Below, in pieces: positions 1-64,000 of a stretch of 64,000 nt of DNA. Source of the DNA: Hippopus hippopus (Eukaryota > Mollusca > Bivalvia > Cardiida > Cardiidae). The DNA lies in the NCBI GenBank assembly GCA_946811185.2, contig OX328103.1, positions 2,232,001-2,296,000 of the forward strand, read 5' to 3'. Both the position numbers and the translations under genes were made by a program. The number at the start of each line of letters is the position of its first letter. Within the stretch, counting starts at the first letter, position 1. Under the pieces are notes generated by a model. It was not told the DNA's origin. It saw only the letters and a list, made by a program, of their open reading frames with translations, and searched no databases.

Positions 1-72
1 GTAAAAAAAGAATTCTCTGATCTCTAAACCAAGAAACGTGACAATCAGCCATAACTGATAGTATTCCGATTA

Positions 73-293
73 TTAACACTTTACCAGACGACAAATTTTC
101 AGACTTGTCCAAATTCAAAGCATTTGCAGACGACAAATTAAATGTGATTTAAACGATGAAATTTCTCTGTAATGGGGTAGAAAACATTGTGGGAAAAGGA
201 TAAAATGCTGGGTACCAATCAGCATTTTATCCTTTTCACACAATGTTTTCAAAAGCCGTCTTTCTCAAGGTCATGAAACACGATATCGATTAA
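73..293 (+). mobile_element. TTAA-1 MITE copy
   Basis: First of about 40 copies of a ~220-bp non-autonomous element, called TTAA-1 here. Full copies begin TTAA then CYCTTTACCAGACGAC, have a central hairpin (GGGAAAAGGAGAAAATGC and its reverse complement), and end GGTAAAGRG then TTAA. TTAA flanks with CCC/CTC ends suggest the piggyBac superfamily. It has no coding capacity. The right end of this copy is degenerate. Confidence 0.8.
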
Positions 294-299
294 TAAAAG

Positions 300-410
300 T
301 TAACTCTGTATATGCTAAGCACAACTTTGAATGCTTTTCGAGTCAAAATCAAGATCAGGCTGCACAGAACACGCAGTCTCATTCTGGATATACACTGTCC
401 AATAAATAAA
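300..410 (+). mobile_element. TTAA-2 MITE fragment
   Basis: Left part of the second TTAA family (TTAA-2, complete at 14533-14746 and 61809-62029): TTAACTCT start, GCTAAG near the end, and the core palindrome AGATCAGRCTGCACAGAAC with its partner. It directly abuts the TTAA-1 copy on its left. Confidence 0.55.
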
Positions 411-940
411 ACGTGAAATAATTATGACAAATATAACCTCTTATTTGAAAATTCAAAATTCTGTCATACACTGAGTGAAAACGTTAGCCTCTTTATCTAT
501 CACTGCGAGGTGCTAAGTACTTCTTACTTTGTTCCATAATTTCTCTTAAGCATAAAAAAGAAATATAAATCAGCATTAATTGTTATTAAAGTCATTATTT
601 TTCCGCAACAAGTATACTCAAGCCGCATCGTTGAAACTTATATCTTTGAAGATTTGAATGGGAAAAAATAATACGGAGATAACTGACTGCGATATTAACC
701 GAGAAATCCGAGTGATTAGAACCGGTGCTGTCAGGAATAAATGACGTAATATTTACTCTGTTATGATAATAGAATGATTGGTAGATCGTATCACACGTAA
801 AACATGATGTAATAAGTCGCACCATTTGAAAATGCAACCACTTTCAAAACATTCTGATCTGAGTCTGTCCACGTCGATACCCAGTCAAATTGTTTACGAT
901 TAACTACTTATATCCAATTTGTTTGTGAATTCGTTTGGTT
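411..940. other. gene-free, nothing recognised
   Basis: No ORF with coding character, no RNA gene and no repeat shared with the rest of the window was seen here. Confidence 0.5.
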
Positions 941-944
941 GATG

Positions 945-1135
945 TTTGACACCGTTTTCGACCTATTGTTTTAGTTGTACATGGTGGCCAACTAAGCACC
1001 TCTGTGTGCGACCCTAGAATTTGTTTTACCAGCATTTCAACATATTCTCTTCTAGCCACTGGCTTCTTTTCCACTTAAAGAACATGGAAACGATGTTCAG
1101 CGGTAAGACTAATATGAATTCTCTTGCAAAGACTA
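945..1135 (-). mobile_element. degenerate tRNA-SINE fragment
   Basis: Diverged body of the SINE described at 11852-12160, read on the minus strand (ACACCGTTTTCGAC tail junction, GTGGCCA, CCACTGGCTTCTTTTCCAC). The tRNA-like head is missing. Confidence 0.55.
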
Positions 1136-1139
1136 AAAG

Positions 1140-1345
1140 GCAAAAAGTTTCGGTCGGCCTAGACTGACAAGGATCAAAACCTTTTGCTATTGGTCAGTTT
1201 TCTGCATGTCAAAGGAACAGTGTACCTCATGACCCCGTCAGTTGTTATCGAAAATGGATTTTTAGGGATCCATAATTATGTGATGACTTGCTTGGTATCA
1301 TGCGTCACAGAGATGCATTTACCTCTTTGTCAAGATCATGGCTGA
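1140..1345 (+). mobile_element. palindromic-core MITE, family P1
   Basis: Copy of family P1 (consensus features: GAGCCATGCTCTG end, AAAAGGGGGCTTAATGCATC, palindrome ACCCAGGTCAGCCTGCGCAG, TCAATTTTCTGCATGTCAAAG, ATGGATCCATAATTATGTGATG, CAGAGCATGGCTCA end). The palindrome is eroded here. Confidence 0.6.
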
Positions 1346-1350
1346 TAATT

Positions 1351-1612
1351 GACCTGCAACACGCGAAAAGGGGCATTCAGACATTTGCGTAAAGTATCGT
1401 CTCAGATCAGCCTGCGCAGTCCGCGCAATCTGATCCGAGACGAAACTTTCCGATCGTGTGTGATTTTTTTGTTTCACGCAAGTCTACTGTTGAACAAAAT
1501 CTAATGTAGTCGTAAAGTGCCATCTCGGATTAGCCTGCGCGGACTGCGCAGGCTGATCCGAGACGACACTTTACGCAAATGTCCGAATGCCCCTTTTCGC
1601 GTGTTGCAGGCC
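1351..1612. mobile_element. palindromic MITE, family P2
   Basis: Near-perfect terminal inverted repeats (CCTGCAACACGCGAAAAG at the left, the complement at the right) enclose two internal palindromes of the type GATCAGCCTGCGCAGTCC. The same element occurs at 29993-30355 and 55010-55269. This one adjoins or interrupts P1 sequence. Confidence 0.8.
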
Positions 1613-1654
1613 AGTTATATTTTATCAGCCAAAACTCCAATACACGAGCCGTGC

Positions 1655-1752
1655 ACTGGCACTGCTTCTCGGTGATACATCATACCAAGTAAGTCACCAC
1701 ATAATCACAGATCCATAAAATCCACTAAAACACCATTCCTCAGAGCAAGGCT
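1655..1752. mobile_element. short P1-related palindrome
   Basis: Begins CGAGCCGTGC, ends CAGAGCAAGGCTCATT, and contains the inverted P1 segment CACATAATCACAGATCCAT. It is a deleted P1 derivative. Confidence 0.5.
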
Positions 1753-1762
1753 CATTTATTAT

Positions 1763-2285
1763 GATTGATTGATTTATTTGGTGTTTAACCCTTTAACAGA
1801 CGACAAAATTTTTGCCTTGTCCAAATTCAAAGCATTTGCAGACAACAATTTCAATGTGGCTCAAATAATGCAACTTTTCTTTGACAGGGTAGAAAACATT
1901 GTGGGACAAGGATAAAATGCTGGTTACCGGCATTTTTTCTTTTCCCACAATGTTTTCAAAAGGAATCTTTCCAAGGGTCGTTAAAAGTCGGCATTGTGCG
2001 GTAAAGGGTTAATGCCGTTTTCAACATTATTTCAGTTATATCGCGGCGGCCAGTGCACCTATCAATGTTTCTTTTACCAGTACTCCGCACACTTTTCTTT
2101 CCAAGCCACTGGCTGCTTTTCCACATAGCCATCGTCGAAACAATGGTCAGCGGTGAGAGAGGAATGAATCCTGTCGCAATGACTATCATCAATCTTCGGA
2201 AACAAATTGGCAGAGCCGGGGATCGAACCAGCGACCTCCTGTTCTCAAGTCCTATACGCTACTGACTGAGCTACTCGTATAAGGG
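1763..2285 (-). mobile_element. tRNA-SINE with nested TTAA-1
   Basis: Minus-strand SINE. The (GATT)n tail lies at the left and the tRNA-like head with B box (GGATCGAACCAG, reverse orientation) near 2218-2280. A TTAA-1 copy at 1785-2012 splits it exactly at the TTAA of the SINE tail motif GTGTTTAACGCCG, duplicating TTAA. ORFs in this stretch are not genes. Confidence 0.85.
1785..2012 (+). mobile_element. TTAA-1 MITE nested in SINE
   Basis: Complete copy bounded by TTAA on both sides. Because the SINE gives the empty site, this copy proves a 4-bp TTAA target duplication for the family. Confidence 0.9.
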
Positions 2286-2749
2286 CTTATTTGTTAGAGC
2301 ATGATGTTCTGCTTGACAATACCGTGTCTATTATAAAGCTTGCAGATTGATTTATTCATGCATCGCCTGATATGAACCATAATACCAATAGTCTTACTTA
2401 TCAGATCCCCTTTGAACTCGACGGCAAAATTTGTTCAGCTTAATGAAACGCAATGTACTTTATCTTTCAACTAACCGAATATCCATGCAATAACACCTAT
2501 GCGATTTTTTTTTATATATACAACAGATATTTATAGACCAATTTTTTATATAAACAACGGATATTTATAGAACATAAATGAATTTTCGGCGGGTAAATGT
2601 CACGTTTTATGACGTAGTCAACATCGTTCGTGACGTAATTATTCCAGCTAATTCATATCCATTTGATCTGCAAATATCGCTAAATTCGTGTTTTAAATTG
2701 TTAGAAATAATAAACAGCAACATATCAGGTGGTAAAAGACAAATAGAAT
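2286..2749. other. AT-rich, gene-free
   Basis: No gene seen. There is a short imperfect direct duplication (AACAGATATTTATAGA type) near 2505-2575. Confidence 0.45.
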
Positions 2750-2886
2750 ATGTACATAGTGTTGTCGTATATAAAAAATATCTAACTCGGTTGTAAGAAT
2801 TGATAGTTGTCTCGCCAAGGCTCGACAATTATTAATTCTCCCAACCTTGTTAGATATTTTTGATATATGACAACACTATGTACGTA
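2750..2886. repeat. inverted repeat / hairpin
   Basis: Left arm TAGTGTTGTCGTATATAAAA...AATATCTAAC pairs with right arm GTTAGATATTTTTGATATATGACAACACTA around a short loop. The ORFs over it (72 and 73 aa, opposite strands) are products of the palindrome. Confidence 0.75.
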
Positions 2887-2889
2887 TTT

Positions 2890-3820
2890 TCTATATATAA
2901 ACGTTCTTTAAAAAAGCCTTAATGCATTACATATAATCATAGTTATAACTCAAAATTAAAGCCATTTTAACCCCTGAAAATTCACCCAATTCCTGTTTCA
3001 TTGGCTCTTTTCCAAATCCAAATGAAATACCAAAATTATACGAAATTGGGCATGTCCAAGATGTTACGATTGTGTGTTTGCTGCTAATTACATTAGGGTC
3101 GGATTGTGTTTGTTTTCCACTGGTGGTATTACAATCGCCTGTCATAACGTAATTAACCCCGGACTTCAAAACCTTCCACATCTACACCAGACTACGCAAA
3201 AATTGTTTGAGGAAAAAAAGAAACACACACACACACGTAAATTTAATTAATCAGTATAATCAGTAATTCAGACTTTCAAAAAGAATAAATAGTCATTATA
3301 TACCATCGGATGCAACAGAAAGAATTATTCTCGCGGCGATCTCGTGTGATATGACGAGAAAAGCCGAGAGTTTGCATGCAGACTGATAGATCTCATAATA
3401 AAATATCACAGAAACCCAGCAACGGGAATAAATAATTCATTGTGATAGCGGAGATATGATCGAGACCATCATCATAAAATGATAATCCTAATATACTAAA
3501 TTATTGGGTCGAACTTTCATCTCCTAACACAGGTCGCCCCACCAGGCCGTTATTAGCTGGAGATATGATCTCGCAACACGTTATTATGTGAAATAAACAA
3601 GACACGAAACCCAACCTTTTCAGACTACACACGGAATAGCCAAAAGGGAGCCGTTGGTTCTTCTTTTTTTTTATTATTCTGGTTTTTCTTATCTTTTCAT
3701 TGTTCTCTAGAAGAAATGGGAGAAGAGTATAATTAAAGTCGTGCTGTGGTCACTGTTTGGCCGTCTGTCGCAATATTTAGTTGAAAAAATTGAGTCCTTT
3801 ATTCAGGCGCGAACTACATG
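2890..3820. other. gene-free, nothing recognised
   Basis: No supported gene. The only structure is a short CA run at 3222-3236. Confidence 0.45.
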
Positions 3821-3825
3821 TATAT

Positions 3826-4082
3826 GAGCCCTGCTATAGCAGAAGGGGGCTTAATGCATGTCTGTGAAATATTATACCTAGCAAATCATCATGTAATTAT
3901 TGATCCACAAAAATTCAATTTGTATAAGAACAGACTGAATTGTGAGGTACACTGGTCCTTTTACATGTAGAAAATTGACCAATAGCGAAAAGTTTCGGCC
4001 CAGGTCAGCCTGCGCAGGCTGACCTGGGTCGATACTTTTCGCAGATGCCTTTAGTCCCCTTTTCACAGAGCACTGCTCATAT
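3826..4082. mobile_element. P1 MITE
   Basis: Nearly full P1 copy: GAGCCCTGCT start, GGGGGCTTAATGCAT, a tight palindrome AGGTCAGCCTGCGCAGGCTGACCT at about 4000-4026, and CAGAGCACTGCTCA end. Confidence 0.85.
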
Positions 4083-4140
4083 GTATAGTCAGAGACTTTA
4101 ACAGTTTCAACGCCAAATATATAAGGGGGCACATAACGTA

Positions 4141-4221
4141 AGAAACGGAATGAAACGAAACGCAACGAAACGAACTAGAACGAAACCAAACAAAATAAAA
4201 CGAAACCAAACGAAATGGAAA
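4141..4221. repeat. CGAAA-type simple repeat
   Basis: Imperfect pentamer repeat (ACGAA/CGAAAC units). It produces a spurious minus-strand ORF. Confidence 0.7.
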
Positions 4222-4701
4222 AAAAATCACTGCTGTCTCCAAGAAAAACCTATGTTGTGGGTACCTTATAGAATTGTCACAATGAGAAAACACTTATGAC
4301 TTCTCAAAAGATGAGTTTGTTTGAGAAGGAAAAAAGACTCTTTCAGGTAGTGAACCCGTAATAGAAAACAGCTGTTCCACTATAATATTATCCTACAAAA
4401 TTTGGTATGATTAAAAATAAGTATTATGGTACTACTTTAATAGAGCCACTTTTTCCCTTTTTTTTCTCTCTTCTTAGAATTATCATTTATAAATCTAAAA
4501 CCACTATATTCTCATTACAAAGGGAGATAATAATTACCTCCCTTTTCAGGAAACTAACAAAAGTATCAACAAATAATTTCAAGATAGACATCAAAGGAAT
4601 ATCTGGTCGGTTAGAAATGTTCAGAAGTATTACATCAGTATAAATCCTTATTTATCAACTAACAAGAAATTTTATTGTAGAAGCGTTAGGGGTCTACTAC
4701 C
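4222..4701. other. gene-free, nothing recognised
   Basis: The 78-aa plus-strand ORF here shows no recognisable features. No repeat shared with other parts of the window was found. Confidence 0.4.
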
Positions 4702-4934
4702 TTAAAACCCTTTATCATACAACCCCGACCTTTAACAGGCCCTAAGAAAAGAAGCTTTTGAAAACATGGTGGGAAAAGGAGAAAATGCTAGTAACCACCT
4801 TTTTCTCCTTTTCCAACAATTTTTTCTACTCTATTATTTGACAAATTAAATGTTTTGAGTAACATATCATTTGTCGTCTGTAAATGCTTTCAATTTGAAC
4901 AAGGCTCAAATTTTGTCGTCTGATATAGAGTTAA
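4702..4934 (-). mobile_element. TTAA-1 MITE
   Basis: Minus-orientation copy. The hairpin is imperfect, the right end is GATATAGAGTTAA and the left TTAA is at 4702. It adjoins the foldback element that starts AATAGAGG. Confidence 0.8.
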
Positions 4935-5460
4935 ATAGAGGATATTTGTTTTTTACGGTGAAAGATCGAAATTTATCTCATCGAGTAAACATCATCGGTA
5001 ATATTTTCAAGAGTGGCGCAGCCACGAGTGAAAATATTACCGATGATGTTCACGAGATGAAATAAATTTCGATTTTTCACCGAAAAAAACAAATATTCTA
5101 TTTATTTCATGCTTTCAACCCTTTCTGGAGGGAACTTAATCAAAATCCAGTACAGTCATTTTCGGTTATTCCCCGTGGCGTACCCCCCTCCGCCTAGCAA
5201 TGCATTACAATATTACGTCAAGCGCGAGAAATGTAAGGTAAATTACGTCATATTTCCATCTGGTTGTGAGGCACGCGCATTTTACCTAGGAAACTAGTGC
5301 GCGGGAACAATTGTTTCCGCCTTCAATTGAAGAGGTAGAATATAAAAATCGGTATTTTCACTGGTCGTCACCATGAAATATCTAAAAATATTTCACCGAT
5401 ATTTCTCGATAACCTACCGGAATGCATGAAATAAATTCGCATATCCCATTTTATCACATA
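4931..5460. mobile_element. foldback element FB, composite copy
   Basis: A ~170-bp near-perfect palindrome (GGTGAAAGATCGAAATTTAT ... complement, centred on AGAGTGGCGCAGCCACGAG) is followed by a module with CATGCTTTCAACCC, CCGTGGCGTACCCCC, TTACCTAGG and TTTCACCGATATTTCTCGATA. Both modules recur at 15060, 17157, 18390 and 62065, so this is one dispersed family. No transposase is seen. Confidence 0.75.
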
Positions 5461-5616
5461 GTCTCCCTTGTTTTCAGTGTGATATACCCATTACGAATTT
5501 TCTTTTCTAATACACGTTTGATATCACAATTGTGTGACGTCATTTTTGACGTCATTTTGTACATTTTTCATTGAAGTGAATGTATTTATGGATATTACCG
5601 CAGGTGGATCTATAGA

Positions 5617-5851
5617 TGAGCCGTGCTCTGTGAAAAGGGGGCTTAATGCATCTGCGAAAAGTATCAACCCAGACCTGGGCCGAAATTTTTCGCTACTGGT
5701 CAATTTTCTGTATGTACAAGGACTAGTCTACCTCATGATTAAGTCGATTTTTAAAAGAAGTGGCTATTATGGATCTATAAGTATTTTATGGCTTGCTTGC
5801 TACTAAGGATTACGGAGATGCATTAAGCCCCCTTTTGCCAGAGCATGGTTC
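5617..5851 (+). mobile_element. P1 MITE
   Basis: GAGCCGTGCTCTGTGAAAAG start and CCAGAGCATGGTTCA end, with half of the core palindrome deleted. The 90-aa ORF over it is not a gene. Confidence 0.8.
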
Positions 5852-5869
5852 AGATAGTTTTGCATCTTC

Positions 5870-6660
5870 TGAACAATAATTTGTGAAATATTGTTATGTG
5901 ATGAAAAGAATCTGACATTCATTGGGGTTTGTGTTAAAATTTTACTCGCTAAGAAAAAATGTTATTAAGCTCGCCAAAGGCTCGTTTAATAAGATTTTCT
6001 CATAGACTCGTTTAATAAATAGAGGATAGCCTATTTGTTTTTTACTGTAAAAGATCGAAATTTATTTCATCGAGTGAACATATCGGTAATATTTTCAAGA
6101 GTGGCGCAGCCACGTTTGAAAATATTACCGATGATGTTCACGAGATGAAATAAATTTCGATCTTTCACCGAAAAAAACAAATATTCTATTTATTTTATGC
6201 TTTTAACCCTTTCGGGGGTGGGGGGGGGGGACTTAATTTATCTCAAACACCAACTCATGTCAGGTCCTATATTCATCACATAGCCTACCTTGTTTTCAGT
6301 GTGATATACCCATTACGAATTTTCTTATCTTATACACGTTTGATATCACAATTGTGTGACGTCATTTTTGACGTCATTTTGTACATTTTTCATTGAAGTG
6401 ATTTATGGATATTACCTCGGGTGCATCTATAGATGGTTTTTTAGCTTCTGATCTATAATTTTTGAAATACCGTTATGTGATAAAAAGAATCTGACATTTG
6501 TTGGCGTTGGAGATAAAATTTTATTGAACTCGTCAAGAAAAAAATGTTATTAAAATTAAGCTCGCCTAATAACATTTTCCCTAGACTCGTTTCGTAAAAT
6601 TTTATCTCAAACGCCAACACATATCAGATCTTATATCTATCAGGACATCCAAGGTGGTTT
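5870..6660. mobile_element. FB palindrome plus second repeat module
   Basis: Two copies of a module (TTGTGAAATATTGTTATGTGATGAAAAG ... GTTATTAAGCTCGCC and its inverse; also at 17576-17700 and 53880-54250) flank a second copy of the FB palindrome at about 6006-6200. A poly-G tract lies near 6217-6231. Confidence 0.65.
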
Positions 6661-6933
6661 GGAATTTCTCTCGTCATATTTTTCCCCTTCGTTCCCCCCA
6701 AAAAATCCTTATTACATTTTATAAGAGACAGAACCGATACAATGAATCCCAATTTCTGATTTAGACACGTGAAAACTTTCGCGGCAGAAAATAAAACATT
6801 ATTCATAATTAGAAAAAAATCCATTAAGTGTTGTAAGGTTCCCATAAGCTGGTCGTAAACAGCTAGTTTACGACGGTGTTTCGCTATTCCTAATAACATA
6901 TAAAATCCGTACATTGCGCATATCTGAAAAACA
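6661..6933. other. gene-free, nothing recognised
   Basis: A 96-aa minus-strand ORF is present but has no domain or splice context that I recognise. Confidence 0.35.
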
Positions 6934-7170
6934 TTAACTCTTCACCTCATGACAAATAAAAATAGACTCGTCCAAAATGAAAGCATTTGCAGACGACAAA
7001 GAAGACATAGCTCATATGATGGTAACTATCCTTGAAAGAGTAGAAAACATTGTGGAAAAAAAAAATAGAAAATGCTGGTTCCTAGCTTTTTCTCCTTTTC
7101 CCACAATGTTTTCAATAGCCGTATTACCTGAGGGTCATTAATACAGGGAATTGTTTGGCAAAGGGTTTTA
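6934..7170 (+). mobile_element. TTAA-1 MITE
   Basis: TTAACTCTTCACC start, AGACGACAAAG, hairpin disrupted by a poly-A run. The right TTAA is mutated to TTTA. Confidence 0.8.
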
Positions 7171-7284
7171 TCCACTGTGTGTAGAATAAGCCCACCGGAC
7201 ATTTTCTGTCCGGAAATAAGACCCAAAATAATTACAATTCCCAACATGCAATTGTTCAGAATGTTTGAGCAAAATGGACAGAGT

Positions 7285-7338
7285 AGATCAAAGACCAGAC
7301 TGCACGTTCTGTGCAGTCTGACCTTGATCTACACTGAC
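7285..7338. repeat. TTAA-2-type palindrome
   Basis: GATCAAAGACCAGACTGCAC...complement. It is the isolated core of TTAA-2-related elements. Confidence 0.6.
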
Positions 7339-7370
7339 CCTAAAGGCGAACTATTAGTTGTGAAATGTGT

Positions 7371-7581
7371 TGTAAACCTATACCACACAATCTTGACTTT
7401 TCATGGCCCTGAAGAAGAAGCCTTTTGAAAACATTGTGGGAAAAGGAGAAAATGCTGGTAATCAGCATTTTATCCTTTTTCAAATATAAATTTCAATTTT
7501 TGAGTCATATTTGTTTTGTCGTCTACAAATGTTTTCAATTTGGACAAGTCGAAAACTTTGTCTTGTGGTATATAGAGTTTA
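7371..7581 (-). mobile_element. TTAA-1 MITE
   Basis: Minus-orientation copy with the CTTTTGAAAACATTGTGGGA hairpin arm. The right half carries ATTTGTTTTGTCGTCTAC. Confidence 0.8.
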
Positions 7582-7806
7582 CCCTTTGCCAGACGAAAAA
7601 TTTTTCCTTTTACAACACATTTCACATCTACAGTTGCCTCAGCGGCCAGCGAAGATCAAAGATCAGACTGCACAGAACGTGCAGTCTGATCTTTGATCTA
7701 CAATGTCCGTCTTGCTTAGACATTCCGAACACACTTTTTCCGCGATGTTTTCAAAAGGCTTCTGTCCCAGGTTCAATAAAAGTCGTCATTGTGCTGTAAA
7801 GTGTTA
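7577..7806 (+). mobile_element. chimeric TTAA-1 copy
   Basis: Both TTAA-1 ends are present (CCCTTTGCCAGACGA left, GTAAAGTGTTAA right), but the middle is replaced by the TTAA-2-type palindrome at about 7648-7702. It shares the terminal bases of the preceding copy, so the two are abutting. Confidence 0.65.
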
Positions 7807-7851
7807 AGGCTTCATTTTCCATTCTCTGATTTTTACAATCTCCGAAGCTAA

Positions 7852-8920
7852 TTTTCATCTAGATTATCGCTGGTTTACGACCCCCGGGCGTTATGACTCT
7901 AGATTATAATGTACTGGACAATGCATCCCAGCCGTATTACCCCTCTGACAGAAGACAAAATTTTACAGTCGTCCAAATTGAGAGCATTTGCAGACGACAA
8001 ATGAAATGGTGTGAATTAATATGAGAATAATGGAATTTTTCTCTGGAATGATAGAAAATGATGTGGGGGAAAAAAAGGAAATGTTGGTTACCAGCGTTTT
8101 TTTTTTTCTTCCAGCAATGTTTTAAAAATCCTTTTTTTCCCCCGGGGTCGTTTAACTTAGGATGGCTTTGCAAATGGATAAAGAAAACTCTGGGGTAACA
8201 AATAAGAGGCCGTAGACAAGTTTAGGCTTGTTAAAAACTTTGCAAGATGTGAAGATCAAGATCATACTGACTCGTTGTTTTCATCTAGATTTCATCTATC
8301 TATGGCTCTGTGCCTTTATTATATCGACTGTTTTCATAGCCTTGTCGTCGTCTGCCTCTGCGATATTTTTTGATATCTCTGTAGTTACTGGAGATATTTA
8401 CTTCAAACTTGGACAAGTTGTTAACAATCAAAATAGGGACCAGTACAACAGGGGCAGGTAGCCATCACATTTTTAACACAGTGTTGCCCCTTTTCGACTT
8501 GGAATCTTCAATGAAAATCAATCTTCTTTTCTGAAAAGGAACGTCAACCGAGCGTTGGCACCAGCATGCAGTGCTCTTGTGTCTCCAGATCATAACGTGC
8601 TGACAATACATCACAGCCTCAATTACGCAAATTCTGGAATAAACCCCAAAGAGGATGTGGACTATTTTTATGTGCTTGAATAATGTGTTTTATCTAGACT
8701 GTTGTTTGTTTATGACCTTCCGGCATTATGATTCTAGATAAATATGTACTGGACAAGGCATTCCAGCCGTAATAACGGAAATTCTGGCTTAAACCCATAG
8801 AGGAAGGTGTAGATCAAGATCAGACTGCAAAGTGTTTACCTCTAAATTATCGCTAGTATATGACAAGCAGGCGTTACAACCAACTACCATAATGAAAGTA
8901 ATTATAGAATCTCTGGCTTT
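7852..8920. repeat. degenerate local repeats
   Basis: A TTAA-1 copy at about 7936-8186 is surrounded by three diverged repeats of a segment with CTAGATTAT, GTACTGGACAA and CATCCCAGCCGTA (about 7852-7935, 8570-8650, 8692-8800). No gene is seen; the ORFs do not resemble known families. Confidence 0.45.
7936..8186 (+). mobile_element. TTAA-1 MITE, degenerate
   Basis: CCCTCTGACAGAAGAC start, CATTTGCAGACGACAAAT, and a hairpin broken by homopolymer runs. Confidence 0.65.
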
Positions 8921-9068
8921 ACTCCTTGCAAACTGAAAACATTTGCAAACAACAAATCAAATGCGGCTAAATGATAGGATATGTCTTTTGAAGGGCAGAA
9001 AACATTTTGGGAAAAGTAGGAAATTGCAGAAAACGTAGTGTGAGAAAATGAGAAAATGCTGGTCACCA
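8920..9068 (+). mobile_element. TTAA-1 MITE, truncated
   Basis: Diverged left half (AAACATTTGCAAACAACAAAT) with a partly duplicated hairpin arm. Confidence 0.5.
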
Positions 9069-9164
9069 GATATTAATTTGAACATCAGTTAATCTATCGT
9101 TTCCGGATGCTTTCAAATATTGGCAAACATAAAATTTTGATTGACTGATTGATTGATTGATTGA

Positions 9165-11640
9165 TCGATCGATCACTCTATCTGATTGAAACCATGAGAT
9201 TAAGCCTCCTTTTGCCACATTGCTTTCAAGTGAGTTGTAAGACTTTACGGACAAGAACAGAAAAACGCAAATTTAAAGGGGCATTCAACAAGGTTTTGAC
9301 AAAAAAAGTTTTTTTTAGTGGTGGGGGGATTAGGTGTATGAAAAAAAATTGATATTTTCAAAAAAAAAAAAACCATAAGAACGTGACTGTTTACCTTCAG
9401 CTGGGAACAACAATAAAAACCAGAACAACAACAACCAGAACAACCACAACACCACCACCAACAACAACAACAACAACAACAACAGAATTGTCGTAAACAA
9501 AATGCGTCCAGTGGGAATCGTCTCCGAAGACCTTCTAAACCATAGTCGGTGATTCTTCCAACTGAGCTGTTGGGGGCCAAATTATTATTATTGTTATTAT
9601 TTCCTTTCTATTTAATAACAGCTATACCGTTACTAACGGAATAGGACGTTTTACAGTAAAATTACGAAAAAAAAAAAAATCGTGTTTTTTACTTGTATTT
9701 CCAGCTATGTTTTTATTCTAAAACGCAAATGTTGTACACAGATGAAAGCTAGGAACCTAGCTTAGGGTTTAAAAAAATGTTAAAAGAAACCTGGTTTAAT
9801 GTCCCTTTAAGAGATGACGGAAGATATTTGACAGTGCTCTAATCTGAACATCCCTCTGGGATGCAGTTTTATCACTCTTTCTAAATGGAACCACGAGATA
9901 TAGCCTCCTTTTGCCAATTGCTTTCAAATATGTTGTAAAACTTCACGGACAATAACTGAGAAATGCGCATTTAAAGGGGCATTTAACCAGGTTTAGATCA
10001 AAAAGATTTTTCCGGGGACGAAATATATTTTCTAAAAAAGAAAAAATCACGAATATGTTACTGTTCGCCTTTTGTTTTGGGAAAACAGCAAAAACAAAAA
10101 GGAAGACTGAACTATTGGGGGTAGGTCGATTTTTTTCTGTTGATTTTTTTTAATCATTCATCCCCTTCTATGCAATAACGGCCGTTCCTAACGAAAGTGA
10201 AAATTTTTACAGTAAAAATACAAAAAAATCGATAATTCTTCGTGTTTTTTACATGCATTTCAAGCTATGTTTTAGTTCTTAAGACACCTTTGTAAGCCAA
10301 TGAAACCGATCAGTCTTTGTTTAGACTGGGTTTACAAAAAAAAAACAAAAAAACTTGCGACACGATATTTGAACATCCCTCTGAAATACAGTCTTATCAA
10401 TCTATCTGATTTAAACGACGAAATATAGCCTCATATTGTCACATTTCTTTCAACTGTGTTTAAGACTTCACGGACAATAACAGAGAAATACGCCATTTTA
10501 GGGGCATTTAACTAGGTTTAAATAGAGGAAGAAATATGATAGTTTCTTTAAAAAATCATAAAAAAGTTACTGTTTACCTTTAGTTTTGGTGAAAAAACAA
10601 CAAAGAAAAAGAAAGAAAATGCTGAAAACAAAATTCCTCTTTAAGCCATGGTCGGCGACTCTTCCAACTCAACTAGGGAGGGGTGATTTTTTTTTTTGTT
10701 ATTGATTTTTTTTATCATTCATCCCTTTCTATGCAATGACGGCCGTTACTAACGGAATATGAAGTTTTACAGTAAAGATAGGGGAAAAAAATCAATAATT
10801 CTTCGTGGTCTTTTTTATTTGTATTTCCATCTAAGCTTTTATTTTAGAGCCATTTATGCACACAAATGAAAGCTAGCAGCCTACGATAGGATTAAAAAAA
10901 AAAAGAAACGAAATCTAGTTTAATGCCCCTTTGAGAGATGATGGGAGATATTCGACAGTGCACTAATCTGTACATCCCTCTGTAGTCTTATCTCTCTATC
11001 TGATTGAAACGACGAAATATAGCCTCCTTTTGCCACATTGCTTTCAAATATGTTGTAAGACATCACGGTCAACAAAAGAGAAATAAAAGGGTCATTAAAG
11101 CAGTTTTGGACGAAATATATCTGGTTTTTTTTGTTTTTTTTGGGGGGGGGGGGGCGGGGGGGAGGAGGTGGGGTGAAGAAAGGACGTGACTGCTTATCTT
11201 TAGTTGAGAAAAATAAAAAATGCTAAAAAGAAAATGCCACCGGTCGGACTCGAATTCCATAACCTGCAAAACCATGTTTGGCGACTCTTCCAACTGAATT
11301 GTGGGGAAAAAGATCTTTTTCCATTATTGAATATTTTTAATGATTCATTCCTTGTTATGCTACAACAGCGTTACTAACAGTATAGGAAATTTATACAGTA
11401 AAAATACAAAATACTCTGTAATTTTGTGTTTTTACATGCATTTCCATCAAATTTTGAATTTCACTACCACCTTTGCATGTAAATGATTTTAGCAGTCTTA
11501 GTTAAGATTTCCTAAAAAAAAAAAACTAGCAACACGAAATCTTTTTAAAGCCCCTTTAAGAGATGACGGGAGATATTTGACAGTACTCTAATCTGAACAT
11601 CCCTCTGGAGTGCAGTCTTATCACTCTATCTGATTAAAAT
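9165..11640. repeat. four-unit degenerate tandem array with SINE heads
   Basis: Four units of about 530-700 bp start near 9178, 9876, 10402 and 10995, each opening TCTATCTGATTGAAAC-like then GCCTCCTTTTGCCAC. Units contain a TTAAAGGGGCATT ... AATGCCCCTTTAA inverted pair. Some also have a minus-strand tRNA-like stretch (box A CAGTTGGAAGAGT, box B ATTCGAGTCCGACC), clearest at 11225-11310. An (AAC)n run lies at 9415-9485. The long cysteine- or proline-rich ORFs here are artefacts. Confidence 0.7.
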
Positions 11641-11779
11641 CACAACTTTTCATGATTTTTACTGTTGTATTTTATGAGTCCCCTCGCGCTTGCAAAAAAA
11701 TACAACATGATTTCATGAGTTTTAACTCTTTTCGACGTCATAGGAGATAAACAGGGGCTTTTGCCGGCGTCATAGATCA

Positions 11780-11826
11780 AGACCGGATTGCACAGAACGT
11801 GCAGTCTGATCTTGGATCTATAACGC
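11780..11826. repeat. TTAA-2-type palindrome
   Basis: AGATCAAGACCGGATTGCAC...GTGCAGTCTGATCTTGGATC, an isolated palindromic core. Confidence 0.6.
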
Positions 11827-11851
11827 CCGCTTGTTCAGTCAAAACCTAGCC

Positions 11852-12160
11852 GAGCTCCGGTAGCTCAGTCGGTAGCGCGCAAGACTTGAGAACAGGGGGT
11901 CGTGGGTTCGATCCCTTGCTCGGCCAATTTCTCTCGGAGGATTGATGATAGTCATTGCGACAGGATTCATTCCTCTCCCACTGCTGACCACTGTCTCGAC
12001 GATGGTTATGTGGGAAAGCAGCCACTGGGTTGGAATGAATATTGTGCGGAGTACTGGTAAAAGAGACTCCAGGAAAGCATGGATAGGTGCACTGGCCTCC
12101 GCGATATCACTGAAACAATTTTAAAAACGGCGTTAAACACCATACACTCAATCAATCATT
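11852..12160 (+). mobile_element. tRNA-derived SINE, full length
   Basis: Best SINE copy. The tRNA-like head has box A TAGCTCAGTCGGTAGCG and box B GGGTTCGATCC. The body has GTCATTGCGACAGGATTCAT, a GTCTCGACGATGGTTATGTG segment and GGAAAGCATGGATAGGTGCA. The tail is GGCGTTAAACACCATACACTC followed by AATCAATCA. It would be transcribed by RNA polymerase III. The tail resembles molluscan SINEs, but I cannot assign a named family. The head is not a functional tRNA gene. Confidence 0.85.
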
Positions 12161-12230
12161 AGTCAAGCCCTAAAAATTTAAATCCTTGTATTTTTAGTCT
12201 TTGAAAGAGGTCGAGTTTATAATAATTTAA

Positions 12231-12490
12231 CCATGCTCTGGTAAAAGGGGCCTTAATACATCTCTGTGATGCAGGATACCAAGCAAGTATTCACATCATT
12301 ATGAAGCCCCAAAACCCGTTTTGTTAAACAACCTACTGAATCATGAGGTAAACTGGTCCTTTGGCAAGTAGAAAAATTGACCAAGAGCAAAAAGTATCGG
12401 CCCAGGTCAGCCTGCGCGGACTGCGCAGGCTGACCTGGGTCGATATTTTTTGCAAATGCATTAAGCCCCCTTTTCATAAAGCATGCCTCA
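12231..12490. mobile_element. P1 MITE
   Basis: Near-complete P1 copy with an intact core palindrome at about 12400-12440 (CCCAGGTCAGCCTGCGCGGA and its complement). Confidence 0.85.
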
Positions 12491-12734
12491 ATTAAAAATG
12501 GCACTGAAAAAGTGAGTGAAACAGGAAGATAAGACTGCGCGCTCTGTTATCTAACAATCCCAAGAAGAAATTTAGTTCGATTTAAGGATAAGGTTAAAAA
12601 CTTATACAAGGCGAAACATTATGGCAAAATGACAAACTGCTCGTGGTCAGCCTTTTCTTCTTTTTTCATTTTTATATTTTTTTCAAAAGTGATGTGATAG
12701 AAGAAGTTTTTATTTGTTTCTACAGATTAGAAGA

Positions 12735-12737
12735 ACT

Positions 12738-12773
<36 letters not shown>

Positions 12774-13112
12774 AAGAGAAGGGGGGAAAGAGGGGAGGGA
12801 GGAAGGGAGAGAATGTGGTGTATGATGCAAGAAGATCAGAGAGAGACAGAGAAACAAAGAGACAGGCTGGCAGACAGACAGATAGACAGACATAGAGACA
12901 GACGGACAGACAGATAGACAGACAGATAAAGAAAGTGCAGTTATACTATACATAGCAAAACATTGTTTTAAAAGGAGCAAATGATGCTGATGAATGAATG
13001 AATGAATGAATGAATAAATGAACCAACTAACCAACCAACCAACATCAATCAATCAATCAATCAATCAATCAACCAATCAATCAAACAATCAATCAATCAG
13101 TTAGTTAATCAA
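12735..13112. repeat. simple-sequence tract
   Basis: Successive GA, GACA, GAAT and CAAT repeats. All ORFs across it (60-110 aa) are low-complexity artefacts. Confidence 0.9.
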
Positions 13113-13129
13113 TCAATTAGACTTGGTCA

Positions 13130-13345
13130 AACTCTTTTATCTGGGACTGATGATAGTTGGATTTTTTTTTCTTCCACCGCTGAATATCGTTTTGACGATG
13201 TTTATGTGGGTCAGCCGCCAGCGGCTTCAATAGAATCTGGTGCGAAGTCATGGTAAAGTAAAACTTTCAGATGGCATGAATATGAGCAACCGCGATGTAA
13301 TTGAATTAGTGTTGAAAACGGCGATAAAACACCAGTTAACTCAAA
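13130..13345 (+). mobile_element. tRNA-SINE fragment
   Basis: SINE body without the head: ACTGATGATAGT, GACGATGTTTATGTGGG, and tail GTTGAAAACGGCGATAAAACACC. Confidence 0.65.
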
Positions 13346-14284
13346 CAAATTTTGATACAAAATGCTAAGCCGCTGATTACCGTTTATGATAAAAGAAAAC
13401 GCACAAAGAAAGGTAACTACCATTATCTGTAATTGTATGAATGTATGAATATTGCGAATTCTGTTTTAAATTACTACATCGTCATTTTTTTTCAATATAA
13501 GTAGCGTAATTATTTTTTTTATGACTGGGAGCTGTACAAGCTTAAGTCAAATAAAATAATGTCTATGTCTTTTCTATGTCTATGAAATACGCCGATTTTT
13601 GCCATCGATATAGACTATTGGACTAAGGGAAGTAACTCTTGTCATACCATTGTCAAAGCGCCACAGACAGTTACTTGTCTTCCTTCGTATTTAATAAATG
13701 CCTCTGTCTCTTTCTCTCTCTAAGACTCTCACTCACTCTCTCGCACTCTTGTTCTCTCTCTCCAAAAAGCCCCTTTTCCCGGGGCGGTTAACACTCGGGA
13801 TTGTATGGTATAGGAATAACAGCATTAGGGATTGTGATCAACAATATACAGGATGATATTTGATTAAACGAGATTTAAAAAAAGTGTTACTTACCTGACT
13901 AAACATAGTTTCAGCATTCCTGGTTTTTGTCAACCTTTCTTTTTTCCACAATCTGTTTTCCAACTGAGCAGACTAATATTGGTGTAAACTTAGATCCATA
14001 CCAATATCCAACACAGAAATATTTTACTTCTCGCTGTAACTAATTATCACGTAAGCGACAGACACAGCGAAATGACAGTATCCTGAATGGTGTCTATTCC
14101 AATGTTTACGTAAAATATAAACTTCTTTCTTTTCACTTAGGTCTAAAAATGTTGGTTTTTTTTTTTACCCCGAACCTAACTTATGAATGAAACGTCACTA
14201 ATCAAGCACGGCAAACACGTTGTGCACGAGGCAGGAAAGTTTAGTCTACGGATCTCGTGTCATCTTGTGCCTTGCATTGTTTGT
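13346..14284. other. gene-free, nothing recognised
   Basis: Contains a CT-rich run at about 13695-13765. No gene or shared repeat was recognised. Confidence 0.45.
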
Positions 14285-14297
14285 TTGTATTGGGAGT

Positions 14298-14525
14298 TTA
14301 ACCGTTTACCGCACAGTGCCGACTTTTAACGACACTGGGAATGAGGCCTTTTGAAAACATTGAGCGAAAAGGAGAAAATGCTGGTAACCAGCATTTTCTT
14401 CTTTTCCCACAACGTTTTCTACCCATCAAAGAAAATTTGCACCATTTGAGCCAGATTGAAATTGTCGTCTGCAAATGCTTTCAATTTGGACAAAGCTAAA
14501 ATTTTGTCGTCTGGTAAAGGGTTAA
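14298..14525 (-). mobile_element. TTAA-1 MITE nested in SINE
   Basis: Complete minus-orientation copy with TTAA on both sides. Same SINE target site as the independent insertion at 1785. Confidence 0.9.
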
Positions 14526-14532
14526 CGCAGTT

Positions 14533-14746
14533 TTAACCGGTATCATGCTAAAAAGTGAATTGAAACTTTTAAAGCAAAAGAAAAAAAAAAAAACCTCCAA
14601 GTTTTGATATTTCAAAGGTAAATTATTGATGTATCCGTATCGGACAGTGCAGATCAAAGATCATAATGCACGTTCTGTGCAGTCTGATCTTGATCTACAC
14701 TGTCCGTAAAAGGTATTTGAATCGCGCTTAGCAGTCTAAGGGTTAA
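14533..14746 (-). mobile_element. TTAA-2 MITE, complete
   Basis: Bounded by TTAA. The reverse complement begins TTAACCCTTAGACTGCTAAG and contains the palindrome AGATCAAGATCAGACTGCAC with its partner. The inverted counterpart at 61809-62029 confirms the boundaries. Confidence 0.8.
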
Positions 14747-15059
14747 CAGCTTAGATCATATCACGGCGGTCAGGGCACTTACGCATGTGTTTCCTGGGTT
14801 TCTCACACCAGTACTGACACAGCTTTGTTTCCAAGTCACTAACTACTTTTCCAACTTGAATAAGAGGTGAGAGGCAAAAAATCAACGGAAAGAAAGTTTG
14901 CCTCAACCGCGTCCCGAATCGGCAACCACTAGGTCAGGAGTCAGATACGCTAACCGCTGAGCTATCCGGCTGGGCTTGTGCCTTGTAATAACAGCTGAAA
15001 GTAATGTGTTTACTATAGTGGTTGTTTAATCATTTCACATCATCAAAAATAGATTTCAT

Positions 15060-15470
15060 TCAATAAAATCTTATTATTTCGTGCTTTTCTGTAGTTTATC
15101 GAGAAATAATGGTGGATTATGGTTTGATATTTAATGGTTACGACCAGTGAAAAATGTCAGTTGTATATTTTCTAACTCTTCGCTTGAAGGAGGAAACAGT
15201 AGTTCTCGCGCACTACTTACCTAGATAAACATTGCGTGCGATTCAACCAGAATGACATATGACGTAATTTACGCGTGTTTACCCTACATTTCTCGCGCTT
15301 TACGTAATATTGTGATTGGAAGGGGGTACGCTACGGGGAATTACCAAAAACAACTCTACTAGATTTTGACGAAAGTCCCGACAAGAAAGGGGTTAGACGC
15401 ATGAAATATATAGATTTTTTTTCCGGTGAAAGATCGAAATTTATTTCATCTCATGAACATCATCGGTAAC
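15060..15470. mobile_element. foldback element FB, partial
   Basis: Second FB module in inverse order (ATCGAGAAATAATGG, ACGTAATATTGTGATTGG, GGTACGCTACGGGGAATTAC) and half of the palindrome (GTGAAAGATCGAAATTTATT). Confidence 0.65.
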
Positions 15471-15482
15471 ACCGAGAATTAA

Positions 15483-15681
15483 ACCTATACCAACAATCCA
15501 AAGTTTTAACAAAGTTTTAACGACCCTGAGAAAGTGCCTTTTCCAAACCATTTTTGGGAAAGGAGAATTCTCCTTTTTGAAAAATGCTTTCTACTCTCTC
15601 AGATTTGAGCCACATTTAATTTGTTGATTGCAACTGCTTTGAATTTAGATAGGTCTTAAATGTTATTCGATACAGAGTTAA
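15483..15681 (-). mobile_element. TTAA-1 MITE, degenerate
   Basis: Hairpin lost by deletion. Left TTTTAACGACCCTGAG and right ACAGAGTTAA remain. Confidence 0.6.
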
Positions 15682-15817
15682 GCTTTTGTGAGACTCAGAA
15701 TATATAGTTCAGTGGTAACGTGAGCGGTGAATTATTCAGACGTTTGAAGTTCGAACCTATGCTCGGCCTACATTCTACCTGGAACGTTTCGGGACCTTTT
15801 CAACAGAATTCATTCTT

Positions 15818-15850
<33 letters not shown>
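15818..15850. repeat. (GA)n microsatellite
   Basis: Uninterrupted GA run. ORFs through it are artefacts. The rest of 15682-15997 holds nothing I recognise. Confidence 0.9.
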
Positions 15851-15852
<2 letters not shown>

Positions 15853-15997
15853 CAAGTCCAATCCGGGAGTCTAGGGGAGGTAATCGGTATTTTACAACCA
15901 ACAACAAAAATTCCAGAGTTACCCCGCTTCCACCACGGACCATGGCATGCATCCACCGCACATCTTTTCTTCTTGTTGCACATGAAAATAAATTTGA

Positions 15998-16075
15998 GCC
16001 ATGCTCTGTGAAACGGTGGGTTATTGCATCTGCAAAAAGTATCGACCCAGGTCAGCCTGTGCAGTTCGCAGTCCA
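15998..16075 (+). mobile_element. P1 MITE, truncated
   Basis: Left end only (GAGCCATGCTCTGTGAAACG through AGGTCAGCCTGTGCAG). Confidence 0.75.
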
Positions 16076-16158
16076 ATACTCTTGAGGGTTGGTCAGAATA
16101 TTTGTCTTGATGATTTCTCGTCACATCAAGGTGTCACATCTAGTGTTAGTAAAGGACT

Positions 16159-16318
16159 TTAACTCTTTACCAAACGACAACATTTTGGACATGTCCAAAT
16201 TGAAAGCATTTTTCACAAATTAAAGGTGGCTCAAATGGCGAAAGTAGTCCTTGATAAGGTAGAAAACATAGTGGGAAAAGAAAGAAAATGCTAGTTACTC
16301 CATGTTTCCAATAAGCCA
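16159..16318 (+). mobile_element. TTAA-1 MITE, 3' truncated
   Basis: TTAACTCTTTACCAAACGAC start, ending within the hairpin. Confidence 0.8.
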
Positions 16319-16585
16319 ATTATATCAAACTTACATAAAAAGAATAGTAGAATATCATCGTTTATAAATGTCTTAAAGTCTCTGATATTCAACGTGACAA
16401 TGTTTATATTATGATTTGGGCCACGGCCGACTTGCTAAAACATATCTGATGTGCAACTTCCTTTAGAATTTAATTAATGATACTATCTGGACCAGATGCA
16501 TTCTTAAACCATCTAAGGAGTTACCATATATCCGGTTAGTATCATCACGAAAATTATCAGATGAATATTCAGTGGTTGATTGCTT

Positions 16586-16727
16586 GACAAATTAAAAAAG
16601 GGTAGAAAACATTGTGGGAAAAGAAGAAAATGCTGGGTTACCAGCATTTTCTCCTTTTCCAACAATGTTTTCAAAAGCCGCCTTCCTCAGGGTCGTTAAA
16701 AGGCGTGATTGTTTGGTAAAGGCTTAA
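16586..16727 (+). mobile_element. TTAA-1 MITE, 5' truncated
   Basis: Hairpin and right end (GTTTGGTAAAGGCTTAA). It may be the missing half of the copy at 16159, separated by about 270 bp. Confidence 0.8.
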
Positions 16728-17156
16728 ATACCTGCGTCGTCAACAGCTAATAACGCAGTTCAGTTAGTTCGTACTTATATTTACAACAAAGTCTCAAAAT
16801 ACCAGAATAAACAATACCAATTCCGCGGTGACAAAGAAGAGCTTGTGGCTGCATCCTTATTTGTGCCCTTACGGCCAGATTTAGGATCTTAAGGCAACTT
16901 GTTTCCAAACTGGGTATCAGAATGTTTTCAGAACAGTCTATTCTCATGACGAAGACTCGTCTTAACAATACCTTCAAGAATGGAGGGATGTTATCCCCTA
17001 AATTGTCCACAAATAGGAAAACAATGTTTTCCTTCGTGATCTGCATTCTGCAGTTGTATTTGATACCAGTAATCGTCACAAAACGCCCTTGTTACAAGAC
17101 AGATGTATACACAACAAATTTTGTACACCTTTCCATTTCTGTAGACTTTGAAACAC
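16728..17156. other. gene-free, nothing recognised
   Basis: Overlapping ORFs of 60-110 aa on both strands lack any domain or splice-site support. Confidence 0.35.
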
Positions 17157-17700
17157 CAGGGTGGCGCAGACACGAGTGAAAATATTACCGATGATGTTCA
17201 CTGGATGAAATAAATTTCGATTTTTCACAAAAAAACTATTTATTTCATGCTTCTGACTCTTTTTTGGGGGGCTTACATCAAAATCCAGTACATTTCTTTC
17301 CGGTAATTCCCCGTGGCGTACCTCCTCCGCATATCAACGCATCACAACACTACGTTAAGCGCGAGAAATGTAGGGTAAATTACGTCATTTTTCCATCTGG
17401 TTGAATGACAAGCGTATTTTACCTAGGTAACTAGTGCGCGGAAACTACTGTTTCCGCCTTCAATTGAAGAGTTAGAAAATAAAATCGGTATTTTTCACCG
17501 GTGGTAACCATGAAATATCAATCTTCTACCGTTATTTCTCGATAAACCACCGGAGGGCATGAAATAAATTTTTTTATTAAACTCTTCAAGAAAAAATGTT
17601 ACTAAGCTCGCCAAAGGCTTGCTTAATAACATTTTCCCTAGACACGTTTAATAATTTTTCTTTCTCAAACGCCAACTCATGTCACATCCTATATATCTTC
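17157..17700. mobile_element. foldback element FB, partial, plus module
   Basis: Half palindrome (AATATTACCGATGATGTTCA) with the downstream FB module, then the GTTACTAAGCTCGCC module shared with 5870-6660. Confidence 0.65.
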
Positions 17701-17759
17701 ATCGATATGTTGATATGCAGGACTGCTGATAAGGCATGGTCGTGAAAGTTGGCTGTGGT

Positions 17760-18330
17760 GAAGACTTGAGACCAGGGATCACTAGTTCTAATTCCGAGCT
17801 CGGCCAATTTCTTTGATGAAAGTCATTGCGACAGGATCTCTTATCGCTGATCATTGTCTCGACGATGGTTATGTCGGAAAGTAGCATGTGGCTTTGGAGA
17901 ATATAGTGCAAAGCACTGATAAAAAAAACTCTAGGAAAGCATGGATGGGAGCACTGGAAAAATGTTTAAAACGGTGCTATGTTAGAACCACTTTTGTAGT
18001 TACATGGGTTTTTGTAATAAGATTTTCAACTTCTCTACATTCCTCCATTATTAAGCCATATACAAAGAGGCGTTTTTTTTGTTATAAATGCCTTTCTCCG
18101 TTCCAACCACTTTTGTAATAAACGGCCTTTTGCAACAAGATTTTCAAATGCATTTTTTTCCACATTTCATGATGTTTCTGTAAAGTTTTGGGTTTAAATC
18201 ACCCATATATATCTGTTTTAAAGTATATTGGTGAATATTGAAGGAATATAGCAAAGTTGAAATATTACAAAAAGCCGTTTTATTACAAAAGTGGTTCTAA
18301 CAGTGCTACACACTATACAAAACAAAATGA
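17760..18330 (+). mobile_element. tRNA-SINE split by 323-bp element
   Basis: SINE body (AAGACTTGAGACCAGGG, GTCATTGCGACAGGATC, GTCTCGACGATGGTTATG). Its tail is interrupted at 17980 by an inverted-repeat element and resumes at 18303 (GTGCTACACACTATAC). Confidence 0.75.
17980..18302. mobile_element. 323-bp TIR element with 6-bp duplication
   Basis: Terminal inverted repeats TGTTAGAACCACTTTTGTA / complement, with the target duplication GTGCTA at 17974-17979 and 18303-18308. Internal copies of the CCACTTTTGTAATAA motif occur. It is non-coding; no second copy is seen in this window. Confidence 0.85.
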
Positions 18331-18389
18331 GTCCGTCGAATTTTTTCTGCATCAGCCCCACAATGTATAAGTTAATTAGTTATGAAAAT

Positions 18390-18925
18390 ATTGTTCAGTA
18401 CAGAAGAAAACTATGTTGAAATAAGAGGGAAGAAAATAAAACTGAAAACCTTGATTAATTTCATGCTTTCCGGTAGGATATCGAGAAATAGCGGTGAAAA
18501 TATTTTTCGATATTCCACGGGTACGACCAGTGAAAATACCGATTTTTATATTCTAGTTACCTAGGTAAAATGCGCGTGACTCACAACCAGATGGAAATAT
18601 GACGTCATTTTCCTTACATTTCTCGCGCTTGACGTAATATTGTAATGCGTTGCTATGCGGAGGGGGTACGCCACGGGGAATAACTGAAAAGACTGTACTG
18701 GTTTTTCAAAAAGTTCCTCCCAGAAAGGGTTAAAAGCATGAAATAAATAGAATATTTGTTTTTTTCGGTGAAAGATCGAAATTTATTTCATCTCGTGAAC
18801 ACCATCGGTAATATTTTCACTCGTGGCTGCGCCACTCGTAAAAATATTACCGATGATGTTCACGAGATGAAATAAATTTCGATCTTTCACCGAAAAAAAC
18901 AAATATCCTCTATTTACTACATCCA
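18390..18925. mobile_element. foldback element FB, most complete copy
   Basis: FB module (18460-18735) followed by a ~180-bp palindrome (18740-18922) centred on CTCGTGGCTGCGCCACTCG. Arms match almost base for base. Confidence 0.8.
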
Positions 18926-18960
18926 AAATATACTGGTGTAGACTCCACATATAAATAAAT

Positions 18961-19175
18961 TAGCCAACCTTTAGCAAAAAGGGGTTTAATGCAGCCCCAT
19001 GATGCATGATCCAAAGCCACTCATCACATGGTTATGGATGCATGACATTCATTTATTTTAACAATCGACTGAATCAGAAGGTAGAGGGATCCTTGGACAA
19101 TACATGCAGAAAATTTACTAAGTATCGATCCTTTTTGCAGTTGCATAAAGCCCCTTTTTCACAGACCATGCCTCA
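18961..19175. mobile_element. P1 MITE
   Basis: Diverged copy with AAAAAGGGGTTTAATGC and a CACAGACCATGCCTCAA end. Confidence 0.65.
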
Positions 19176-19237
19176 AATGTTTTATAGATATATAAATTAA
19201 TGGAAAATACCTAGAATTACAAGAATTTACAGATACC

Positions 19238-19505
19238 TATTAGAACTTTTTTGCCAGAAGACGACACTTTAGAGCAGTCCAAATTGAAATTATGTGCAGA
19301 AGACAGACTAAATGTGGCTCAAATGGTAGAATTTGTATTAGAAAGGGTAGAAAACAATGTTGAAATGTCTCTGAAAGGCTAGAAAACATCGTGGGAAAAG
19401 GAGAAAATGCTGGGCACCAGCATTTTCTCCTTTTCCCATAATGTTTTCAAAATCCCTTTTCCTCGGTGTCGTCAAAACACTTGACTGTTTGGTAAACGAT
19501 CTTAA
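19238..19505 (+). mobile_element. TTAA-1 MITE with internal duplication
   Basis: Carries two consecutive versions of the GGTAGAAAACA arm before an intact hairpin. Located downstream of the kelch-like gene stop codon. Confidence 0.7.
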
Positions 19506-19678
19506 TAAATGAGGTACCATGGAATGTATTCCTGCAAACAAAATGCCATTTCAGAGAAAAAAAAACATAGCAACGACTGCCATCAACAACACTTCATCTA
19601 TACAAATTGCGCTTTACTTATCTGATATGTTATTTGAAAAAAAACAAAAACTCATGCACATTTTTTCAAAGTATACCT

Positions 19679-22600
19679 CTAGACGGCCCCAATACTGTTA
19701 CTTAGGGAGTCTGTTCCAATTACAGTTTTCACACAGCCAAAGCACCACCTAGCGGCTGGCATCTCCAATGATTTTGTAACTTTCATGTTATGTGGATCTA
19801 CCACAATAATATCTCTAAGGATTACGTTATCTGGGGTTTTCCCACCAGCTAATAATAGATTACCACAATGCTGCACAGCCTCGAAGTGGTGTTGATTGAA
19901 ACCATGGATACGACCTCTGACCTTTCCTAAAACCTCGTCGGCGTCAGATGGCGCTGTAAACACGACTGTTTTTGGTGACGTAGGACAAGGAATGACGCTG
20001 TTTTCTGCCAAATTTGACGGCAAGTCGCCGCAATCTTCGTCCGTGTCAGACGAGAAGGATAATTCTGACAAAGATTGAATCCTAATCCTAGAGGACGAAT
20101 GGTCAAAGGTCAGCACGCGACCGTCCGGAAGTACAATATACACCTCGTCGTCGACAATCACTGTTCTAGTCAGCCGACAGGAAAACGGTAATCCCCCGAT
20201 AATAGTGGACACTTCGAGCCGTGTATCAAAACACTGGACCTTGTCCGAGTCGCGGTCATTCTCTGTGATTCCTCCATACAAAAATATATTTTCTCCCACA
20301 GATACAGCCGACATGGATCGTATCCCTAGTAACAACTCGCCAACAAGTCTCCATTTACGTGTCTTTGTATTGAACTGTTCTATATTTGTCATTGCTGGAG
20401 CTGTCCCGTCACGTCCGCCAAGTACGTAGACCGATGACGTCATAGCTACCATCACGTGACCGCATCTTCCATTCGCCATTAAGTCGCAGGTTTTCCATTT
20501 ATTTTTGGCAGCTTTGAAGACAGCCATTCCTTGTAACTTTAACCACCCACCCGATACATAAATATCTGACCCGTGTGAACACACGGCGAACTCATAACCG
20601 GGATCATACGGTAAGGAAGGTAGATAGAACCATTGTTCTTGTTGAAAACTGTAACATATAACTTCCTTTGTTGTCTGAAATCGAGGAACTGTTTTCAGTA
20701 ACCCTCCAATCACAACTAAACAATCATTTAGTTTACTCTGATTACGCTGTAGGAATACATTGGACGAGTAAGCAGTTCTCTTTGACGGACATATATGCCA
20801 TTTAAATGCATCTTTTAAATGCATGCTTATATCCGTGTCAAAGTCGTCCTTGACAACATTTATTAAGTTCATGAGATAGTCAGGAGAAACAAGAGCAAGC
20901 CTGAGATTCGAGAATATATCCCGGAAATGACGTTTGCGAGTGACGTCATATTTAGCCCAACTGATCACTGCATCGCAGACGCTTTCTTCATCTGGAGCAC
21001 ACAACTTGTTGCTTTTGACGATACATAAAAGTTCGTCTGCTTCCATCTTCTGAAATTCGTCTGAGGCTGATATGCATGGAAAATTTTTTAAGATAACTGT
21101 GTGAGATTTCCCCTCTAGTTTTTGGCAGCTGTAAGAGCGAGCAAGCCGCCATATTCCTACGCAGTTTTGTTTAGTGACCTCATTCAACAGGAACTCTTCA
21201 CAACGATCTTGTAGACATGATATCTGTAGCATGGAAGATGCTTTGAATATCTGTTCTGCATTCAGAGTGTTTAGAACGTCGTCTCCTTGAATACAAGAAA
21301 GATGAAGGGATCCCTTTACATTTTACCAAACGACAAAATTTTGGACTGGACCAAATCAAAAGCATTGCAGACGAAAAATTAAAAATAGTTCCTGTCTTTG
21401 ACAGGGAAGAAAACATTGAGGAGAAAATAAGAAAATGCTGATGACAAGTAATTTCTCCTTTTTTCAAAATATGTTTAAAAGCCGGGGTAGTCAAAAGTCG
21501 GGATTGTGCCATATTTTCAGAATGTGAGGACGAGGCTTTTGAAAACAGTAAGGGGAATGGAGGAAATGTAGATAACCAGCATTACCTCCATTTCCCTACA
21601 ATTTTTTCTACCCTTTAAAATGGTTATCCTTATATTTAAACCATACTTTATTTGTCTTCTGTAAATGTTTTCAATTTTGACCAATCTAATTTTTTTCCGT
21701 AGGTAAAGAGTTGAGTGAAACCTATCGTTTAGATGATAATGGTCCATACTCTATTTGAGCCATGGTCTATGCAAAGGGGGTTTCATGTATCTGCACAAAA
21801 GTGTCGACTCAGGTGAGCCTGCGCAGTCCGCGCAGACTCACCTGGGTCGAAACTTTTTGCTACTGGTCAATTTTCGGTCAAAAGACCAGTCTACCTCATG
21901 ATAAAGTCGGTTGTTAGACAAAATAGATTTAATGGATCCCCAATCATAGATTTAATGGATCCCCAATCATAGATTTAATGGATTCCCAATCATAGATTTA
22001 ATGGATCCCCAATCATAGATTTAATGGATCCCCAATCATAGATTTAATGGATCCCCAATCATAATATGACTTGCTTGGAGATGCATTAAACCCCCTTTTG
22101 CCAGGTCATGGCTTATTTATATAGAAGAACAAAGGTCATTAAAAAAATGTGATATTTTACCAAACAATACCGAATTTTAACAAACTTAAGAGAGACGGCT
22201 GTATGAAAACACTGTGGTAAAAAAATGATGATTTTTAAACGAGCATTTTCTCCGTTCCCAACAAGGTTTTCCCCACTCTCATCAAAGACAAACCCTAGCA
22301 TTTAAGCTGCAATAAATTTTCAACTGCACTTTCAAATTGGACAAGTCCAAAGTTGTTGTGTCTAGTATGGACTTACACCACTACGCTTTCACAATATTTC
22401 TGAGCCTTTGGTCGAAAGTTTACTATTGACTTACATGCCTTGACTCAAGTCCGATCACTTTTTTTCATTTCATATATTCAGACGTTACTTTGTCAAAAGT
22501 AATGCTTATAATTAAGAAACCGATTATCAGTTCATTGCTATAGATATGTAAAATCGTGAAAAGAGACCGCCGTTAGAGTGATTAAAATTTTATTACCGCC

Positions 22601-24176
22601 TGGACCCAGGCTGTTAACTAACCTGTATACATGAATTTCAACATTGTCTCAAAGATGGCCGGCTCCACATCGTGTAACGTGACAATTCCACCACGAGTCT
22701 CTACCACGTCATGGTTAAACATCGCTTCAAAATAGGCTGACATCGCACTCAAAATGACCTGAAAAAATAAAATAAGGTTTAAACATCTTAATCATCCTCT
22801 CTGAAAAAAGGTGCTTAAAGCATTTGCAAAAACTATCGACCCAGGTCAGCCTGCGCAGTCCGCGCAGGCTGACCTGGGTCGAAACTTTTTGCATTTTATA
22901 AATTCTCTGCATGTCAAAGAACCAGTGTACATCACTATTCAGTTGGTTGCTATACAAAGTGGATTTTATGGATCCATAATTATGTGATGACTTGCTTGGT
23001 TACTATGCAACACGGAGATACATTAAACTCCCTTTTCGCCAGAGCATGGCTCACCTATTTTCGGTTCCCAACACAATGATTCCTGCAGACAATCTTGCAG
23101 TGGACTATTTATGAAAACATTGTGGTAAGAGAAGAAATTACTCGTGGCGGAAAAACTTTCTCATTGAAGCACAACTTTTTTTCACATAAAGTTAGGCCGT
23201 AGACCCTGATTCATGTCGACTTATCGCAATTTGTGTTATTTTTTTCTCGGGCGTCTGCCACGAATTGTATACTATGAAACAATCGAAATTTATCTTTTTT
23301 CTTTATTTTTTTTAATTTCAATTTGCATTTCCAAATATTGCAAATACCGACTGTAAAATAATCCCTCAGAGGTAAGAAATTAAAACTTAAAATTAACTTC
23401 TGGCGAACAGTCGTCAACAAAAAAAAAAAAAGTTTATGCGAACAGAACCGATTGAAGCCACATCTATCTAAACTTAAATCAAACGATGGCCTTTAAAATC
23501 AACGGAAAAAATGCTATTTAACAATCTCCTATTCACTAACCATTCTTTAGAACATTCTTTGTCTAATTCTCTAAGATGTTGTCATTTGGTTTAGCCAATC
23601 AGAAGTTGTTTTACATCCAAATTTAGAAAATTACGAAGAATAAGACTGAGAACGTTCTTAAAGGCACAGTAAAGGCCAGTATATATAAGCAGGTGACATA
23701 CTTTTAAATTTAAATCACACCATTTAAAAGTATGAAAAATATTGTGGAGATCACAGTCTGTTATCGTGTGGTCGGGCCATATGTTAGTCGCTGGCAGAAA
23801 AAAAGAATTTTAAAATCAGGCAAAAAGTAAACAAAAGACACAGCTACCTGGCAGGTTTCAATCTAGTTTTGAAATTAATTTCTCTGTCAGCAATTAACAC
23901 TTTGACCGACCGTACGATGACAGGTTGTCATCTTCACAATAGTTTTAAATGCTGTGATATAAATTAAAATGCATTTAAACACCCGCTTTGCTTACTTTTG
24001 GGCTTAATTGTTACTTTAAGAATGGTTGTTGAATACGGACCATGAGTCGGCCTTACTTTGTGACACGGAAAAACTTTTCCATCCACGACAATCGTGACGT
24101 CAGCATGGTTACCAGATGACAACATCCTGTCTAAACCGGAAATTAGTGTCCTGGCAAATTTGACCTTGGATTCCAT
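19679..24176 (-). CDS. kelch-like protein (BTB-BACK-Kelch), three exons
   Basis: Substrate adaptor of the KLHL type. Family members use BTB/BACK to bind Cullin-3 ubiquitin ligases and the Kelch propeller to bind substrate. I assemble exon 1 24057-24176 (ATG at 24176, donor GTAAGG), exon 2 22623-22758 (acceptor TTTTTTCAG, donor GTTAGT) and exon 3 19679-21285 (acceptor TATTCAAG). The lengths sum to 1863 nt, 620 codons plus stop, with phases matching. The BTB domain spans exons 1-3: exon 1 has HADVTIVVDGKVFPCHK, exon 2 has YFEAMFNH and ends MYTG, exon 3 continues DDVLNTLNAEQIFKASSML. BACK follows at roughly residues 125-225. Kelch blades occupy about 260-610 with GGRDGT, YGGI and AGGK motifs. 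A serine/acid-rich insert (SFSSDTDEDCGDLPS) interrupts the late blades. The exact KLHL orthologue is not assigned. Introns carry TTAA-1, P1 and AGGCACAG MITEs. Confidence 0.9.
21310..21512 (+). mobile_element. TTAA-1 MITE in kelch intron 2
   Basis: Starts about 25 bp upstream of the exon 3 acceptor on the transcribed strand. TTTACCAAACGACAAAATTT start; hairpin eroded. Confidence 0.7.
21518..21716 (-). mobile_element. TTAA-1 MITE in kelch intron 2
   Basis: Opposite orientation to its neighbour at 21310, so the two form a larger inverted pair within the intron. Hairpin arms GGGGAATGGAGGAAATG / CATTACCTCCATTTCCC. Confidence 0.7.
21757..22112. mobile_element. P1 MITE with internal tandem array
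   Basis: P1 ends GAGCCATGGTCTATGC and CCAGGTCATGGCTTA. The GATCCATAAT segment is expanded into six 23-bp repeats (21923-22061, unit ATAGATTTAATGGATCCCCA plus ATC). Confidence 0.85.
22150..22372 (-). mobile_element. TTAA-1 MITE, degenerate
   Basis: In kelch intron 2: TTTTACCAAACAATACCGAA left, AGTTGTTGTGTCTAGTATGG right, poor hairpin. Confidence 0.55.
22793..23052. mobile_element. P1 MITE beside kelch exon 2
   Basis: Intact core palindrome at about 22840-22882 and CCAGAGCATGGCTCA end. Lies about 35 bp upstream of the exon 2 acceptor in the direction of transcription. Confidence 0.85.
23053..23655. other. kelch intron 1, nothing else recognised
   Basis: AT-rich intron sequence without recognisable repeats or ORFs of interest. 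Confidence 0.4.
23659..24020. mobile_element. AGGCACAG MITE in kelch intron 1
   Basis: About 360-bp element with ends TTAAAGGCACAGTAAAGGCC and GGCTTAATTGTTACTTTAA. A second copy in the same orientation lies at 28340-28700. It ends about 37 bp from the exon 1 donor. Confidence 0.75.
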
Positions 24177-24361
24177 GACCTTGGAAATCAGTATCTTTCA
24201 CGTGTGATTCTTCATTTTCTGCTGGAGAGAGGGAGAAAATGAAAATGGTAATCTAACAATTACTTACATGTCACGTGAAACTGACCGAGACATGTATAAA
24301 ATTTTCTGTCCGATATTTAGGATTTGGTTAGGACCAAAAATATCACGGATAATTTAGATCT

Positions 24362-24872
24362 CTAACTCTTTTCTAAACCACTATATTTTTAGGCTGATCC
24401 AACCTGAGAGCAATTGCTGAAACAAATATGGCTGAAATAATGAGAATTGTCTTTGAAGTATGGAAAACATTGTGGGAAAGGAAAAGAGCAAGGCATGCGG
24501 GTGCCAAGTTGCCAACGCTGGACTGCAGGTGCTTGATTTTCAGTGAAAATTCTAAGTAAAAAAGAGGGACATAACTGTGTCAAAGCATTTTGATAATAAC
24601 CTGCTCTTCTTGTATAGGTTCCCCTTTTGACAGTTAACAACTTGTCTAAGTTTGAAGTAAATATCTTCAGTAATAATCGATATTTATAAAATGTCAAAAT
24701 TTTTGTACGACAGCAGACGCAGACGGCAAGGCTACGGTAACAACTCGACGTATTCTTCGAAATCAGCCGAGCTAAAGATGTGGGACACCAATATTTCATT
24801 CTTTTCCTGCAATGTTTTCTATAGCCTTTTTCACCGGTTCACTGAAACACGAGGTTGTTTTGTATAAGTTAA
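24362..24872 (+). mobile_element. TTAA-1 MITE interrupted by another repeat
   Basis: Left half to about 24486 and right half from about 24775 (TTCCTGCAATGTTTTCTATAG ... TAAGTTAA) are separated by ~290 bp containing AGAGGGACATAACTGTGTCAAA, a phrase I associate with common molluscan repeats. Confidence 0.6.
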
Positions 24873-25139
24873 TCTCAGGATTTAATTGTGCAAGTTGTTA
24901 AATAAAGTATAACGATTATCAAATAGATCTACTAAAAATAATAGAATCCCAAAATACATATTTTACATGACCGGTTATTCCCCCAGAGCATCTTCAAACA
25001 TCGGGACTCGCTGTTATATGTAATATAACCTTTATTCTTCTAAATGATATATATATTTCAATGAAATGGGCATTCTCAGTGCAAATATTACAATTCCAAA
25101 GATGTTTTTTTTAAGGATACCCGACAAAGGACCTGAAAT
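24873..25139. other. gene-free, nothing recognised
   Basis: No features seen. Confidence 0.4.
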
Positions 25140-25460
25140 TTAGATCAAGTGTTGTTGTTGTTGCTGCCCTTCTTCTTCTTTTTTCTTATTCTTCTTCTTC
25201 CCGCAAAAAATTTCATGCTTTGAAAATGACAGGATGCTTCCTTCCTTCCTTCTTTCTTTCCTTACTTCCTTCCTTTTTCTGTCCATTCCTTCTTTTTTCT
25301 GTCCATTCCTTCCTTCTTTTCTTCCTTCCTCCCTTTCTTCATTCCTTTCATCCTTTTTCTGTCCATTCCTTCCTTTTTCTGTCCATTTCTTCCTTCTTTC
25401 TCTCCTTCCTTCCTTCCGTCCGTCCTTCCTTCCTTCCTTTCTCTCTCTCACTGTACTAGA
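25140..25460. repeat. pyrimidine-rich TTCC/TTCT microsatellite
   Basis: Long imperfect TTCC tract with a repeated TTTTTCTGTCCATTCC phrase. The overlapping ORFs on both strands are low-complexity artefacts. Confidence 0.9.
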
Positions 25461-25515
25461 CAACAAAAGACGGTGAGACGGTTGATAATCAAACCATTAG
25501 CATACAACAAACTAA

Positions 25516-26200
25516 ACATCAAGCAATTTATAGAATAAATCTTTAGAGGGGTGGAAAACATTGTAGGAAAAGGAGAAAATGCTGGTAACCAGTATTTTTC
25601 TACTTTTAACTTGATATTTTCATATGTCGTCTTACTTGTGATCGTATTTTTTGGTAAAACAGCTCAATTATACAACGACAGGTAAACCTAACTGCTTTAC
25701 ACTTTATACCAGACGATAAAATTTTGGACTTGATCGAATTAAAAGCAATTGCAGACTACAAAATAAACGTAACACAAATGATCATTTCTGTCTTTGAAAG
25801 GAGAGAAAACAATGTGGGAAAAACAGAAATGCTTGTTACCAGCATATTTATACCTTTTCCGACAATGCAAAGCAGTCTCCAGCAGGGTCGTATTTTCGGT
25901 GAACCAGTTCAATTATACAATAACGCGTAAACCTAATCGTTTTAACTCTTACCAAAACAAAAACATTTGAACAGTACCAAATTGAAAGCATTTGCAGACG
26001 ACAAAATAAATGTAGATGAAATGACGATTTCTGTCTATAAAGGGGTAGAAAAGCTTGTGGGGAAAAGGAGAATATGCTTGTTACCAGCATTTTCTCCTTT
26101 TCCCACAATGTTTTCAAAAGCCGTCTTTCTCAGCATCGGTTTTATTTTTGATAAACCAGTTCAACTACACAATAACACGAACACCTAATCGTTTCAAGTA
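25516..26200 (+). repeat. tandem array of three TTAA-1 copies
   Basis: Three TTAA-1 copies (about 25516-25662, 25698-25930, 25942-26200) share a linker (GTTCAATTATACAA ... GTAAACCTAATCGTTT) at 25672, 25907 and 26159, spacing about 236 and 252 bp. The shared linker implies tandem duplication of MITE plus flank, not three insertions. Confidence 0.75.
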
Positions 26201-26253
26201 CCGATATTTCCCTTTATGTACGGAAGAAAACTATTAAAAATTTAAACCGTTTA

Positions 26254-26612
26254 CCCCTGGCTTATTCATGCTGAGCTATGACGAAGCGAAACTCTGAAAA
26301 TATTCACTTTTTTCCATCTCCTCCTTACCGAGCGATTTCTGGAATCTTTCGCGAGGGAGAGGGAAAAAAAAGCTCAAGATCAGACAGCACGTCTTCGAAA
26401 TCTGATCTTGTTCACCCTCTAGAATATTTGATTATTAACAAATTTCACCAGTTTAACCCCGGCTTATTCATGCTGAGCTATGACGAAACGAAACTAAAAG
26501 ATAAATCAGTTTTCCCATATTCTCCTTACCACAAGATTTCTTGTATCTCTTGTAGAAAGAGAAAACCCAAGATCAGACTGCACGTCTCCGAGGTCAGATC
26601 TTTATCTAAACT
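26254..26612. repeat. 202-bp direct duplication with palindromic cores
   Basis: CTTATTCATGCTGAGCTATG recurs at 26261 and 26463, followed in each by a TTAA-2-like palindrome (AGATCAGACWGCACGTCT). A third, shorter relative lies near 26973. Confidence 0.7.
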
Positions 26613-26836
26613 CAACTCCGTGATGATGATACCATGCAATACATTACATTATCATGGATCCATAAAATCCATTTTGTCTAACAGCTTACTGAATCATGAG
26701 GTAGAATGGTCCATTGACATGCAGAAAATTGATCAATAGTGGCAGTCTATGTCAGCCTACGCGGACTGCGCAGGCTGACATGGGTCGATACTTTTTGGCA
26801 GATGCATTAAGTCCCCTTTTCCCACAGCATGGCTCA
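26612..26836. mobile_element. P1 MITE
   Basis: Copy in the inverted P1 orientation (ATGGATCCATAAAATCCATT, then palindrome GTCAGCCTACGCGGACTGCG, end CACAGCATGGCTCA). Confidence 0.8.
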
Positions 26837-27029
26837 TTTTTTTCCACACCCTGCTTATCACGCAATCCTCGCTGTCTCTCTGAACAGTGTGGACTGGGAT
26901 CAGCTTGTACATCCTTGTGGTCATATCCCACTCTAATTTCATCGATACCTTCATACATGTAAATCAGGACAAACTTTCGGCTTATTCCTATTGAGTGATG
27001 ACAAAGCAAAACCCATGTTTGAGATATGT

Positions 27030-27216
27030 TTAACTGTACAAAATGACAACAACTTGGACTCGTCTAAACCCAAAGCATGTGCAGACGACAAATTAAATAT
27101 GGCCCAAAGTCAGGAATTTGTCTTTTAAATAGCAGAAACATTGTGGTAAATGGAGAAAATGCTGGTTTTTCTACCACTGGTTCGTTAAAACTCAGGATTC
27201 TATGGTAAACGGTTAA
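27030..27216 (+). mobile_element. TTAA-1 MITE, hairpin deleted
   Basis: TTAACTGTACAAAATGACA start, GTAAACGGTTAA end. The right hairpin arm is missing. A TTAA-2 fragment (CCCTTTCAGCGCG) follows at about 27225-27295. Confidence 0.75.
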
Positions 27217-27454
27217 GTTGAACCCTTTCAGCGCGATAAGAAAAAAAAAAGGGCTTTTGCGGATGGCTTAGATCAAGATCAGACAGCATTAAAAACACAT
27301 AAGTATCTCAGGAAAGATAAAAATATCATTTCCGATATTTATCGTTTTTCTTTATTTCCTTCAAAAAGAATGTTTAACTAATACACAAAACATCTATAAA
27401 TATAAACGTATAAAGATTTTTCACAATTTGAAAATAAATGATACAGACAACGAG

Positions 27455-27464
27455 ATAACAAGAA

Positions 27465-27497
<33 letters not shown>

Positions 27498-27563
27498 GAG
27501 AGAGAGACAAAGAAGGAGGGAGAATGAGACAGGAAAAGAGAAAAGAGAAAAGAGAGAGAGAGA

Positions 27564-27594
<31 letters not shown>

Positions 27595-27645
27595 CAGACA
27601 GCAGACAGACAGACAGACTGACAAACAGAGAAAGAGAGATAGTAA
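27455..27645. repeat. GAGA/GACA microsatellite
   Basis: Purine-rich tract; six overlapping ORFs here are artefacts. Confidence 0.9.
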
Positions 27646-27737
27646 ACAAATGATGACTGGAATTGAAATACCATGGTAATACAACACGCATGTAAATTTT
27701 AATGACAATGCCACGCAGACAACAATAGGGAAAGAAA

Positions 27738-27966
27738 TTAACTCTTTACCAAACGACAAAATTTTAGACTGGTCCAAATTGAAAGCACTTGCAGAGGACA
27801 AAATAAACGTAACTCAAAAATTGAAATTTGCTTCCAGCAGGGTAGAAAACATTGTGGGAAAAGGAGATAATGCTGGTTACCAGTATTTTCTCCTTTTCCC
27901 ACAATGTTTTCAAAAAGCTTCTATCTCAGGGCCGTAAAAACCAGGGATTGTTTGGTAAAGAGTTAA
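27738..27966 (+). mobile_element. TTAA-1 MITE, near-consensus
   Basis: TTAACTCTTTACCAAACGAC start, intact hairpin, GTTTGGTAAAGAGTTAA end. Useful as a reference copy. Confidence 0.9.
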
Positions 27967-28261
27967 AGAAAAAGGGACTATAAAAAACTGAAAGGAGTCA
28001 CAAGCGGACGTTGAACACGTGACCCCAATTAGCGTAACAAAGAACTAATAATGTTGTAGTATATGATACAATGTGATGTTTTACAACAATGTACAATCAT
28101 GTCATGAAAAAAAAAAACATGGTTGTTTTCTTATTGGACCATAAAAAAAAAATCTCAAAACAAAACTAGGGCCAATGGCCCTAAAGCACTCACCTTCGTA
28201 GAGTAATCCAGCAGGACTGACTAGGTTGAATTTTATGTAACATTATCATATAGCGGATTGT
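27967..28261. other. mostly unrecognised
   Basis: Contains the short palindromic phrase AGGGCCAATGGCCCT at about 28168-28183. Otherwise nothing recognised. Confidence 0.4.
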
Positions 28262-28316
28262 GTAGATTCAAGACCATACTGTGCGTTCTGTTCAGTCGAA
28301 TCTTAATCTACACTAC
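28262..28316. repeat. TTAA-2-type palindrome
   Basis: AGATTCAAGACCATACTGTG and its complement, decayed. Confidence 0.55.
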
Positions 28317-28339
28317 ACCCAAAATAATTAGTCATAACT

Positions 28340-28700
28340 TAAAGGCACAGTAAAGGCCAAGATATCAAAGCAGCTGTCATTACACATTTAAATTTAAATC
28401 ATACCATTTAAAAGTATGGAAAATATTGTGGAGACGACAGTCTCTTATCATGTGGTCGGACCATACGTTAGTCGCTAGCAGAATAAAATAATTTTAAAAT
28501 CAGGCAAAAAGTAAACAAAAGACACAGCTACCTGGCAGGTTTTAACATAGTTTTGAAATTAATTTTTCCGTCAGCGACTAATTCTTGGACTGACCGTACA
28601 ATGACAGATTGTAATCTTCACAATAATTTCCGTACTTTTGAATGGTATGATATAAATTCCCGCTTTGTTTATATTTGGCCTTTATTGTTACTTTAACACC
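28340..28700. mobile_element. AGGCACAG MITE, second copy
   Basis: Same ends and interior as 23659-24020 (ACACAGCTACCTGGCAGGTT is shared), terminating TTGTTACTTTAA. Confidence 0.75.
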
Positions 28701-28704
28701 ATAC

Positions 28705-28868
28705 ACCGGATGGTGAAGATTCAAAATTAGACTGCAAGTTCTGTGCAGTCTAATCTTGATCTACACTAAACCTACCATAGTTAGTCATAACTTAGCATCA
28801 TATAGCGGATGGTGTAGATAACAGATCAGACTGTACGTTCTGTGCAGTCTGATCTTAATCTGCGCCGT
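28705..28868. repeat. two TTAA-2-type palindromes in tandem
   Basis: Two palindromes of the GCAGTCTGATCTTGATCT type preceded by CGGATGGTG, about 95 bp apart. Confidence 0.6.
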
Positions 28869-29047
28869 CCGCAATAAAGCTGTTTGGCTCGCCTTTTGGC
28901 AATAAAGAATTAAATTTTGGATCTTCCAACAGATTTAATTGTAAACGTCCATTACATTACATTGCTTCACTGACTAGTCAGATCTTTACAGGTCAAAGCA
29001 ATGGTATTGAAGTAACGTATGTATGTAACATTACTTGAATATTGATT

Positions 29048-29583
29048 AAAGCCCCTGTCACACCAAACTAGTTCTTAAAACGTCTTACCCCGTCCTGACA
29101 TGATCGGAAAACGGGTTACGGTCGGGGTTGAACGTGTAATTTTGACCTGATAATACCTGAAGCCCCTGTCTCACCAAACCTGTTCCTAGAAAGTCTTACC
29201 CCGGTCAACAAAATCGAAAAACGGGCTGCGGTCGGGATAGGACGTGTAATTTCAGTCGGTAAAAAGCAAACGCACTGCCAATTGATGCCCGACTGCACCT
29301 CGTCTCCAATAGGATCGAAGTACGACGACAGTTCTGTTTGTAGTGCGTTCATCTCGTTTTAAGTAGGTTGTCACTCCGTCTAATTACAGGACGGGATGGA
29401 CGGCAAAAAATTTCGAGCAGGCTCAAAGTTCTGGAGCACCCTTCCCGTCCTAACCCGTCCATTAAGTTCGTAAACAGATCGTACAAGGTTGCTAATACGT
29501 CCACTTCGTCCGAACACAGTTCAAGTCCGTTTGGCAAAAATTTTCGGAACGGAGTGAGAACGAGTTTGGTGTGACGGGGGTAT
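29048..29583. mobile_element. GCCCCTGTCACACC TIR element
   Basis: Ends AAGCCCCTGTCACACCAAAC and GTTTGGTGTGACGGGGGTAT are inverted. A second left-end-like phrase occurs at 29161. It is non-coding; the ORFs of 62-78 aa are not supported. Confidence 0.65.
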
Positions 29584-29635
29584 AAGTCTTAAGTTATTCA
29601 GACCGGCTTTAGATCTATAATTCAAACTTTACATA

Positions 29636-29712
29636 TGAGCCCTACTCTGTGAAAAGGGGGCTTAATGCATCTGCAAAAATTTATCGACCCAAATCAGCCT
29701 GCGCAGTCCATT
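29636..29712 (+). mobile_element. P1 MITE, truncated
   Basis: Left end only, GAGCCCTACTCTGTGAAAAG through CAGCCTGCGCAGTCC. Confidence 0.75.
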
Positions 29713-29819
29713 CATTGACTAGTCAGATCTATACAGGTCAAATCAATGGTTTTGAAGTAACGCATACATGTAACATTACTTGAATATCGATAAAGTTAAA
29801 AGTAATTCAGTCTGGCTTT

Positions 29820-30445
29820 AGCCGTGCTCTGTGAAAAGGGGACTTAGTGCATCTGCAAAAAGTATCGACACAGGTCAGCCTGCGCAGTCCGTGCAGGCTG
29901 ACCTGTGTCGAAACTTTTTGATATTTGTCAATTTTTTTTACATGTCAAAGGATCGATCTACCTCCAAATTCAGTTGATTGTTGGACAAAATGGCTTGCAA
30001 CACGCGAAAAGGGGCATTCGGACATTTGCGTAAAGTGTCGTCTCGGGTGGATCGATCTACCTCCAAATTCAGTTGATTGTTGGACAAAATGGCTTGCAAC
30101 ACGCGAAAAGGGGCATTCGGACATTTGTGTAAAGTGTCGTCTCGGATCAACCTGCGCAGTCTGCGCAGGCTAATTCTAGACGGCACTTTACGACTACATT
30201 AGATTTTGTGATACAATAGACTTGCGCAAAACAGAAAATTACATAAAAACGGAAAGTGTCGTGTCGGATTAGCCTGCGCGGACTGCGCAGACTGATCCGA
30301 GACGACACTTTACGCAAATGTCCGAATGCCCCTTTTCGCGTGTTGCAAGCCAAATGGACTTTAAGGATCCACGATTAAATGATGAATTGTTAGAAGGCAT
30401 CATGGGGATGAATGAAACCCCTCTTTGCCAGAGCGAGGCAAATAT
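29820..30445. mobile_element. P1 MITE with nested P2
   Basis: P1 left part to 29992, P2 insertion, then P1 right part (ACTTTAAGGATCCACGATTA ... CCAGAGCGAGGC). A 99-bp segment across the left junction is duplicated in tandem (29950 and 30049). Confidence 0.8.
29993..30355. mobile_element. P2 MITE nested in P1
   Basis: TIRs CTTGCAACACGCGAAAAG / complement. AAATGG on each side looks like the target duplication. Enlarged by the 99-bp duplication at its left end. Confidence 0.8.
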
Positions 30446-30530
30446 CTTTTTTTTTTCTTCACGCCTGATCTTACGGGCCATTAGCTTGCCTTTGCAAATA
30501 AGTACATGTTATTACACAGAAAAGAAATGT

Positions 30531-30650
30531 TTAACTTTTTACTAAACAATCTTTTTAATGACCCAGGTGTCACCGAAAACATTATGGAAAAAGGAGAAAA
30601 TGCAGGTAACCAGCATTTTCTCCTTTTCCCACAATGTTTTGTAACAATGT
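30531..30650 (-). mobile_element. TTAA-1 MITE, truncated
   Basis: TTAACTTTTTACTAAACAAT start and intact hairpin; ends just after it. Confidence 0.7.
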
Positions 30651-30689
30651 ATTCAGAATTTTCCACTGCAGGAGTAAGTTCACATGGGG

Positions 30690-30812
30690 CCCTGCAGGGT
30701 AACCATAGTCGAAACAATGACCAGCGGTGAGAGAGGAATGAATCCTGTCGCTAAGACTATCATCAGTCCTCGGAAAGAAATTGGCCAAGCCGTGGATTCG
30801 TTAACGCTGACC
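30690..30812 (-). mobile_element. tRNA-SINE fragment
   Basis: ACCATAGTCGAAACAATGACC ... GAATCCTGTCGC ... AATTGGCCAAGC, the middle of the SINE on the minus strand. Confidence 0.7.
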
Positions 30813-30854
30813 GACTAGACATTTATATCTACTGGACTAGCTCTGACCGAGTGG

Positions 30855-31195
30855 CAGTTGATTTAGATGCTATATTGTGATATTTAGACGTGACGGAAGG
30901 AAGGAGCATTGTTTATTCTTTATGTCACTCGTCACAACTCGGCCGATTCCGTAAATGCATCTAACCTCGTCCAACACTCTTCACAACTCGGCCGATTCAG
31001 TAACTACAGCGAGGAATTAGATTGATTAAGAAGCTGTATTGTGACATTTAGACGTGAGGGAAGGAAGGAAGCATTATGTATTCTTTATGCCAATCATCAC
31101 ATCTCGGCCGATTCCGTAAATACATCTAACCTCGTCCATCACTCGTCACAACTCGACCAATTCCGTAACTACAGCTGAGGATTAGATCCGAAGAT
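30855..31195. repeat. 162-bp tandem duplication
   Basis: Two diverged units starting near 30872 and 31034 (CTRTATTGTGAYATTTAGACG, AACTCGGCCGATTCCGTAA). Confidence 0.75.
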
Positions 31196-31359
31196 AACTC
31201 GAGGTTTGCCGAATGAGCTTTACGGGAGAAGAAGCAGTATTAGAATAATGTATTCAAACAATGGTGACTAATACTAAAACGGTATTATCCCGCACTAGCA
31301 TATAAAAAGCTTTTTTTATAATGAACTGCCAAGTAGTCCTGACATTTATAACAAAACGT

Positions 31360-31586
31360 TTAACCGTTCACCAGACGACAAAAAATGTAGACTTGTTCAA
31401 ATTGAAAGCATTCGCAGACAACATTTCAGATGTGGCCAAAATAATGGCATTTGTCTGTGATAGAATGGAATACATTGTAGGAAAAGAAGAAAATGCTGGT
31501 TACCAGCATTTTCTTCTTTTCGCACAATGTTTCCAAAAGCCTTCTATAAGGGCCGTTAAAACTTGTGATTGTGTGGTGAAGGATTT
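31360..31586 (+). mobile_element. TTAA-1 MITE
   Basis: TTAACCGTTCACCAGACGAC start and a perfect central hairpin. The right TTAA is lost. Confidence 0.8.
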
Positions 31587-31605
31587 TGATCCTTGCTTAT
31601 CGCCT

Positions 31606-31819
31606 TTAACCCTTTACCAGACGAAATTCTAGAGTTGGACAAACTAAAAACGATTTTAAAAATAACCCGTCAAATTGAATGCTGATGAAATGATGGAATA
31701 TTTTTAAGAGAGGGTAGGTAACACTGTGGGAAAAAGAGAAAATGCTGGTAAGCAGCATTTTTCTCTTTTTCACACAATGTTTTTTGGATAACTTTCACGA
31801 TTGATTGGTAAAGGGTTAA
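31606..31819 (+). mobile_element. TTAA-1 MITE
   Basis: TTAACCCTTTACCAGACGAA start, GGTAAAGGGTTAA end. A TTAA-2-like relic with an eroded palindrome follows to about 31990. Confidence 0.85.
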
Positions 31820-32046
31820 ACTTGCCGGCGACAGTTGCGAATTGAGCGAATTGACTTTATATCAAGATCAGGCGAAACAGAACACGCAATCTGTTTTGGG
31901 ATCTATACTGTCGGATACTTTATGAGATATGCATCGGCCTCGAAATCGGACCTTCTCCTGGACAAACGTTCTTTTCACGTATTGGGCACGTAAAGGGCTA
32001 AATTTTTGTCAGTTACCTGCTACAAGATAAACGGCCCTACCAGGCA

Positions 32047-32052
32047 ACAGTT
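32047..32052 (+). repeat. Polinton target site duplication, left
   Basis: ACAGTT, repeated exactly at 49601-49606. Polinton integration makes 6-bp duplications. Confidence 0.9.
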
Positions 32053-33114
32053 AGTAGTAATTATGGCACTATGCAGGTCAAATTGCCTGCGGCACTATAG
32101 GGGCCAGGCCTTTGTCTTTGACAGTTCAGACTATTGTTAGAGGCCTTTGTCTGTTGGAGGTCAGACTGTCTGTGGCAATATGACGTAATCTTGCATACCT
32201 TTTGTCTGGCTTTCGTTGCCTCCCACCTGCCGAGGCTAGATGACAATTCCAAGCGTGTTTTGGCGCGTTTTGACCGATCAGGCCGGCGCCCGATTGTATA
32301 GAACCGAAAATTCAGCCAAAGCATTCGCCATTGAAAATGCATGAGAACTTTCTCTCAAAGAGGTTGCTCTACTAAAAATGCTTTTGTCTGTGAACGCTTT
32401 TACCCCCCTTACCATTCAAAGTCTAGGTTTTGTATTGACTTTAATGAATAAAATCGTATGGTGTTTAACGCCGTTTTCAACATTTTTGTTGCACTTAAGT
32501 CGCTGCGGCCAGTGCACCTATACATGCTTTCCAGCAGTATCTTTTACCAGGGCATCATTTTCTTTCCAAGTCACTGACTGCTGTCTCACATAACCATTAT
32601 TACGGTCAGCTGTGGTAGAGAAATAAATGGTTTCACAATTTTCAGTCCTCGACCTAGCCAGGGATCGAAGCCACGACCCATCTCAAGTCCTGCACGCTAG
32701 CTATTTAAGAGCTCAGCTTTTAGGTCCTCGCTTCTACATGGAAAAGTTTGCGAAAAACTTACTACGATCCCCAAATAGCGGTGGCATAATATAAAATTCC
32801 CTGTTGGTTTGATCATTAGCTTTCTTAGAAATTCTGATTTTTTTTTTTTATAATTCATGAGACCTTTCGATACTCTCCTGACAGAGTCGCATATCAAAAT
32901 GATTTAATGTTTGAGAAATGTCGACACTCTTCCACGTGATGTCTGGCGCGATTGTATAATATTCTCTGCAAAAATTCAGACAAAGCATTCGCCTCTCATT
33001 AAAAATGCATGAGAAAATGTCGATATTCTTACAAAATAGGTCGCTTTCCGCTGATTAAAATGCGTGATGTCTGGCGCGATTGTATAATATCGTCTGCAAA
33101 AATTCAGACAAAGC
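32053..33114 (+). repeat. Polinton left terminal inverted repeat
   Basis: Matches 48538-49600 inverted with only a few differences (one substitution in the outer 400 bp as read, plus homopolymer length). Contains a minus-strand tRNA-SINE at about 32449-32722 and, at its inner end, a 128-bp tandem repeat. The 93-aa minus-strand ORF near the tip is duplicated in the other repeat and is not considered a gene. Confidence 0.95.
32449..32722 (-). mobile_element. tRNA-SINE inside left TIR
   Basis: Tail GGTGTTTAACGCCGTTTTCA at the left, body CGCTGCGGCCAGTGCACC, B-box region CAGGGATCGAAGCC at about 32660, degenerate head. The same copy is in the right repeat. Confidence 0.8.
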
Positions 33115-33270
33115 ATTCGCCTCTCATTAAAAATGCATGAGAAAATGTCGATATTCTTACAAAATAGGTCGCTTTCCGCTGATTAAAATGCGTGATGTCT
33201 GGCGCGATTGTATAGAATCGTCTGCAGAAATTCAGACAAAGCATTCGCCTCTCATTAAAAATGCATGGAA
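32938..33270 (+). repeat. 128-bp tandem repeat in left TIR
   Basis: Units start GATGTCTGGCGCGATTGTAT at 32938, 33066 and 33194, exactly 128 bp apart. The left arm has about 2.6 units, the right about 1.4, so the array extends past the shared TIR on the left. Confidence 0.9.
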
Positions 33271-33307
33271 TTTATAAACACTTTATCAAACGCTTTTGTC
33301 TGTTAAC

Positions 33308-33318
33308 TATATAAAAGG
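33308..33318 (+). promoter_or_regulatory. TATA box before the 33333/33390 ORF
   Basis: TATATAAAAGG. Initiation ~30 bp downstream would fall at about 33338, past the ATG at 33333, favouring the in-frame ATG at 33390. Confidence 0.6.
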
Positions 33319-33332
33319 CAAACGTTTTGTAG

Positions 33333-33677
33333 ATGAATGTACATTTTCGGAGGAATGTGAGAGTCTGTTATGTGATAGTTATTTTCAAAATGAACATTTT
33401 AATATCAGATCATACTTATGAAAAGCATTTGTATAACATATCCTATACAGGAGTTTCTTTTTTTTTCAGTAAAACTGTCTTGCTTAATGCAGTTCAGCTG
33501 TGTTTGGATTCTCCTGACAGGCAATATACTGTTGGAAGAAGAGTATATTTTCTAAAGCAATTTAGTTTTTACATAGGGGTTCTAGGTATCAATAAACAAT
33601 TAAGTAATAAAGTAAAAGTTGTGTGCGTTAGAAATGGCACAAAGTTTATTGTTGTAACAGCGTTTCCAGATCATTGA
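33333..33677 (+). CDS. small Polinton ORF of unknown function
   Basis: A 114-aa ORF, or 95 aa if it starts at M20 (33390), which the TATA box position favours. The second half has a regular pattern: a helix-like VLLNAVQLCLDSP, then strands YFLKQFSFYIGV, VKVVCVRNG and a terminal IVVTAFPDH. The final strand motif (hydrophobics then TAFP) reminds me of small RNase-type or RelE-like folds, but no catalytic residues can be assigned and I do not name a family. A TTTTTTTTCAG just before SKTVLL could be a splice acceptor, so the N terminus is uncertain. Confidence 0.5.
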   Translation: MNVHFRRNVRVCYVIVIFKMNILISDHTYEKHLYNISYTGVSFFFSKTVLLNAVQLCLDSPDRQYTVGRRVYFLKQFSFYIGVLGINKQLSNKVKVVCVRNGTKFIVVTAFPDH

Positions 33678-34076
33678 TGTTGGAACCTCGATTATAGAAA
33701 GGTAAGTCCGTTTTACTTCACTTGTTTGTAAACGCTTATAACTCGTTACCATACAAACCCTGGTTTTTACGGTAGTGAGGTAAAAGACTGAAAATTTAAC
33801 CGGAACGGGGAGAAAATGAAAGCGTACAGGGGGAAAAGAAGAAAGGTTCTCAATGTGCACAATGAAAATCTGCAGTAAATATGATAGTAAAATATGAATC
33901 GACCTACCTTTAAAGCGTTGTAATCTATTCCTTTTTACAATATAAAAACATATACACAGTTTTCCCGACACACACCCACACAAACACACATAAACACTAT
34001 TTTAGCGAATTACAGGATTTTCTTTTTACATACATACATGTATTAACACAATTTCACATTTTGACCTACACTTGAA

Positions 34077-34715
34077 TTATTGTATATTTGATCCCGTGAT
34101 TGAAACCACGGGCATTTCTTTTGATCTATTTGTGACAAATAAGTTTGCAGCAGCCATGAGACATGCGGTTGTTGTGAACCAAAAATTGTTATGTCCATTC
34201 CCAATTGGCAATATTGCATGTCCCATCTCGTGTATAATTGTTCCGGCACACTGTCTTTTTGAGTTCATATTGCCACAAAAAATGTGTATTTCATTAAATT
34301 CAGGACCAGCATACTTTGTGAAGCCATTATCATTCGAATCTTTTTCAGGGTGTAAATAAATGTGTAATTGTTTTTTATCTGTACTTCTTGTATGTAGACA
34401 GAACATTAATTGAGCTATAAGTTCTTTGCTATATTTTACAAACGCATCATAGGAGTTCTGTTCAATTAAAGCATCGAAAAAAGAATTAACCCTACAGATC
34501 ATTACTTGGCATCGTTTATCAGTGAACTTGGGTGGTTGGTAGGTGATGTCTTCTTTCACCCATTGTGACCCTGAAAAGTGAAATAAAGAGACTCGCATCT
34601 CTTTGCACTTGAATGGTCCTATCCCTGTTGTTAAAAGAAAACGTAAAGCTTCTATAAGGTTAATGTCTATCGCATGAAACATAACTATAATTTCCAGTAA
34701 ATTTAGAATATCCAT
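34077..34715 (-). CDS. WLM/SprT-like zinc metalloprotease
   Basis: A 212-aa ORF with HEMGH at residues 162-166 (H162, E163, H166) and a further histidine H175 in GHNNFW. The HExxH...H-x-x-F(W) arrangement resembles the Wss1/SprT-type proteases that digest DNA-protein crosslinks; the x8 spacing to the third ligand is intermediate between the two groups. The N-terminal ~60 residues are hydrophobic and show no domain I know. It is the only gene read outwards in the left arm. Polintons replicate by protein priming, so their 5' ends should carry a covalent protein. A protease acting on that link, or on virion proteins in place of the missing adenain-like enzyme, are both possible roles (inference). 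Zincin assignment is strong; subfamily and role are uncertain. Confidence 0.75.
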   Translation of the reverse strand: MDILNLLEIIVMFHAIDINLIEALRFLLTTGIGPFKCKEMRVSLFHFSGSQWVKEDITYQPPKFTDKRCQVMICRVNSFFDALIEQNSYDAFVKYSKELIAQLMFCLHTRSTDKKQLHIYLHPEKDSNDNGFTKYAGPEFNEIHIFCGNMNSKRQCAGTIIHEMGHAILPIGNGHNNFWFTTTACLMAAANLFVTNRSKEMPVVSITGSNIQ

Positions 34716-35065
34716 CCTTCAGTTTCAGTAAAAAGAAGAGGTGCCCAAAATTGAAATAAATATGCTGAAACAAACTTCGTCAATTTTTCTTTTCGAAATC
34801 CTCGATTTAACAATGTGCTACTTTTGTGCAACCAGACACTGTTTGATATTAAATCTAAAGTGACTTTTCCGTTTTGAAAAATTTAAAACATCTGCAGAAA
34901 AACACCTGGCTTTTAATTTTTGCATATATATGAACGTGTAAGTCTAATTTGTAACAATTGTTTACCTAATGTTACAAATTGCAATCAAGTTTTGAGTGAT
35001 AAAATCTTTTTGAATTTACGCCGAACGTCGATTTTCAACTTTTATCTCTATATGAGATAATTTGT
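34716..35065. other. Polinton spacer, no gene
   Basis: AT-rich spacer between the metalloprotease start and the 226-bp array; nothing recognised. A shorter gap of the same kind lies at 33678-34076. Confidence 0.5.
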
Positions 35066-36345
35066 CAGATAAAATGTCATTGAGCATGTTCTTATCATCT
35101 ATGATCAAATTCGAAAGTGAATTTCGTTTAAAACACGACAAAAACATCCATTTTTTGACCAAAGAAATGACTTTAGCGGATGCCTTTTACCCCGATTTCA
35201 TATATTGCATTCCATACAAGTGTTGCTGTATGTCATTTTAAATTAAGAAAAAAAAAAAAAAAATAGGTATAAAGGTATTAGAGATCACTTGTCAGATAAA
35301 ATGTCATTGAGCCTGTTCTTATCATCTATGATCAAATTCGAAAGTGAATTTCGTTTAAAACACGACAAAATCCATTTTCTGACTACAGAAATGACTTCAG
35401 CGGGTGTCTTTTACCCCGATTTCATATATTACATTACATACTGCTGTCGCTATATTTCATTTTAAATCAAGAAATAAAAAAAATTCAAATTAGGTATAAA
35501 GGTATTGGAGATCACTTGTCAGATAAAATGTCATTGAGCCTGTTCTTATCATCTATGATCAAATTCGAAAGTAAATTTCGTTTAAAACACGACAAAATCC
35601 ATTTTCTGACTACAGAAATGACTTCAGCTGATTTCTTTTACCCCGATTCCATATATTACATTACATACTGCTGTCGCTATATTTCATTTTAAATCAAGAA
35701 ATAAAAATTTTCAAATTAAGTATAAAGGTATTGGAGATCACTTGTCAGATAAAATGTCATTGAGCCTGTTCTTATCATCTATGATCAAATTCGAAAGTGA
35801 ATTTCGTTTAAAACACGACAAAATCCATTTTCTGACTACAGAAATGACTTCAACGGGTGCCTTTTACCCCGATTCCATATATTACATTACATACTGCTGT
35901 CGCTATATTTCATTTTAAATCAAGAAATAAAAATTTTCAAATTAGGTATAAAGGTATTGGAGATCACTTATTAGATAAAATGTCATTGAGCCTGTTCTTA
36001 TCATCTATGATCAAATTCGAAAGTAAATTTCGTTTAAAACACGACAAAATCCATTTTCTGACTACAGAAATGACTTCAGCGGATGTCTTTTACCCCGATT
36101 TCATATATTACATTACATACTACTGTCGCTATATTTCATTTTAAATCAAGAAATAAAAATTTTCAAATTAGGTATGAAGGTATTGGAGATAACTTGTTAG
36201 ATAAAATGTCATTGAGGCTGTTCTTATCATCTATGATCAAATTCGAAAGTAAATTTCACTTAAAACACGATAAAATCCATTTTCTGACTAAAGAAATGAC
36301 TTCAGCGGGTGCCTTTTACCCCGATTTCATATATTGTATGCCTGT
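35066..36345 (+). repeat. 226-bp tandem array upstream of PolB
   Basis: Six units starting (C/T)AGATAAAATGTCATTGAG at 35066, 35293, 35520, 35746, 35972 and 36198, period 226-227 bp. Each contains CTTATCATCTATGATCAAATTCGA and TTTTACCCCGATTYCATATAT. Partial ORFs through the units (90-95 aa) reflect the repetition. A regulatory or replication role is possible but unproven. Confidence 0.9.
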
Positions 36346-36399
36346 ATTAAATTAGTATATCTAAAAATAGCTCTTTCTCAAAACGAGGCTAATGGAGAG

Positions 36400-36407
36400 T
36401 ATATAAG
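36400..36407 (+). promoter_or_regulatory. TATA box of PolB gene
   Basis: TATATAAG 60 bp before the PolB ATG, leaving a ~30-nt leader. A CTGTTTTCAG just before the ATG may be incidental. Confidence 0.65.
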
Positions 36408-36459
36408 AAGACACACTCGGTAACATACCTATTCTGTTTTCAGATTTCAATCGAGCAAC

Positions 36460-39400
36460 ATGGACGCTGTGGCTGAAATAATGGACGTTATGATAATCTC
36501 TTATACGGATCCGGATGAGCTTATGGACTTTGCAACGACCATGGGGATCCAGGATTCCGTGTCTGTAAGACTTAGACTTTTCCAGCTGAGACAACAGGAA
36601 TATGATAATGAGTTTATCGAAGAACAAATGGACTTGGTGCTGCAAACCCTAGGTGGACGTATCCAGACTCCGGTTACTTTTAACGAGGAGGACATGGTCG
36701 TATCGCTAGAGTATGTACAAATACAGGAGGAAATTGATGGAGCTGTCAAAGCCCTTCTTTTTGATGACGATATGAACGAGACAGCAAGGTTGTGTTTGGA
36801 AGATGGTGATTGGGACGATCCATTTGTTCAGACAGGGGGAGGGGAAGAGCCACGGGCGGGACCCTCCGGTCTACAGAACGATCTTTTTGATGACGATATG
36901 AACGAGACAGCAAGGTTGTGTTTGGAAGATGGTGATTGGGACGATCCATTTGTTCAGACAGGGGAAGGGGAAGAGCCACGGGCGGGACCCTCCGGTCTAC
37001 AGAACGACAACAAACTGAAATACACAATGAGAAAGAAGGACACCCGCACATATGCCAAAAATGCAGCAATAGATACAACATATCAAGTAAAATTGGATGA
37101 GCAGTACAATGGTCAGCGGTTAATAGACGTGAGGCAGGGACTTCATGACATGATCCAGGCAGCCCTTAACGAGGCCCGAGGACACCTACAGGGGAATGAT
37201 CTAGGTCGTGTCGTGATATATCACGATGCTTTGCACAACCCTGTTGTCGTCCCTTTACAGAAGTGGGATACCCTTGACGCTAATAGAGTTATGGAGATCC
37301 TCGAAAAGGTACTCAATAGTAACCAGGAACTTTCGATCGATGAGACCTTTGATATAATAATAGGGACCATTGACCTACCTAAAGGAGGCAAGCGAAAACA
37401 TATCATACGTATTAAAGGTGAAAACACTTCATTGGATTTAAAACGCTCGGTAGTGACTATTGAGAATGAAGATAAAATGTGTATGGCAAGGGCCATTGGA
37501 GTCAGCTGGGCAAAATTAAAGAGGTGTACCAAGGAAGAATGGGAGGAGGTAACGAAAAACAGACAGGGAAAAAGTAGCTTGGAGTTGGTTTTAGAATATC
37601 AAAAAGTCCCCTTGTCTTACTATAACGACCTTGTCAAAAAGAAGAAGAAACACCAAGGACAGCTGGCAAGGGCTCTGTGTAAGATGGCAGGCGTACCCAT
37701 AGACCGAACAGCTAGTCTCAACGATGTGGAGGCATTTGAGGAAATCCTAGGAGTACGCGTGATGGTCATCAGCGCTCGCCTAGGCAATAAATTTATTACT
37801 GGTCCTAGCAGTGACGGGCGTCCCTGTATCTACGTGTACTTGGTGGACGACGACCACTTTCATGCCATAACAAACATCACTGGGTTTTTTAGCGACTCCT
37901 ATTTTTGTGAAAAATGTCTCAAACACTATAGTAATAGGGAATATCACCAGTGTGCAGAAAAATGTATAGTGTGCAAGAGGGACCACTGCCCTAAAACGAA
38001 CAAGACTCTGAGGTGCACAGATTGTAACATGGACTGTAGGTCAGATGATTGTTACAAACAACACAAGAAAGTACCCTTACACAAAAATGGAAGGAGAAAA
38101 GGTCAACCCAGTGGGCCTTCCCAGTGTGAAAAGTGGTGGAGGTGTTTCAGGTGTTACAAGGTACTAAGGACGGACATAAGGAAGAAGGAGGACCATGTAT
38201 GTGGGGAATACTTTTGTAAGACTTGTAAAAAGTATGTGTTGGACGATCATCAGTGTTATTTAAGAGCGAAAGAATGTAAGGACAAGTTTATACCTAAATA
38301 TATATTTTTTGATTTTGAGTGTAGTCAGGATGATATGAGTGAGTGCGAGAATGGATACATACCGCAAAAGAAAATAGAATGCGCAGATTGTCAACCATCA
38401 CAGGTATGTAAGTCTTGTTCTAAGTGTAAAAACTGCAACACGTCATGGTGCGGTAGAACTACGCATCGTCCCAACTTTGTCTTAGCTCATTCGGTATGCC
38501 CAAAATGTATTGACAATGAATTGACTGCCAAATCAGTATGTAAGAGATGCGGTAGCCGTTGTAAAAAATGTCAAAAAAATCTGGATGAGAAAGATTTGGG
38601 ACCTTGTCCAGGGACATGTGGCTTTAGAGAAGTCACTTTCCAGGGACATGATACTGCTGAACAGTTTGGGCAATGGTTATTTACGGAACAACACGAGTAC
38701 TGCAAGGTGGTTGCTCATAACATGAAAGGTTATGACGGTTACTTTCTGCTAGAGTACCTCGTTGATCAGTCATTACGGCCAGACAAAATTATTTACAACG
38801 GGTCCAAGATAATGTACATGACAGTAGAGCGAGACTTACATATCAAGGTAATAGACAGTCTTAACTTCTTACCCATGAAACTGTCAGCATTACCCAAAGC
38901 ATTTGGTTTACATGAATTGAAAAAAGGGTGGTTCCCACATTATTTTAATACCAGAGAGAATCAAAATTATGTTGGGCCCTACCCTGATGCTAAAGATTAT
39001 GGTTACGATTTCATGGGTGAGAAAGAAAGAAGCGAGTTAGTAGAGTGGTTGAAACAGAGACAGTGTGAAGTTTTTGATTTTAGAAAAGAGATGTTAGAAT
39101 ATTGTAGAAGTGATGTTGATATATTGAGACAAGCATGTTTGAAATTTAGATATTTGTTAATGAATGCAACGGGAGAAGAAAAAGAGGTCATAAATGGAAA
39201 GGGAAAGACTGAAAAAAGGTGGTTTGGGGCCGTAGATCCTTTCGACAGTGTTACGATTGCATCAGTATGCATGAATGTGTTTAGAAGTAAATTTCTAGAA
39301 GAAAAGTGGAAGGTACAATTGTATTGCACTGATGAATGGATCCCAGCCAAACTATGTGAGGGAGTATTGTATGTACTGGTGAAAGATGAATGGGTGAGTG

Positions 39401-41235
39401 CAGCAAAATTGAAAGTCAAGGGTAAAGAATTTGTAAGCACCCCGATAGCAAAGATTCCTCCCAGTGGATACAAAGAACAATACAGTAAGGTGTCAATTCA
39501 GTGGTTAGAGTGGCGAGCGCTTACAGACCATGTACACATTCAGCATGCACTGAATGAAGGTGAAAAAAAGATACCAGGAACACGATACAAATTAGATGGA
39601 TATTGTGAAGAAACACACACAGCATACGAGTACCACGGATGTGTGTTTCACGGATGCCCTGTGTGTTTCCCAGACAAACGAGAGGACACGTATCACCCCC
39701 TCACCAATCAATCACTGAATGAATTGTATGCTCTGACTCTAAAAAAGAAAGCATACCTCGAGCAATTAGGCATGAAGTATGTGTGTATTTGGGACCATGA
39801 CTTCAAAAAATTAAAGGACGAAAATGAAGAACTCAAAGAATGCATTGCACAATTAGATGTAGCTGACCGATTAGATCCAAGAGAGAGTTTCTTCGGAGGG
39901 CGCACTAATGCCAGTCAACTCTATTACAAAACCAAAGAACATGAACAGGTCAAATACGTAGACTTTACAAGTTTGTACCCTTGGGTGAACAAGTATTGTC
40001 GGTATCCCGTAGGTCACCCCAAAATCTTGACCAAAGACTTCGGGAAGCTTGAGGAGTATTTTGGTATTGCCAAAATAAAGACATTACCCCCGAGAGGGCT
40101 GTATCATCCAGTCCTCCCCTATAGATCAAATGGCAAACTGAAATTTCCTCTATGTCGTACCTGTGCGGATACCGAGAATCAAGATTCATGTACATGTTCT
40201 TCTGAAGACAGGGTTTTAATTGGCACGTGGTGCATCCCCGAGATAAAAACGGCTCTAAGACTGGGTTACACACTAGAAAAAATATATGAAGTATACCACT
40301 GGGAGGAAACAACACAGTATAATCCTGAGACGGGTGATGGGGGGTTATTCGCCAAGTATATCAACACGTTTTTGAAATTTAAGCAAGAGGCGAGTGGCCC
40401 TCCTGATTGGGTCAAAACGAAACAAGACATGACAAAATACATGGAAGATTATCATAAAAAAGAGGGTGTATTGCTGGATCAAAACAGCATTGTAAAAAAC
40501 CCTGGCAAAAGAGCTCTGGCCAAACTTTGTCTCAATAGCTTTTGGGGTAAGTTTGGACAGAGACTCAATATGCGTCAAACCAAAATATATCACGAGAGTC
40601 AAGCAAACTTATTTTTTCAAGTATTTTCTGATCCTACAAAAGAGCCTCTGAACTTTCATATACTCTCAAATGATATGATACAAATAGAGTGGATTTATAA
40701 ACATGACTTTCACCCCGAAGACAACGAAACAAACATTTACTTGGCGACCTTTACAACATGTTGGGCCCGATTAAAATTGTACAGTGTGCTCGAAAAGTTG
40801 AATAAAAGAGTGTTGTACTACGACACGGACTCTGTCATTTACGTGAGTAGACCCGGAGAGTTTGATCCTCCCTTAGGGGACTACTTGGGTGAGTTGACGG
40901 ATGAACTGGAGCAAGGAGAGCATATTGTAGAATTTGTGTCAGGAGGTCCAAAGAATTACGCATATAAGACCAGTACCAACGAGGAAACATGTAAGGTCAG
41001 AGGGTTTACTTTGAACTACACTAATAGCAAACTAATCAATTTTGAAGCCGTGAAAGCTATAGTAACAGATTCAAAAAGTAGTTCAAATATTGTTGTAACC
41101 AACCCATGTAAAATATGTAGAGACAAAAGAAAGAGGAAATTGTATAATAGAGAAGAAAAGAAAAGTTATCAAATGGTGTATACAAAGCGAAGGAAACTAG
41201 ACAATTATGACACTGTACCATATGGATATGACTGA
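36460..41235 (+). CDS. POLB: protein-primed family B DNA polymerase
   Basis: 1591-aa replicative polymerase of the element, expected to start synthesis from a protein primer. Exonuclease motifs: FFDFECS (D618, E620), AHNMKGYDGYF (D759), YCRSD (D885). Polymerase motifs: A DFTSLYP (D1168), B KLCLNSFWGKFG (K1355, N1359), C YYDTDS (D1455, D1457). A cysteine-rich block lies at about residues 487-600 and a second one between exo I and exo II. Residues about 1050-1110 (AYEYHGCVFHGCPVCFP, then the LKKKAYLEQLG stretch) match a segment conserved in Polinton polymerases, possibly nuclease-like. The N-terminal ~330 residues are acidic and poorly conserved and contain a 42-aa tandem duplication (DNA 36757-36882 and 36883-37008, one mismatch). 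Start fixed by TATA box and first ATG. Confidence 0.95.
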   Translation: MDAVAEIMDVMIISYTDPDELMDFATTMGIQDSVSVRLRLFQLRQQEYDNEFIEEQMDLVLQTLGGRIQTPVTFNEEDMVVSLEYVQIQEEIDGAVKALLFDDDMNETARLCLEDGDWDDPFVQTGGGEEPRAGPSGLQNDLFDDDMNETARLCLEDGDWDDPFVQTGEGEEPRAGPSGLQNDNKLKYTMRKKDTRTYAKNAAIDTTYQVKLDEQYNGQRLIDVRQGLHDMIQAALNEARGHLQGNDLGRVVIYHDALHNPVVVPLQKWDTLDANRVMEILEKVLNSNQELSIDETFDIIIGTIDLPKGGKRKHIIRIKGENTSLDLKRSVVTIENEDKMCMARAIGVSWAKLKRCTKEEWEEVTKNRQGKSSLELVLEYQKVPLSYYNDLVKKKKKHQGQLARALCKMAGVPIDRTASLNDVEAFEEILGVRVMVISARLGNKFITGPSSDGRPCIYVYLVDDDHFHAITNITGFFSDSYFCEKCLKHYSNREYHQCAEKCIVCKRDHCPKTNKTLRCTDCNMDCRSDDCYKQHKKVPLHKNGRRKGQPSGPSQCEKWWRCFRCYKVLRTDIRKKEDHVCGEYFCKTCKKYVLDDHQCYLRAKECKDKFIPKYIFFDFECSQDDMSECENGYIPQKKIECADCQPSQVCKSCSKCKNCNTSWCGRTTHRPNFVLAHSVCPKCIDNELTAKSVCKRCGSRCKKCQKNLDEKDLGPCPGTCGFREVTFQGHDTAEQFGQWLFTEQHEYCKVVAHNMKGYDGYFLLEYLVDQSLRPDKIIYNGSKIMYMTVERDLHIKVIDSLNFLPMKLSALPKAFGLHELKKGWFPHYFNTRENQNYVGPYPDAKDYGYDFMGEKERSELVEWLKQRQCEVFDFRKEMLEYCRSDVDILRQACLKFRYLLMNATGEEKEVINGKGKTEKRWFGAVDPFDSVTIASVCMNVFRSKFLEEKWKVQLYCTDEWIPAKLCEGVLYVLVKDEWVSAAKLKVKGKEFVSTPIAKIPPSGYKEQYSKVSIQWLEWRALTDHVHIQHALNEGEKKIPGTRYKLDGYCEETHTAYEYHGCVFHGCPVCFPDKREDTYHPLTNQSLNELYALTLKKKAYLEQLGMKYVCIWDHDFKKLKDENEELKECIAQLDVADRLDPRESFFGGRTNASQLYYKTKEHEQVKYVDFTSLYPWVNKYCRYPVGHPKILTKDFGKLEEYFGIAKIKTLPPRGLYHPVLPYRSNGKLKFPLCRTCADTENQDSCTCSSEDRVLIGTWCIPEIKTALRLGYTLEKIYEVYHWEETTQYNPETGDGGLFAKYINTFLKFKQEASGPPDWVKTKQDMTKYMEDYHKKEGVLLDQNSIVKNPGKRALAKLCLNSFWGKFGQRLNMRQTKIYHESQANLFFQVFSDPTKEPLNFHILSNDMIQIEWIYKHDFHPEDNETNIYLATFTTCWARLKLYSVLEKLNKRVLYYDTDSVIYVSRPGEFDPPLGDYLGELTDELEQGEHIVEFVSGGPKNYAYKTSTNEETCKVRGFTLNYTNSKLINFEAVKAIVTDSKSSSNIVVTNPCKICRDKRKRKLYNREEKKSYQMVYTKRRKLDNYDTVPYGYD
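36757..37008 (+). repeat. 126-bp in-frame duplication in PolB
   Basis: Two adjacent 126-bp copies encoding FDDDMNETARLCLEDGDWDD and onward to GPSGLQN. One base differs (GGA versus GAA), so the duplication is recent. Confidence 0.95.
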
Positions 41236-41274
41236 TGTAATTTTTTTTTTTGTTCGTGGGTTGTTCAATGTCAA

Positions 41275-41475
41275 TCATTTTTCAAAAAAAGGTGTTAGTC
41301 ATTTTTCAAAAAGTGTCACTCATTTTTCAAAAAGTGTCACTCGTTTTTACGTTTTTATACTTTTACAGGTAAATTCCCATAGGGTCTGTTTCAAAAAGTG
41401 TCACTCATTTTCCTAAAAGTGTCACTCATTTTCAAAAAAGTGTCACTCATTTTCTTAAAAGTGTCGCTTATTTTT
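41275..41475 (+). repeat. GTGTCACTCA short repeat cluster
   Basis: About seven copies of TTTTTCAAAAAGTGTCACTC (about 20 bp) in two blocks, 41275-41348 and 41390-41475, between the PolB stop and the next gene. Could bind a factor or act in the 3' UTR; not a known terminator. Confidence 0.85.
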
Positions 41476-41531
41476 CTAGATACCAACTGTTGTTTATTTT
41501 ATTTGTTAACGTGATAATTGTATTGCTTATA

Positions 41532-41537
41532 AATAAA
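41532..41537 (+). terminator. candidate poly(A) signal for PolB
   Basis: AATAAA, about 300 bp after the PolB stop and just before the next ORF. Confidence 0.45.
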
Positions 41538-41590
41538 AAATTGTAAGAATGAGTTTCTTTTTGTGTTTTGAGTTAATCTAACGTAAGAAT

Positions 41591-41851
41591 ATGACAGAAA
41601 CTCCCGAAAAAGAAACGTTTTTACATTTCCCTAAACCTGACGAAGAAAGCCATAGTGACAAGTGGCATTTACTGGGCACCCGTGTCCCCCAAGCAGAGAT
41701 TGTCTACTTTTGTCAGATGATCATAGTGTACATCATTATTATTACGTCCATCATTAACCTATCAGTGCAAAACGGGTCGACCGAGCTTTGGGTATCACTC
41801 TTGAGTAGCAGTATCGGGTACGCTTTGCCTAACCCTAGACTTAAAAAATAA
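41591..41851 (+). CDS. small membrane protein
   Basis: 86 aa. A charged, proline-containing N terminus (~35 residues) is followed by a strong hydrophobic helix (VYFCQMIIVYIIIITSIINL) and a weaker second one (ELWVSLLSSSIGYAL). Starts ATG after CGTAAGAAT. The stop overlaps the ATPase start as TAATG, which implies co-expression with packaging. Function unknown; a virion membrane or packaging-anchor role is a guess from position. Confidence 0.7.
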   Translation: MTETPEKETFLHFPKPDEESHSDKWHLLGTRVPQAEIVYFCQMIIVYIIIITSIINLSVQNGSTELWVSLLSSSIGYALPNPRLKK

Positions 41852-42504
41852 TGGCCGTCCCTCTTCCATTCGAACCATGTTCTAGTATGTGTATTAGCGG
41901 ACAAACTGGTAGTGGTAAAACCCAATGGGTGTACCGCTTTTTGAAACAAGTAAACCTCATGTACGGACGGGACCCCCCTTCTCATATTCTCTATTGCTAC
42001 GGTATCCACCAAGACTTGTTTGATGTCATGGAGAGTTCCATTCCAAACTTTGACAGTAAGCAAGGACTACCTACTGCAGAAGAATTGGATGACTTCACAA
42101 GAGACAAAAAACACAAGTTAATCATTTTAGACGACCTAATGCACGAGGTCATGCGGAGTAAAGAAATGGAGTTACTGTTCACCCAAGGCTGCCATCACAG
42201 AAAAGTATCGGTGATTATGATCACACAAAACTTATACCCTGGGGGTAAACATGCCAGAACTATAGCTTTGAATACATGGTATCTGGTGCTTATGAAAAAT
42301 ATTCGTGACATATCTCAAGTAGGAGTGCTAGGACGGCAGCTTTATCCCGGTAAATCCGGAGTGTTTATGAAGGCTTACGAAGATGCCCTTAATACGAGAC
42401 ACGGCTATTTCATAGTGGACATGTCCCCTTACTCCGACGACAAGTACCGTTTAAGGACTCGTATATTTCCCAACGAAGATCCTATTGTGTACCGTTTGAC
42501 GTAA
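41851..42504 (+). CDS. ATP: A32/FtsK-HerA-like DNA packaging ATPase
   Basis: 217-aa ATPase expected to pump element DNA into capsids. Walker A GQTGSGKT at residues 17-24, Walker B LIILDD ending D94-D95, sensor-like VSVIMITQN (N at about 127) and a C-terminal arginine-rich stretch. Length and motif order fit Polinton and related viral packaging ATPases. Begins inside the stop of the upstream membrane-protein gene (TAATG). Confidence 0.92.
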   Translation: MAVPLPFEPCSSMCISGQTGSGKTQWVYRFLKQVNLMYGRDPPSHILYCYGIHQDLFDVMESSIPNFDSKQGLPTAEELDDFTRDKKHKLIILDDLMHEVMRSKEMELLFTQGCHHRKVSVIMITQNLYPGGKHARTIALNTWYLVLMKNIRDISQVGVLGRQLYPGKSGVFMKAYEDALNTRHGYFIVDMSPYSDDKYRLRTRIFPNEDPIVYRLT

Positions 42505-42536
42505 GAATGGAAATAAATAGCTTATAAGAATACAAT

Positions 42537-42860
42537 ATGGTAGAACTAATTAAACAGCAACGTCACTTTTTATATTTAGTGGCCAACACTACAGCCGACC
42601 AGAGAAAAGCGCTTTTAAAAACTATTACCCGTCAACAGCTAAGGGCGCTTAGTCAAATTGCGTACAACATTATCCGGTTCAAAGGTAGATTGACACTTAC
42701 GGAAAAAGCCACCTTAAAGAGGCAGAGACGCTTTATTTACTTGCTTGGAGATCGTAACACGGGGTTTGTTAAAAAGAAGGAAGCTATCCAACATAAACAA
42801 CGTATTATCCATACATTGGTGAAGATTGCTTCAGCCTACTTACAACCCGTATTACAGTAA
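42537..42860 (+). CDS. small basic helical protein, copy A
   Basis: 107 aa, strongly basic and helical, with LLKTITRQQLRALSQIAYNI and a later basic KKKEAIQHKQRIIHTL segment. This is a pattern I recognise from many Polinton and adintovirus genomes, where it is a conserved protein, possibly a DNA-binding core protein. It is paralogous to the ORF at 45205-45576 on the other strand. Preceded by TTATAAGAATACAAT; its stop overlaps the next ATG (TAATG). Confidence 0.75.
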   Translation: MVELIKQQRHFLYLVANTTADQRKALLKTITRQQLRALSQIAYNIIRFKGRLTLTEKATLKRQRRFIYLLGDRNTGFVKKKEAIQHKQRIIHTLVKIASAYLQPVLQ

Positions 42861-43048
42861 TGGAGAAATATGTATTAGTGCCTTTCGAAAAGTTTGAGCG
42901 ATTGAAAAAACTATCTGGGAGACAAGATGATCAGCAGAGAGAGGAAAGGGAAGATACCTCGAAAAAGAAGAATAAGAAATTAACACTATTTCCTCCGGGA
43001 CTTAGAGAGAAGAAACGAAAGAAAGATATAGACTGGATTTCTTATTGA
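42860..43048 (+). CDS. small lysine-rich protein
   Basis: 62 aa: MEKYVLVPFEKFERLKKL head, glutamate/lysine-rich middle, then LFPPGLREKKRKK and a DWISY end. The head-plus-PPG arrangement is typical of a small conserved Polinton ORF. Overlaps the preceding stop by TAATG, so expression with copy A is likely. Function unknown. Confidence 0.6.
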   Translation: MEKYVLVPFEKFERLKKLSGRQDDQQREEREDTSKKKNKKLTLFPPGLREKKRKKDIDWISY

Positions 43049-43178
43049 ATAACGACTCGACAATTTCATGATTTTATATTTTTATTAACAGAATAATACA
43101 ATAAAAGTATAAAAGAAGGCATGAGTCATTGTGTGTGTGTGTGTGTGGTTTTTTTTTTTTTATTATTTCCCTCCGTAT
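43049..43178. terminator. convergent gene junction with poly(A) signals
   Basis: Plus-strand AATAAA at 43100-43105 and minus-strand AATAAA at 43081-43086 (TTTATT), with a GT microsatellite at 43131-43147. Plus-arm and minus-arm transcripts end here. Confidence 0.6.
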
Positions 43179-44441
43179 TTATTGTATATACACATTTCTC
43201 GCTTTATCGATTGTAAGTATTTCTGGAAAGGTAGCGTACAGCAACAATGTCACACTCTCTGGTAAAGGTTTAGCAAATTTGATTTCCAAACGGCAAAGAC
43301 CTCTTCTTTTTGTGTTGAAAGAATAGTAGGGATCGATATCCAGCACATATAGGCAGTATCCTTGCTTGTACTCTTTGTATGTGATGTTGATATCATTTCT
43401 ACAGGAAGTGAGGGTCTGATAACAGTCGGTGAAATGATTTCCTTCAAAATTAGGTTGCAAAGGTTGCGATGGTACGGATTGGCCATCAACGAAGAAACCG
43501 AGGTAACTGCAGTCGTAATGTTTCAGGTTGAATGGGTTTGTTTTGTAGTCTCCGTTATATGAAACGCTCGCAACCGTCCCTATGATGATTTTGTTTGGCA
43601 CCCTACCTTGAAATATATCGTCTGCGTGAAAACTATATTGTCCTTGCGCTATCGAGGTTGTTTTTATCTCTGAGCGGAAATATGGGTACATAGCGGGAGT
43701 GTCCTGAATCATTTTGTCGTGAGCCAGAAGCAAATCGTTCTGTAACCGCTGAATACAGAGCTTGAAACGGGCGTCAACGATTTGCACCTTGTAATTCGGA
43801 GTAAACGCATCTGTAATGATTCGAAAGGCATCGGATGCTTGCCAAAATTTAAGCCCCATTTGCACTCCGTTAATAAGCAACTTGGGTTGTTGAAACAAGT
43901 CCACCGGGATACTTCCTTCCAGATCTATAATTTTACCACCCTTGGTCTTTTCATATCTTTGGAATAAACCGGTATTTGATCCAGTTTTGGGGTCGCTATC
44001 GTCCAGATTCCGATAATCCTTGTAGAATAATTGACTGGTCAGAAAAGCTTCCTGTATAGATTGATTGGTATTTAATAAGGTGTCAATGTAGGTCTTATAC
44101 GGATGCGTGGTTCCGCTATTCGGGAGTGGTTTTTGTTGTAAATGAATGTCCAGCTGTCTGAAAATGGTGTGCAAAGGTAAATTGATAAGTCCCAGCGTAT
44201 CATCTTCTGACACGGGTGTACCGTCTTGTAAAGCGAGTCTCAATTTCACCCTCAATTTACATTCCTTCAAGTTGATGTAGGCGCTGGCCTGTGGCGGTAT
44301 ATTAAATTCCAAGCTCGATGAAGAATCGGTTACCGGATTAATGGGTCGGAATTCGATCCAATCTTTCGATAACAAGGACGAATCTTTTGGGATCGGATTA
44401 AATAACGATAATTCTTCACTGTGCTGAATTTTACTATTCAT
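43179..44441 (-). CDS. MCP: double jelly-roll major capsid protein
   Basis: 420 aa. Matches the Polinton/adintovirus hexon-like family, also known from the nematode protein F54H12.2. Recognisable stretches include a start with EFRPINPVTDSSSSLEFNIP, AYINLKECKLRVKLRL, LPLHTIFRQLDIHL and a TYIDTLLN helix, and CRLEIKFAKPLPESVTLLLY near the end. The family forms a double jelly-roll capsomer. It is the last gene of the right-arm array, starting 9 bp after the stop of the preceding coiled-coil gene. Confidence 0.88.
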   Translation of the reverse strand: MNSKIQHSEELSLFNPIPKDSSLLSKDWIEFRPINPVTDSSSSLEFNIPPQASAYINLKECKLRVKLRLALQDGTPVSEDDTLGLINLPLHTIFRQLDIHLQQKPLPNSGTTHPYKTYIDTLLNTNQSIQEAFLTSQLFYKDYRNLDDSDPKTGSNTGLFQRYEKTKGGKIIDLEGSIPVDLFQQPKLLINGVQMGLKFWQASDAFRIITDAFTPNYKVQIVDARFKLCIQRLQNDLLLAHDKMIQDTPAMYPYFRSEIKTTSIAQGQYSFHADDIFQGRVPNKIIIGTVASVSYNGDYKTNPFNLKHYDCSYLGFFVDGQSVPSQPLQPNFEGNHFTDCYQTLTSCRNDINITYKEYKQGYCLYVLDIDPYYSFNTKRRGLCRLEIKFAKPLPESVTLLLYATFPEILTIDKARNVYIQ

Positions 44442-44450
44442 GCTAATTTT

Positions 44451-44795
44451 TCAAAACGCCCAGTCGGGATCTTTGCGATACGTTTTGTGAGTCTTCTTAC
44501 GCTTGATATTCTTACGATCTTCGTCAACACCGTTCTTACGTTTTATTTGAGATTTTGCCCTATCAACTACTTCGGCTAATGGGCTCACCATTTTTACCTG
44601 AGGAGTTTTGACTTTTTCAAGTTTTTCTTCCATATCTCGCAGCAGTTTATTCTTTTCTTCTAGTATTTTCTCCAAATTCCTTATTTGATCTGGGATGTGG
44701 TCTTTCGGTTTAAAATAATCAATCCAATACTCCACATCTTCTTTGTACGGAACCCACTTCTGTAGTTTTGAATCAAAGACGTCTATGGAACCCAT
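44451..44795 (-). CDS. coiled-coil virion-type protein
   Basis: 114 aa. N-terminal VFDSKLQKWVPYKEDVEYWI is a phrase common to a small Polinton protein family. Then a coiled coil at about residues 37-65 (IRNLEKILEEKNKLLRDMEE) and a lysine-rich C terminus. Overlaps the minor capsid gene upstream by 13 bp. A scaffold or capsid-associated role is inferred from position only. Confidence 0.65.
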   Translation of the reverse strand: MGSIDVFDSKLQKWVPYKEDVEYWIDYFKPKDHIPDQIRNLEKILEEKNKLLRDMEEKLEKVKTPQVKMVSPLAEVVDRAKSQIKRKNGVDEDRKNIKRKKTHKTYRKDPDWAF

Positions 44796-45208
44796 GATTT
44801 CTTGAAATGAAGGACACAGTGAAAATCGTTCGAATTCAAATCAATCGGTTTTAAATCTTCGCCTTTTAACGACAGCCTAATAGTGTTAAATTTCTTGACA
44901 CTCACGGGTCTATAACGTCGATGAAGACATTCCGTAAATTTAAATTTCTTGTATCTTGTTTCGATTTCTATATTGGTGAGAACGGGTTGTAACTTATTCC
45001 TGACAAACGTTTCCTCTATAATGTCACAATTCAAATACAACCGCTTACTTTGAGGTGTAAAGTCGCAGGTCAATGACGATTCTACCAGAGCACATAACCA
45101 ACTTCCTTCTAAAATATAGTCCTTAGAAAACTGGAACAAGAAATCTGCGTTATTCTTACGTATATCGATAGATTCTGCGGAATTTAAATACAAGTAAAAC
45201 TCTGTCAT
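44783..45208 (-). CDS. penton-like minor capsid protein
   Basis: 141 aa. Starts FYLYLNSAESIDIRKNNADF, then an LEGSWLCALVESSL strand, YLNCDIIEETFV, and ends FHCVLHFKK. This strand order is that of Polinton minor capsid (single jelly-roll penton) proteins. Its ATG overlaps the upstream stop (ATGA), and its 3' end overlaps the coiled-coil gene. Confidence 0.8.
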   Translation of the reverse strand: MTEFYLYLNSAESIDIRKNNADFLFQFSKDYILEGSWLCALVESSLTCDFTPQSKRLYLNCDIIEETFVRNKLQPVLTNIEIETRYKKFKFTECLHRRYRPVSVKKFNTIRLSLKGEDLKPIDLNSNDFHCVLHFKKSWVP

Positions 45209-45576
45209 TCTTCTCTCCTTGTTCTCAATTGGTCTAGTATAGTAGGAATGAGATAAACTGGGCGTAATAAAATGGGTATAAATGAATGAAATCGTCGAAG
45301 TAAAGTCTTCTTTCGGGTTGATGAAACGTTATTTGAGCATAGTGTGCGTAACAATAGTCTCCTTCTTTCAAAAACTTGAACATCTCTTCTCATTGGATTA
45401 ATGACTCCATTAAGTATACGTTTTGCCACCTCGATGATAGCCTTTAGTTGACGATTCGTTAAATTCTGCAGTAAATTCTTCCTTACCGTTGTTTCGGTCT
45501 CTTGTAGGTGAAGTAAATAAGCGATTTGTAAATAGACTGTAGAGTGTTCCATGATTGAATCGGTTAAAATACTCAT
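45205..45576 (-). CDS. small basic helical protein, copy B
   Basis: 123 aa, paralogue of the 107-aa protein at 42537-42860: NLLQNLTNRQLKAIIEVAKR, then FERRRLLLRTLCS and RKKTLLRRFHS. Conserved in Polintons and adintoviruses, likely nucleic-acid-binding. ATG overlaps the TBP-like stop (ATGA) and its stop overlaps the minor capsid ATG (ATGA). Having two paralogues in opposite arms is unusual. Confidence 0.75.
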   Translation of the reverse strand: MSILTDSIMEHSTVYLQIAYLLHLQETETTVRKNLLQNLTNRQLKAIIEVAKRILNGVINPMRRDVQVFERRRLLLRTLCSNNVSSTRKKTLLRRFHSFIPILLRPVYLIPTILDQLRTRREE

Positions 45577-46136
45577 TCCTTCTTACGCGTATAGAGTTCG
45601 AGTTCAATTAGTGTGGGACAAACAATCTCGTCCTCTTTTTGTGAAGAGGTTACACCCGTTATGACCACTTTCCCTGTATGAAAACAACAAAAATGCACCC
45701 CTTCCCTTTTAAAGTTAAGAGAAGGAAATAACTGGGGTTCGTATACGACATCTTTATCGACAGACAAACGCTTCAAATCCAAATCCGAACTGAGGGTATG
45801 GCTCATAGACATGGTTAAAAGTTTCACGTCCGATAAATTCACTGGATATCCACAATTCTGTATCAGTCTCGCATATTTCCGTATTCGTTCGTACCCCTCT
45901 CTTTTACTCGAAACTTTGCCGTTACAGTTGATAATACCGTTAGAAAACACTAAACAGTTTCCTCCAGCTTTTCTGTGTTGCCATATCAGTCCGGGAAATC
46001 GTGCTGGATCATACCGTACATTCGTTATTTTGGAGCAGAGTTGTCTTAAATCAATAGGACAGTTGAGTTGAGCGCTGTAAAGCACGTTTGTGATGATCAT
46101 GATCGTTTGTCTGTCTAGACATAAATGATAGAACAT
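45573..46136 (-). CDS. TATA-box-binding protein (TBP) homologue
   Basis: 187 aa, or 175 if it starts at M13 (46100). Two direct TBP repeats at about residues 14-103 and 104-183. Repeat 1 has NVRYDPARFPGLI, CLVFSNGIINCNGK and IRKYARLIQNCGYPV; repeat 2 has YEPQLFPSLNF and CCFHTGKVVITG. All four phenylalanines that intercalate TATA DNA in eukaryotic TBP have equivalents: F47, F64, F137, F152. The N-terminal extension of cellular TBP is absent. Expected to bind TATA DNA and nucleate RNA polymerase II initiation, presumably on the element's own TATA promoters. Lies between integrase and the basic protein, in the same direction. A TATA box lies 25 bp before the first ATG. It is not a spliced host pseudogene: the frame is intact and the sequence well diverged. 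TBP is not among the Polinton core genes I know. Confidence 0.9.
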   Translation of the reverse strand: MFYHLCLDRQTIMIITNVLYSAQLNCPIDLRQLCSKITNVRYDPARFPGLIWQHRKAGGNCLVFSNGIINCNGKVSSKREGYERIRKYARLIQNCGYPVNLSDVKLLTMSMSHTLSSDLDLKRLSVDKDVVYEPQLFPSLNFKREGVHFCCFHTGKVVITGVTSSQKEDEIVCPTLIELELYTRKKE

Positions 46137-46153
46137 TGCTAGTTTTCAGCCTC

Positions 46154-46161
46154 TTTTTATA
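46154..46161 (-). promoter_or_regulatory. TATA box of TBP-like gene
   Basis: TATAAAAA on the minus strand, 25 bp before ATG 46136. Start ~30 bp downstream would favour translation from M13, where the TBP fold begins. The gene could be autoregulated. Confidence 0.65.
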
Positions 46162-46172
46162 TTCTCGGTTGT

Positions 46173-47285
46173 TTACGAGTATTGCTTAATATCAGTTTCC
46201 GGTATCCAGCTGTCATACTTTTTTGGCCAGTGTAACCAGCGCACCAGGACTTCCTGTTTCTTATTGCGTGTCCTTCTTTTCAAAATTTTTTCGATGCTAA
46301 AGTCGGTACCGTCGTCAACGTTTATGGCTTGTAATTCTTGTTCGTAAAATGTACCATCAATTTCATCGTTGTCCCAGTCTACTAACGTGTAAATTGGAAG
46401 TCCTTGTCTTTTGAAACGTGATCTGATTTTGAAAATCTCCCCTGTCCATTTTTGCGAGTATTCTCTGTCAAATACGGACCTGATGTGTGACAATCGTACA
46501 GTCTGGCCGATTTTATATTTGAATTTTTTTATAACGGGCTTTTCCCCTTTGCTTCCTTTGGTTCTAATGAGATACTGTTGAAGACGACTTTCCCCTTCAT
46601 TTTTCACGGAAATTGCTGCTGGGTTTTCTCCAAGACTCCTGTGGTGAGTGTGATTGTAACTATGTACAAAATCCTGTAAAATGTCAATGTATCTACTAGT
46701 TCTGTTTTTGAGCAGGTATCGAAAAATCTTGTGTTTTAGCGTTTTAATAACTCTTTCCGCGTAATTTGCTTTTGTTTCCGTATTATATGCGTACATATGA
46801 TGTATACTTTGACTATTTAAATATTTATTTACTTCTTTACTTCTAAATTCCATTCCTCTGTCCGTACGAATTGTGTTTGGCTTTTTGGGGCCTGTCAGTA
46901 TACGTTTCAATGCCATGACTACATCAGCGCCTCGCTTACTCTTAACAGGTTGAGCATAAAGAAAACGAGAAAATACATCGATAACAATCAAAATGTATTT
47001 CACACCTTCGTTATGCTTCTGTAAATTGGCCATGTCCATAAGATCCATGTCCCATTGACTGTCGATGCCATTTACAATCACCCTGGAACGTTTAAAGCGG
47101 CGTCTAGCACCCCTGGTCAGAGAATACGCTTCTTGATTCTGCAACCATTGGCGTATTCTGTGCCTGCCAATTTTGTATTTACCCTCGTCTTTAACATGTT
47201 GATAGAGTTTTTCAGGACCACCATAGCTAGCGGGAGATTTTAAGTCAAAATACAAAGAAGACAAATATTGTTGCCAGTCAGACAT
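46173..47285 (-). CDS. INT: retrovirus-like integrase with chromodomain
   Basis: 370 aa, inserts the element. Integrase core: WDMDLMDM (D81), IRTDRGMEF (D142), NYAERVIKTLKHK (E177), a D-D-x34-E triad, with IDVFSRFLYAQPVKSK between. The helical N-terminal part has PEKLYQHVKDEG-like sequence and no obvious zinc ligand set. C-terminal chromodomain at about 331-369 (FSIEKILKRR, VRWLHWPKKYDSWIPE) with aromatic residues for methyl-lysine reading, which may guide insertion to particular chromatin. Typical Polinton arrangement. Confidence 0.93.
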   Translation of the reverse strand: MSDWQQYLSSLYFDLKSPASYGGPEKLYQHVKDEGKYKIGRHRIRQWLQNQEAYSLTRGARRRFKRSRVIVNGIDSQWDMDLMDMANLQKHNEGVKYILIVIDVFSRFLYAQPVKSKRGADVVMALKRILTGPKKPNTIRTDRGMEFRSKEVNKYLNSQSIHHMYAYNTETKANYAERVIKTLKHKIFRYLLKNRTSRYIDILQDFVHSYNHTHHRSLGENPAAISVKNEGESRLQQYLIRTKGSKGEKPVIKKFKYKIGQTVRLSHIRSVFDREYSQKWTGEIFKIRSRFKRQGLPIYTLVDWDNDEIDGTFYEQELQAINVDDGTDFSIEKILKRRTRNKKQEVLVRWLHWPKKYDSWIPETDIKQYS

Positions 47286-47497
47286 GTTTATTTATTACAT
47301 AGACATCCATACATTCTTACTACATCAAATAGAAATAGTAAATAGAGAGGTTTCTTTCGTTTTCTATATACAAGCCAACGAGCCTTTCAACACCCTCCGC
47401 GGCGTCTCTTCGCAATTGTCTGTATTTCAACCACAATTCGAAGTCATTCATTGTTGTCACAAATATAAGAATGAGTCCGAACATGTTCACATCGGTT
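47286..47497. other. Polinton spacer
   Basis: Between integrase start and the BIR gene stop. Contains GTAAGAATGT (minus strand) near 47310, a motif repeated before other ORFs of the element. Confidence 0.4.
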
Positions 47498-47887
47498 TTA
47501 GAAAAAGGCTGAATTCAAAGCACTCCAGTTATATGTAGAACCGTCACGGGACAATCTTCCATTGGTAACAGACGCGTTTCGTTGTGTATCACACCTTGAA
47601 GTGATTTGACTCGTGTATCCCGTCATTTTCAAATATATACAGGACGGAGACCATTTCTCGTGCTCTTCCCAAGGATCGTCCTTTTCCTCCCATGACATTA
47701 TGTTGACACCACAGGCAAAACACGTCACTTTATCCGCAGTACCGGTGTAAAAGAAGCCCGCTTTTGCTAATGACCATTTCTCAGGCTTTATTTGCTTCGA
47801 CCAGTGCTCATACGTTTGTAGTCTATCTTCACATAACATCAAGGCTGGCTTCGAATATGCAGTCACTTTTGTAGAATCTTTGAACAT
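47498..47887 (-). CDS. BIR-domain (IAP-type) protein
   Basis: 129 aa with one complete baculoviral IAP repeat at about residues 21-88. Zinc ligands C56, C59, H76, C83 fit C-x2-C-x16-H-x6-C, with RLQTYEHWS at the start and GFFYTG in the middle. No RING or second BIR. Cellular and viral BIR proteins bind caspases or their antagonists and can delay apoptosis; here capture from a host IAP gene is inferred. The low-complexity tail after residue 90 is unrelated to known IAPs. Confidence 0.88.
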   Translation of the reverse strand: MFKDSTKVTAYSKPALMLCEDRLQTYEHWSKQIKPEKWSLAKAGFFYTGTADKVTCFACGVNIMSWEEKDDPWEEHEKWSPSCIYLKMTGYTSQITSRCDTQRNASVTNGRLSRDGSTYNWSALNSAFF

Positions 47888-47929
47888 GGTGCTTATTAAT
47901 GTGATGTTAATTCTGTCAATCGCGCCTAT

Positions 47930-48415
47930 TTACCAGTTTCCGTTATCGTTAGGGTTACATTCAGAACACCGCAACGCCCCTAACTGGTTCATATGATCAC
48001 TTTGAAGGTAACAGGGAATGACAGCGTCCAACTCGGGTAGATTCCTACCAATCTCTGACACGTGTTTTTTAAGAGAGTTATATTCAGCGGGTCTTAAGCA
48101 GATACCCTTTTTGGTCGGTACCACTTCATTGTCTGGTTTCCAATACTGTCTTATATCTACACAAACGCTGTTTTCACCGATACTGCAATAAACGTTTCCT
48201 CCTAGGTGAGCGCTGTATGCTTTTTTACCGTGTAATGCTTGATCAACAAACTCAGAGGCATCTACCAAATTCTTCCATCTCATAAGCGTAAGACTAATGC
48301 CTTTCTTAGTAGGTATGTCTTCCTGCCATTCCCTGATATCGACTCTCAGTTCACCCCTCCATTCACTGACCTGTACGTAGCGTTCGTTACCGAGACTAAA
48401 TTTACATCTAACCAT
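47930..48415 (-). CDS. tandem PC4/Sub1-domain protein
   Basis: 161 aa containing two PC4-like units. Unit 1 (residues about 5-52): FSLGNERYVQVSEWRG, LRVDIREW, then PTKKGISLTLMRWKNL. Unit 2 (about 73-121): NVYCSIGENSVCVDIRQYW, then VPTKKGICLRPAEYNSL. These reproduce the PC4 pattern of two beta strands, DIREYW, and RKGISL followed by a helix. Cellular PC4/Sub1 dimerises, binds single-stranded DNA and promotes RNA polymerase II initiation; two units in one chain could form an intramolecular dimer. A C-terminal C135, H141, C150, C153 group could bind zinc. TATA-like CTATATTAG lies about 55 bp before the ATG. Roles in transcription with the TBP homologue, or as replication ssDNA-binding protein, are both possible. 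Confidence 0.82.
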   Translation of the reverse strand: MVRCKFSLGNERYVQVSEWRGELRVDIREWQEDIPTKKGISLTLMRWKNLVDASEFVDQALHGKKAYSAHLGGNVYCSIGENSVCVDIRQYWKPDNEVVPTKKGICLRPAEYNSLKKHVSEIGRNLPELDAVIPCYLQSDHMNQLGALRCSECNPNDNGNW

Positions 48416-48468
48416 GTTGCTGATTCGAGTGTCAAAACTCTTATGACTCCAAACACGAAATTCAGCTT

Positions 48469-48477
48469 TCTAATATA
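48469..48477 (-). promoter_or_regulatory. TATA-like box of PC4 gene
   Basis: CTATATTAG on the minus strand, spaced from its ATG much as the PolB TATA box is (about 55-60 bp). Confidence 0.45.
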
Positions 48478-48537
48478 GTCACAAAGTCTCTTCTGATTGG
48501 TCAGTTTGTTTTTTCCATCTGACCAATTGATTATTCG

Positions 48538-49600
48538 CTTTGTCTGAATTTTTGCAGACGATATTATACAATCGCGCCAGACATCACGCATTTTAATCAG
48601 CGGAAAGCGACCTATTTTGTAAGAATATCGACATTTTCTCATGCATTTTTAATGAGAGGCGAATGCTTTGTCTGAATTTTTGCAGACGATATTATACAAT
48701 CGCGCCAGACATCACGTGGAAGAGTGTCGACATTTCTCAAACATTAAATCATTTTGATATGCGACTCTGTCAGGAGAGTATCGAAAGGTCTCATGAATTA
48801 TAAAAAAAAAAAAAATCAGAATTTCTAAGAAAGCTAATGATCAAACCAACAGGGAATTTTATATTATGCCACCGCTATTTGGGGATCGTAGTAAGTTTTT
48901 CGCAAACTTTTCCATGTAGAAGCGAGGACCTAAAAGCTGAGCTCTTAAATAGCTAGCGTGCAGGACTTGAGATGGGTCGTGGCTTCGATCCCTGGCTAGG
49001 TCGAGGACTGAAAATTGTGAAACCATTTATTTCTCTACCACAGCTGACCGTAATAATGGTTATGTGAGACAGCAGTCAGTGACTTGGAAAGAAAATGATG
49101 CCCTGGTAAAAGATACTGCTGGAAAGCATGTATAGGTGCACTGGCCGCAGCGACTTAAGTGCAACAAAAATGTTGAAAACGGCGTTAAACACCATACGAT
49201 TTTATTCATTAAAGTCAATACAAAACCTAGACTTTGAATGGTAAGGGGGGTAAAAGCGTTCACAGACAAAAGCATTTTTAGTAGAGCAACCTCTTTGAGA
49301 GAAAGTTCTCATGCATTTTCAATGGCGAATGCTTTGGCTGAATTTTCGGTTCTATACAATCGGGCGCCGGCCTGATCGGTCAAAACGCGCCAAAACACGC
49401 TTGGAATTGTCATCTAGCCTTGGCAGGTGGGAGGCAACGAAAGCCAGACAAAAGGTATGCAAGATTACGTCATATTGCCACAGACAGTCTGACCTCCAAC
49501 AGACAAAGGCCTCTAACAATAGTCTGAACTGTCAAAGACAAAGGCCTGGCCCCTATAGTGCCGCAGGCAATTTGACCTGCATAGTGCCATAATTACTACT
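48538..49600 (-). repeat. Polinton right terminal inverted repeat
   Basis: Inverted match to 32053-33114. Inner end has about 1.4 units of the 128-bp repeat (CCAGACATC at 48577 and 48705). Contains the SINE copy at about 48940-49206. Confidence 0.95.
48940..49206 (+). mobile_element. tRNA-SINE inside right TIR
   Basis: Mirror of the SINE at 32449-32722: TTCGATCCCTGGCTAGG B-box region, GGTTATGTGAGACAGCAGTC, tail GGCGTTAAACACCATACGAT. Confidence 0.8.
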
Positions 49601-49606
49601 ACAGTT
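49601..49606 (+). repeat. Polinton target site duplication, right
   Basis: ACAGTT, identical to 32047-32052. Confidence 0.9.
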
Positions 49607-49774
49607 AGAGCCAAATTAGTGCGATTTCAAGGCTCCTTACGCCGAAAATATCTCCCCGTGCAGTCTGCTCTTGATCTACATCGTCCATTAAAGCGCACTG
49701 AGTCGATCTTAGAAGCCTAAGGACGAAGACCTCATTCATTTGAAGTGTACAATAACCTGAGCACAGATGGTTCA
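49607..49774. other. flank with TTAA-2 remnant
   Basis: GTGCAGTCTGCTCTTGATCT near 49660 and TAGAAGCCTAAGG near 49710 are parts of TTAA-2. The left relic ending near 31990 is on the other side of the Polinton, so the Polinton may have landed in or beside such an element. Confidence 0.45.
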
Positions 49775-49935
49775 TTGATTGATTTTGTTTTATAACATTA
49801 TTTCAGCAATATCACGGCGACAACTCTGACTAGTCCCACCTAAAGACACACCCACGAAAAACCCGGCGCATTGAGTGAAAATTGAACCCAGAGCCTCCTG
49901 TACATGAACCCTACTTTCACCACTGAGCCAGGCTG
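49775..49935 (-). mobile_element. tRNA-SINE, diverged
   Basis: AACATTATTTCAGCAATATCACGG start, tRNA-like head at the right end (GAACCCAGAGCC, CACTGAGCCAGGC). Confidence 0.6.
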
Positions 49936-50277
49936 GAGGAGTTTGGAACACTGTAAAGCCAAGAAATTGGTAATGTCATTTTTTTAGCCCAACTTTCAAC
50001 AATATAAAAATCAATTAATTAGTGCATGTGTGTGGGGCCTACTTTTATTGTAACACGTATATAACACGAAAAGTACGCAAGTCTTACATGAAGGCCGTAG
50101 GCTTACAGAAAGCATGATGAGGAACTCTAATGCAGAGGCAAACACCAAAACGTATCACCGAAAAGCGAGCTTGCCAGTAGAGCTGGTTTTTGAACCTCAA
50201 CACTGAAAATAGCAAAGCCTTTAAAATACATTATATATATGCAGGCCAAACCTCAACCCGTGACAGTAAATAAATCT
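49936..50277. other. gene-free, nothing recognised
   Basis: No gene or shared repeat seen. Confidence 0.4.
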
Positions 50278-50374
50278 TTACTAAACACCAGCCTTTTCTT
50301 CTATTCCCTCAATGTTTTCAAAAGCCATTTCTATTTGGATCATTAAAAGTCTGGATTGTGTGGTAAAGGGTTAA
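50278..50374 (+). mobile_element. TTAA-1 MITE, 5' truncated
   Basis: Right half only, CAATGTTTTCAAAAGCC ... GTGGTAAAGGGTTAA. Confidence 0.75.
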
Positions 50375-50532
50375 ATAACACAGGTATCTGTTTCTACCTG
50401 TAAGGATTATACCTAAAGCATATGAAGTAAACCATGCATAAACCATGACCTTTACATCATTGAAACTACCGATCTGTGTTTGGTTGTTAACAAATTATGA
50501 AAGTTTTGGAAATCAATGTAATATATTAAACG

Positions 50533-50586
50533 ACAGACAGACAGAGAGACAGGCAGGCAGACAGACAGACAAACAGACAGACAGGG
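50533..50586. repeat. GACA microsatellite
   Basis: (ACAG)n run. Confidence 0.85.
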
Positions 50587-50619
50587 GGTGAGCTAATATT
50601 TAGGTATTTCAAGATTCGT

Positions 50620-50846
50620 CCATTTACACCAACACTTTGTTTAACGACTTTGAGAAAGAATCCTTTAGAAAGCATGGTGGAAAATAAAAAAAAAATGCTG
50701 ATAACCAGCATTTTCCCCAATTCCCATTAGGTTTTCTACCCGTTCGGAGGACGTTGACCAGTTCACCTGTACCTATTTTAAATTTGTCAACTACAGCTGC
50801 TTTCATCTTTGAAGACTCTAACATTTGTTGTTTGGGAAAGGGTTAA
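50620..50846 (-). mobile_element. TTAA-1 MITE
   Basis: Minus orientation; hairpin arms partly replaced by poly-A; GGGAAAGGGTTAA end. Confidence 0.7.
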
Positions 50847-50918
50847 ATTGCAACAGTCTGAAAGCTCTTCAATTGATAGAGCAGTTCTATTGACTGATAC
50901 ATGTATACACATAACTAT

Positions 50919-51143
50919 CCCTTTACCACACGGCAAAATTTAAGACCTATTCAAATTGAAAGCATTTGCAGAAGACAATTTCATAGTGGCTCAAATGACA
51001 CAACTTTTCTTTGATAGGGTAGAAAACTTTGTGGGAAAAGGAGAAAATGCTGGTTACCAGCATTTTCTCCTTTTCCCACAATGTTTTCAAAAGGCCTCTT
51101 CTTCAGGGGTGTTAAAAGGCGTCATTGTGTGGTAAAGGGTTAA
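50919..51143 (+). mobile_element. TTAA-1 MITE
   Basis: CCCTTTACCACACGGC start, perfect hairpin, GTGTGGTAAAGGGTTAA end. Confidence 0.85.
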
Positions 51144-51616
51144 ACATGTAAAACTTAGAAATAAAGTGTTGAGAATATCGTAATTCCCCCCCCCCCCGGT
51201 CAGGCACCCTAAAATAATAACGATATTTACCTTTAAGCTCTATAGCCTCCGTCGGAAAAACGCTATCTCCTTTCCAATGTCCTAGTTACTGAAATAATAC
51301 TGGTCCTGTATAACAAACTTGTGTACACCTCACACAACCTTTGATGTAAATACATCAACTTTAAGGTCACAGTTGGTAAATTTACCACCTTCGTGCATAT
51401 GTAGTATCGAAAACATAAGAATAGTGATGTCTTGACAACAAGCGAATAGAAGTCAACCAAATAGTACATTGCAACACGTTATGCTACGCTAGCATTTAAT
51501 ATTTGTTTACATTATTGTGGTGTGAAGTGAACCGCGTACGAATAACGAAAGATCATTCAAGGGACGATACTCTTTGATAATTACCTTTTCTAAATAACAC
51601 CAACATGTTTTTTTTT
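51144..51616. other. gene-free, nothing recognised
   Basis: A C homopolymer near 51188-51198. No gene seen. Confidence 0.4.
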
Positions 51617-51850
51617 TTAACCCATTACCAGACAATCCCTACTTTTAACGCCCCCCCCCCAAGAAAGAAACCTTTTGAAAACATTGAGGGAAGAGGAGAA
51701 AATGCTGATAACCAGCATTTTCTCCTTTTCCCACAATGTTTTCTACCCTTCCCTATGCGAATTTCGATTTTTAAGTCACATTAATTTTGTTGTCTGCAAA
51801 AACTTTGAATTTGGACTAGTCCAAAATTTTATCGTTTGGTAAAGAGTTAA
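51617..51850 (-). mobile_element. TTAA-1 MITE
   Basis: TTAACCCATTACCAGACAAT left, GTTTGGTAAAGAGTTAA right, intact hairpin. Confidence 0.85.
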
Positions 51851-51899
51851 TCGTATCTCCAGTACTTTTCTTTCATTAAAATTCGATGTAAATGTTTGC

Positions 51900-52112
51900 C
51901 AGGAAAATATCAGTTGGTTTGCAAAGACCAAGAGGAAAGATGCTTATGGAAGCATAATGGAAAAAGTAGAAAATACTAGCAATTAACTCATTTTTCTGCG
52001 TTTTCCTGCGATATTTGCTACCCTTTCAAAAAAACAAATCATCATTTAATTTGTCGTCTGCAAATGATCTCAATACGGACGAATAAAATATTTTGTCGTC
52101 TCGTCACGAGCC
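51900..52112 (-). mobile_element. TTAA-1 MITE, degenerate
   Basis: Diverged copy still showing AAAGTAGAAAATACTAGC and ATTTGTCGTCTGCAAATG. Confidence 0.6.
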
Positions 52113-52164
52113 ATAAAGCATATATTTGAAAATCTGTTTTTGTTCAACATATAATCAATAGTGT

Positions 52165-52399
52165 TTAACTCTTTACAAATCAATCCCGAATTTTAACTAC
52201 CCAGCTTGGGCTTAGGAAGAAGGCTTTTGAAAACATTGTAGGGAAAGGAGAAAATGCTGGATCCAGCGTTTTCTCCTTTCCCACAATGTTTTCTACACTA
52301 TCAAATTCAAATTCAGTCTTTTAAGTAATCTTTAATTTGTCGTCTGCAGGTGCTTTGATTTTGGACAAGTCTAACACATTGTCGTCTGGTAAAGAGTAG
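52165..52399 (-). mobile_element. TTAA-1 MITE
   Basis: TTAACTCTTTACAAATCAAT left, TTGTCGTCTGGTAAAGAG right, hairpin slightly shortened. Confidence 0.85.
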
Positions 52400-52431
52400 C
52401 CAGTGTTGAAATAGAAAAATAATCTTTATCG

Positions 52432-52735
52432 CGGTAGCTCAGTCGGTAACGTACAGGACTTAGGAACATTAGGTCGCTGGTTCGATCCCCAGCTCGGCCA
52501 ATATTTCTTTCCAAGGATTGATGATAGTCATTGCGACAGGATTCATTCCTCTCTCACTGCTGATTATTGTTTCGACGATGGTTATTTGGGGAAGCAGTCA
52601 ATGACTTGGAAAGAATGTTGTATGGAAAACCGGTAAAACAAATTCCAGGAAAGCATGGACAGGTGCACTGGCCGCCGTTATGTAACTAAAATAATGTTGT
52701 AGATGGTGTTAAATACCATACAATCAATCAATCAA
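52432..52735 (+). mobile_element. tRNA-derived SINE, full length
   Basis: Box A TAGCTCAGTCGGTAACG, box B GGTTCGATCCCC, body as at 11852, tail GTTAAATACCATACAATCAA repeats. Confidence 0.85.
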
Positions 52736-53605
52736 CCAGTTCAAGACAACAGATCTAGATCTATATGTCTACAGCGTGGTTATGTATTTACCTGTCGAAC
52801 TTTATCCAATGCAACGTCGGTGCGCAATATTGTGCAAAAGAACTATAAAACAAACTTTCTTCCATAAATTTGTGTCGTCTGCTTTTCTTATTGTCTTTTC
52901 CTCCGATTGATAGCGGCACGTACTTCACTACTCCACATTATGTCTGCGCATCATGAATTATTAATAGCCTCCCCAACCTTGACCTTAAAATATCTGACAT
53001 TGACATTGACTTCTATTTTAAGATCATTCACACCGGTGTTTATACTTGATACGAGAGAGAGAGGCAATATTTCAAGTACTCAGTGGATGATGGAAAATAG
53101 ATAAATAAGTAAGTTTTATCTAGTCATTTTTCATATATTTTGGTGAATTAATTACCCATATAAAGCCTACGAGACAGAAAAACAGTGCATAGGTTCTCGA
53201 TCAATACCGAGGTTTTGTAGCATAGGAAGGAACCCTTCACAGTGGTGCAGCAGGCTAGCGGTGACGAATAACTTTCCATTTAATTCAGGGTTTTATAAAT
53301 TGCTAACGGGAATGCTGAATCTTGCAAAGGAAACATTTTCCATCGATTATTTGATGGGAACAGACTATGCCCTAACGATTGATAGTTCTAGCAGACGACC
53401 GTCCTCTGCATACAGAAATGAGGACGTTATATAGAATGTGTAGTACTTGTGGTGTCCGGATTACACGTAGTTACGTAAATCGAGGCGGAAAACCAAAATA
53501 CAGCGTGTCTAAAATATAGGCTTCTTCAAAAAAAGGGAAGATCGTTTGAATATAAAGGGTATGCTGTGTAAATCGCACCCCCTGCAAAAAAAATCAACAC
53601 ATAAC
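52736..53605. other. gene-free, nothing recognised
   Basis: A 65-aa ORF at 52907 has no recognisable features. No repeat family of this window is present. Confidence 0.4.
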
Positions 53606-53665
53606 AATTGAAGATTTAGGATCAGACTGCATGTTTAAATAGAGTCTTATCTTGATCTACAGTAT
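53606..53665. repeat. decayed TTAA-2-type palindrome
   Basis: GGATCAGACTGCATG and TCTTATCTTGATCTACAG remain. Confidence 0.45.
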
Positions 53666-53879
53666 TCGCATATGTAAAAAACCCGATTTCAGCGCTGCAA
53701 GGGCAAGCTAGTAACCAAGCGCATACAATATCCGTATGACTACAAACGAATCACATAAAGGTCGTTCACATACATATAGGTCACTGCCCTATCAACAAAA
53801 CTCCGACACTTGCAAGGGTCTTCACAAACTTTTGCCCCCCCCCCCCCCCGTTTTCCTTCTATCTATCTAATATATGAGT

Positions 53880-54250
53880 ATGAGACATATAGGATCTCGC
53901 ACGAGTTGGTGTTTGAGATACAATTTTATTAAATGAGACTATAAAAATATTATTAAGCGAGCCAGCCTTGGCGAGCTTGACAACATTTTTATAGATGAGT
54001 TTAATAGAATTGTATCCCAAAAGCCAAAGAATGTCAGATGATTTTTATAACATACCGCTCTTTAACAAAATACAGGTCAGAATATACAGAACCATCAAAG
54101 TACATGAGGTAATTTCCGTGGAAAAAAAAATTACTTCCCTGAAAAGCATATAAAATGACGTCACAAATGACGTCACACAATTCTGATATCAAATGTGTGT
54201 AAGATAAGAAAATTCATAATACGTATATGACACTGAAAAAAAGGGGCACT
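53880..54250. repeat. repeat module shared with 5870-6660
   Basis: Inverted halves (GTTGGTGTTTGAGATACAAT and complement) around GCGAGCCAGCCTTGGCGAGC, followed by TGACGTCACAAATGACGTCA. Confidence 0.6.
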
Positions 54251-54360
54251 TTTTGTGATAAAATTAGATTATATAGAGGTTAATGTTTGTCAAGAGACTA
54301 GAACCTATGCTGTGAAGCCTGAACTAGATACCCTTTCGAGACTGCTTAGCGAGAACTCGT

Positions 54361-54588
54361 TTAACTCTTTACCAGACGACAAAATTTTAGACTGGTCCAA
54401 ATTGAAAGCATTTGCAGACTACAAATGTTGCAAAATTATGAAACTTCTATGAAAAGGTAAAAAAAAAAAATATTGTGGGAAAAGGAGAAAATGCTGGTAA
54501 CCAGCATTTTCTCCTTTCCTCTCAATATTTTCAAGAGTTCTTTTCTATAGGGTAGTTGACACCCGGGATTGTGTGAAAAAGGGTTTAA
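54361..54588 (+). mobile_element. TTAA-1 MITE
   Basis: TTAACTCTTTACCAGACGAC start and intact hairpin; GTGTGAAAAAGGGTTTAA end. Confidence 0.85.
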
Positions 54589-55009
54589 AAGTAAAGTGTT
54601 GAACATTGTTGCCTTAATACCAAACTGCCCTATCTGATCTTGGTTTGCAGAGTCCGAAAGCTATTAAGTACAGCTCTGAACAGGAAGCAAAATATTCAGT
54701 GCAATTTTCAAGTGCAGAATTTTTGTTCGCCAAACTGGTCTTCTAACATAAAGAATTAATTATATCATATAATAAAAAGCATGATACATTAATGAATGAT
54801 CATGAAATGGACAGAATAAACATAACGACCAACATGTCACACCAAACCAACTCATCTAATTTACGCAAAATACGTTGTAATAATGTCATGTAAAATGAAG
54901 AAACATGATAAACACCGCGTTAACAACATCTCTAACATTTTTGAACAACGAAATCATTTTGGGCTTACAAGGTCCCTGTTTGTAATGAACAAAACATGTC
55001 GTTATAATT
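54589..55009. other. gene-free, nothing recognised
   Basis: No features recognised. Confidence 0.4.
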
Positions 55010-55269
55010 GGCCTGTAACACGCGAAAAGGGACATTCGGACATTTGCGTAGTGTCGTATCGGATCAGCCTGCACAGTCCCCGCAGGCTAATCCGAAACGA
55101 CACTTTCCGTTTCTATGTAATTTTCTATTTTGCGCAAGTCTACTGTAGCACAAAATCTAATGTAGTCGTAAAGTGCCGTCTCGGATTAGCGTGCGCGGAG
55201 TGCGCAGGCTGATCCGAGACGACACTTTACGCAAATGTCCGAATACCCTTTTTCACGTGTTGCAAGCCA
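55010..55269. mobile_element. P2 MITE
   Basis: TIR GCCTGTAACACGCGAAAAGG / complement, two internal palindromes, same layout as 1351-1612. Confidence 0.85.
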
Positions 55270-55336
55270 ATTATTTACTACTAAACAGACACTAGTATGT
55301 TTACAACTAAAGAGAAACCGGAAGTTGATTACTCTT

Positions 55337-55545
55337 TTAACTGCACGAACCCGAAGGATTGATGACTCTGAAAACATTGTGGGAAAAGGAGCAAAACGCT
55401 GGTAACAAGCATTTTCTCCTTTCCCCACAATGTTTTGTTCCCTTTCAAAAGCAAGTTCATCATCTAAGGTAGGTTCAACATGTCGCCTTCAAAAGTTTGC
55501 AGCATAGTCAAGCCCAAAATCTTGTCTTGTGATAAAGAGTGTTAA
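55337..55545 (-). mobile_element. TTAA-1 MITE
   Basis: TTAACTGCACGAACCCGAAG left, GATAAAGAGTGTTAA right. Confidence 0.7.
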
Positions 55546-55689
55546 TCCTTTTATTCTTTACTGTCATGACGGTATTATTTTAGTACTGAAGCTATTGTAC
55601 ACGAATAATAAAATATTGCTCATATAATTAGATTGTTCTATTAAAGGTTGGAAAAATATTGTGGTAAAAGGCGAAAAATACTGGTTAGA

Positions 55690-55951
55690 AATGCGGGGTA
55701 ATAAAAACTGAACAAAGTAAACAACCGTTTCAATATTCTTACGTTCCTGAGAAACCAGGCTTTGAAAACGTGGTGGGAAACGGAGGAAATGCTGGTATTG
55801 GTAAGCAGCATTTTTCTCCTGTTGCCACAATGTTTTCTATCCGGGCTTTCACAGACAAATCTTACCAGCCGATCAGAATTCAAGTTTTCGTCTGCATATG
55901 CTCTCAATTTAAAAAAGAAAGCTAAAATTTTGTCGTGTTGTAAAGAGTTAA
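55690..55951 (-). mobile_element. TTAA-1 MITE, rearranged
   Basis: Full minus copy (AAAACGTGGTGGGAAACGGA hairpin) preceded by a second partial arm near 55645-55690. Ends at TTAA 55948-55951, shared with the next copy. Confidence 0.7.
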
Positions 55952-56175
55952 ACTTTCTTCCTAACGACTTAATTTTAGACTTAAAATTAAAAGCAATTGT
56001 AAACGACAATTTAGATGTAGCTCAAACGACGATTTCTGTCTTTAATAGTGTAGAAAACGTTGTGGGAAAAGGAGAAAATGCTGGTAACCAGCATTTTCTC
56101 CTTTTCCTTCAATGTTTTCAAAAGGATTTCTTTTTCCAAGTCGTTAAAAGTTGGGATTGTGTGTTAAAGTGTTAA
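55948..56175 (+). mobile_element. TTAA-1 MITE abutting P450 start
   Basis: Complete plus copy sharing its left TTAA with the minus copy before it. Its right TTAA (56172-56175) is 39 bp before the P450 ATG, so it probably lies in the promoter or 5' leader. Confidence 0.85.
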
Positions 56176-56214
56176 ACTCATCATTCATCCCTTCTCTCTA
56201 CAGATCTGTCTACA

Positions 56215-59200
56215 ATGCTGACTGCCGTTCTGGTATGCTGCCTCGTTCTACTTATCATCATATTTCTGCACAAACGTACTCTGTCGTCACCAAAACCATT
56301 CGTACCAAAAGTAAAATGGAGATGGCCGTATTTCGGAAATGGAATGGACCTGTCTAAAACCCATCTTGTTTTAACGGAATGGTCCAAACTTTACGGTCCA
56401 GTGTTTCGGTATAATATGTATGGGGAAGAGATTATTGTATTAAATGACTATAAAACTATCTACGAAGGTCTGGTCACTCGAGCCAGCGACTTTGCCGGAC
56501 GACCAAAGATGGCCAGAACTGACCATGTCGACCGTAGTCGGAACTCCGTTGTTTGGCAGTCTTATACGTCGAAATTGAAGGTAATATCAGAGTTCCAGAC
56601 AAAGGGAGTGATTTTGATTTCAAAATTAAAAATATTAATTATGCTCCACTAAACCCAATGTTGTTGGTACTCATTAGAATCGTCTCATCGAGACGATTCT
56701 AATGAGTACCCACAACATAGGGTTTTGAAGGGAAATAATGGATTTAGAATACCGTCACTTCCTCTTATCGGGAGCTCGTAATATTTAGCTTTGTGATCAC
56801 GGGTAGAAAACTTAGCAATCGGACCACGTAAACTTCGTAATCATGTTGGTCTTTCGGCTATGAAAATATCGGCTCAAAATAACGCAAGAAACGGGCAAGC
56901 TTCTCATTCTTTGTTCTTATGTAGTCTTATGTCTGTGCTGGTAACCAGCATTTTCTCCTTTTCCCGCATCGTTTTCTACCTTGTCAAAGATATATTCAAT
57001 CATTTGAGCAACATTTATATTGCCTTCTGCAAATGCTTTTAATTTGGACAAGTCTACAATTTTGTAGTATGGTTTAGAGTTAACAATGTTTAACAAGTTA
57101 CTGCTGTGTTACACGCTTGCTTTTTAGCACTGTTTTACAAACGCTTACCCCTATGAATCTAGACTGCTAAAGTAACCGTATTTAACAGCTGCTATTTCTC
57201 TTTTTCGCTATTTTACAATGTTTAACATTCAATATGGCAATGCACTTCAGGTGCTATTATCATACTGTTTATTACTATACCAAAACTAAATGCGCATCAC
57301 ATCATGCAATTTGTTTTGGCAAAGGCCACATAACAAATTGTGGACTGACGGACGGACGGACGGACGCTCTCTCTCTCCCCCCCTCCCTCTCTCCCTCTCT
57401 CTCTCTCCTTCTCCCTCTCCTCTCTCTCTCTCCCCTCTCTCTCTCCCTCTCTCCGCGGGGGGGGGGGGGGCATTGGTCAAAATAAAGGAGCACACATTTT
57501 TGTGGAGCTCAACTTTTTGCCATCTGTAAGGCTTACATGTTTGCTAGATATGCAGGTTTTATTCACAATTTACAAAACTGCCCTAAGGTTTTCCAATTTG
57601 AAAATGAGACAGAGGTTCATCGATATCCTAGCAGCTTTTCAAATATAATAAATATTTCACTTCACTTCAGGCTGTCTTTATTCGTTGTAGCAAAATGATT
57701 GAGTTAAACGACCATTTAGAAAAAGTTACATACGTTCATCTGTCTCTGAAACCACATGAACACTTAAATTCTGTTCTAAAAATGAAGCGTAAAAGTATTT
57801 TATCCCGACATCTATGTATAGAATCAAAACGCTAAGCCCTTGAAACCCATACTGGTATGTTGATAGTCGTAGCCCAGGGGTACTAACTGTTTAAACTATC
57901 AAAACAAAAGAATGACCATTATGCTTACCTGATATTGAATATAAAAATGTTCTTTTGTAGACAGCTTATTTCTTCAAATCAATCAGTTATTTATTCATTC
58001 TTTATCCGCTCCGCTATCTTAACATTTTTTCTTTATTTCATGGTTTACCCCATAAAAGCTCTCTCTCTCTCTCTCTGTCTGTCTGTCTGTCTGTCTGTCT
58101 CACTTCACCAGGCTTTAATGTCAGACAGGGCCTATTGGCTTTGAAAGGATCTTATGTAAAAATATTGGATAGGTGCATTGGTCGCCTCGATACCCGGTTG
58201 AGGTAAACTTCCTTTCCGACGGTTTTTCGCCTCTCACCTCTGATGCATGTGAGAAAGTAGTCAGTGCCTTGGAAAGAAAGTTGTGTCAGTACTGGTGTGA
58301 GAAAGCCACGAAACACATGCGTAGGTGCACTGACATATGACCTAAGCTGTTAAAACGGCATTAAACTCTAATTCAATCAATCAATTAATACCAAACGACA
58401 AGATGTTACCTGGGTCGATACTTTCTGCTGATGCTTTTAAATCCCCTTTTCACAGAGCATGGTTCATATAAAATGCAGGATTAACTGTACTACATTTTCT
58501 ATGCCATTCAACTGTTCACCAAACGACAAAAGTTTAGACTCATCGAAATTGAAAGTTTTGCGGACGACAAATCATAATGTTACTTAAATCATAGAAATGT
58601 CTCTGAAAGGCTAGAAAACATTGTGGGAAAAGGAGAAAATGCTGGTTACCAGCATTTTCTCCTTTTCCCACAATGTTTTCAAAAGGCATATTCTACACCG
58701 TTTTATACTTCTTTATTTTCAGTTTTTACGAAAACACATCCATTCGTCTTTAAGAACGTATGGATCGGGTTTGGAAGAATTAGAAACTCGCTGTTTACCG
58801 GAGTTGCAACAACTTATCGGCCGTATAGAACAAACGGGAAACCAGCCTTTTGATCCATATAGTTATTTGTATGATTCTGTCAGTAATATTATGTTAGACA
58901 TAGTAAGTAATATTTTAGTTATTTTTTAAAAAAACATTATAACAACATTAAAGGTGGCCCTTCAGATTTTTGGACGAACATTTTACAAAAATACAAAAAA
59001 ATCATCCTTATACTCCCAAAGCCTTTTAATTTTCATTCATAAAACCCCAATAGTCGAAAACCATCCGACAACAAGAGAAATTAGAGATTTACTACGGCCC
59101 AGGTTGACACCGACGGGAAACACGGTCTATTTTTACATGAGCAACTCGCTCATTTACATACCGGAAATACACAGACGAAGCTTCAAACATAGCGTCCGAA

Positions 59201-62200
59201 GAAGACATTATGGAAAATAATTACATGTTTGTTATGTCATGAAATTTAAGCGTCATTAGTCACGTGCCAGTCACTTGACATTCCCACAATGTTTTTTTGA
59301 TTTCTGGCGCGAAATCTAAAAATACCTTAAGAGGCTACGTAGCCTTTTACGGGAACACCATCAAAAAAAATTTTTTTTGTGATTTTATGATTCTTAATTA
59401 TTGATGATTTGTACTGTTTTTTTCATATAAATTTCAGTGATATATATATATTTTAATTTGGTGAGATGTGAAAAATCTAAATACCCACCTTTAACAGCTT
59501 TAAAGACGTATGTCATAAATTTTTCTAATGGACAGATTGATTTTTTTAAAACTTTGCACATACAAAGCTCATCATGTCTCTAGGAGATTACAGTAGAAAA
59601 AGATAGGGGTCACCGCGCTCGTTTCTGAGAAATTTGCCCGTTTGAAAAATGTATAGAAAGTTCCAAAATTCAGCTTACATTGGATTGAATACCCTTTTCT
59701 GTAATAGTCAGTTAAACAGGAAAATTACAAATATACATCGTTTTAATGAAAATTAATTAAGTTTTGCACAAAAAAATATATAAAAGCCTGGTTTTTGAGC
59801 ATGGTAAATGTACAAACCAGCATTTTCTTCTTTTTTGCCACAGTGTTCTCTACAGTAATGGAGATAACTCTTATCATTCGAGCCACATTTAATTTGTCGT
59901 CTGCAAATGCTTTTAGTTTGGTCAAGTCTAAAATTTTGTTGTTTTAGAGAGGCGTTAACTTTTTACGACTTTTAACGACCCAGAGGAAGAAGCATTAAAA
60001 AGAAAAAAAAAAAAATGTCGGAAATGGAGAAAATGCTGTTTTCATTTTGGACAAGTCTAGAATTTTGTTTGGAAACGGGTTAACCCGAGCTAAGCAATGT
60101 CATAACCTTTTAACACACAATCAGAGATTTAACAACCCTCAGAAAGAAAGCTCTTGAAAACATGGTGGGAAAAAGAAGAAAATGCTGGTAACCAGCATTT
60201 TCTTCTTTTCCCAAAATATTTTCTATAGTTATGGAAACAATTCTTATCATTTGAGCCATATTAATTTGTCGTCTGCAAATGCCTTCAATTTGAGCATGTC
60301 TAAAAATTTGTCGTTTGGTAAAGAGTTAAGAATACTATATTTTTCCATGCACAGACACTGGGTATACGACTCAACTACGGCAACAGCGGTCTACAAACAT
60401 TGCAGCAAATCAACAGTTTATTCAACCATACATTTGGACCCGGGTCCAGTCGTATATTGGATCGGTTACCATGGTTATTCTGTCGGGAATCTCAAGAATA
60501 CAGAACTCTCAAAACAGCATTAGATTTACGGGATCAGTTCTGGAATAAATACAGAAATAAGGTAAGGAGTTCAGTGGATTTAACGAGGTCAACAGCACAA
60601 GGTCACGTGTCTTGAAATCAGACGAGTCCATTGTATTTACAGCATTTCAAGCAGGGGATGTGACAAACCTTTTTATCTTTTATCCTTTGAACTCTTTGTC
60701 ATACGACAAAACTTTAGACGCATCTAAATTCAAAAGCACTTGCAGACGACACCTCAAATGTAAATCAAATAATGGCATTTGTCTTTACAAGGGAAGAAAG
60801 CGATAGGAGAAAAAGGAGTATATTAAAGTGTGATTACCAGCATTTTCTCCTTTTCCCACAGTGTTTTCAAAAGCCCCTTTCGTCGAGGTCTTGAAAACAC
60901 AGGATTGTTTCGGAAAAGGATTACTCTACATCAATGTATCATTGTCACTAGGTCAAAAACCATTTAATCAGAAGTCCATTGTTTTTTTACGACATTTCAA
61001 TCAGGTAGTGTCATTCAGCATATTTAATTGTTTTGTTCCCAAACATTCTAACGACCCTGGGAAATAAAGCCTTTGAAAACATTGTGGGAAAAGGAGAAAA
61101 TGCTGGTAACCAGCATTTTCTCCCTTTTCCACATTGTTTTCCAGCATATCAGGTACAAATTCCATCAATTCAGCAACATATAATTTGTCGTCTGCAGATT
61201 CTTTGAATTTGAACCAGTGAAATAATTTTCGTTTGGTAAAGTGTTTGGTATCTACTGGAATTTTTATCACTTCTATGAACAATCATTATGTGACGACGAA
61301 AGCAAATCAGGACATTTGCCAGCAAATAGGGACAATTGTACACTGACGAAGACTTCATTTTTTTTTTCAAAAACAGAAGATGTGCAGATAAGGTTTACTG
61401 ATCTCTGACTATATTATGGAAGAAAAAACAATCATTCAGATCAGAGTGAATGCTTGGTAGCCCCGTTATTATGTTTTCAAAAACCACCTACCCCAGGGCC
61501 ACTAGAACACGGGTGTGTTGGAAGAATAATACTACAAATGGAAACTTCAGAGAGGGTGCTTGCTGAATTTTACAAAAACTACTGTTTTATACATAAAAAA
61601 CTGTTACTTTTTCCAACACTTGTTTCTTATTTCAGTGTGATAGCAAGTCTAAGTGTGTGATAGGTGAACTTCAGAACGTCTCGAATGAAGATAGAAACAG
61701 CGAATATGACATATCAGAGTCGACTCTAAAAGAAACCTTCACAAATCTTATGTTAGCAGGTAACGTATTTGAAAACTTTTCCTTTAATTTTACCATTTCG
61801 TGGACACTTTAACTCTTTGGTTGCTAAGTGCAACTCAAGGACCTTTTGCGAACAGTGTAGATCAAGATCAGACTGCACGGAACGTGCAGTCTGACCTTGG
61901 ATCTACACTGTCCTTTAAGGAGATATGTTCCACCAAAAAAAAAAACCTTTGAAATAGCAAAAAATAGGTATTTACCGGTACTATCAGCTTGAGAATTCCT
62001 TTTCAGTTACTTAACAGGTTAAGGGTTAAAATTTAGAAATGAGATTACTAGATAAATGAAAAGAACAATTATTATTTCATGCTTTCCGGTAGGTTATCGA
62101 GAAATAACGGTGAAATATTTCTCGATATTTCATGGTTACGACCAGTGAAAAATACCGATTTTTATATTCTAACTCTTCAAGGAAACAGTTGTTCCCGCGC

Positions 62201-63147
62201 ACTAGTTACCTAGGTAAAATGCGCGTGTCTCTCAACCAGATGAAAATATGGCGTAATTTACCTTACATTTCTCGTGCTTGACGTAATATTGTAATGCGTT
62301 GCCATGCGCCACTCGTGAAAGTATTACCGATGATGTTCACGAGATGAAATAAATTTCAATCTTTCACCGTAAAAAACAAATATCATCTATAACTTTACAA
62401 TAAAATTTTGTGTTGTTATGATACTAAATTGGACAGCATTTTGTCCTTTCGTACAGTGTTTTTGTCACCCTTCTAAAGACAAGTTGCATTATTTGAGTCA
62501 CTTTTACATTGCCATCTGCAAATCTATGTTTTCGATAGAATAAGAACAATCATAGTTTATGTAATTAGAATTGGTGGCTTACCATTGCAAAATACAGTGA
62601 CGGCCATAGCAACTTATGCATATTTTGGAAAGGAGGAAAACGCTTGTGATCAAGAGAAGTATTTTTGTAAACCGTTTACCAAACGATCTTGTGTTTATGA
62701 CGGGCCTTCGGAAGAAGAGGTCTGACAGCAATCTGGGAAATGCAAAAATTGCTGGTGCCCACAATAAAATCGTATCCTACCATCTTAGCCACATTACGTT
62801 TGTCCTCTTGCAAATACTATAAATATGGGAAAGCCTATTTTCTTCCATCTAACAAAATAGGTTATTCTTTTTTCTTTAAAGGAACTGACACCACAGCGAC
62901 GGCATTAACCTGTTTAATTCTAGTTTTACTTCACAAACCGGAAGTACAAAGACGTTTACATGACGAAATCGATGACGTCATAGGTCACTTCCGTTCACCT
63001 AGTCTTTCAGATAAATCTTTAATGCCGTATTTAGAGGCATGTTTACTGGAAACACTGCGATTTATTTCCCACGTGCCACTGGCAGTGCCACACGCGACAA
63101 TCTGTGATACGGAAATAGCCGGATATAGGATACCAAAGGGAACAACT
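56215..63147 (+). CDS. cytochrome P450, exons 1-5 (3' end beyond window)
   Basis: Heme-thiolate monooxygenase anchored in the ER membrane, probably of the CYP2/CYP17-like clan. Exons: 56215-56580, 58723-58902, 60355-60561, 61636-61759, 62882-63147, all with AG/GT borders and consistent phases (381 codons). N-terminal membrane helix LVCCLVLLIIIF, PxxP-like hinge SSPKPFVPK, FAGRPKM in exon 1, YGSGLEELETRC in exon 2, RILDRLPWLF in exon 3. The I-helix AGTDTT (292-297) is split by the exon 4/5 junction, and ExxR (E349, R352) is in exon 5. The helix C WxxxR motif has leucine (L121) where tryptophan is usual, with R125 kept. The heme-binding FxxGxRxCxG exon is not in the window. Confidence 0.9.
56651..56729. 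repeat. long perfect hairpin in P450 intron 1
   Basis: Arms of about 37 bp (ACTCATTAGAATCGTCTC and complement, extending to AACCC.../...GGGTT) with almost no loop, 70 bp after the exon 1 donor. Confidence 0.85.
56730..56934. other. P450 intron 1, nothing recognised
   Basis: No shared repeat or ORF of interest. Confidence 0.35.
56935..57083 (-). mobile_element. TTAA-1 MITE, half copy
   Basis: Starts in the hairpin centre (GCTGGTAACCAGCATTTTCT) and ends GGTTTAGAGTTAA. Confidence 0.75.
57340..57470. repeat. CT-rich microsatellite with poly-G
   Basis: GGAC repeats, then CT-rich, then a G12 run. Four overlapping ORFs are artefacts. Confidence 0.9.
57471..58055. other. P450 intron 1, nothing recognised
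   Basis: No gene or shared repeat seen. Confidence 0.35.
58060..58102. repeat. CT/GTCT microsatellite
   Basis: Simple repeat in P450 intron 1. Confidence 0.85.
58165..58386 (+). mobile_element. tRNA-SINE fragment
   Basis: Body and tail without head: GTGAGAAAGTAGTCAGTGCC, GTAGGTGCACTGAC, AAACGGCATTAAACTC, AATC repeats. Confidence 0.65.
58408..58468 (-). mobile_element. P1 MITE, truncated
   Basis: ACCTGGGTCGATACTTTCTG ... CACAGAGCATGGTTCA. Confidence 0.75.
58503..58690 (+). mobile_element. TTAA-1 MITE before P450 exon 2
   Basis: Perfect hairpin (58622-58672). The right end is cut off at AAAAGGCATA, about 32 bp before the exon 2 acceptor. Confidence 0.8.
58920..59790. other. P450 intron 2, nothing recognised
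   Basis: AT-rich. The 88-aa ORF at 58954 has no support as an exon. Confidence 0.4.
59795..59958 (-). mobile_element. TTAA-1 MITE, partial
   Basis: AACCAGCATTTTCTTCTTTT hairpin arm through AGAGGCGTTAA. Confidence 0.7.
59955..60083 (-). mobile_element. TTAA-1 MITE, internal deletion
   Basis: Shares TTAA with its neighbour. Only TTAACTTTTTACGACTTT, a poly-A interrupted arm and GGAAACGGGTTAA remain. Confidence 0.65.
60110..60329 (-). mobile_element. TTAA-1 MITE before P450 exon 3
   Basis: TTAACACACAATCAGAGATT left, GTTTGGTAAAGAGTTAA right. Ends 25 bp before the exon 3 start at 60355, so the branch point region may lie at or in the MITE. Confidence 0.85.
60686..60923 (+). mobile_element. TTAA-1 MITE
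   Basis: CTCTTTGTCATACGACAAAA start; left hairpin arm decayed, right arm intact. Confidence 0.7.
61030..61244 (-). mobile_element. TTAA-1 MITE
   Basis: CATTCTAACGACCCTGGG left, near-perfect hairpin, TTCGTTTGGTAAAGTGT right. A small further remnant (TTTTCAAAAACCACC) occurs near 61472. Confidence 0.75.
61809..62029 (+). mobile_element. TTAA-2 MITE, complete
   Basis: TTAACTCTTTGGTTGCTAAG start, palindrome AGATCAAGATCAGACTGCAC with partner at 61858-61912, end CAGGTTAAGGGTTAA. In P450 intron 4. Confidence 0.85.
62065..62395. mobile_element. foldback element FB, partial
   Basis: FB module (TCCGGTAGGTTATCGAGAAA, TTACCTAGGTAAAATGCGCG) joined to half of the palindrome (GATGTTCACGAGATGAAATA). Confidence 0.7.
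62396..62881. other. P450 intron 4, remainder
   Basis: Weak TTAA-1-like traces near 62440-62530; otherwise nothing recognised. Confidence 0.35.
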
Positions 63148-63274
63148 GTAAGTTCTCATTTCTCTTTTTATTTTTAACAGTAGTTTGACAGACTATGATT
63201 CAGTTCCCTGTCAGGGTCTACGAACTCATTAAACCATTCTTAATTTTTTAACAGATGTGCCATATTCTTGCAAT

Positions 63275-63511
63275 AGGGGATTTAATCTCCATGATACATT
63301 ATACCAAGCGCGTCATCATATAATCACGGATTCATTAAAGGTAAACAGCTGACTTAATTATGAAATAGAAAGGCCCTTGGAAATGCGGAAAATTGACTTA
63401 CAGCAAAAGGAATGGACCCAGGTCAGCTTGCGCGGACTGTGCAAACTAACCAGAGTCCATACTTTTTTCAGTTGCATGAAACCCTCTTTTTTCACAGAGC
63501 ATTACTCATTT
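63275..63511. mobile_element. P1 MITE, diverged
   Basis: Inverted P1 segment CATCATATAATCACGGATTC, decayed palindrome CAGGTCAGCTTGCGCGGACT, CACAGAGCATTACTCA end. In P450 intron 5. Confidence 0.7.
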
Positions 63512-63593
63512 TAATAGGACAAACACCCTTTTTTTGCGTAGGCCTAATTTAAAACATGTTTTAAAGACTTAGATGTACATGTACATATGTTAA

Positions 63594-64000
63594 GCCTTGG
63601 TCACACCGAGCTAACGGACGAGTAACGGACAGAAAATCATTTTATCCGTTCGTGTCCGTTCGTATCCGTTTTATGTCCGTTTCTTATCCGGTGAATCCGC
63701 TACTTGTCCGGCGATGACAATTTATACCCTCGGCATGTCACGTGACCAGTACGTTCCTCGTACGTTGGTGTTCGGTATATTTCCGTTCATCGTACATTTT
63801 GTCCGGTTCTCATGCGTTGCACTTCCGTTTTATCCGGTACAAGTCCCTTACTCGTACGGTGATATCCGTTAATAGACCGTTTATTATCCTGTACATATCC
63901 GTTAAACGTGCGTTTTTTTCCGTTACACGTGCGGTACTCGTGCGGTCATTGTGTGGCTTCCTCGCTCCACACACCGATCGCGTGAGCCTCGAGCGGCAGA
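63594..64000. mobile_element. TCCGTT-rich TIR-type repeat, cut by window end
   Basis: Starts AAGCCTTGGTCACACCGAGC, a left end of the same general type as 29048, followed by many degenerate TCCGTT/TCCGGT motifs. The right end is outside the window. Confidence 0.5.

Follow-up and report, generated by a model that had tools for sequence, protein, structure and literature searches.

Boundaries and gene content of the element

The window, a 64,000-nucleotide stretch of the genome of the bivalve Hippopus hippopus (contig OX328103.1 of assembly GCA_946811185.2, positions 2,232,001 to 2,296,000), contains a Polinton of 17,548 bp at positions 32053-49600. The element has the end features of Polintons/Mavericks, namely, long terminal inverted repeats (TIRs), a 6-bp target site duplication (TSD), and AG...CT ends. 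The TIRs are inverted repeats of 1,062 bp that are 99.5% identical and start with AGTAGTAA. The genes and other features are as follows (window coordinates, strand, description).

32047..32052, plus: left TSD, ACAGTT, direct repeat flanking the element
32053..33114, plus: left TIR, 99.5% identical to the right TIR; tandem 128-nt units run on to ~33318
36400..36407, plus: TATATAAG box, 60 nt upstream of the family B DNA polymerase (PolB) gene
36460..41235, plus: PolB, 1,591 aa (Pfam DNA_pol_B_2, 5.4e-46)
41591..41851, plus: orf86, hydrophobic, no assigned role; a similar ORF was seen by eye at locus L054
41851..42504, plus: packaging ATPase, A32-like (Pfam Pox_A32, 1.5e-6)
42537..42860, plus: orf107, no assigned role; a similar ORF was seen by eye at locus L055
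43179..44441, minus: major capsid protein (MCP), double jelly-roll, 420 aa (AF2 model compared with the Sputnik and mavirus MCPs)
44451..44795, minus: orf114, no assigned role, between the capsid gene and orf141
44783..45208, minus: orf141, no assigned role, between orf114 and orf123
45205..45576, minus: orf123, no assigned role; its ATG overlaps the stop of the TATA-box-binding protein (TBP) gene (ATGA)
45573..46136, minus: TBP ORF, 187 aa (175 aa from the likely start, Met13, at 46100)
46154..46161, minus: TATAAAAA box, 61 nt ahead of Met13 of the TBP ORF
46173..47285, minus: integrase, rve core and chromodomain, 370 aa (Pfam rve, 5.6e-14; Chromo, 3.2e-9)
47498..47887, minus: BIR (inhibitor-of-apoptosis type) protein (Pfam BIR, 8.7e-25)
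47930..48415, minus: PC4-like protein, close to the right TIR, in which Pfam PC4 matches two stretches (2.7e-27)
48470-48477: TATA-like box ahead of the PC4 gene, behind CCAATCAG
48493-48500: CCAATCAG ahead of the PC4 gene, conserved among copies
48537..49600, minus: right TIR, partner of the left TIR
49601..49606, plus: right TSD, ACAGTT, direct repeat flanking the element

Of the Polinton gene set, the element encodes PolB, a retroviral-type integrase, an A32-like ATPase, and a double jelly-roll MCP. Together with the chromodomain of the integrase, the TIRs, and the 6-bp TSD, these genes align the element with adintovirus-like Polintons/Mavericks, from which it differs in the extra TBP and PC4 genes and in that Pfam recognized no adenain or adenovirus-type cysteine protease among the 15 window ORFs scanned. 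The AF2 model of the capsid protein (pLDDT, 79.1) retrieved the MCPs of Sputnik (1.3e-14) and mavirus (2.3e-14) from the PDB in a Foldseek search, and among its matches in BFVD were capsids of virophages as well as a protein of Adintovirus sp. that bears the name penton capsid. The product of orf141 is a possible minor capsid protein, and orf86 had no Pfam match at an E value of 0.1.

Several further features of the sequence were recorded. The TBP gene, orf123, orf141, and orf114 (44451-46136, minus strand) are joined by stop/start overlaps of a few bases, an operon-like arrangement that is unusual in a eukaryote; in one relative, P0110, the end of the TBP runs straight into a relative of orf123 within a single ORF. 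A unit of ~226 nt is present in six tandem copies ahead of PolB (35049-36454), tandem repeats of a 21-nt GTGTCACTC type occupy ~41266-41495, and the right flank of the element (56215-63177) contains pieces that by eye resemble a host cytochrome P450 gene.

The initial annotation had reported, with no strand given, a 187-aa ORF with both TBP repeats at positions 45573..46136. The ORF is present on the minus strand, and the same stretch contains 9 stops in frame 1 of the plus strand. The Pfam TBP profile (PF00352) matches it in two stretches (E = 2e-26), which rules out a chance ORF, and phmmer against the PDB finds human TBP at 8.5e-20. Residues F47, F64, F137, and F152, proposed as equivalents of the intercalating phenylalanines, align with human F197, F214, F288, and F305, and the ORF also contains YEPQLFP and TGKVVITG. 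The saddle fold of TBP is clear in the predicted structure and in its alignment to the PDB, with 24 to 28% identity to eukaryotic TBPs in structure alignments. Translation probably starts at Met13 (46100), because many relatives begin there and it is preceded, at 61 nt, by a TATA box. The gene had also been described as lying intact between the integrase and virion genes; it is intact and has the integrase (46173-47285) on one side and the capsid block (43179-45576) on the other, with the correction that the genes directly downstream are the 123-, 141-, and 114-aa ORFs, after which the capsid gene follows. The suggestion that a Polinton TBP is undescribed stands only within the open-access literature searched: among the matches listed for Polinton/Maverick with TBP or TATA, no Polinton TBP appeared in titles or abstract openings, and the available portions of PMC11071296, PMC11071308, and PMC8905726 contained no match for "TATA."

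Relatives, genomic copies, and selection

In a large protein collection, 111 relatives of the element TBP were found, including one cellular-type TBP (P0111), and a profile search yielded 350 protein clusters, of which the best 120 were examined. The few named relatives are proteins of Mercenaria mercenaria and proteins from assemblies of the bivalve symbionts Sedimenticola and Thiodiazotropha, the latter taken as host DNA. One M. mercenaria protein (P0039), annotated as TATA-box-binding protein-like 1, is 62% identical to the window Polinton TBP and for that reason is probably misannotated. For linkage to capsid genes, 153 TBP clusters were compared with 120 capsid clusters for an exactly equal longest contig. 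Nine pairs were found. Eight of them lie on contigs of 3.8 to 13.3 kb; the ninth is on a 3.6-Mb contig and does not demonstrate nearness of the two genes. When the sizes were shifted by 1 to 60 as a control, the mean was 0.87 pairs with a maximum of 4; for contigs of at least 3 kb, it was 0.25 with a maximum of 2. Two of the pairs carry neighboring locus tags (ABW072_02025/02035 and N0E59_22775/22760).

The host genome (1.07 Gb, 34 contigs) was scanned for TBP, and 150 of the 217 candidates were scored. At least 150 full-length matches are present; 147 of the 150 lack an internal stop, a proportion in which intact copies are over-represented because only the best candidates were scored. An identical score is shared by 79 of the 150 copies, so that the spread looks recent. 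From the 149 rows that remained after exclusion of the host exon, 20 copies of differing score were sampled for synteny. By identity, 8 of these belong to a window-like subfamily A and 10 to a subfamily B, with TBPs 86 to 89% identical; the other two are L025 and L027. Downstream of TBP, orf123, orf141, orf114, and the capsid gene are found in 20/20 copies (the capsid gene being a 63-aa piece in L025 and 238 aa long in L022). The integrase precedes TBP in 19 of the 20, in pieces in L021 and L013. PC4 is present in 18/20 and BIR in 8/20, the subfamily A copies.

A capsid scan of the host genome with a Solemya capsid query gave 733 candidates and 99 matches, and at least 88 of the 99 lie within 6 kb of one of the 166 TBP positions used. 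That the 11 capsid copies without a listed TBP lack the gene was considered and rejected: two were opened, and one of them, L055, does have a TBP. This locus represents a distant family with, in this order, an integrase, a TBP (87/172 residues identical to that of the window), ORFs of 114, 149, and 126 aa, and a capsid gene. At L054, no TBP was found in the 3.5 kb ahead of the capsid gene, and at L002, a Solemya velum symbiont contig, none lies between the integrase and the capsid gene. Thus, TBP belongs to some Polinton families and not to all. Its place inside the Polinton and its presence in the same gene order in related Polintons bear out the original reading of the gene as element encoded and speak against its absence from every related element.

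Locus L002 (NZ_JRAA01000003.1) was the only match of the capsid scan in GTDB contigs, at a contig end. This contig of the S. velum gill symbiont ends in Polinton genes, namely, an integrase, a capsid gene, and a protein with a weak adenovirus-protease match (E = 0.069), which represent host contamination, a chimeric assembly, or transfer. In the place of TBP, it encodes a protein with a weak PC4 match that fails the cutoff (E = 0.051) and that matched the window PC4 protein at 2e-7 in a single BLASTP comparison. The TBP scan of GTDB contigs found none, and neither the single-protein TBP scan nor the capsid and integrase scans of IMG/VR gave a confirmed match. One locus from an alignment scan of IMG/VR (L001) was rejected as a haloarchaeal-type virus contig with, by its ORF reading, an archaeal-type TBP and not a Polinton.

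The element protein does not closely match the TBP of its host. The host's own TBP exon shares 56/59 residues with human TBP and 18/59 with the element protein. In a tree of 40 element rows and 6 cellular or archaeal-type rows, a set without TLF/TRF or giant-virus TBPs, the element rows form one side of a branch of length 2.0 with support of 100/100. Between the window TBP and subfamily B copies L011, L012, L013, and L017, dN/dS is 0.20 to 0.26 over 175 codons. The comparison with L011 comprises 19 replacement and 23 silent changes, which gives a binomial P value of 3e-6 against neutrality (expected replacement share, 0.782). Against the same four copies, dN/dS is 0.08 to 0.10 for the capsid gene, ~0.12 for the integrase, 0.48 to 0.57 for orf123, and ~0.08 to 0.09 for PC4, where silent sites are near saturation. 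Within subfamily A (L018, L022, L024, and L030; 12 to 23 changes), dN/dS of TBP is 0.27 to 0.42, it is 0.50 against the odd copy L025, and the A pair L018-L024 differs by 9.2 replacement versus 0.8 silent changes. These values show purifying selection between subfamilies A and B; they do not show it for the youngest copies.

Predicted DNA-contact and TFIIB-contact faces

Residues (human TBP numbering unless noted) were counted in 130 of 151 relatives, those of 160 to 220 aa; the 21 of other length were dropped, and P0110 and P0111 had been excluded beforehand. Apart from the positions tabulated for KSHV ORF24, the roles given for the numbered DNA and TFIIA residues are those presumed for TBP in general. 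The intercalating phenylalanines are kept in most relatives (F197 in 127, F214 in 128, F288 in 106 with H in 15, and F305 in 120), and all four are present in 40/40 aligned genomic copies, which represent 39 distinct loci. The spacing between F288 and F305 is two residues shorter than in cellular TBP. N167 and T313 are retained in 122 relatives each, as are, for the most part, the basic residues of helix 2 (R235 in 117 and R239 in 124). Other basic residues are altered, R203 to Q in 93 and R208 to G in 118, and E191, which we take to be a TFIIA contact, is replaced by R in 110.

Unlike the cellular TBPs of eukaryotes (a TFIID subunit) and archaea, the Polinton proteins are encoded by a mobile element and are changed across the residues that read TATA in the minor groove. 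V220 is replaced by N in 93 relatives and by Q in 21, T222 by N in 96 and by Q in 21, N257 by T in 126, V259 by S in 120, V301 by N, H, or T in 128, and L303 by C, S, N, or T in 124; the canonical set formed by these six residues is absent in most of the 130. With the DNA-contact face so much changed, a TATA box is not necessarily what the protein would bind. Judged from these residues, the site of the element TBP is probably not plain TATAAA; the altered face could reflect either a site other than TATA or a weak hold on DNA. A yeast TBP of altered specificity (TGTAAA) is reportedly changed at I194, V203, and L205, and all three positions (yeast numbering) are altered in most of the element TBP relatives. 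In the available part of one review, three second-repeat changes in TBP are linked to TGTAAA (PMC10005294).

The TFIIB-contact residues are mostly conserved. E284 is E in 109 and D in 6 of the 130 relatives, E286 is E in 122 and D in 5, and L287 is L in 90 and I in 33. The family thus mostly keeps both TFIIB glutamates (yeast E186 and E188); the window copy keeps the first and has Q at the second, a position that is Q in 16, E in 23, and R in 1 of the 40 aligned genomic rows (39 distinct loci).

The closest comparison for the DNA face is with the herpesvirus TBP mimic, ORF24 of KSHV, a component of the vPIC. In the accessible portion of its description, ORF24 carries N in place of yeast V122 and T124 and S in place of L205, together with a polar-rich interface beside the phenylalanines (PMC12529657). 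As far as that portion goes, both proteins combine retained phenylalanines with a polar DNA face, and the Polinton TBPs have similar residues at V122, T124, and L205 (mostly N/Q, N/Q, and C/S/N, respectively). In the same partial comparison, N159 and V161 are N and N in ORF24 and T and S in the Polinton TBPs, L114, V213, and T215 are changed in ORF24 and kept in the Polinton TBPs, and the TFIIB glutamates are missing from ORF24 and mostly kept in the Polinton TBPs. Furthermore, the Polinton protein consists of the TBP core alone, unlike ORF24. Because most of the 130 relatives keep the glutamates, the element TBPs were not classed as ORF24-like and the DNA face alone was compared; the resemblance, at the level of residues, is partial.

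Large DNA viruses are already known for TBPs, often with their own TFIIB. In giant viruses and mirusviruses, TBP is likewise virus encoded, in genomes far larger than a Polinton, and structural matches to the element TBP in BFVD include proteins of Heterosigma akashiwo virus 01 and Terrestrivirus. According to the portions of the sources available, TBP is present in 59% of mirusvirus genomes (PMC10132985) and is sporadic in the mirusvirus-like elements of an alga (PMC10675990). According to the available part of Ravarani et al. (PMC7221094), the TFIIB glutamates are frequently altered in viral TBPs, and a TFIIB-like protein is encoded by almost all of the viruses concerned. Compared with the viral TBPs described there, the Polinton family mostly keeps the glutamates, and Pfam recognized no TFIIB among the 15 element ORFs scanned.

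Promoter sequences and the proposed role of the element TBP

In the window, TATAWA was sought 25 to 100 nt ahead of six gene starts chosen as heads of gene runs. It is present at four of the six (shuffle P = 0.006), namely, PolB (-60), orf86 (-63), TBP (-61 from Met13), and the integrase (-85), and was not found at the BIR and PC4 starts. The TBP box (TATAWA within 110 nt ahead of Met13) recurs in 18/20 copies, at -59 to -65 and once at -45; it reads TATAAAAAG in subfamily A and TATATAAGG in subfamily B, and the sequence ahead of it looks unrelated between the two. L025 and L027 have no TBP box, and none was seen by eye ahead of TBP in L055. Neither the integrase box nor the orf86 box is conserved in the copies compared, and the PolB box is present in the A copy L053 and absent from the B copy L052 (in L051, the PolB start was not found). 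Ahead of PC4, TATATTAG, TATATAAC, or TATAAAAG lies behind the conserved CCAATCAG in the 9 copies compared with the window. A TATA rule for all element genes was therefore rejected, as it fails for the integrase, orf86, PolB in L052, and TBP in L055. A TATT rule, of the kind that governs the late promoters driven by ORF24-like proteins, was not supported either, with TATTWA ahead of 2 of 7 gene starts versus 0.67 expected, which is not clearly above expectation. The string GTAAGAAT recurs 11 times in the window against 3.75 expected, with some occurrences in coding or TIR sequence and two outside the element.

The interpretation that we favor, with a probability of roughly 0.6, is that the element carries its own TBP to assemble host RNA polymerase II (Pol II) on element genes. 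The element TBP would use phenylalanine intercalation to bend a specific TATA-like site, probably off the consensus, in the promoters of the element. Its C-lobe would recruit host TFIIB, and host Pol II would thereby be assembled on element genes, making the element less reliant on host TFIID and the control that goes with it. The TBP gene heads the overlapping or abutting gene run that ends in the capsid gene, which suggests joint expression, and, because the gene heads this tightly packed array, the use might be mainly in virion production. The redirection of Pol II to element promoters, raised in the initial annotation, is what we infer from the mostly kept TFIIB-contact residues; against it stand the much altered DNA face and mixed promoter evidence, and the existing TATA boxes could also be read by host TBP. 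More tentatively, the system could act as a private switch, in which a re-tuned TBP with host TFIIB and Pol II, perhaps aided by PC4, turns on the virion genes from a private promoter element; such a switch would have arisen independently of the herpesvirus late-gene system and would partly resemble it.

It is unlikely that the protein instead serves as an antagonist or decoy that occupies TFIIB, TFIIA, or host promoters and so lowers or biases host transcription, with element genes relying on host TBP at their TATA boxes. The changed DNA face, the canonical TATA boxes ahead of some element genes, which could be served by host TBP, and the replacement of E191, the presumed TFIIA contact, by R in 110/130 relatives would all suit such a role, but four intercalating phenylalanines in 40/40 copies (39 loci) are more than a mere TFIIB sponge needs. 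Use of the TBP fold to bend DNA in packaging, replication, or integration and not in transcription would fit a gene that adjoins the integrase and capsid genes; it is nevertheless quite improbable, given that the TFIIB glutamates, needless for bending alone, are mostly kept (E284 in 109 and E286 in 122 of 130). TBP is common to Pol II and Pol III, and Brf1 and Brf2 retain the residue through which one of these glutamates is contacted, in the available part of the source (PMC7221094); yet the element genes are long protein genes, and action with a Brf-type adaptor and Pol III is accordingly very doubtful. A chance, recent, and functionless capture of host TBP can be dismissed in view of the 18/59 match to a host exon that itself matches human TBP at 56/59, the separation of the 40 element TBPs as one group by a branch of length 2.0, the dN/dS values between subfamilies, which are well below 1, and the conserved synteny.

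Under the favored reading of Pol II assembly by an element-encoded TBP, a small animal Polinton equipped with a bare TBP that is under selection, and of which one genome contains at least 150 copies, would offer a simple natural example of one-factor re-targeting of Pol II. The 350 clusters form a natural set of TBP variants that can be used to study how TBP reads DNA; in the 130 relatives examined, the DNA face is changed and the TFIIB contacts are mostly conserved. The family also provides a way into the study of how animal Polintons are transcribed.

Separately, the cellular-type relative P0111 (Caenorhabditis nigoni B9Z55_011165) is a predicted protein that combines the end of a Polinton-type capsid protein (24% identity over 171 columns) with a fused TBP, for which identity to human TBP is 62% over 142 residues; it is either a separate capture or a gene-model artifact.
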